Source: Saccoglossus kowalevskii (taxonomy: Eukaryota; Hemichordata; Enteropneusta; Harrimaniidae). Taken from it: a stretch of DNA of 45,062 nucleotides. Shown one piece after another: positions 1 through 45,062 of this stretch (its first letter is position 1; every line of letters begins with the position of its first letter). The position numbers and the translations under genes are program-made. The notes below the pieces were generated by a model. The model did no database searches. It worked only from the letters and a program-made list of their open reading frames with translations, and had not been told where the DNA came from. The stretch spans positions 373,974 through 419,035 of the forward strand of contig NW_003128865.1 in NCBI RefSeq assembly GCF_000003605.2, read 5' to 3'.

Positions 1-70
1 GTCGCCATCTTTGTTTATATGAGACACATATATCTCGTACATGCGCAGCGCGACGACTACCGCGCTTTAA
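1..70 (+). repeat. Right end of a dispersed MITE, cut by the window edge
   Basis: The 70 bases match the right end of the complete element at 39564-39870, including the terminal block CGCGACGACTACCGC and the final CTTTAA. The remainder lies outside the window. The terminal TTAA would fit a TTAA target site (piggyBac-like), but that is inferred from three copies only. Confidence 0.75.
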
Positions 71-3000
71 GTGCATTTGCGTGACTTCGTCAAGAATATA
101 GATGTTATATAAATATATACATTGACAATATATAAGTCATATGTGTCATTTTCCTGCAGGTTTTAGCCGAACGGACTCAAGGAGAAGACAACGTACCACC
201 AACACATATCATCTTGACAACCACATATCAGACAAAGACTGGAAATAAAAGCTGAAATATGCGTAACGAGAGTGTAACGAGAGTGTAACGATGCCAACTA
301 ATTCACGTACCAGGGGAATGACGCATTTCATGTTCGACCGGTCATTGAATACTGGAATTTGGTAAAATTATGTGATAACACTTTCGTTATACTACAATCA
401 TAACATTACATATTACAATTGCAGTAACATAGTTTGTAATGGCAGCATGTTGTTGACCAAGACATATATAGACATATCGCTAATTAACCAGCTAGTATAT
501 TTTTTTGTTTAATTGTTTCTAATGTTCTACCTGTGTACAGTTTCAGGTTGAAATATAGCATTTTTGAAGTAGAGGTGTGAGATTTTCAATTTGTTTTAAA
601 CTAATATAGAACAATAATTAAAAACAAATCTATTACATCATCTGTAAAGGGGTTGATTTCGACACTGCTATGCCTCAAAGACCGATTGTGTTTCTAGTTT
701 CTAAACAGTGGATCTATTTTAAACGTATTCCTTGCGTCTGCATAGAACTATAATTTAAACATATTTTATTTTTGTTATATGTTTTTTTTTTCATAACATT
801 CGATTATATTTATTTTCATATAGTTTATAATATCGATATGAATATTTTTATTGCGCATTTTACGGACATGAGTAAACGATAACAAGAAATCAATTGTCCA
901 TTTCAGTACTTAAACCATATAACACCGACGACAGTCTCATATTTGAGATAATAGAATTTACAGAGTTATATTCGGATACAGTAATGTGTATTTTCAGACT
1001 TCAGCCTTTCAGATTAAAGGTATATTTTTGTATTGTAGTTAAATGATTTCAATTGTATATGTTAATAATTAACAGGAATAAGTTTGAGTATTTTCGAGCA
1101 TGTTCAAATAAAAATGCATTGATAAAAACAATATGGTATTATTTAACATAGAATGATAACATTATTTTGGCAGAACACATAGCAATAATGAGAACGTTAG
1201 TACGTGTGCGCTTCGAAATATATGTACGTACAGGAAAATCCGAGGAGCATGCGCATTTGGGTTTTACATTAAATGTATTCCATCGGATGAATACTGCTGT
1301 TTTATGTCATAACAAAATTGATATGTTGTGATAACTCATACTATAGTGATACTATACTATTATTAAAGATACATTCGTATCACTTTTATGTAATGCATTT
1401 TTTGCTGTATATTTTTAATAAATGAGAGTTATAGATGAAAGTTTCTATTGTTGTAATGATGATGTGAAGATACAGACGTAATACTATTTCCGTTATGACT
1501 CCATTGAGATACAAACAAATATTAAACTTGTCGGTAGTTGCCATGTACGTAGCTGATTATATAATAACCATAGTATAGCAGAGAGCAAAACGACGACATA
1601 ATATCATTCAAGAACGTGAGTAATTCCATCATGACGTTGTAACTATACGTTACAAGCTAAGCAGATATTATAATGTGGACTAACCACGTATTTCTGACTT
1701 GGCGTTCATGTACAGCACGTTAAGAACTAATGGAAAATGTTGAAACTGTTTGTTAAATAAACAAAATACATTAGACGATCGTGCACCAATGTATCATAAT
1801 ATTATTACTGTTAAGCTTTTTACAATTTTATCACACAATATTAAAATAATACTGGACGGCATTCGCATCAATATACATCAACTAAATAACAATAGTGTGA
1901 AAATATATATTTTGTGTACAAACAAAATATACTTTATATTCAGTCGCATTTGTTCTAACAGTCCGCTAAACGTCGAAAGCGGACGGTTTTTATCCAGCCG
2001 TTACCAGGAATGTAATTCCGTTTACTAGTTTCATTTTAACCAGTTACCTAGAAAGGACTGTTTGAAAGAATGTTGTTCTCAAATGACTATATTAAAGAGC
2101 ACAACGTTAGTATTAAAATGCTACATATTTCAATCAGCAATGCCCTGGATTAAACTAAAGAGCTCGGGTTTAAGAGCTGTGCCATCGTCCTTCTATAAAA
2201 AGGAGTACCATGTGACACATAGTCCACGATGGGACTACACAGAAACCACCTAAAAACACAAAAATCATAGTACCACCTCGTTAAATACGACAACTTAGAC
2301 TCAGACCTCCGCCCTCTGGGCCTCGGACGTTTACTACAACTTCGACACCAAAAAGGCCATTACCCTCGACCCTCGTAGACACATTTTATCTATAATTAAT
2401 TTTATTTAATTCAGAAATTTGATGAGTACTTGTAATTATGAACCCCCCCCCCCCATTAAAATGTGTATGTTGTATCACTGGCAGACTCGATTAGTGGCTG
2501 CTTTATATTCTAGTGTCTAGGCCTCTCTCATAAGTTTGTAAACACTTTCTTTCAATTTTGTAAGATGGAATTTATGGGAAATAACGAACTGAACTTAACT
2601 GAACCGAAAACCAAAAGGTACCTAAGTAATTAAAAAATCCAATTAGTCCCATTATCCCATTCACCCACTAGTTCTCAATAGCCTGTTGGTATTGTGTAAC
2701 GTTCTTTCATTATTGTTCAACACTTTAATTGGCAAATATACTCTGTAAAGCGTCGGCGATTGTGTTCAGCGTTTGTGACGTAGATACAAGCCTGTTAATT
2801 ATAGCTGTCGTAAAAATCAACTAGAAAACACCAAAGGTTGTTTTTGTATAAAATATCATTTATATCTGTGATACCTGTGAGTTACATACAGACACGTGAC
2901 ACTCTCTCTGTTATTGGGCAGTACACTACAGTGAAATTTACAGATATTCGTAAACAATTTTCAAAAGATTTTACAGATGTTCTGTAAAATTTAAAAAACG

Positions 3001-3333
3001 GTTACATATACACACTAAAATCATGATAGGAACCAAGAAGTACACAATTATGAATTCAATGCAATTGTTACTATGCCGGTTGTAGCAGGTGGGTATTTAT
3101 TGCTATCTAGACTCTATTTAGTTGAATGTAAATTGGATTTTAATTCAACTGTGAGATTGCAAGTAATAAGACTGATGTGAGAAATGATTGTGGATGTCTG
3201 AACAAAACACACCCCACGGTTGTACATAATACGATGTATTGTTATCCATACAATTGTTGAATTCAACGATTGCTCGGGTGGTAATCTAGATTCATTTAAA
3301 TAATTACTGTTATGCATTTTATTCTTGTAACGC

Positions 3334-3446
3334 ACAACATTTATTGAAGTCTCCCTATCTTAACCATATTTGTCTATGACTATTTTGTTGACAACATTTA
3401 TTGAAGTCTTCCTATCTTAACCATATTTGTCTATGACTATTTTGTT
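3334..3446 (+). repeat. 57-bp tandem duplication
   Basis: Two consecutive copies of a 57-bp unit (3334-3390 and 3391-3446) begin ACAACATTTATTGAAGTCT and end near CTATGACTATTTTGTT. They differ at very few positions, so the duplication is recent. It lies about 250 bases before the gene A start codon, so it could touch the promoter or 5' UTR. No function is visible. Confidence 0.9.
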
Positions 3447-3694
3447 ACAAAACAATAACTTCTCTAACAAGTTATGAACATTCACAATATTCTAACATGA
3501 ATATATAATACTCCCATTACTGCATTACGTAAGTTTTATTTAACAAAACACGAAATATTGGAAGTGCTATTTATTCGCTGCCTTAAGGGTACCTGGAGAT
3601 AGTTGCTATTTAAGTAGCATATTGTGTTGCACAGCACAGTTTACTTGCCATACTATGATATTCAACGTATAACAGTATTATCCAACAAATCGGT

Positions 3695-3773
3695 ATGGCA
3701 ATGGAAAAAAGTAAGCGACTTGTTTCCTTCCTTTTTATGGTTGGTTTTATTCAAGACGTCCATGTTGCTGTGG
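3695..3773 (+). CDS. Gene A exon 1, signal peptide
   Basis: This 79-base exon codes MAMEKSKRLVSFLFMVGF and eight further residues: a basic n-region then a hydrophobic core. It ends in a phase-1 donor (G|GTGAGT) that joins the GT of exon 2 at 10052 to make glycine. A second in-frame ATG lies two codons downstream. Exons of the same form and phase precede genes B (20397) and C (32869), which is strong support although the exon sits 6.3 kb from exon 2. Confidence 0.8.
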
Positions 3774-6700
3774 GTGAGTAATAATCAGCTTTCATGTGTG
3801 AATGTCGAATGTCTGTTTAGTATTTTCCTATCGATCAAAATAAAACATTTTTATTTTTTCTACTTAAATTAGGTATTTTGTATATATTATATCATTAAAA
3901 ATCGATACTGTTTGAAGTGCATACATGATTAATGAAAAGTAAATATTGTACCGATATATGTGCTAAAATACGTGCGCTTGTTACTAAAGCAAGTGTGGTT
4001 TAATACTTTAAAAAAAAAACACACTTACAAAAATACCCAGATTTACTATAATTGCAATAATTCGTTTCACAGTGGCACTGCATACAAAATCTTATTAACC
4101 AAATTCATAATTAATTTCATAAGATAGATGTATTCTTGATTTTAGTTTGAAGAAAAATGTTCTACCACTGAAACTCCACTGAATAATTTGAACGACGCAC
4201 TCTTCTAATAAATCAGGTTATTTCTACGGTTTTTTTTTTTTTGTCATGTACGCTGGTTACAAAACAATATTAACTTTACATTGTATTTGAATGTTTTTCA
4301 ACCGTCCGCGTATTCCATACACTTCAATGATGCAAGCTTTGTTCGTAATCCCTTATATTACTTGTTTATCAAGTTTCTGTCTGAATTAGTCGGATTTCGA
4401 GTAAACATATGCATTTTGTTTGTTGTTTTATTCAGTCTTAGCAACGGCTCCTTAATTTGCACACATTTTCCTTCGTGCGTTCTTGTTAATTAACCAATGA
4501 GAACATTTAATTTCCCGACCGGATTTCACCGTATAATCATAATTGTATGACTTTTGACAAATACACTCATAAACTAATTATGGAAAGGGGTTTTATAAAT
4601 GCCTGCATTTCTCTTTCAGGTGTTTGCATAATTGACATAGATGAATAATATATATAAATATTATTATTATTATTATTATTAAATATTTATTGCAGGATAT
4701 AAAGTGGAAAATGTCGTACATCCCATATTTTAAAAAAGCAATGTATATAAACAAACTAAGAGAAAACACTTCTAAATTCTAGCGTAGCTGTCACAGTGGC
4801 GTATACATAAGTTTACGGTACAAAACATAAAACTTCGAACATAAATACGTGTCTAATGATAAAAGCAATGCAACGATTCTATAATCACTTTTAGTTAGAC
4901 TGGTATAGAGTAAAAAATGCATGTTTCGTCTACGAGTGTGAGATGTAGGAATGTTGGAGGTGTAAGGGGGTAAATCTCTTCTCTCGGGGTTCTCCACACG
5001 TGTCAGGGGGGAAACTCGTCTCGTCTCTCTATCTCGTCCCCTTGAGGTACGGGATCGGGAAAGTCACTTTAACTTTACAGTCAAATAAGGCACATACAAC
5101 GAAATACGTTTCAACTCTCGTCTTAGTCGATCTTTTGGAGCACTCTATAAGACACAGCGCCCTGGGGAAAAGTCCCCAAGACTCTCACAAGGCTGAACCA
5201 AGACTCGCCCAAGACTGGACTGCCTCAAGGCTCGCCCCTGGACTGGACTCTCGACTGCGTCTGTCGTGGAGTATTCGCCAAGATCAACTCAAACTCTCTT
5301 TATTCATTTTCAAAACTCTAACCAATTACAAAACAGTAAAAAAGACTCTAGGGCGTAACCTTCAATCATAAAGCCAATCACACTAAGTACTGAATACGTC
5401 ATATCTTTTGATTAATCGTTCACTACATTAATAACTATGAATACCAACTGTCAGAATAGCGACGATTATCTCGTAATTGGTTCCAAATCACTGAGCCAAG
5501 TTCCGTCCAAAACTTCAAATAGGCCTAAACGATGACAGACATAACACAGCAATTCGCTAATAATCAACTAATTAAGTCGGTTAACAGATACGCGAAAACA
5601 AATTCATGACAGAGGTCACAAAAATACCGCTGGCACGGACTACAATTCCTGGGCCGGGAATAAACGCATTATTATACGCAAAAATGAAACTAACTTTGTT
5701 GCAACTAAAGCTGTGAGCAATACATGTTAGAACAAAAAGTTCGGACCCATGAAATTTTACTATTACTACTGCAGCAAAAATATTTTCGAAGCAATATATT
5801 GGCTCTGTCATAGAATGATCGAATCTGTCGTTTTATGTTCTCACCATCTATACAATTATCAGTAACGACATATTCTAAATAAACGTACTTCTACACAATT
5901 TTAGGCCTAGAGTCACCAAGATATACGGATAGAATCACACTGCTTCTAAGAGCATTCTTCCGAGGAATAAAGTACATTCAGACTTCTTAGGATAATATAT
6001 AATATCAAACCACGGGTGGACGGGCTAGGGATAATCAAATAATCGACATACATCAAATGGGCGATAAAAACCCCACCCACGCAGCAGCCCACTTTAGACG
6101 ACTTTAAACGAGAACTGAGATCATCAATATACATGTTGAAAAGTAAAGGCGATATAATACTACCTTCTTGAACGCCGTTGTAAACAGAAAACAAATTAGA
6201 AGTAGAATTATCCCCAGCAAACAGTGAGCAGCTAATTACGGTACCAAACAATTAAAATGCGAATAATATAACCAGGTAGACCCTTGTCAATAAACTTTCT
6301 AAAAGGAAGCAATGGTTGACTTTGGTTTGCATCTAAAATGCATATACATACAGGGTTATTATACGAACGATAATAGTTCATAATTTCTTTCATAGAATAA
6401 ATACACATGTCCGTAGAGCGTCCAGGTTTAAACCAAAATTGAGCATCGTTCGTGTTTAGAAAACCACCAATTCTGTTTAAGATAATAGTTTCTAAAATCT
6501 TAGAGGAAACATTGGAAATAGCACTAGGCCTGTAGTTATCCTTATAGGTAAAGTTACCTGATTTGATTTTTAACTATAGGAATCGGGATTTTTTTCATAA
6601 AATACACAGGAAGAAAACCGTGGATCAGCAGTGAATTAAAAACAAGCGCGAGCATCAAGTAGAGTCTATCCCTGGCATGTTCAGTGTTCTGCGGCGGTAC

Positions 6701-9700
6701 CATCATCACCATCAGATTTACCAATGGGCAATTTATCAACATCCTTCGCCATGTCTGAAATACCAATATAATGCAGATCTTCAGATTGATCGCGGGACGC
6801 CACCATCTCACAAATCTGTTATAATCGCAGTTACTCTTTACTGAAGTTAATAATGAGCTATAGTGTTGTTTCCACATTGCACAATACTATCGTAACCTGA
6901 GTATCCCCTGACAATTAAAGACAGTGGAGTATTGTTACTATTGATAGAACGAAACTTAGACCAGAATGCATTACGATCACAATCTTTCATAGCTGTGACT
7001 AGACCGTCTGGACGTGTTGTATTTTCCAAACTTTGCCAAATACGTAGAGCACGTTTAAGTAATTTTTGCACAATAGAGCTACAGATGAGTTGTTGATTAG
7101 TTTCGCTGCTGTGCGTAAACGGATCTGTATACCTGTCTAGGATCGCATAGTCAGACAGAACGTAAAATGGTCAGAACATTAAGCGGCGACCCTTTTCCCA
7201 ATCACCAATGACATGTACACTGTTACTCCCACAATCGTCAATAATACTTTTGATTTTCGGGAAATAGCTCATACAACAATGCACGTTGTCATTGCAATGC
7301 ACGGGTAGGTGAACACACAGGAAATATGAACGAAGACTTTCTTTTCGGAGATGGATTTTTTCCACAAAACAGCAACGCCACCATACGGCCGACCAGTTCT
7401 CAGTCTATCGTTTTCGGTCATAGATGCGGTACTCGAGGCATAGCACTGGCAGTTCATATTTAAAAGAAGAGGCAGTTCAGTTTGAGTGAGCCAGTGTTCT
7501 TGCAATAACGCAATATCGTGTGCATCGCAAAGTTCCTTAATATCACTTATTGACGATTTAACACCACGGCAATTATATGAAAGTAAGTATGCTGAGTGAC
7601 ATTATTATTTTGCTTTATAGTAGTACTTGCGGACTAGGGCAGCAGCAGGCCAAAAACAAGCATCTTGCAGCCTACGGAAATAATCACTCGATAATTAAAT
7701 GACAAATGACAAAACGGGTTAAATTTCGTATTCAACTTTTCATACTTTACTTTAGTGTTCAGTTTAATTATTGATGTAATCTTTGACTTCGCGCAGTGGT
7801 ATCCGTTGATAGCCTACTCACAAATATTTTCTTTGCGTTCTCTACCTCATTGTCATTAACATTTTCTGCGCACAATTTCACAGGTATATCTGACTAAACT
7901 GCACAATAGCTCATTTATGGCAACGTCGCCCGATGCAGAGGGTGGTTGACTTGATTTTGAATACAACAATAGACGGTGTAATGTCCACAGGTGATGAGGC
8001 GACAGTTTACCAAACGCAACTCTCAATAGCAAAAATACATCGATCTTCAGACCATATAAAAGTCACACAGCTTATAAAATAGCTAGTTATAAAATAGTTT
8101 ACAACCGTAAATAGTAAAAAGCAAGAACATACCAGCATTTTGGAACGGCAGATATGGAGACACTCATAGGAACTTCAACGCACGGTTGGTTTGATGTGAG
8201 TGGTCACCTTCTCAAACAATATTGTTTTTGTTTTTTTCGGATGTGCTCAAGTTCATTCTGACAGCACATATTTTATTGGTCGGGATGTTCAGTTGCACAC
8301 AAATTATTTGTATTGTTTTTACTGATACACCAACGTAGGAGGAGTGTTTTGTATAAATTAAAAGGATACACTCAATGGTGAGTGTAATCCATTAGTAAAC
8401 ACCGATATTACGATGACAGAGGCATCTACAATTGCGTAGAGATGTTAGATTAGAATGCTGTGTTAGTATCTTAGATGATCAGGAACGCGAAGAGTCATAG
8501 TTAATAATCATGTTGAAAATGAAAATTAGAAGTAATTCATTATCAAGTTGTGATTGGTGGTAGTATATATAAGCACATGATGTGATTGTGGGTTCGAATA
8601 TGGAGGCGTGGTCGATACATATAATTCCTATCCAATCTATGTAACATTTATAACATCTGAAATAAAGATGCTCTATATCTAGAATCGTCGGTGACTCTGC
8701 CTGACACGAAATGAGGATTGAATCTATTTCGTATGAGTGGTTATTGTTTTATTGAACATAACATAATGTTTACGACCCTTGAACTACGAGGGGCGTTCAA
8801 TAAGTAATGCCCCTGACCCACTTCCAGTTGTTGCATGTGTAATGATTTACATCTCTATGGGTTATGTTGCAAAATGTTGCAGCTCGGAACTAATTGTTTC
8901 TGATTTACAGGTGTTTGAACTGAATCAGGTGTGAAATGTAGCCAGTTGAGTGTCGCGCAGTGATCCGGTTTTTGTATTTGAAAGGACGCACACTAAAGAA
9001 GATTTTTGATGAAATAAAAGAAACTTATGGCGATGATGCCCCATCATATGACCTTGTAAAACGCTGGCATTTCCAGAAGCAAGAACGCGTCGATTGCCCG
9101 AGGATGAATTTGGAGATGTGCCAAGAATATGTTTTTCAAAACACTGATTACACAGTATTAAACAGGTTCATCACTATAATCCAGAGATAAATTCAGTGGA
9201 AACACTTGGACTCACCACCTCCAAAGAAGGCAAGGGTGCAGCCCACCGCTGACAAGGTCATCCTCACAGTCTTCTGGGACCAGGACAGAGTAGTGATTAC
9301 AGATTTCCTGGCAAAGGGTACCACAATTACAGGAGCATATTACGCTTTTGATGAAATTAAGAGAAGCTATCAAAATCAAGAGGTGGGGCAAGATCAGCAT
9401 AGGTATCCTCCTCCTGCAGGACAACGCTCCGCTCTGGTCCACCACTCGCATGTCGCCAGACCAGAAGCACGGGCGTATGGCTATGAAATCCTCCCCCATC
9501 CCCTTACTCTCCTGACCTTGCACCCTCTGACTTTCATCTCTTCCCAGCCATGAAGTTGTTTTTGAAAGGAAATCGTTTCCCAGATGATGCAGCCTTGATT
9601 TTTGAAGTTACGATGTGGTTGGAGAACCAAGCTGGGGTGTTCTACAAAAACGGTTTCCAGAGCTGCATCAAACAATGGGAGAAATGCATAACTCTGGGTG

Positions 9701-12700
9701 GTTCCTATGTAGAGAAAGAATAATAACTGAGCCAAGTTTCATTAATCTCCTGCTATGAGAAATGTGTCAGGGACATTAATTATTGAACATAATATGTAGA
9801 CTAAAGATGATTTTCGTTCTTGATCTTTAAAATATCATATATAAAACGGATTCAATATCGTGTTTTCTTATTATAGAACGTATTGCCGTGTATATTAACC
9901 ATGGCTATATGGGCAAGCGTAGTAGGTGCCATAGGGTGCCGGGTTATGGGATTTGTCCGGGGCAAAAGATAGTCACAGAACCCCCCACTCCAAATAATAA
10001 TCTAATCAAAGGATTAATAACGTAGGTTATAATTATATGTGTATTTCCCAGGTCTGGAAATGGTCAGCCTGAACACTCCAGTGACGGTCACTGTGTTGGA
10101 GGAAGCTGCTAACGGGGATGTTATCTATACTCCAATTGATGCAAATGGGCAAGGTGCCAATGCACAATACAAATTTGCATTATTACCAAATCCTGTCGTC
10201 CCGTTTCCATTTGAACTAGTGCAAGGTAATTATCCTCATATATTATTATAGTTAAACAGCGTAGCATTGTTGAAACCATGGTTTCATTATATTTGTATTT
10301 ATGTTTCTATCCGTGGTCACAGGTCCACCCGATGAGGACAATTTTGCACAGATACGAGCTGTAGTGCCACCAGGGTTTGATTATGACGTCATAACAGAGT
10401 ATATTTTGGGAATTACAGTGACAGATTTAAATGACCCTAACGATCCTGTAGTAACAGGAAATCTCACGGTTAAAGTAATAGACACTAAAAGTCCGCCCAG
10501 ATTTACAAACCTTCCTGCCACTGCGACAATTGGAGAACTGGCCACAGTTCCAGAATTGGTAAAATATGTAAAAGCCACAGACGATGACACATATGCAGCA
10601 GATATATCTTTCAATATCGTTGGAAGCAGTCCGTTTGGGGCTCCGTTCAAGATTATAAATGTTACGTATGACCTGTTTGCCTGGGAAGCAGGTAGGACCT
10701 TCTCGTATAATATATTTATTTTAATTCTCTATAAAACATTTTCTATAATTCCAAATGTGTCTAAGTTATACATCATGGCGCATCAACGACATTTATGATA
10801 GCAGATCACTAACAAAAATATGACATTTAACACGAGTCTTATTTGTTTGAGTATTTTCTAAAGGTTCAAGTGAAAATTTGTCGCAATGAAAATGTAAGAT
10901 ATAATTCAGTAACTAGTACTATTGAATGTGATGATTTGAACCACAGCAACACTAATTTTTTGTTGTTCATTATCCTAAATTCAAATGGATGAATAAATAA
11001 ATACTTTTCTTTTTGTACAGCTGTAGGAATTCAAAATGCTAACCTTCCTGGATTTGACTTCGAAAATGGACCACCAAGCTATGAATTATACATAGAGGCT
11101 GTTGATAATGATGGATTGTCCACGACGTCTACTCTAACGGTTGTGATCTCAGATGAGAATGAACCAATCAGAATAACCAATTTACCATCAACTATCTACC
11201 TGCCAGAGTCGGCCACCGGAAATGTGTTTTTGTTGACGTGGGAAGATGAGGATAACACAACAACAGCTATGCCGACCTTTATGATTTCTACCACACCGTC
11301 AAATGGACCATTCGCAGTTGACATATCAGGTGCAGTTCATCCTTAAATATTAACTTTCATTACTCATATATTTACGTTTAATAATTCACTGTTATGATAT
11401 TATTTATCCATTCTTTTTATAAATGCCGCGGTTTCTCGGGACAAAATGTCCACAGGGTCTCATTTAAGCATATATTTCTACAGGCAATATTCGGGTGGTC
11501 ACACCGGGATTAAATTACTTAGATCGATCATTCTGGACCGTAACCATATATATCACTGATCCAGATGGTCTTTCTGATACTGGAGATTTACATGTTTGGG
11601 TGACAGATGTCAATACAGGTCCCGATATTACTAATCTAGACGACACTATACAGATTGGTGAAATGAGTTCAGGAGGGTCGGCCATATTTGTTGTACAAGC
11701 TGTAGATGACGATGAAGATGATTATTTCTGCGTCATGTTTTCTGATCCAAACGATGGTAATTTTTACATGAATACAACCAGTAAGTAAAATCAAGGATGT
11801 TTATTCCGTGTCTTGCAAATCTAAAATAATTCAGATACATTAGCCCGTCAATGCTAATTAAACATGTAGATGCATATAGATAGTAGTTAGCTTTTTAGGA
11901 ATAAATCAACGGCAAACCACGACGGTCAATGTACGTTTTAAAACAACGAATATTTTTAAGCATTTCGAAACCAGACATTATTTATTATTCATTTGAACTT
12001 TTTATATTGTTATTCAAATCAAGTGCATTCTGAACTGCTCGTCATTCTGAGATCATTAGTAGTAATGTTATGTCATGATAATTTGTGATATACTATAAAT
12101 ACAAATCTCTGACTATACAAACTACATGCAGAAAACATATAATATAAAACAAACGTATAAAACCAAGTATAATCATCGTCAGAACGACCTACACAGTTAC
12201 ACAGTAAACACAACTCTATTCACCAGTGTTGACAAACAAGTGAGTAGAAGTAATACAAATACAGGCAAAAATATAAATTTGAAACAAATATTGAAATGCG
12301 CCGAAGCTCTATCAATGTTCACTATAATATACTATACCATGGACGTACATATCTGGGTGTTTAGAAGATATATCACCAGAGTGGTTTACTAGTTGATTGA
12401 AAGAATTATTACAGTAATTATGTAAAATTGCATTATATATTATTTCATACATTTATACACGAAATAAATGAACTTTCATAATAGAGACAGGACAATTTGT
12501 CTTCTATAATAAGGCCTCTTATATTGCTACAGCCAACTTCTTTTTAAATCAATTAGTGTATTTTTTCACTGTATATCAACAGCCAATACTATCTACGTAA
12601 TCGATTCACCTACTTTGGATTTTGAGACATTGGATGAATACATACTTACTGTGACATGCCATGACACAATGTATGCTGGGATACCACATAAATTAACGGT

Positions 12701-15700
12701 TCAGATCACAGATGAAAATGAACCACCAGAAATTACTGACCTGCCTGCCACAGTTACTGTACCAGAAGATGCTATCAATTCAGCTGAAATCTATGTGGCC
12801 GATGGTTATGATATAGATGGTGATGATCTGAGATATTCCATAACTGTCTCCCCGGCAAGTGGGCAAGGAAAATTTTACATAAGTAATACAAGTAAGTACA
12901 TCTTACATTAGATAACTGACATATACTGTTATGCTTATTTAGACATACATAAACAATATAAGTATATAAAATATATACAACATACAAATCTTCAATTTCA
13001 TTTCAGCAAACAATGACTGTCGTATAAAGATATCCAATAATCCCAGTTTTGATTTTGAGACTATAGACCAGTATATAATTGTGTTGGAGGCAACTGATGG
13101 TGAATTCACAGCTACTGGTACACTTAATGTTGATATAACGAACACCGATGAACCCCCTAGGTTTGTAGAAGATAATCAAGACATTCTCATCGACGAAGAA
13201 CAGGTTCGTTTTGTCAAGAATTTGTTCATGAATGAAACTATTGTTTGCACAAAATTATTAAGTCATAGGTAATTAATAATATGATTCCTGTTCATTAAAC
13301 AGATTATCGGAACAGTAGTACCAATCAACTGGGCAGTAATTGATGTCGACGATGCACTAACTGACCTGAATTTCTTCATGATCGGAGATACATATTCTCC
13401 CTACTTCAGCTTTACTTGGGGTTCTACTCCTGAACTACGTGTAGCTCAAATCATGGACTACGAAGCTGTATTTCCTCAACCATTCTCAATTACATTCACC
13501 GTGACTGATCCATCAGATGGGAAAGATTATCTCAATGTCAATATATATCTGCAGAACATCAACGATAATGCGCCTGTATTCACCCAATCAGTCTACATAA
13601 CTTCTGTTCTTGAAATGGAGTTATATGGTACGCTGGTACTTCAAGTTGTGGCCATTGATGATGATGTTGCCGACCTTATCACATACACAATCCAACCAGC
13701 AAGTCTATATTTTGACATTGATACTCTAACTGGAGATATTACTGTAACTCAGTCAATTGACTTAGAGACAGTTGGAGGAATGATTACCTTCACCGTAGTA
13801 GCAACAGATAATGGATCCCCATCACAACAGACCACGGCGACAGTAGATGTGACTGTTCTCAATGTGGACGACAACATTCCATTCTTTGATAAGCCATACT
13901 GGAATTGGGAGATACGCTTTGATGCTGACGTTGACTCATTCGTCAATAGTGTATCTGCAGTAGATGATGATATAAGTAGGTTTTTTAATGTATCTGGAAC
14001 CGGGAACGTCTTTCCTATAATTAAAATCGAATGAATCACCAAAAATGTAATAGTCAAAATACGTTCATTTCAACAAGTTGTCTAACTTTCCGACTTTATT
14101 TGATTTATATTGTGTCATGTGTTATATAGCAATTAAAATAATTCCTGCTATTTTAAGGTGGAAGTGATGGAGATGGTGATATAACATATAAACTGTATCA
14201 CTCACACCCTCGTTTCAACATGGAGACGGATGGTCGTGTAATTATTACTGACGAAATGAATCCAGAACAGAAATACTTATTATTATGTTATGCAGAGGAT
14301 AATGCAACACCACCGCATGCATCAAAGTAAGTATTAATTACTACTTCACTTTCCTAACCAGAGTAACATAAACGTGTTTGTAAACTTAAGATGGTACTAA
14401 GAAGAATACTACAATCTGTTTGCTGAGTACTGTCACATCAATTATCGAATGTACAAAGAATAAGTGTACATAGACTCATCGCTTATTTATCAATACCCTT
14501 TTTTATATTTTTGCAGTGTTGCCACAATTCGTATCGATACTTTCATACCACAGTTGGTACTTGTTGACATATTCCTGGGGATTTCAGTAAGCGAATTCAC
14601 AATGGACAAACGAAAGGAATTTCTTGATACACTAAATGGTATTTTCACCCCATGGTATTTCCGTATATCTACTGTTCACGAGCACAATGATCTGCAAGTC
14701 ACTTCGCGCCAACTTCTACAAAGGTGAATTATTTCGATCTTGTATATATTATATTGTTCTGCTATCAAATGGGAATTCAATTTAGATTTGAAAAACTGTT
14801 TACATCAAAACAAAATATGTAGCACTACGCGGCAAGTGTTTTGAATAATATCACTGTCATAATTGATTACAGTTCAGCAGTTGTTGAAGCATATGCACTT
14901 ACAAGTGACCTTACAGAATACCAATCAAACATTGACACAGTTAAGGAATTCGTTTATTTCCAAGATTTAGTAGGCGCAATGACAATCGACTCTACTGGTA
15001 CTCCAACAGCAATCATCACCGGTCCAGAGTTTGATACATTTCCTATTGTGAAGGTAGAACCAACTTATGACGTAGAGACAGCGAATAGTTACAATTGGTG
15101 GTTGGACACGTTAGAAGGATTTATAACAATAGGGATTCTGTCATTATTGCCTCTTATTCCTCTCATTTTCCTGATGATATGTTGTTGCCGGAAGTACAGA
15201 TGTTGTTCAAGACTAGCAAGTATGTGCAAAAGATGCACGTGTACATGTTTGAAATCATTATGTAGGAGATCAAAGCCACAAAAAAAGAAAGAACCTTCAC
15301 CGTAAGTATCACTATTCTGATAAACAAATGTATTCAAAAAACATTTAACTAATATTATACTACTAATAAATACTCTCAACGTGTACCAAAACCATGTGCA
15401 ATTGACACTTATCGAATTTAATTTCAATTTAGTACTCCAGTAGTTGCAAAAGCTGTTGATGATCAAAATGCCAAAAAGAAAGCAGAAACACTCATTGTAG
15501 TACCAGCACCACTACGTGCTCCGCCTCCAGAAAAGAAAGTCAGGTCTTACAATGGGGGTTACTCAAGTGCAGCCAGCTTGAAAAAGCAATTCGATGCCTT
15601 CATTGGTGACAAGAAGCCAAGCCAAGCAAAAACTGGCACTCAAATTAATGGATCGAGAAAGTTGCTTGCATCTGGGCACGCTTTTGAGACTATCAGTAAT

Positions 15701-16220
15701 CCTCCGGGTAAGTTTTACAACATTTAAAATAACAATAGTGTTGAATTGGCAATCAATTCTTTGGAAGATTTGCAAATTGACTTCACACATGTTATTGACA
15801 TACAATTGATTTCAGCTGATACCACTTGAAACATGAAATCAAGGATAATATTTCACCATGTATTTGAATATAAAGAATGTCAAGAATTCTCCGGGTGGTT
15901 ATTACTCGGTCAAGGCTTCCATTAATTATGTGCATATCTAATTCCTGTCGATCTTTTGAAAATACAAAAACTGTATATTAACATAACAATGATATAATGC
16001 CCAAATACGGTACAATCTGCCGGTATGTCTAATATTATTAAAGCAATATATACAATTAATTATCGTAAATCCATTATTTGCAGCTTCAGTTGATCACGCC
16101 CCGAAAACACCAATAGGCCACCGGCAAAGCGTTAGTCATGGAGGTGATAGTCGGGAAAACAGTGACTTGTTTCTGGGTAACAGGTCCTGGCGTAAGATAA
16201 GTGTGCCGTCAAACAAATAG
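3695..16220 (+). CDS. Gene A: cadherin-repeat type I membrane protein (13 exons, 1207 aa)
   Basis: Exons: 3695-3773, 10052-10225, 10323-10691, 11021-11329, 11484-11780, 12583-12891, 13007-13203, 13303-13975, 14158-14326, 14517-14723, 14873-15301, 15433-15707, 16084-16220. All junctions are GT-AG and the frame stays open to TAG. Residues 1-26 are a signal peptide and about 27-870 are eight cadherin repeats. Repeats 6 and 7 end in near-canonical calcium linkers (NINDNAPVF, NVDDNIPFF); repeats 1-5 have degenerate ones (DTKSPP, DENEPI, DVNTGP, DENEPP, NTDEPP). A conserved domain of about 140 residues precedes the helix at about 1010-1033, which is followed by a Cys-rich stretch (CCCRKYRCC) and a 174-residue basic tail. 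The family mediates calcium-dependent adhesion at the plasma membrane; the ligand is unknown. The start was chosen because its exon codes a signal peptide and ends in a phase-1 GTGAGT donor as in B and C. Alternative end: a donor at TGG-C|GTAAGA (about 16191) could join an acceptor ending at 16928, giving a slightly shorter C-terminus. Confidence 0.87.
3774..5944. other. Gene A intron 1, 5' part
   Basis: No exon or RNA gene is recognised here. There is a short TTA microsatellite near 4660-4680. A relatively GC-rich patch at about 4970-5350 contains repeated CAAGACTC/GACTGGACT words. It carries a 123-codon open frame with no recognisable family, and I take it to be transposon-derived or chance. 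Confidence 0.4.
5945..7600 (-). pseudogene. Decayed non-LTR retrotransposon (LINE), antisense to gene A
   Basis: Read on the minus strand from about 7600 down to 5945, the sequence codes pieces of a LINE ORF2 in order. The first is an APE-type endonuclease start with SYNCRGVKSS, LQEHWL and GRPYGGVAVLW (about 7595-7360). Next comes a spacer with WKQHYSSLL and LVFNSLLIHGFLP (about 6890-6555). Last is reverse transcriptase with DNYRPSAIS, FKPGRST and the block GVQEGSIISPLLFNMYIDDL (about 6550-5950). The pieces are in different frames, with several frameshifts and stops. The YADD catalytic box reads YVDY, removing a metal-binding aspartate, so the copy is dead. Order and motifs fit the Jockey/CR1-type clades; I cannot assign the clade more closely. 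No polyA tail or target duplication was found. Confidence 0.85.
7601..8784. other. Gene A intron 1, middle part
   Basis: No exon, RNA gene or recognised mobile element is visible. The stretch separates the antisense LINE from the mariner element. Confidence 0.4.
8787..9796 (+). mobile_element. mariner (Tc1/mariner) element, inactive, 1.0 kb
   Basis: The ends form terminal inverted repeats. The left end contains GTTCAATAAGTAATGCCCCT and the right end, reverse-complemented, contains GTTCAATAATTAATGTCCCT; both continue GAC.CA inwards. TA dinucleotides flank both ends (8785-8786 and 9797-9798), as expected of a mariner TA target duplication. The outer ten bases of the right end have diverged. 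At about 1.01 kb it is shorter than the usual 1.25-1.3 kb, because of an internal deletion in the transposase gene. It sits in intron 1 of gene A in the same orientation as the gene. Confidence 0.9.
8936..9723 (+). pseudogene. mariner transposase pseudogene
   Basis: The remains of a mariner transposase are colinear with the family. The initiating ATG (8936) is followed at once by TAG. The helix-turn-helix region reads RFLYLKGRTLKKIFDE and DDAPSYDLVKRWH. The family's usual middle section is largely deleted around 9080-9180, taking the first catalytic aspartate (the GDETW motif). SPPPKKARVQPTA and LTVFWDQD follow, then, in shifted frames, LLQDNAP with the second catalytic aspartate and SPDLAPSDFHLFP with the third. 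The C-terminus GGSYVEKE ends at TAA 9721-9723. At least two frameshifts are needed, so no active enzyme is possible. Confidence 0.88.
11781..12582. other. Gene A intron 5 (802 bp)
   Basis: This is the longest internal intron of gene A. It is AT-rich with no recognised element. An 88-codon open frame at 12126-12392 has low-complexity composition and no family signature, and I do not call it. The equivalent intron of gene B (24682-24898) is 217 bp and does not align with it beyond the splice sites. Confidence 0.6.
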
Positions 16221-16796
16221 GATAAAAAAGGTTAGCAAATCTCGTTGGAAAAAGGAATTCGATTATTATAAAACCAAGACTCGTATTAACTCATGTTTTC
16301 TCATTATCTTTTTGCATGGGAATGGATTCGGGTTTACATTATAGATCACTCGGGATGCTGTTTAAGTGGGTGCCAACAATGACATAACTCTTTTCCATAC
16401 GTGCTTCACATTCGCCCAACTTCAAAATTTTGGATTATTGTAAATATGGGAAGCCCAAGTTTTTTCAAAATGAAGATCAATGATTTTGGTAGAATGTCCA
16501 TATTATTGCTCTATATCACAGAGTATATAATATGCCCGATACATGTCCTATCAAACCTATTTCCTCAATCTTATAATTATTTTCAAAATAGCAGACCTTT
16601 TAAATTTTAGATCTCCGAATTGCCTCTTTGATCATCTTTACCTACCGGCTTGTACTAATAATTGCATTTAATTATCTGAATTCATGTCTTTACATTAAAA
16701 ATATTGATTTATCTTCATAAGAAGTGAGAACTCTGGGAGCGATGGCAGATTTACAAAAATGTTCTTAGGAAAATATCTTGGGAAAAAAATCATGGA

Positions 16797-16802
16797 AATA
16801 AA
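16797..16802 (+). terminator. Candidate polyadenylation signal of gene A
   Basis: AATAAA lies about 580 bases after the gene A stop codon, the first canonical hexamer I find there. In AT-rich DNA such hexamers occur by chance, so this is tentative. Confidence 0.35.
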
Positions 16803-18715
16803 CATACAGCGAATCGATCATTCAACAAATTAGCCCTAAACTAAGTAAAGCATAGTTTTTCTACCATCACCCGAACGTTTCTAATGGTCCATCCCAATAA
16901 CCTAGAATATATTTGTTTATTTTTGCAGTGATTTAACTGGATACTGGACGTTGTATCTACATTGGATTATACCAATATCCACCATGAACTGTTATATCTA
17001 CTTTAGTGGTGATAATATAATTGTGTCAGCTAATTATTATCGTATTCAAAACTATTTACGATTTGGCTATCTAAGCCAATGATAAATGTATATAAATACT
17101 AAATATCCCGAAACTTTTCCTTATCCTAGTCATGCTTTAAATTGATTTTATCACATATAACCGAGATGACTGATGCATTTTATTATTAACACAATATTAT
17201 TTAATACCAATCACATACCATGATTATATTATTGTAATTGTGAACTTGTAATTCATTTACATTACGTTAGAATTAGAACACCACCGTCGCCACATAAAAC
17301 GGATAAGCACACTTTGTATTTGATCTGTTTCGACTGAGTTGGGATTTTTATTTTAACTTGATGTAGGATTACTGACAGGATAACTATATAATCTAAATAT
17401 GTACTCAGAACTCGGCGTAACCCTAAGTAAACTGTAGCAGCATTTTAGCTGTATGTTCATTGTCGGGCCTCAAACGTATTCCTGGTCACCATTCTCAGTG
17501 AAAACTAACCAGCTTAGAAGCCAATCATTGGCTGCCAAAACCTCAGAGATGGGCAGATCTTGTATCGACATTTAAGGTTGACAGCATGTATCTTACCACC
17601 ATCACACTGAGATACGCCTAACACTGATTGTATTGTGTCAATTTGCATTCAGTATTAGATATCGGTAATGTTGTGTTGGTGCGCGTGTCTTGCGATATTA
17701 CTATCTTGTCTGCACTGTGACATTGTTTCAGTTATATCTGAAAATAGGTGTTGAACTAAACCGATATGACAAACATTGTCTGACAAGATTGTATCAGTCA
17801 ATTAGAGCTGACCCAGTAGATACTCGGGTGGAAATGACGTTTTTTTCCTTCACTTCACTATTTTTAATGATTTTTTGTTCATTTTCACATTTACTTTTTC
17901 TCTTATAATCGACGTGCCGTGTATTTTTAGGAAATTCTACCACCCCTCTGAGTTCATTGGTGATCTATCCGTTACGCCTGTCTGGTTATGTACGTCTGAT
18001 ATTGTTACCACTTTTTTAAGTTGCCATGTAGTGAAACATTTTGTCGATGTTCTAGTCAGTGTAACATATTGAGGCAATAAAGTTGTGTGACATTTTATTT
18101 GCGTATGTATTCGTGATTTTGAATAAGCGGTGCTTGAATTATGATATGAAATTTTCCCCTCGAATAGTTTCCCACCACACGAATCTTTGCAATAGATAGC
18201 ACTTTGTAGATAGCACTCACCGCTCAGAGGAGATGCCAACCTGCGCTAGATTTCTTCAATATTCATATCAATATTCGGAGCCACTGTTTAGGCCTTATAC
18301 ACATATATGCTTTTCACTTGCTCTTTATCTCTAAAGTGTAAGTATTTGGATCACAAAAATAATGACGATCTTTCCCTGGGATAGGGAATATTGTGAACAT
18401 ACATACACACACATATTTTAAATTTGTCCTACAAATTACATGTAATGTATGTTACATAGGGAATATGTATGTCAAGTCTGAAGTTCCTAGCTACCCCCCC
18501 CCCCTTGTAACCCAATACTGAATATACATAAATCAGTAATCTGATCATGTCCTTTAGATCCGAACATTTGCCCACCAGAAGCTGTGAGTTGCATGGGATA
18601 CACAAAAAACGCGTCAGAACTCCTATATGTGAGTTTGAATGTTTTAAGTCTATTGCCACGTAAAACAAACGCGTGAGAACCTTTATGAATATGTTTGTTC
18701 CCAATCTCACTACGT

Positions 18716-18941
18716 GAGCGATGGTCGTGGCGCTGCGCATGTGCGACATTTTTGTTGGTAAACATTGATATTCCCACAATGCGATCTTTTAATGGAAATC
18801 ATAAGTCTGAGGTTTGGCCTGGGTGCGACTTGCACTAATTACCGCCAGTGACTCCTTGGATGCCTTCAAATCCTCTAAATATACCTAATTAAAGTTTGCT
18901 AACGTGCCAGTTTGTACTCGTTGATCTGCGCAACAGTCAAG
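18716..18941 (+). repeat. Partial MITE copy
   Basis: The stretch aligns over about 225 bases with the complete MITE at 39564-39870. Shared blocks include CTGGGTGCGACTTGCACTAA, TACCTAATTAAAGTTT and CAGTTTGTACTCGTTGATCT. The left end is recognisable but diverged (GCGATGGTCGTGGCG against GCGCGGTAGTCGTCGCG), and the last 65 bases or so are missing or unrecognisable. It is older than the other copies. Confidence 0.85.
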
Positions 18942-19520
18942 GTTCATGCAACACACATAGATATGTATGGTGACATCATGTCGAGATTCCATTCAAGTCT
19001 CATCTCGTAGATAGCGAGACCTTGTGACATGATATATATATATATCAATGTTCAAGGTATGTAATAAAACAATAAAACATGTCTTATCACTATCGTAGTG
19101 AATAATGTAATACATCGAAAATGTGCATTTATTATGTTTATTTACATGTGTCACTCGTAATCCATCATATCGCGAGCAGCTATTTTGATCCACCTGGACC
19201 TCCCGGTATCCTAGTTACCTTGGGCGTGCGCATTCGCATTGTTCTGAGTTGGGAACGCTTATGCGAGAGCAAGATTATAACGGGATTTTGGTATCATGTC
19301 ACGCTACTTACAAACCCCAGGTTATGTATCTCTGATAACACCCATATATCTCTTAAGAATGATCTAACGTAAATTTTCCTGTAAGCAAGGCCATATGTGT
19401 GCGAAACCTTTCCTGGTAGTTATATTTTATAACTGTATGAACAAGGACTTTGACCTCCGACCCGGGGTACCCAATATACAACCTAGAATATACAACCTAG
19501 GTTGTCGTGCCAACTTCTAA

Positions 19521-19998
19521 ATTATCTGAGCCTCTTCTTCACAAGTAAATTATATAATACTCAAAGCTTCATTGCTCTGTGGGAATTACCAGAGCTCTTC
19601 GAAATATGTTAATTGAAACCTTCTCTCTCTATTGAATTTATCTGAGCCTTCATGATCTATGTAAATTTTTGGAGTCTGCTCACCATGTGAACATTATTGT
19701 AACTTCATTGCTCTATGTAAATTACCTTTGACTCCACAGGGAAATTATAGCTTCCTTTATGCAAATTATCGAAATCTTTTCGTCCTTGCTCTAGAGATGG
19801 AACATCTATGGAAATTATCAGAGCCGCCTCATTTAGTGGTAATTCTCATTCAATGTTAATCATCAGAGCCGTCTGGAAATTGGAAATTATCGAAGCCACT
19901 TTACGTTAAGCCATTTTCTCGATACACATAAATTATCAGAGACTCCCCTGTCCATCGAAATCAGAGTCTACTTGCTCTATGAAAACTATCAGAACCTT
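19521..19998 (+). repeat. Decayed minisatellite, unit about 30-45 bp
   Basis: The motif AAATTATCAGAGCC recurs about a dozen times, with variants such as GAATTACCAGAGC, TTTATCTGAGCC, AAATTATCGAAGCC and AAAACTATCAGAACC. Copies are spaced irregularly and often preceded by TTGCTCTATG. The array is too diverged for an exact unit length. It reads as an old tandem array in intergenic DNA. Confidence 0.7.
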
Positions 19999-20396
19999 TT
20001 AGATATTCATTTGTATACTCGATGTTTTGAGAGCTCATATGCAAATTGCAAATAAGAAACATGGCGTGGTTTTGACTGAGGCGGCAGCCGCTGTTATATA
20101 TATCTAGGTAAAATTGTGTGTGGACGCTAGAGTGATTTTGTATGTATGCGAGGATATAGATGTAGACGGCTGATTTCATTGAATACAGTTGTTTGTTGTG
20201 ACCTGTGCCTGTCTGGTCGTTAGGTGACTGTGCTTAATTGCTATTACGTGTTCGAGCATGCAATCAACTTTATTGCCTTTGCTGCATTATTGGCTCGGTT
20301 GCGATACTTGCAGTTCGACTGTCGGAGCTGGTATTTACCTAAACGTGGTCTTACCTGAGAGTAACTGATGATATTTAACAAGACATACTGGTGACG

Positions 20397-20472
20397 ATGA
20401 TTCTGGACAATGTCTCTACCTGTTTTCTGATGATTGTTTGCATTTTGATGCAAGTTGATAATTTCGTTGAAG
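20397..20472 (+). CDS. Gene B exon 1, signal peptide
   Basis: This 76-base exon codes MILDNVSTCFLMIVCILMQV and five further residues, a hydrophobic signal sequence. It ends at a phase-1 GTGAGT donor and joins GA at 22145 to make glycine. The peptide does not resemble that of A except in its hydrophobicity, so this exon lies outside the A/B high-identity stretches. Confidence 0.78.
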
Positions 20473-23400
20473 GTGAGTTTCACTAATTTCACGAGCGCAA
20501 TTCGTGTGGCTCAAAATAGGTTCCAATCCTGGTTGGATACTTGAAAAAAAATCACAAAAGAATTGACAGTATCGACCTTTTTATGAATATGCCGTTAAAT
20601 ACACACTTTTGGTAATTGTATAAAATAGTTTTGACATTTCTATCATAGAGCCGTCTGTAGGGAGTTTGTTAGTTTACATTAACTGGCCAGGTTCCAGTGC
20701 TATATCTCGTGGTATTCCGCTGTCTATTTAAATGCATAACAGTTACTATATGCTTATTGTGTATGAGCACCGTTACAACACATGAGATTATCTACGCGGC
20801 ACCATTCTCCAAACTAATGATGTCACGATCCTAGAAAGTTTGCACAATGTACTGTTCTGTCACTGCCTGATTGAACAGCCGCCCACGGGAATCGATCTTT
20901 CGAGTGATTTCTGATATCTCATTCTCAAGTATATGGAACAAGTTTTCATCGTTTCGAACATTTTATATGACTATAAAACCCTGTAAAACATTCAAAAAAG
21001 TTGTTTAACCATAAATAAAGGTCTATAACTAACATTAATAGATACACGTCATAGTATGATGACCGAGTTAGTGATTGTCAACATAATATGTTATTGCGAA
21101 TTCGGATGAAAACGACAGGATTTTTGCCATATTTGGTCGGATTAAATGTGTGTAAGTTGTTAATATGTAATCAATCTGTGAACTGATTCGGCGTATATGG
21201 AATAATAGTAAACTGTGTTCACTTTGTCATTTGTAAAAGTGCCTGATTATGCTGTACTCAATTAACTGTACACATTATCTCTACCCAAAATACGCGACGA
21301 TTTCCGTTGACAGTAAGATTTAACCCACTTGTGTTTTTCGTGCCGACTTCAAAGCAGAGAAAACCACGGTTTGCATAATTACAACACGCTGTCGAGCAAT
21401 CAGAATGACTTATTTAGACAATTGAAATACTGGTATAATATATTATAATATAATTTCTAATTAATATATCATATTTTTGATAATGTATTATGTATTATAT
21501 TTCATGTATAAGCTTACTCAATACATAACTTGCGTCATAAATGTCTGAACATCCATGACCAAATTAAATATCATTATTACAATATTGATTTTCAAATTGT
21601 TTGTGTCATGAATTTAAAAGTAAAATATTGTCTTAATTTCTCATGTCCCATGTCATACCACTTTGTTGTCAACAACATCTCCCTTCTTTTTGTATTTAAA
21701 TATAAATAATGCTGCGTTTCTATGCTTTATCTGCGGGGTTCAAGAGGTTTTGCAAGTAGTATTTAAAGTACACTATGAGTGAATGTAAACCAATAAATCG
21801 GCTTGACAGTATGACAAGTTATTTATACCCCACGTGCAACACTAAGTTGAATTATTTCAAGTGAGTGACTACCATATGCATCTGTTTCAATGCGCAGTGC
21901 AAACAAAGAATGTCAAAATGTATGTTATTTATTGCATTGTACATGCATTGAATTCTTAATGAGCAAATAATCAATACATTATTTATCTCACAAAAAATAA
22001 CCACTCGTTGGTGTAAATGACACTGACTAAACATGAGATTAACATTGCCCGAGACCAAAATATATCTCATTCACTAACAATGAACTATAAAATACTTTTT
22101 TTAAATTATTCATATACATATTATTGTGTATTTATATTTCCAAGGACTGGATATAGTATTATCGGATCGTGTTTCGGTATTGGAAGAAGCTGGTAATGGA
22201 GACGTGATTTATACACCAATCGAGGCAACGGGACAGGGTGCAAATGCTATGTACCAATTTGCAATAATACCCAATCCGAATGTCTCGTTTCCATTTGAAC
22301 TAGTTCAAGGTAAATATATTGACATACTATTGCACTATTTGTACGTAACACGCCTGGTGATATCATGGATGAACCAATAAACTATGTTCTTTTATCAATT
22401 CTTGTATATGTTCATATATATATATATACAGGTCCACCCGATGCAAACAATTTTGCACTGATACGAGCAGTAGTGCCACCAGGATTTGATTATGACGTCA
22501 TAACAGAGTATATATTGGAAATTACAGTAATAGATCTAAATGACAATACCCAGCCTGCAGTAACAGGAATTATAACGGTTGAAGTGATAGACACTAAAAG
22601 TCCGCCCAGATTTACAAACCTTCCTGCCACCGCGACAATTGGAGAACTAGCTACAGTTCCAGAATTGGTAAAATATGTAAAAGCCACAGACGATGACACA
22701 TATGCAGCAGATATATCTTTCAATATCGTTGGAAGCAGTCCGTTTGGGGCTCCGTTCCAGATTAAAAATGTTACGTATGACCTGTTTGCATGGGAAGCAG
22801 GTAGGACCTTCTCGTATATAATAAACTATTTTCTATAGTTCCCAGTAGCGCAAAACTCAATTAATAAACATGCAAATAAATGAACACAGTACACCTTTTT
22901 CTGTTTGTACAGCTGCGGAAATTCAAAATGCTAACTTTCCCGGTTTTGACTTCGAAAATGGACCACCAAGCTATGAATTATACATAGAGGCTGTTGATAA
23001 TGATGGATTGTCTACGACGTCTACACTAACGGTTGTGATCTCAGATGAGAATGAACCGATCAGAATAACCAATTTACCATCAACTATCTACCTGCCGGAG
23101 TCGGCCACCGGAAATGTGTTTTTGTTGACGTGGGAAGATGAGGATGTCCCAACAACAACAGCTGCAATGCCGACCTTTATGATTTCATCCACGCCGTCAA
23201 ATGGACCATTCGCAGTTGACACGTCGGGTACGATACACACATAAACGAAGACATGGTTCATCTAGTAACCTTAAAGAGGCACTCATTATTTTTACACATT
23301 TCTTGGTTCATATTTTGTTCTTTGTCTGTGTCTGTATGTAACTTCCCTAGTGTTGTACAGTGTGCGTGTTGAACAGAATCAAACAATAATTTAAGATCTA

Positions 23401-26400
23401 ATCTCGTTGATTGGTACATTTGTACAAATTGACGACAAAGCAATATTGTAGTCTACAGTTGGATTTTTTTCTTTTTCGGCTATTACTCTGCAGTGGCGGA
23501 TCCAGCAAAATGTATTGGGGGGGGGGGGGCAAGCTTNNNNNNNNNNNNNNNNNNNNNNNNNNNNNNNNNNNNNNNNNNNNNNNNNNNNNNNNNNNNNNNN
23601 NNNNNNNNNNNNNNNNNNNNNNNNNNNNNNNNNNNNNNNNNNNNNNNNNNNNNNNNNNNNNNNNNNNNNNNNNNNNNNNNNNNNNNNNNNNNNNNNNNNN
23701 NNNNNNNNNNNNNNNNNNNNNNNNNNNNNNNNNNNNNNNNNNNNNNNNNNNNNNNNNNNNNNNNNNNNNNNNNNNNNNNNNNNNNNNNNNNNNNNNNNNN
23801 NNNNNNNNNNNNNNNNNNNNNNNNNNNNNNNNNNNNNNNNNNNNNNNNNNNNNNNNNNNNNNNNNNNNNNNNNNNNNNNNNNNNNNNNNNNNNNNNNNNN
23901 NNNNNNNNNNNNNNNNNNNNNNNNNNNNNNNNNNNNNNNNNNNNNNNNNNNNNNNNNNNNNNNNNNNNNNNNNNNNNNNNNNNNNNNNNNNNNNNNNNNN
24001 NNNNNNNNNNNNNNNNNNNNNNNNNNNNNNNNNNNNNNNNNNNNNNNNNNNNNNNNNNNNNNNNNNNNNNNNNNNNNNNNNNNNNNNNNNNNNNNNNNNN
24101 NNNNNNNNNNNNNNNNNNNNNNNNNNNNNNNNNNNNNNNNNNNNNNNNNNNNNNNNNNNNNNNNNNNNNNNNNNNNNNNNNNNNNNNNNNNNNNNNNNNN
24201 NNNNNNNNNNNNNNNNNNNNNNNNNNNNNNNNNNNNNNNNNNTGACGCCTGTTTGTTTGACAATACCTTATATCAGTATAATCTTACAACGTACAAAAAA
24301 TAAGAAATTTATAAATGTTTTAAGAACTGTATCGAACATTCTTAACGCAAAACATTAGTAATAACGAAGTACATCTGATTTCAGGTAATATTAAAGTGGT
24401 AACACCGGGATTGAATTATTTAGAGCGAACATTCTGGACCATAACTATATATATCACTGATCCAGACGGTCTTACTGATACTGGAGATTTACATGTTTGG
24501 GTGACAGATGTCAATACAGGTCCCGATATTACTAATCTAGACGACACTATACAGATTGGTGAAATGAGTTCAGGAGGGTCGGCTATATTTGTTGTACAAG
24601 CTAAAGATGACGATGAAGATGATTATTTTTGCGTCATGTTTTCTGATCCAAACGACGGTAATTTTTACATGAATACAACCAGTAAGTATAATACTTTTTA
24701 GCATAATATTTCCTGATGACTATATATGTCATTTATTCTAATATCTACACGCACTGCATATGTACAGTCTTCTATGCAGCTTATTATTTAACAATTGTAT
24801 TTTATTTAGTGATGAGGATAATTAAGACAATGTTTTTGTTCTTGAGTAGTTTATTAATTTTCAGGTTAACAATGATATAAATATCTGTTTTCACACAGCC
24901 AATACTATCTACGTAATCGATTCACCTACTTTGGATTTTGAGGCATTGGATGAATACATACTTACTGTGACATGCCATGACACAATGTATGCTGGGATAC
25001 CACATAAATTAACGGTTCAGATCACAGATGAGAATGAAGCACCAGAAATTACAGACTTGCCTGCCACCGTTACTGTACCAGAAGATGCTATCAATTCAGC
25101 TGAAATCTATGTGGCCGATGGTTATGATATAGATGGTGATGATCTGAGATATTCCATAACTGTCTCCCCGGCAAGTGGGCAAGGAAAATTTTACATAAGT
25201 AATACAAGTAAGTGACGCCATTTCCAACTAACACCAATGAAATTAAATGATTTAATATGCAATAACTATTATATCAGCTAAGATTTGTATATTTATATTT
25301 TATTTCAGCAAACAATGACTGTCGTATAAAGATATCCAATAATCCCAGTTTTGATTTTGAGACTATAGACCAGTATATAATTGTGTTGGAGGCAACTGAT
25401 GGTGAATTCACAGCTACTGGTACACTTAATGTTGATATAACGAACACCGATGAACCCCCTAGGTTTGTGGTCGATAATCAAGACATTCTCATCGACGAAG
25501 AACAGGTTAGTGCTCATCAAGAGAACAATTTGTAATATTTGGGGGACTTACATAACCAGTCTATATTTGTAATTGTTTATTTTTGCTAAGAGCATTATTA
25601 AAAATTATTGAATATTTACTACGAACATGTCAATACAAAACAGTTGCAATCTGCTTAAATTTCGATGTAGGCATAGGCTTCATTTTTAAAATTTGTTACT
25701 AACTATCAAGATACGATAACACAAAATCTAAATAACATCAAGTTAAACAAAAAATAAACAAAAATAACAATACTTATAAAAATTCAACCTATACAAACAT
25801 CGGATTTTAAACAGATTTGATTAATTGCGGTTTATTGTTGTATTTAAGGATATATTGCTGTTTATAGCACCCCCACCCGTCTCTATATAGCGCAGACGAG
25901 ACGAGGAGATGTCAGTTCTACATACATACCTACATACATATTAGCAAGCACCACACGTGAAACCTTTCACACAAGAACAACTCTTGTTATATTTATTGGG
26001 AAATAACGGCTCTGACATTGACCACGGGGTAAGAATGGGGAGAACTTAGGAATGTTATTTAATGTTTATTTTAATGAACAAATAAATAAGATTGAGCTGG
26101 ACCACACTCGAATTATTGTATTGTATTGTATTGTTAGATGTTTCATACTATCAACATTTACCGAGTATTTTAGAAGAATACGTTTGATCATTTGTTTCCC
26201 ATAATAAGGTTTCACGCCCTTTCCATCCGTCCATCAGATTATTGGAACAGTAGTACCAATCAACTGGGCAGTAATTGATGTCGACGATGCACTAACTGAC
26301 CTGAATTTCGTCATGATCGGAGATACATATTCTCCCTACTTCAGCTTTACTTGGGGTTCTACTCCTGAACTACGTGTAGCTCAAATCATGGACTACGAAG

Positions 26401-29400
26401 CTGTATTTCCTCAACCATTCTCAATTACATTCACCGTGACTGATCCATCAGATGGGAAAGATTATCTCAATGTCAATATATATCTGCAGAACATCAACGA
26501 TAATGCGCCTGTATTCACCCAAGCAGTCTACACAACTTCTGTTCTTGAAATGGAGTTATATGGTACGCTGGTACTTCAGGTTCTGGCCATTGATGATGAT
26601 GTTGCCGACCTTATCACATACACAATCCAACCAGCAAGCCTATATTTTGACATTGATACTCTAACTGGAGATATTACTGTAACTCAGTCAATTGACTTAG
26701 AGATAGTTGGAGAAATGATTACCTTCACCGTAGTAGCAACAGATAATGGATCCCCATTACAACAAACCATGGCGACAGTAGATGTGACTGTTCTCAATGT
26801 GGACGACAACGTTCCATTCTTTGATAAGCCATACTGGAATTGGGAGATTCGTTATGACACTGATGTTAGCTCATATGTTAATAGTGTCTTTGCAACTGAT
26901 GCTGATTTGGGTAAGTTTTTATTTCAATGAGGGAAGGTTATTAAACTGACAGATTAGAACTTAAGGTAAAGATTCATCTATATGAATCATTTCCCTTAAA
27001 ACAATGTAATTGCTTTGCCAATAGTCTTACTCACTGGGGCCAATATGCGCTGGATCTAGACCATACGACATTTAGACAACACAATATCACGAAATGTTTT
27101 TCATACAACTTAAGCTCATATAATTCTATAATAAAGGCTTGTGGAATTCCATTCTCAATCACGAATCCCGTTCTGGTTACTAATGTTGAAAACGCTGAGT
27201 TCGGTTAAAATCACTAATATCTAAGATTCGTCGTTAATAGGTGCAGATAATGTGAGCAGTGGTATCACGTACAAGATGTATCTTTCACATCCTCGATTCA
27301 ACATGGAAACAGATGGCCGAGTTATTGTTTCAGATAAATTGCATCCAGAACAGAAATACTTATTAATCTGCTATGCAGAAGATAATGCAACACCGCCACA
27401 TGCATCGCAGTAAGTTTGTTACAACAAACAAGACCAACAATTTACAGTTACACACGCATTGTAGCCTACTCCATAAAGTTATAGCTTCATTTCCGTAGCT
27501 AAGTTTCACTCTGTAGTAATGTCGCCGAGTATCTGCAGGTGCACGCATTGAAACATATTCGCCAGAACACATTCCACATGCAAATATTGCGTTATTGTTC
27601 CAACAACAATAATATTTTCATCGTCATCAAGAACCCAGTCAACAGCTATGCACATTACTTACACAAACGCAAAAATATATCGAGTGAACTTAATGAATAC
27701 AATTTAAAATAATTCCACTTGTCGCATGGAAGTCACATGGGTATCAAGTAAAACTACCTAATATAAATCCACAATTATAGTCTCTGAAGTGAGATTACTA
27801 ATCCATATTCATAAAGAATATACAACAGACAAATGACAACATGCTCCAATCAGTGAAAAAATGTAACAAAGTTAACATTATAACAAATTTCTTCACAGTG
27901 TTGCCACAATTCGTATCGATACTTTCATACCACAGTTGGTACTTGTTGACATATTCCTGGGGATTTCAGTAAGCGAATTCACAGCGGACAAACGAAGGGA
28001 ATTTGTTGATACACTAAATGGTATTTTCACCCCATGGTATTTCCGTATATCTACTGTCCACACGCGTAATGAATTACAGGTCACTTCTCGTCGCCTTCTA
28101 GAAAAGTAAGCACATCGTTATTATCCAATTATACACTTGGCACTTGCTTACATCAGCTTAATGTGTACATCGGTTGTACGTGATATTAGTGTAATCAACA
28201 TTTTTTGGCAATGTAATTGTTTTCGTTCACGTGCAGAATGTTTGGGTTTGATTTTCTTATTTTGTTTTTCGTGTTCCATTTAGTAAATGTTCAATAATAA
28301 ATACATCACAATCAGATGAGCATTATTACTATATGAACAAAAAACCGTATGCCTCAAAGAAAAACACCACTCGAGCGGACTACTGGATAGAACGTGCCTC
28401 AATTTAATTGTTCGGCATGATGCAAATACCCGCTGTCTTGAAGTAATTTCTTATACTATGTTACAACCATGATTGATTACAGTACGGCAGTTGTGGAGGC
28501 ATATGCATTAACTAGTGACCTTACGGAATACCAGATAAACGTTGAGGAAGTTAAGGAATTCGTTTATTTCCAAGATTTAGTAGGCGCAATGACAATCGAC
28601 TCTACTGGTACTCCAACACCGATCATCACCGGCACAGAGTTTGATACATTTCCTATTGTGAAGGTAGAACCCACTTATGACGTGCAGACAGCGAATAGTT
28701 ATAATTGGTGGCTCGACACGTTAGAAGGATTGATAACAATAGGCGTTCTTTCTTCATTGCCTTTTATTGGTTTTCTTTGTCTAATGTTATGCTGCTGCTG
28801 GAAGTACAGATGTTGTGCAAGATTGGCAAGGTGCTACAAGCAACGCAAGTGTGGTTGTTGTAAATCAGTGTGTAACAGATCACATTTACCTGACGTGAAA
28901 GAACAATCAACGTAAGTTGTTGTGTGCATGATAATACTAATATGTATTGAATCATGTCCTTATTGTGGTTGTGCTAAAGTTGTACTATAAGGACAACAAA
29001 AAGAAGAAAAAAACCATGTTAATATTTTGTTTTTTTAAGAGACAAGTGTTTATTTCATTGTTCCCCTATTTTTTAGACATGATGTTCGTCCCTCCATAAT
29101 AATTAAAGATGATGTGGAGCCGAAGACGAAGGGAGAACCGCTGATAGTGGCACCAGCACAGCCACGTAACATGCCTGTCCAGGAGAAATCATCAGATAGA
29201 AGACTTAGGAACTACAATGGGCGTTATTCAAAAACGGCCAGTTTGAGGAAAGAATATGATACTTTCGTTGGTGACAAGAAACCAGCTTTAGCAACAACCG
29301 ATTCCAAGAAAGATGAGTTCGGAAAAGATGGTTCCATGAAGACTTTGGATCAGGGCTCTAAGTTGAAAACAAAATTGCCAGGCAAATATCCAGATATTTT

Positions 29401-29404
29401 TTAA
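20397..29404 (+). CDS. Gene B: cadherin-repeat type I membrane protein (1177 aa, or about 1210 with exon 13)
   Basis: Exons: 20397-20472, 22145-22309, 22432-22800, 22913-23227, 24385-24681, 24899-25207, 25309-25505, 26238-26910, 27241-27409, 27899-28105, 28483-28911, 29077-29404. Every boundary and phase matches gene A. Residues 1-25 are a signal peptide, followed by eight cadherin repeats, the membrane-adjacent domain, a helix at about 1008-1031, a Cys cluster (CCCWKYRCC) and a basic tail. The tail shares RxYNGxYS, ASLxKxxD and GDKKP with A. Large parts of exons 3, 4, 5, 6, 7, 8 and 10 are nearly identical to A, whereas exon 2, the end of exon 8, exon 9 and the tail are clearly different. 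At the end of exon 12 the donor equivalent to A's G|GTAAGT reads G|GCAAAT. Reading through gives GKYPDIF and TAA at 29402-29404, with AATAAA 207 bases later; GC-AG splicing to exon 13 is the alternative. Intron 4 contains a 706-base gap, but the flanking exons join in frame. Confidence 0.85.
20473..22144. other. Gene B intron 1 (1.67 kb)
   Basis: The intron is AT-rich with no recognised exon, RNA gene or mobile element. It is much shorter than intron 1 of A (6.3 kb) and C (3.9 kb), which are swollen by transposons and a minisatellite respectively. Confidence 0.6.
23491..23536 (+). mobile_element. Possible hAT-type terminus next to the assembly gap
   Basis: CAGTGGCGGATCCAGCAAAA at 23491 resembles terminal inverted repeats of hAT transposons, which commonly begin CAG-GGCGGATC-AG. 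It is followed by a run of twelve G and then the gap, so the rest of the element, if present, is hidden. Inferred from one end only. Confidence 0.45.
23537..24242. other. Assembly gap of 706 N
   Basis: Undetermined bases inside gene B intron 4. Exon 4 (ending 23227) and exon 5 (starting 24385) lie outside it and join in the same phase as in A and C, so no conserved exon is expected inside. Any coding frame drawn across the gap is an artefact. Confidence 0.99.
25506..26237. other. Gene B intron 7 (732 bp)
   Basis: This phase-0 intron shows no recognised exon or element. The equivalent intron of gene A is only 99 bp, although the exons on both sides are about 98 percent identical between the two genes. 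It carries short TACA and GTATT simple repeats. Confidence 0.6.
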
Positions 29405-30011
29405 ATAAATTAATTACAATACTAGTTAGAAAATTAGCAAATGGTAACAATGTTCTAATACTAATCCATCACGTCATTCATGCACTTGGCATAACATGTA
29501 GTACATTCCTGTATGAAGCTGTATTACGTGATTTCTTTGAGTACATGATAAATTATTGCGTTCATTGTCGGCAGTGATTTGTAATACTTAGTTGAACAAG
29601 GCATATAACAAATAAAAAAGTTGTTTCTCATCGCACAAGATCAACAGATTACCCCCAACTTATCTGACCCAAAGTAGAAATTAATGACAGTATTCAAAAA
29701 CAGACTTATATTACCGTAACAATATGTGCGCAGTACACCTACACTAAAGACACTAGGCACTCTAGATCTATTGTACATTTTATACGAACTGACCCAATGA
29801 CGCCTTGGCAATCAACCCATTACTAGAACATAAGACCAGATGCGAAAATAGAAATATTCTGTATCAAGTCTACTGTGATGAGTACACCATCTGGGCTGGG
29901 CGAAACCAGAAACATGAAACTGATGATACTAGAATGACAAATTTCAATACATTTGTGTTATTCATCAATATCTCATTAAAATTAATTAAACGTTATTGCC
30001 TCTGTTTGCAG
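29382..30011. other. Gene B 3' end: retained 3' UTR or GC-AG intron 12
   Basis: The segment begins GCAAAT where gene A has the donor GTAAGT, and ends in the acceptor CTCTGTTTGCAG. If not spliced, its first 23 bases code the last residues and the stop of a shorter protein, and the rest is 3' UTR with AATAAA at 29611. An 80-codon open frame at 29805-30047 has no family signature and I do not call it. Confidence 0.6.
29611..29616 (+). terminator. Candidate polyadenylation signal for the short gene B isoform
   Basis: AATAAA 207 bases after the exon-12 read-through stop (29402-29404). Its spacing fits a terminal exon 12, but the hexamer alone is weak evidence in AT-rich DNA. Confidence 0.45.
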
Positions 30012-30163
30012 CTTTCTCTTTTGGTCAGACTCAAAAAACACCAATAGGGCATCAAGTAAACATCAAACATGGCGACCCAATGCACGCAAACAACAACAAT
30101 GTCACTTTCGATGTCAAGCCAAGATATAAGGTAAATATTGTACTGAATGCATTATTAGTGTAA
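30012..30163 (+). CDS. Gene B exon 13 (alternative C-terminal exon)
   Basis: After the acceptor TGTTTGCAG and in the correct phase (G|CT), this exon codes AFSFGQTQKTPIGHQVNIKH, matching the KTPIGH region of gene A exon 13 (ASVDHAPKTPIGH). Conserved coding argues it is, or recently was, joined to exon 12 by a GC-AG intron. It then reads NVTFDVKPRYK up to a donor at AAG|GTAAAT (30130). Splicing to the acceptor ending at 30760 would hit TGA at once; reading through ends at TAA 30161-30163, with AATAAA at 30276-30281. Confidence 0.65.
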
Positions 30164-32868
30164 TTGGTATGCACGCCTTGTATACTCACACGTAATTTAT
30201 AGCATGTTATCCATATCATTTGTTTCGGTGACAAATATAAAATTAAAATATGCATTCTTGATGCGTCCACGATAAAATAAATACACCGAACGGCATTGTT
30301 ATTTTTTAGTGCACTTTGGGTCTTATTTTTCAAAATGCCTCAATATCACAAACAAATCATCATCATAGAGGCTCATTTTTATCGCAAGGATGGAGTTAAC
30401 AGCAGCTCCCTAAGGCAGACGAGTGATAACGATAGTCCGTTAATGGTCGTCCTTTTACACTTTTCTAGAATTTGGCCTCCAATAATTATTTTTAACATTT
30501 GACTCATTCTTCGAAATTACTGTTTTTAAAACACGTTCTCGGCCCTAAATATGAACGGAGCAGTACTGTACTATATTGGCGAGTATTTGTTAAAGGCCGA
30601 CTACCTTTTTGAAAGTTATATTCTTATTTATAATGCAAACGTTGTTAGACAACTTTCATGTGATGTGTTGTATACACATAGTAATGTGTATCCCAATACA
30701 TATTTTCTCCATTATTTACAACTAAAACACAAAAGAATTTATTTTTGTTTTGTTTTCCAGTGATTGCATCAACATTGTAACGCCGGACTATATACAGTTG
30801 TTTCTCTCCACGTCGTAAGCGTGAATGTAATGTATATTACTAAGAACGTATTCGTAGTATATTGAGAATGTGAAAAATGTTTACAACCAAATTTAATCTA
30901 GTAATTACGAGCTTTGAATAACAGATTATACATATATGAACTATGTTTTAATTTAATTATTTTTAATGCGAATTACAGTGAGCGCTAAAAGTAACTTTAT
31001 TCAGAAACGTTGTATTCAGTTTATCCAGTTTAACCATGTCGTTCATTTGATATTTAACGGGCTAATATTCACATCGGGCTATCATTCTCGTAATTTATTT
31101 TAGTAGATCAATCAATGAAGTTTATAATCAAGGGTATAAATATGTATCAATAATTCGTGGTCGATTTATTGATCAACATATATATACTTGGCAAGTAAAT
31201 CTAGTAAAATGACCTGTTAAGCTAATTTGCTACCCTTAAAAAATACTCAGAAATCTCTGAAATCCAGCAAGAAGAGTTGGGTTACTGTAATGTTCAAAAT
31301 TCAGAAATGAAAATATATAGGGTCATCGAACTAAGTTTCTTACGTCATTCGTTGATGAAACGCTGGCAGCAGTAACGTGTCTCCGTTATTTATTCGCCTA
31401 ATGTCACGCATATGTATATGAATTTTGAAAATACTTTCTATAAGTTTGTTAATTTACTTTGTTTTAATGAATGTTTGTAAATTATACAGCAATAAAGATT
31501 CGTACACCACACGATACTGTGGTGTGTATTGTGTCATTATTAGTCCCCGATATAGTAAAATCACGAAGACCATGTACAATGCTAAATCATGTCCTGAACA
31601 GTTTCTCAGTGATGAACATGGCGATTTTATATCATGATTATTCATATTTTGTCATAGGTACACGTCATCATATTTTTCTACTGGTTACCATTTTATTTTT
31701 ATTAATGCTCATGCCGATTTACTATATTTGTTGTACTATATTTAACCAGGATATTCTAATTCATTTTTCTTCAAAAGCAGTTCTGTGATTTCCAATGGAG
31801 TTCTGCAAAGAGATATACATGAGAAACAAAACAAAACATTATAAATAACAGAAAACACACAAAACTATACTCGAAATACAGTACAAAATCTGACTAATAT
31901 ATGCTGATTCAGTTGAAAGTTTTACACAAGTAGTATGCGCTTAGGTAATATTATTATGTGATTTGATCAAATTTGTCGAAGTAGAGTTCATTTTGTTTAA
32001 AATCGTAAAATCACAGTCTGTAAACTTAGCCAGAACCGTTTTTCTGAGCAGAACATGGCGATTCATTCAAACTTTGTATCTGGATTATGTATATCCGGCG
32101 TTTAGACATGCTTTGTGCAGTATTATTCAAGACATAATTGACCAGTATGACCGGTATTGAAAGTGACTTGTGCTGTGAATCGATCGGATGGCGTCATATA
32201 TACTACCACAGCATCATTTTTCCACCTAATTTACAAAACTAGTCTGCCGGAAATGTCGTTTTGTATGGCGTGACTTGAATGATCATATGACTCATTCACG
32301 CGACGTCTGCACTTTTAATATATTTGCGACTGACAGCAATGACTAGCGAGTGCGTCACACGCCTTGTAATTGGCGCGTCGATTGCCCAATCGTCGAACCG
32401 TTGTGTAGCATACACCAAAACCTGCTTTAACAATGATGAAATTGAATTTGTATGAATTCTCTTCCTCTGAGGTCATCTCCTGTTATAATAACTCCAGCTC
32501 CAAATTTTGTGCCGTGTTTTAAATATAAACGAAAACATGTCTATAATAGATAACAAGTGTACATTGACGTTAACCCTCTTAAAATTGCACAGCTTTGTTC
32601 GTTTGAACAAAGACATAGGACGACGTGATCGCAAGTCTTTGGAAATCGTGCTATAAAGGAATGTTTTGTGACCATGCGACCTCAGATAACACTGATGATA
32701 CGTAAACCGTCTCACTGTGTGCATCCTTGTAAACAACAACAATACATACTTTATGTATTGTAACTGTCGACAGGAAGGACAGTCTCATGTCTTGCATTGA
32801 TATAGGATCACAGCGCTATTAATTTAGGTCTCTAAGCATACAGTTCGTTTTAGACTACCACTGAAATT
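30164..32868. other. Intergenic region between genes B and C
   Basis: No exon or RNA gene is recognised, apart from a possible untranslated last exon of B after the acceptor ending at 30760. Open frames here (for example 31471-31788 and 31963-32160) have no family signature and AT-driven composition. The gene C promoter should lie in the last kilobase; no clear element is visible. Confidence 0.5.
30276..30281 (+). terminator. Candidate polyadenylation signal for the long gene B isoform
   Basis: AATAAA about 113 bases after the exon-13 read-through stop at 30161-30163. The spacing is suitable, but there is no independent support. Confidence 0.35.
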
Positions 32869-32920
32869 ATGATATTGGTGGCAATTTTATTTGTATTGCG
32901 TTTAACGTGCATTGAAGCAG
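32869..32920 (+). CDS. Gene C exon 1, signal peptide
   Basis: This 52-base exon codes MILVAILFVLRLTCIEA, a compact signal peptide. It ends in the same phase-1 GTGAGT donor as exon 1 of A and B and joins CT at 36797 to make alanine. Confidence 0.8.
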
Positions 32921-35900
32921 GTGAGTATAATCTTCGTTTCAGTCAATTGTAAAGATAGATCAGTCGGTGCAATCATATTTTATATCCAACACATGTTCCC
33001 AAGTTATTGTATCGTCTTTTAAATGTTAGTTGGTATATTGCGTAATCTTATCTATCTTGTACACATGGATGTCTTAAAACGTAACGGCGTCCGCAATTCG
33101 AAGTACGGCTAATTGGTATTCGGCTCTAGTGTTACCCCGTGGTATGAGAGCGGCGCTTCTAACACTGCCAAAGGCGTATACCAAACTATTGTTCACCCTA
33201 CTGATATGTTTAGACGTGATATTTTTGGGCTAGCTCCAAAGTAATGTAACTTTCAATTCAGTTCTGTGGAATATCTGCGATGATATCAAACGTGTTCTGG
33301 CATTTGTAACTGTTACTAGAAATGTTAAGTTTGTGGGTTTTAACTATTTGTGGCCATGACTAACCTGACGAAAAAACATCAAATAGTATTATTTCTACTG
33401 AAAGAAAAATATAAAACAAAATACAGTTATTATAACTTTACCCTCTATTGGACAAATTCATTCGTCTAACTTTAACGTACGGCTGTGAAATATGGAGTCA
33501 GAGGAGTGCTTACAGAACAATTGTAGATGGGGTGCGCCTTAACTATTGTCAGTTCATTTAGGAGTGTCCGAAGATACACATTGGTTATCCACGGGAAGCT
33601 AGCCATGATTAATACAGGCAACTAATTGAATAGTATAACTTTGTATAAATATTGAGAACTCTTTCCATTTTTCTCCTAAGAGATGCTTCATTGATAAACA
33701 AACAGGTGGACTACCATATTTTCATATATAACCAAACTAAAACCCCATGTTCCGTTTTTGTATGGTACCCTTATTTCGTTCTTGTTGGTGACCTTATTTT
33801 TAATCCCAGTGCTGTACCGTATAAATAAATGTACACCCACTAAATATGTAGCCCCGGGGTGTGTACACAACAAACAAACAATACACACCGGAGACTTGCC
33901 ATTGAGTGCCATTGAATCTCAACAAGCACATTTATTTAATATTGGGCTTTCTCCGTTGAAACAAAACTGAAATTTAAATATCGCAGATGTTTCGTAATTG
34001 ATGCTACCATAGACGGAGCATGCGTTTCCTACAACAACAACAACAACGACAACAACATAATGATGATGGTACATATGTTCTAGTTTATGAATCTAAACTC
34101 AAAATAATACAGTTAAACATTGCAATCTGCATCACATTGTGTCCCTAGGTGCCCTAACACATTGTGTCACTGGATTCTGTATCACATTGTGTTACTGGAT
34201 TCTGTATCATATTGTGTCACTAGATTTTGTATGACATTGTGTCACTTGATTCTGCAACACATCGTGTCACTGGATTTGGTATCACATTATGTCACTAGAT
34301 TATGTATCACATTGAGTCACTGGATTCTGTATCAAATTGTGTCACTGGATTCTTTATCACACTGTGACACTAGATTTTGTATCACATTGTGTCACTGGAT
34401 TCTGCAACACATTGAGTCACTGGATTCTGTATCACAATGTGTCACTGGATTCTTTATCACACTGTGTCACTAGATTTGGTATCACATTGTGTCACTGGAT
34501 TGTGTATCATATTGCGTCACTGGATTCTTTATCACATTGTGTCACTAGATTTGGTATCACATTGTGTCACTGGATTCTTCATCACATTGTGTCATTAGAT
34601 TCTACAACACATTGTGTCACTGGATTCTGTAACACATTGTGTCACTGGATTCTGTATCACATTCTGTCACTGGATTCTACAACACATTGTGTCATTGTAT
34701 TCTGTGTCACATTGTGTCACTGGATTGTGTATCACATTGTGTCACTGGATTATGTATCACATTGTGTCACTGTATTCTGTATCACATTGTGTCACTGGAT
34801 TATGTATCACATTGTGTCACTGGATTATGTGTCACATTGTGTTGCTGGATTCTATAACACATTTTTTCACTAGATTTTGTATCATATTGTGTCACTGGAT
34901 TATGTACCACATTGTGTCACTGGAGTATGTGTCACATTGTGTTGCTGGATTCTATAACACATTGTTTCACTAGATTTTGTATCATATTGTGTCACTGGAT
35001 TATGTATCACATTGTGTCACTGGATTATGTGTCACATTGTGTTGCTGGATTCTATAACACATTGTTTCACTGGATTTTGTATCATATTGTGTCACTGGAT
35101 TATGCATCATATTGTGTCACTGGATTCTACAACACATTGTTTCATTGGATTCTGTAACACATTGTGTCACTGGATTCTGTATCACATTATGTCACTGGAT
35201 TCTACAACACATTGTGTCATTGTATTCTGTGTCACATTGTGTCACTGGATTATGTATCACATTCTGTCACTGGATCATGTATCATATTGTGTCACTGGAT
35301 TATGTATCACATTGTGTCACTGGATTCTACAACACTTTGTGTCGCTGGATTCTCTGTCACATTGTATCACTGGATTATGTATCACATTGTGTCACTGGAT
35401 TCTACAACACATTGTGTCGCTGGATTCTGTGTCACATTGTTTCACTGGATTCTGTATCATATTGTGTCACTGGATTCTGTATCATATTGTGTCACTGGTT
35501 TGTATATCACATTGTTTTTTTGTGAGTGAGTGAGTGAGCGAGCGACGAGTTCCAACGAGGAACGTAATAGTTAGACAATTTGGTACGGAGAGGTATTATT
35601 ACTAGTATCTTGAAACAGTATTATAGGTTTGCTTTGTTCAACGTCAGTGGGATGCATGCATAACGGTAAACTTGTTATCACTGCGAACACGTACTTGATG
35701 AAAGTGGAAATGAATGCATATAAATAAATACCATAAACATTTAATATGTTACGGTATACCGCGTCTTTCATACAAAAATTTAATTTACACGTAAAAACAA
35801 AGAAGTCGGCGTTTTTTCTATCAAAATAACACACAACTAAAATATCGTAAATCAAAGGCTCCGTTGGGAGTTGGCGAGGTATGACGGGTTAATAGGTCGG

Positions 35901-38900
35901 AACACGTGACTGCACACGCTTTGTGTTCTACCCCCACCGTATGAGTAACGGTGTCTTAAAACCAGGGATTATGCTATCTTCACATTTTTTAGCAGTGTAT
36001 ACTCTTGTATTTAGTTGCTTAGGAGGCTAGCCACGGATTAGCGTTTTAGTTTGTCTCGTTACTAAGGGAAAGTCGTTATACCATAAAATCAATTATCGAT
36101 ATGTGCGTCAAAGGAGACGTGAAATAAAAGAAACTATCGTGCATTGTCGTCATTTACTGTGCTAGCGGTCTCCCAAGTCCACTCAACCGCGACAGATTGA
36201 ACAGAAGTAAACAGTTTTCTTATACCAATTACAGTCTATACAAATACTAAGCAGTCCGTGTCCGTTGGTAAGAGTAGTATTGGCGGGTGTCATCGGACAG
36301 TACAAGGCTACACGGGAATCGCTGTCAAGTTTAACAATGGAATAAAAACAACAAAATACGATTGTTCAAGCCGTTGAAACTCGAAGGACAGTGTTTTAAG
36401 TGAGAGCGAGCAAGAATCGTTCGATTACAAAATTCACCAATAAATATGAATCACATTTAACACGATGGTTCCATTTTTATTTGAATAGTTTCCAATGATT
36501 TGAATCATTGCATATATACACTTTATATTTGCAAATGGTTAATTCATTCATTAGGTCCTCAATCCACCACACAGAATATAGATAGAGGAGAATATACAGT
36601 TATTAACTCGTTTTACAGTTATAAAAATAAAGTTACAAAAAAGAAAACAACGGTTTAATTGGTATATAATGTGTAAACTATCATTTACGGGGGGAAATTA
36701 TGGATGGCATTGATGAGGCAAAATTGAACATAAAAAATATCTGTAATGCACGAGTTACGTCACGTGATAGTTAATATTTGTGGTTTTGTATTTTAGCTTT
36801 GACAATTAGTCCAACTGGCCATACTGTAGCAATAAGCGAGGCATCCGTAGATGGAGATACTGTCTATAATGGATACTCCGCCAGTGGGCAAGGTACTGGC
36901 GCCCTCTATTATTACACATTGGAAAGTATATCACCAAATCCTGGTGTGGGAAATGAGCCTTTTGTACTGGTACAAGGTAAGTCGTCTTAATACAAGTCAA
37001 AAGCTAATCATAAATGAAAGAAGATTATAACTGGTGTTACACTATATTGTAAACATGGTGATTCATCTATTTCCAGGTTTAGCGAGTGACACTAACACGG
37101 CAGATGTACTAGTACAGCTTCCCCCCGGGCTGGACTTCGAGACAACACAGCAATGGCAGCTTGATGTTATAGTAACAGATCTTGCCGATCCGTCTGCTGG
37201 CACTGCAACTGCTGTACTTACAGTGGATATAAATGATTCCCCTGACCCTCCCACTTTTCTCAACTTACCCGGCACTGGGACAGTGCCAGAACTGGTAACA
37301 ACATCTGAAATAGTGAAGAGAGTCACCGTGTCTGACGACGAGAACCCCGCCGATGCTAGCGGGATTACTATTACCATCCTGTCAATGAATCCCGCTGGCG
37401 GACCTTTCCTGATTGACAGTGTTGTCTCTACCGCTGGTGAAGCAGGTAGAAAAAGATATTCATAATGAAAAACAAAGATAACACATATTAATATTCCGAC
37501 AGCTATTAGTATGCTACCAATAACTGTACTGTCACGTGCAGGTGAAATATTCTAATCAGTGATATGCTTTCTTTTCTTGCAGTTGCAACTATTAAAAACA
37601 CCGTAAATCCAGGCTTTGACTACGAATTTGGTACTACAACATGGGACATTACTCTAGAAGCAACGGATGTCAATAACGATGTATCAACCGCCATTTTGAC
37701 CGTTAATGTATTAGATGAGAATGAACCAGTTGTCATAAGCAATCTTCCCGATACACAAGTTGTTGGAGAAACAATGCATGGACAAATATTTGTTGTGGAA
37801 ACTTTGGATGTAGACATAAACGACACTGCGTCCGTCCCTACATTCACCATGACAACGAATCCAGCTAATGGCCCTTTCACAATAGATGCTTTAGGTAAGA
37901 ACAATTCGCATACTAATAAAAATATCTTGGTTCCACTGTGTCTATGGAAATACGGTATTTGACAATTTCAAAAAAGAAATTCGAGTATTATATTTACAAA
38001 ATAAATTAATTATGTGTTAAAACAACGATAATATTTTATCCCACGGTATAATGTTCCAAACGGATGTAATTTTGCTCCAAAATGACTTAGGTTGTTTATT
38101 TATCCCAACCCCAGTTACATGTAACAAAAACAACTAATACAAAACAAATCATATATGTACAATTAAAACAATACTTTCTGACTGAATTATGAAATGTCTA
38201 TTACAAATATCGATATCTCTATCATCTCGATTCAAGTTAGTAGATTTAACATACAACTAAATATATCATCATTATTGCGCACTCGTCTATTTAGTACGAT
38301 ATAGTTATAGGATCCATTGTCAATTTTCCGAAAATAAATGCTTACAAAGTGATTGATAATTGTTATTTACTATTTATTTAATCATAAATATTGTACACAC
38401 TAAAATTCACCAACAGATGTAACTCTCAATGTATTTAATAAACCTGATAATATACATTGTGTTTATTTCAGGCAACATCGAAGTTGTTCCTCCTGGATTA
38501 AATTATAATTTCGAAGACTACTGGACATTGACAATCACAATAGTAGATGATGATGGCAACACGGATACTCAACCGCTCTATGTTCAAGTCACGGACCAAA
38601 ACAGTGGCCCATTAATTCTTAATCTTCCCTCGACGGTGAACGTCAGTGAAGATTCTGCAGGAGGATTGTGGGTATTCACATTAAACCCATATGACGTGGA
38701 TGGTGATACTGCAATCTGTACAATTTCTTCAAATCCAAACGATGGCAATTTTGTATTTGATACTCTAAGTAAGTGTCGTATTTGGTGTTGGTGTATTTAA
38801 GTATTGTTAACTATTGTCGAGGGCACGTTTCGTTGATAAGCAAATACATCGTGTTCTAATTAAAGAAAAAACAAGTTTCTCTGATTTTATCTGATCTGTA

Positions 38901-41757
38901 TTTATGTTTTGAGAACATTACAGATGTGTGTATGATGTTGGAGACTACACATTTCTCAGATGCTAGAATTTAAGATGTTTTTGTCTAATTATATAATTTG
39001 ATGCAAATTGTATCCGCCAAAATTTAAGCATCTGACAATGGTTAACTTGACGGTTTTAGAAAATTGTTTAAACAAGTTATTTAAGAACACGTTACTTGTG
39101 TTTTCAATTCCCCCAATTTAATGTAAATGTGAATAAGCATGTGTGATGTCTCTCAAGTCAACAACGTTCAATTCAAGCAGATGTTCATTTCATCATACGA
39201 CTGTTTTACAAACATGATGACTATGACCTATGACATTGTACTTTCCAGCATACGAGATAACATTATCGGCTACACCGTCCTTAGACTATCAAATTACTCC
39301 AACCTACGGCGTTACTATAGTGTGCAACGATGGTATGGATGTGGGGCCAATGGCTAAACTGACGATAAATATAATAGAAGTCAACGAACCACCTGTTATA
39401 TTGAACTTGCCTGCCACTGTTACTGTGCCCGAAGACGCCATCAACGCTGCCTGGATATTCATTGCCAACGGATACGACGACGATGGCGATAATCTAGATT
39501 TCACAATAAGTGTAACGCCCTCCAGTGGCCAAAGTAAATTCTTTGTTGCAGACTTCGGTAAGATTCAAAGCGCGGTAGTCGTCGCGTTGCACATGTGTGA
39601 CATTTGTGTTGATAAACATTGATATACTCACAATCCAATGCGCTCTTTGAATTAAAATCACAAGTATGAGGTTTTACCTGGGTGCGACTTGCACTAATTA
39701 CCACCGGTGACTCCTTCGATACCGTCCAACCACCTAAAAATACCTAATTAAAGTTTCGTAACGTCTCAGTTTGTACTCGTTGATCTGCGCAACAGTCAAA
39801 GTCGCTATCTTTGTTTATGTGACACCCATATATCTCGCGCATGCTGGGCGCGACGACTACCGCCCTTTAATAGCGAATTTGAACATTTCGTGGAAAGAGA
39901 ATGTGCCACTAAAATCTACAGATTATGGGCCCGATGTTTTTAGTCTGGTTTGGGAGATTTGACATGAAAGGTTGATTATGATTTAAGTTGAATAGTTTGA
40001 GTATCTGGTGACATAATAAACATTATGGAAATAAGATCGAACTGCCTTGTAAATAATGGCGGAACTGTTGAACTAAGAGACTTGTTTTACTCCGCAGGTG
40101 AAAACGATGGAAATATCAGTATCGTCAATTCTCCAAACTTTGATTATGAAGATGTAGACCAGTACATTGTCATAGTAACAGCATCAGATGGAGAGTACAC
40201 TGCTACTGGTACCCTTAATGTAGACATTACAGATGTAAATGAACCGCCTCAGTTTGACCTTAAACCCCAAACATTGTACCTGGATGAGAACTTGGTAAGA
40301 GACAACAATTGTGTGTATAATTGCAAATACACAATACTATGCAATTGAAAAGCTAGAGCAAATAACAAGGCAATCAGTGGTGCAAATATACACTAATATT
40401 CAAATCAAGACCATGGGTGACGTTAAAAGTTACCTCTTTATATTAGTATCTTGGGCGTGATATAAACTTGTTTCTGCGTTTTCTGCTGTTGCTGCTCGTG
40501 TTGTCGCGTTTAATGTTTTATATAGCGTTACATCGATATGATGCATACACAATATAACCTAAATCTGTCATCGAGTTCGCCTCGGCCTCGGGATGTCATT
40601 TCAGATCTATACTTTAAACAATAACAAGAAATAGTCAAATATAGTAACAGTTATATTGTTGAACGTGTATTTGTTTGTGTAATACTTTCCTCCATTAATA
40701 TATATTTTACCTTGATATTATACATGAACGTTCAATTTTTCTGATTCTTGTACAGCCAATAAACACTATACTGTCATCAATCGACCTTTCTGTGACTGAC
40801 ATTGATGACGACCCATGGAATCTGACTTTTGCCGTAGTACCCAGTACATACAGCGCATTCTTCAAAGTAAATCAAGTACCCCGTCTGAAAGTTGCAAGTC
40901 TAATGGACTACGAAGCCGTATTTCCAGAACCATTCAATATAGAAGTATCTGTGACTGACACGGACGGAAACAGTGACATTCTCACAATTGAGGTTTACCT
41001 GCAGAATGTTAACGACAACGAGCCAGAATTCGCTGTAGACCCGTATGTGGTGACGGTATCAGAAAGCTTACCTGGTGGGACTACTATTTTAACCGTGGCA
41101 GCGACAGACGACGACGGCGACAACATCGAGTATTCTATCGACCCGCCGAGCCTGTATGTCGAGGTAGACGAAGTGACGGGTGAACTCATCTTAAAGCAAC
41201 CACTGAACCGAGAAGCACTTCCATGGATGATACGTGTCGAAGTGATCGCAACTGATGACGGGACGCCTTCGTTACAGGGATTTACATACGTGAATATTAC
41301 AATTAAAGACATCAATGACAATGAACCGCTATTTGAGAAGACCTTTTATAACTGGGAGATACGATATGACACAAGTATTGGGTCATACGTGAACTCTGTA
41401 AAAGCTACTGATAGCGATAGAGGTAAAGTGTGTTCATCATTTACATATGTTTTAGTCCTGTCATATAAGTATTTTTTTTTATCAATATCGTTGCGTAATA
41501 CATTGATTCAATTAGAATTATCACATTCTTACTTTAGGTGCTAACGCTGACGTCACATATTCACTGTTATTGGACCACGTATTTTACGATATGGATGGTG
41601 TTGGTAAAGTATCCGTAAACAGTATACTTAGACCGGAATTTATGTATCTGTTATTCTGCCGAGCCGAAGATAGTGGAAAACCATTAATGATATCAGAGTA
41701 AGTTATTGACGATGATGGTTGCTTCACCACAATACATTATTTTATTTATTTATTTTT

Positions 41758-41832
<75 letters not shown>

Positions 41833-43793
41833 TTTGTTTGTTTGTTTATTTGTTTATTTATTTATTTGTTTATTTATTGTTTGTTTATTTCCCAACTTTA
41901 CCCAGCATAACCACTATTAGGATTGACACGTTCATTCCCGAGCTGGTTCTCATTAACGTCCATCTCGGTATCACGGAGCCTGATTTCACAACAGCCGTAC
42001 GAACACAGATGTTGGATTCATTGAACGCTATTTATCCACCATGGCAGTTCAGAATATCTGCCGTAAAAACCGAGGACGTCGTGGTGTCGTCAAGGCGTCT
42101 TCTGGCCAGGTACAGTTTATTTACATGATCAGTTGCCAAAATATGTCTGACCAGTACAAGATTCAAATGATATTATTAAGATGTTAGTATATCATAATCA
42201 CCATCTCTATTTGTTACACACATTGTCAGTTCATAACCAACGCGTCTTGCTTCTATTCCAACAGCAACGCCGTTTTAGAAATGTACGCACTCGTTGATAA
42301 TTCGACCGATGGTATTGACAATTTAGACAAACTGAAGAACTTTGTTTACGTAGATACCCTGGTAAATTCCATGACAATCGATGATGAAGGTTCGGCGTCG
42401 GTGGTATTGAATGGCCTTGATATCGTTCTTGTCGAGCCAACGTACCCAACCAAAGTCTCTGACGTTACCTTCAACTGGTGGCTTGATACAACGGAAGGCT
42501 TGGCTGTCACGTGTTTATTGTCAGCGATCGCATGTATTTTCCTACTTAGTATGTGCCTCTGTTGTTGCTGGAAATGCTGTGGTGATCGAATAGGAGCTTG
42601 GTTTAAGAAATGCTGCAAGCGCAAAAAGAAAAAGTTGGAATTGGTTGATGAGAGAACGTAAGTATCACAAATGGGTGGGTAAATATATTTTTACAGGAAT
42701 GCTTTGCGGAAAATATTTGACAACAAGCCTCTGATCATGACACCTTGGTCGTTACCCAGAATGCAACGCAATACACTAATCGATAGGGATAGAATAATCT
42801 AAAACTTGCTAAACTTCTTACGGAGTGAGAACATGTAAACTCGCTCGCAATGACGTCATAACATGAACATTATAGTCATGTACGTGAAATAGCCTGTCGT
42901 AGCATATTTGCATGATGTGATGACCATGCCCTATCATGAATAAGAACTCATTAACTAACAAAAGTTTGGAAACGACATTAAAGGATACGTACGCGATGAA
43001 AATGTTGAAAAGTGAGTGTTTATTTTAACAGATCTGGTTGGGAAATGAGATCCAACGATGTCGGACCCAGTGAGCGGCCACAAATGGACACAACGCCTGA
43101 AGAAGTGGTTGAAACCAGTCCGGTTGTACCGAAACCACAAACAGTACCACCAGGTGGTAATTACACGCTTGGAGGAGTATTCGATTACAGATACGCTGGA
43201 CGTCCGCACCCATCTGGCCCGCAACACCTAAAGCAGAAAGAAATGCCACCGCTGATTTTGCCGCCAACTCCTACATCTTCAAAGAGCGCCCCGAAGAAGG
43301 AAGGAGAAAGCTCACAGTCATTACAGCCATTACTCAAGAAAGCATCCCCGATGTTACATAGACAACCCGGAAGAGTTTCCCCGGAAGTTGGAGGAATAGA
43401 AAACAGTTCTAGCTCAACAGTGGACGAGTCCAAGTATGATGGTAACGTCTACGACAAAGGTATGCTAGGAATATGTGTATTAATTAAATAATTCCGTCGA
43501 TTTGTTCACGTCAATTCGAATCATCGTCTAAATGTGACCATGACATGCGGAAATAATTGTATTTGTCAACACGCCACTATATTCACTTATTTTTTAGTGT
43601 CTCGATATTTTATATGTACTCGGAGCCAAATGAGAATTAATTGGTGCAGTGATAATTTACCACAACTTTTAACAAACTTTAATTTCCAGTGACTGGTAAG
43701 ACGTACAATTTTAATACTGAAAGTGGAGAATCGTCGTGGGATCCTCCATCGCGTCGTCTTCCGCCACATGGTGCACATAACTTTGACGTGTAA
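32869..43793 (+). CDS. Gene C: cadherin-repeat type I membrane protein (13 exons, 1223 aa)
   Basis: Exons: 32869-32920, 36797-36976, 37077-37445, 37583-37894, 38472-38768, 39249-39557, 40098-40294, 40756-41422, 41538-41697, 41906-42109, 42265-42657, 43032-43459, 43690-43793. All junctions are GT-AG, phases match A and B, and several exon lengths are identical (369, 297, 309, 197). The protein has a signal peptide, eight cadherin repeats, the membrane-adjacent domain (starting TIRIDTFIPELVLI), a helix at about 994-1016 and a Cys cluster (CLCCCWKCC). Linkers after repeats 6 and 7 are canonical (NVNDNEPEF, DINDNEPLF); the earlier ones are DSPDPP, DENEPV, DQNSGP, EVNEPP and DVNEPP. C is clearly diverged from A and B throughout, with higher GC at third codon positions. 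Its tail is rich in Pro, Ser and Lys, lacks the GDKKP motif, and ends with a different last exon coding GKTYNFNTESGESSWDPP and the C-terminus NFDV. Confidence 0.88.
32921..34129. other. Gene C intron 1, 5' part
   Basis: No exon or element is recognised. A short CAA-rich microsatellite lies at about 34032-34057, just before the 25-bp minisatellite. Confidence 0.45.
34130..35517 (+). repeat. 25-bp minisatellite, about 55 copies, in gene C intron 1
   Basis: The unit is close to TATCACATTGTGTCACTGGATTCTG, written here as TATCACATTGTGTCACTGGA plus TTCTG, with frequent variants at the GGATTCTG and TATC positions. Since 25 is not a multiple of three and the unit has no plus-strand stop, the array is open for long stretches in all three forward frames. 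The long frames here (up to 178 codons) are therefore repeats, not genes. Between 34821 and 35120 four-unit blocks recur with an exact 100-bp period (starts at 34821, 34921 and 35021). Confidence 0.97.
35518..36796. other. Gene C intron 1, 3' part
   Basis: Immediately after the minisatellite is a short GTGA/GCGA run (35522-35546). No exon, RNA gene or recognised transposon follows until the exon 2 acceptor (TTGTATTTTAG ending 36796). Confidence 0.45.
37895..38471. other. Gene C intron 4 (577 bp)
   Basis: The intron is AT-rich, bounded by GTAAGA and TTTATTTCAG, with nothing recognised inside. It is the counterpart of the gapped intron of gene B. Confidence 0.6.
39564..39870 (+). repeat. MITE, complete copy of about 307 bp, in gene C intron 6
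   Basis: Inverted ends of about 20 bases: left AAAGCGCGGTAGTCGTCGCG; right, reverse-complemented, AAAGGGCGGTAGTCGTCGCG. The right end finishes in TTAA and the left begins TTCA, which may be a mutated TTAA target duplication (piggyBac-like). No coding capacity is seen. Two other partial copies lie at 1-70 and 18716-18941. The element starts six bases inside the intron, right after the exon 6 donor GTAAGA. Confidence 0.87.
39870..39962 (+). pseudogene. Possible relic of a cadherin-repeat exon in gene C intron 6
   Basis: Directly after the MITE, a frame reads IANLNISWKENVPLK, then DVFSLVWEI and a stop. The pattern NL-x6-E-x(n)-VF-x-L-x-W matches the opening strand pair of this family's repeats (gene A exon 4 reads ITNLPSTIYLPES then VFLLTWED). 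It has no acceptor, is not in the intron of A or B, and would break the frame of gene C. I read it as a decayed or truncated duplicate, but 30 residues are few and chance similarity is possible. Confidence 0.4.
41737..41890 (+). repeat. TTTA microsatellite in gene C intron 9
   Basis: About 38 units of TTTA with a few TTTG interruptions towards the 3' end. The array fills most of a 208-bp intron and ends 15 bases before the exon 10 acceptor (CTTTACCCAG), so it overlaps the likely branch point and polypyrimidine region. Length variation here could affect splicing. Confidence 0.97.
43690..43793 (+). CDS. Gene C terminal exon, half-WW-like motif and C-terminal NFDV
   Basis: The exon follows acceptor TTTCCAG in phase 1 and codes VTGKTYNFNTESGESSWDPP, then an Arg/Pro stretch and HNFDV before TAA. 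The first part resembles the second half of a WW domain (G-K-x-Y-x-x-N-x-x-x-x-x-S-x-W-x-x-P), but the first conserved Trp and strand are absent, so a folded WW domain is unlikely unless exon 12 supplies them. The last residues F-D-V fit a class II PDZ ligand (hydrophobic-x-hydrophobic). Genes A and B have no counterpart of the WW-like part. Confidence 0.75.
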
Positions 43794-44580
43794 TGTGTCG
43801 TTATAACGTGTACACAGAACTATCTCCATGCAGTCAGCACTTACATTAGTGGGCACAGATCGATAACGACGAGGTTGAATTTACCTACCCCGGATAGATT
43901 ATTAGTGTAAATAGTATGATTTCATTTGACTGGCGTGCCGCTGTATTGAAATTCACTCAAATAAAGTTAATAATGTATATAATTGTTGCTTCTAATAACC
44001 TAGTATTTCACTGTGCACTCTACCTGACCGCGGCATAGGTAAATATTCAACGATGACGTCATGACTTGAATATTCACGAGGTTGGAGTTGAACACAAACG
44101 TTTATGATTTTGCTTTTACATTTTCGTTGATAGTAGTCTATGAGAGGACAATTGGTTATTGTGACCTCTGCAACTATTATAAATACAACAACTGTGACAA
44201 ATGAAACTAAAGTTCTCTTAGACTAGAAATAAATTGCGACTACTTATAAAATAACCCGCAAATCAATCAAGAAATAAACAAAATGATTAATATTCATAAA
44301 TATTGAACTACTGAACTAATTCTTCAATTACGTAACGATAATTTAAATATATAGAAGTCAAAATGGATAAGTATTTGTTGAAGAATCTGAAACACATTAG
44401 ATATTTTTATAAATCCGACTGAGCAACAGAGCTTTCTAGCGACAGAATACTTCAAATAATGTTTACTTGTTTAACACAAGTTTTTTATTGTATTTATTTA
44501 TAATATTCTACTAGTGTATTCTACACAGTTTATTTAGTTGCAATGTAATAAAGATATACTGATATTTGCATTGTATTAGA
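43794..44580. other. Gene C 3' UTR and downstream spacer
   Basis: The first 170 bases or so are probably 3' UTR ending near the AATAAA at 43960. Beyond that I see no exon or RNA gene before the satellite array. Confidence 0.6.
43960..43965 (+). terminator. Polyadenylation signal of gene C
   Basis: AATAAA lies 167 bases after the stop codon and is followed by a TTGTTG/T-rich stretch about 25 bases on, a suitable downstream element. This is the best placed polyA signal in the window. Confidence 0.65.
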
Positions 44581-45062
44581 TGTATAAGGTCAGAGTGTTA
44601 CATATCAAATCAGAGTGTTGCATATCAGATCGGAGTGTTGCATATCAAATCAGAGTGTTACATATCAAATCAGAGTGTTGCCTATCAAATCAGAGTGTTA
44701 CATATCAAATCAGAGTGTTGCATATCAAATCAGAGTGTAGCATATCAAATCAGAGTGTTGCATATCAAATCAGAGTGTTGCATATCAAATCAGAGTGTTG
44801 CATATCAAATCAGAGTGTCGCATATCAAATCAGAGTGTTGCATATCAAATCAGAGTGTTACATATCAAATCAGAGTGTTACATATCAGATCGGAGTGTTG
44901 CATATCAGATAGGAGTGTTGCATATCAAATCAGAGTGTTGCCTATCAAATCAGAGTGTTGCATATCAAATCAGAATGTTACATATCAAATCAGAGTGTTA
45001 CATATCAGAACGGAGTGTTGCATATCAGATCGGAGTGTTGCATATCAAATCAGAGTTTTGCC
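44581..45062 (+). repeat. 20-bp satellite array, at least 24 copies, running off the window
   Basis: The unit is CATATCAAATCAGAGTGTTG with scattered variants (GTTA for GTTG, AGATCGG for AAATCAG, CCTATC for CATATC). Copies keep an exact 20-bp period to the last base, so the array continues past the window. Variant units recur in blocks (AGATCGG pairs at the start, near 44890 and near 45010), suggesting local amplification of groups of units. The 110-codon frame here is repeat, not gene. Confidence 0.97.

Follow-up and report, generated by a model that had tools for sequence, protein, structure and literature searches.

In avian Z/W gametologs, signals of gene conversion extend over exons whose intervening introns are extremely dissimilar, a pattern termed "exon-specific gene conversion" in the parts of that study used here (Wright et al., 2014, PMC4278454). 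A review of conversion between Caenorhabditis paralogs states, in the passages cited here, that reports of it usually concern exons and that introns, once diverged, may hinder it; tracts reaching into introns are quoted there, from one study, for 15% of events (PMC3966223). Fugu protocadherins, in the account used here, are tandem cadherin-superfamily genes homogenized in part of their coding sequence, synonymous sites included, with other parts diverged. The homogenized part is the 3' region of the variable exons, so introns do not come into question there, and GC3 is raised in the converted regions. In the reverse-transcriptase model of intron loss, as outlined in its source, introns are expected to be lost when a gene recombines with cDNA (PMC3652778). 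Homogenization of introns within a gene is described for spider silk (PMC9779670), which was therefore not taken as a parallel. The case presented here is a clear instance of an already known process; exon-specific conversion is already in print (PMC4278454; PMC3966223).

The analyzed window is a 45,062-nt stretch of Saccoglossus kowalevskii DNA (NW_003128865.1); all coordinates are positions in this window, and the features of A, B, and C given below lie on the + strand. Three cadherin-like gene copies, A, B, and C, share a layout of 11 exons (exons 2–12), and eight related loci (A–H) form a cluster on one contig. All 11 exons are retained in A, B, and C, with splice boundaries and open frames checked; thus, the 10 intervening introns are also present in each copy. 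The cadherin domain (Pfam: PF00028) was matched in six stretches (E 1.3e-51). Comparison of the exon 8 peptide with PDB matched CELSR1, protocadherins, and cadherin-23, which is informative only for the assignment as a cadherin; sub-threshold Pfam matches were POT1, on the exon 8 peptide, and FAT4-N. In vertebrate-type clustered protocadherins, variable ectodomain exons share constant cytoplasmic exons. Here, exons 9–12 are separate for each of A, B, and C, and no common constant exons of this type are present. No conserved first exon was found when the open frames that lie upstream in A, B, C, G, and D were compared; the comparison gave only a weak 22-residue match between G and C. A 3' exon 13 was found. 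Gene C (36797–43491), the third copy, has the same 11 exons, with exon 12 as an open frame, and was used as a control.

A and B arose by an old tandem duplication, with dS above 1 where the sequence is untouched. Per-exon dS (Nei-Gojobori) between them is strongly uneven rather than uniform: synonymous divergence ranges from about 0 in parts of exons 3, 6, 7, 8, and 10 up to saturation, and it switches inside exons. Exon 2 (A 10052–10225, B 22145–22309; dS 1.32) and exon 9 (A 14158–14326, B 27241–27409; dS 1.24) are not converted, and exon 12 is saturated. The latter spans 15433–15707 in A, with the donor GTAAGT at 15708 and dS computed on the open frame to 15727; in B it is an open frame at 29077–29404 that would end at 29381 if the possible GC donor at 29382 is used. 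The lowest values belong to exon 7 (A 13007–13203, B 25309–25505; dS 0.04), in which 3 of 197 bases differ and the first 160 are identical, and to exon 6 (A 12583–12891, B 24899–25207; dS 0.06), with 6 differences in 309 bases and the last 139 identical. In exon 4 (A 11021–11329, B 22913–23227; dS 0.20), divergence is low in the interior (about 11055–11251) and higher at the edges, and in exon 5 (A 11484–11780, B 24385–24681; dS 0.18) it is low from about 11549.

Changes of divergence within single exons are sharp. Exon 3 (A 10323–10691, B 22432–22800; dS 0.15) has a diverged start, with 22 differences in 10323–10477, and is then near-identical, with 6 differences in 10478–10691; the DTKSPP codons lie at the changeover. 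Exon 8 (A 13303–13975, B 26238–26910; dS 0.09) has 13 differences in its first 610 bases and 20 in its diverged last 67, which start at 13909 and overlap the first stretch by 4 bases. In exon 10 (A 14517–14723, B 27899–28105; dS 0.17), near-identity begins at the splice site and ends about 155 bases in, with 4 differences before this point and 15 in the last 52 bases. Low divergence in exon 11 (A 14873–15301, B 28483–28911; dS 0.40) is limited to the middle (about 14942–15069), with a break, and the end is diverged. A-B tracts have ends inside exons 8 and 10. The original prediction, made from the sequence alone, had described the mosaic correctly: its counts for exons 6 and 7, its breaks in exons 8 and 10, and its divided exon 3 were all recovered, with the exon 8 break at 13909 instead of about 13911.

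Permutation tests agree with this pattern. The best run of low synonymous divergence between A and B (11546–13894), with 6 differences among 241 informative codons, was reached by 0 of 5000 permutations, as was the heterogeneity of A-B dS between exons. The same two tests gave nothing for A-C (4908/5000 and 2138/5000) or B-C (2179/5000 and 2740/5000), and C is saturated against both A and B, with dS of at least 1.5 in every exon. Since the same exons are saturated without heterogeneity in A-C and B-C, local synonymous constraint is not the cause of the A-B mosaic. Differences between A and B show a weak excess near exon edges (p 0.057, 0.084, and 0.014 for 20, 30, and 40 bases). GC3 is 0.337 in the converted exons of A vs. 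0.322, and 0.337 vs. 0.365 in B; in neither gene, thus, do the converted exons have the elevated GC3 that might mark conversion.

The introns of A and B behave differently from the exons. In nine of the 10, no local similarity exceeded that of 100 dinucleotide shuffles, which bears out the earlier statement that the introns do not align; intron 3 departs from it, being partly alignable, with 18 of 18 bases at the donor end and a 28-base block at 96% identity (0/100 shuffles as good). Global alignment of introns 2, 8, and 10 was weakly above the shuffles (z 2.9, 1.5, and 1.9). Intron 6, of 115 bp in A (12892–13006) and 101 bp in B (25208–25308), is unrelated between the two genes although the flanking exons are near-identical. 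The 18 bp that follow exon 3 in A (10692–10709) are identical to 22801–22818 in B and are read as a conversion tract that entered the intron. In total, three distinct edges have intron sequence in common: this one, the exon 5 donor in D-E/D-F (18 bp), and the exon 8 acceptor in D-E/D-F (16 bp with E, 20 bp with F). None of 178 control edges shares 15 bp or more of intron. At seven A-B edges (the exon 5 donor, both edges of exons 6 and 7, and the acceptors of exons 8 and 10), only 3–7 intron bases, corresponding to the splice consensus, are common, with 93–100% identity over 40 exonic bases. The edge test left out exons 9–11 of D, E, F, and H, where automatic limits were unreliable, and exons 2–4 of D and E; exon 5 of H lacked a limit.

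Low exonic dS with unrelated introns was found in three pairs, A-B, D-E, and D-F, with no intron aligning as a whole (0/10, 0/8, and 0/6, respectively). The exon maps of the cluster pairs were made by tblastn, and a few codons at the ends of exons may be absent from them. In D-E, dS is 0.14–0.21 in exons 5, 8, and 10, 0.66 in exon 4, and 1.11 in exon 3; D-F taken alone gave 264 of 3000 permutations. E-F has dS of 0.01–0.18 in seven exons, and all six tested introns align, with 84–100% identity in the best block; thus, at this exonic age introns in the cluster are still alignable. Additionally, exon 5 of A contains a 135-bp tract in common with G, with 2 differences vs. 389 of 972 outside it (0/3000 permutations), and in exon 8 of E-H the first 195 or so bases are 84–98% identical in 45-bp windows and the rest 44–80%.

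Repeated gene conversion among A and B, as originally predicted, is strongly supported by the mosaic dS, the A-B permutation results, the G-A tract, and the ends inside exons. Very probably, the exons were overwritten by interlocus conversion from genomic DNA, with bypass of introns as loops included as a variant. The old tandem copies would have drifted in their introns until almost no homology was left, and strand exchange would then pair and resolve only within exons. With introns of so little homology, a tract would end within an exon, at its splice site, or a few bases into the intron; exons 2, 9, and 12, together with parts of exons 3, 8, 10, and 11, would have escaped. The same process would also act on other members of the eight-locus cluster. 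We infer not only the genomic template but also the role of lost homology and the occurrence of many separate events. Several observations count against this model: the weak edge enrichment, the D-F permutation result, the absence of a GC3 rise, and the seven edges with splice consensus only, at each of which separate genomic tracts must have reached the end of homology. Another is the low divergence that holds from the middle of exon 5 through exon 8, passing three introns without changing at any junction.

In comparison with the described systems, the locus resembles avian Z/W gametologs in having converted exons divided by dissimilar introns, with intron 3 partly alignable here; unlike those gametologs on two sex chromosomes, these are tandem paralogs with an in-cluster control pair whose introns align (relative to the parts of PMC4278454 used). 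The likeness to fugu protocadherins, on the account used above, lies in the partial homogenization of tandem cadherin-superfamily genes, but A and B have no raised GC3. In A-B and the cluster, intron entry is limited to part of intron 3 and, at a few edges, to about 20 bases, vs. the 15% of events quoted for Caenorhabditis (PMC3966223, passages cited).

Within genomic conversion, one heteroduplex could extend over several exons, with the unrelated introns looped out and restored to the recipient form. This would account for the run through exons 5–8 with a DNA template, but loop repair should sometimes go in the opposite direction, and no whole-aligning intron was found in A-B, D-E, or D-F. 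This variant is rather unlikely.

A spliced template, offered as a speculation in the original prediction, would have A and B overwriting each other's exons from processed transcripts (cDNA or mRNA), with introns never copied. It agrees with the low divergence through the three junctions of exons 5–8 and with the seven edges that end at the splice site. In A-B, divergence in the final codons of an exon also correlates with divergence in the opening codons of the exon that follows (r 0.83–0.88, permutation p 0.0002–0.002, 10 junctions), the two edges of one exon correlating less (r 0.39–0.51), and after subtraction of the exon interior the junction correlation is 0.64–0.73 (p 0.016–0.031). However, this continuity arises from amino-acid differences (r 0.80–0.89). 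It is weak when only synonymous sites are counted, with r 0.11–0.37 (p 0.15–0.37) and, with the last junction removed, 0.26, 0.30, and 0.77 (p 0.23, 0.23, and 0.01); in D-E, D-F, E-H, F-H, and D-H, continuity is not significant (r −0.02 to 0.50). It is common for tracts to end within exons, three of the edges include intron sequence (none within A-B exons 5–8), and exon 10 matches at each of its first 85 bases next to an exon 9 whose last 40 bases are 85% identical. No high-identity joined-exon copy was found among 106 matches in the assembly, and outside the cluster the matches that cross exon joins have at most 36% identity (87 of 223 candidates scored). With a spliced template, introns would stay uncopied, as at the seven A-B edges, but the cDNA model as outlined removes introns and A, B, and C keep all 10 (PMC3652778). 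Stops at splice sites are expected from conversion between exons whose introns are already unrelated; a spliced template is not needed. The idea is therefore not supported, and exon-wise editing by sister mRNA, in which exons 5–8 were homogenized and the recipient introns left, is very improbable.

That reads from the exons of one copy were drawn into the other during assembly or polishing is conceivable for a draft with N gaps, including one of 706 bases in B intron 4. Divergence graded from dS 0.04 to about 0.5 across several pairs, open frames, and scattered differences appear unlike read collapse, which makes such an artefact highly improbable. Coding sequence generally evolves more slowly than introns, and dN below dS in most A-B exons points to purifying selection. 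Even so, recent duplication without conversion is almost certainly wrong, as synonymous constraint is ruled out by the saturated A-C and B-C sites in exons near-identical in A-B, general fast intron turnover by the alignable E-F introns at similar exonic dS, and both leave the switches of divergence inside single exons.

One contig holds a young pair, E-F, with exonic dS of about 0.1 and aligning introns, beside old pairs, A-B and D-E/F, in which some exons look nearly as young but the introns are unrelated; the cluster is a compact natural experiment. If it were true that single events cross exon junctions without touching introns, the finding would matter much more. Exonic dS can badly mislead the dating of duplicates, and conversion may become restricted to exons once introns have lost their homology.

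The window contains three tandem, intron-rich cadherin-like genes on the plus strand: A (from 10052), B (from 22145), and C (from 36797). All three have the same layout of 11 exons, numbered 2-12, with frames open once the exons are joined and with GT donors and AG acceptors throughout the stretch from exon 2 to exon 12. The A protein has six stretches of cadherin domain (Pfam: PF00028), and its nearest solved chains, in a PDB search with the exon 8 peptide, are CELSR1, protocadherins, and cadherin-23. Judged by eye, exon 11 encodes one likely membrane segment and, after it, a stretch rich in cysteine. Exon 12 has a donor at 15708 in A and a possible GC donor at 29382 in B. A likely additional 3' coding exon 13 (16084-16220 in A, from 30012 in B) has a KTPIGH stretch common to both open frames; together with the donor at 15708, it suggests that exon 12 is spliced on to exon 13 in A and B.

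A search of the 572-Mb assembly found more copies on the same contig (C2073), giving a cluster of eight related loci (D, E, F, H, G, A, B, and C). Five of these (D, E, F, H, and G) lie outside the window, upstream of A (C2073:257928-364509). Their exon limits were taken from protein matches and may be in error by a few codons. An assembly gap interrupts G beyond its exon 5, and the 8.7-kb N gap after G ends at the window start. The first exons of F fall within an assembly gap, and matching did not recover the corresponding exons of H. Comparison of the upstream open frames of A, B, C, G, and D did not find upstream exons bearing the protein start. All comparisons concern one draft assembly from a single individual of one species. 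Among the 150 of 271 candidates scored, exon 8 had many further cadherin-like matches of at most 46% identity on C347, C2180, C4133, C4774, C1913, C3527, C167, and other contigs; some of these lie within very long open frames, the longest reaching 4971 aa. The genome appears to be rich in cadherins.

Several other features surround the genes. Broken open frames on the minus strand (5946-7600) presumably resemble LINE-type reverse transcriptase and endonuclease, and open frames on both strands upstream of A (8942-9738) resemble what we take to be a mariner-type transposase. A repeat, perhaps a mobile element, is common to the A-B interval (18718-18943) and the start of gene C intron 6 (39572-39802; 84%). 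Upstream of C, a plus-strand tandem array (34118-35518) has long open frames of repeated CHWIL/SLDSVSHCVTGF-like units. A short-period tandem array with a repeated QIRVLHIKSECC-like frame (44583-45062) runs up to the window end, where a 6.9-kb N gap begins.

The near-identity of A and B in exons 7 and 6 was recovered on recount (3 of 197 and 6 of 309 bases differ), as were the breaks inside exons described in the original prediction. Exon 8 has 13 differences in its first 610 bases and 20 in its last 67; exon 10 has 4 in 155 bases and 15 in the next 52; exon 3 has 22 in its first 155 bases and only 6 in its last 214. The dS values are 0.04 for exon 7, 0.06 for exon 6, 1.24 for exon 9, and 1.32 for exon 2. 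Exon 12, extended to the in-frame stop for the divergence tables, is saturated in dS, with divergence near saturation along its entire length. With a Bernoulli HMM on the spliced A-B alignment, models with two or three states outperform the one-state model by over 220 log units (-1276.2, -1054.4, and -1035.3 for one, two, and three states), and the switches fall within exons 3, 4, 5, 8, 10, and 11, among others. In 5000 permutations, none reached the heterogeneity seen between exons, and none reached the length of the longest run of synonymous sites with low divergence.

The introns of A and B had been described as unalignable beyond the splice sites. This holds for nine of the ten, which show no local similarity above 100 dinucleotide shuffles, but not for intron 3, which aligns in part (18 identical bases at the donor and a 28-base block, above shuffles). 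Intron 6 is the plainest example of an unrelated intron between near-identical exons: it does not exceed shuffles and is flanked by 139 identical exonic bases before and 160 after. In the window self-BLAST, A-B matches are exon blocks. Two of these contain gaps where they cross introns 2 and 6, which are short, and some overrun exon edges by 10-20 bases; A-B has no match made up of intron alone and none in its flanks. Loci E and F arose by a young segmental duplication and have dS of 0.01-0.18 in seven exons. All six tested E-F introns align well above shuffles, and the downstream DNA is also alignable in parts, so introns should still be recognisable when the exons are of that age. A score of 1.3 times the top value from 20 shuffles was reached by none of the introns in A-B (0/10), D-E (0/8), or D-F (0/6). 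Barely above the best shuffle were A-B introns 3 (29 vs. 24) and 11 (20 vs. 19), D-E intron 8 (29 vs. 27), and D-F intron 5 (29 vs. 27).

D-E is a second exon-limited mosaic. Its dS is 0.14, 0.20, 0.21, and 0.27 in exons 8, 10, 5, and 9, respectively, 0.46-0.58 in exons 6, 7, and 11, 0.66 in exon 4, and 1.11 in exon 3. The permutation test gave 0/3000 for D-E, 264/3000 for D-F, and 293/3000 for the young pair E-F. In G-A, 135 bp of exon 5 have 2 differences against 389/972 outside (0/3000); 5 of 132 bases differ in the same stretch of G-B. A tract of low divergence around exons 7-8 was found in E-H (2/3000), F-H (0/3000), and D-H (7/3000). It is clearest in the first ~195 bases of E-H exon 8 (84-98% identity in 45-bp windows, then 44-80%). 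The same test gave 2321/3000 for A-C, 2111/3000 for H-A, 144/3000 for D-A, and 83/3000 for G-D.

These tracts could have arisen by conversion from genomic DNA limited by the remaining homology, possibly with short introns bypassed as loops. Alternatively, exons of A or B may have been overwritten from a spliced (cDNA) template, as was speculated originally. In favour of the spliced template, divergence is continuous across A-B exon junctions (r 0.83-0.88; residual r 0.64-0.73), but on synonymous sites alone r falls to 0.11-0.37 (0.26-0.77 without the last junction), and continuity is not significant in other pairs. The weaker synonymous-only continuity perhaps reflects introns inside cadherin repeats, with amino-acid constraint common to both sides. 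Identity extends at least 15 bp into the intron at the A-B exon 3 donor (18 bp), the D-E and D-F exon 5 donor (18 bp), and the D-E and D-F exon 8 acceptor (16 and 20 bp); D-E and D-F are not independent here, since E and F are near-copies. None of 178 control edges shares 15 bp or more, the controls being pairs other than A-B, D-E, D-F, and E-F and including some with tracts elsewhere. At the D-E/D-F exon 6 acceptor, 16-17 of 20 bases beyond the consensus match (control maximum, 12). Such bases would be either copied or left over from earlier, and a spliced template could not bring the 16-20 bp of intron seen at some edges. Intron loss is a prediction of the cDNA model (PMC3652778); A, B, and C have each kept every intron from exon 2 to exon 12. 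When exons 5-8 were joined and used as the query, the genome gave at least 106 matches; among the 87 of 223 candidates scored, those in the cluster cover one exon each, bar a few residues' overrun, and those spanning exon joins lie outside it at no more than 36% identity, as expected of distant cadherin genes. With introns kept, intron edges shared, and no high-identity joined-exon match among those scored, a spliced template is very unlikely. Synonymous constraint as the cause of A-B identity is ruled out, because C against A or B has dS of at least 1.5 in every tested exon, mostly saturated and without heterogeneity.

Exon-limited conversion with dissimilar introns is already in print. It is described in bird Z and W gametologs (PMC4278454). 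A review of nematode paralogs names exons as the usual site of reported conversion and adds that introns, once diverged, may hinder it (PMC3966223). Regional conversion is published for fugu tandem protocadherins (PMC1852091). For the Saccoglossus kowalevskii cluster, the intron edges, the kept introns, the genome matches, and the synonymous-only shrinkage of junction continuity best support genomic, homology-limited conversion. We consider this reading, which leaves room for short introns being bypassed as loops, highly probable.
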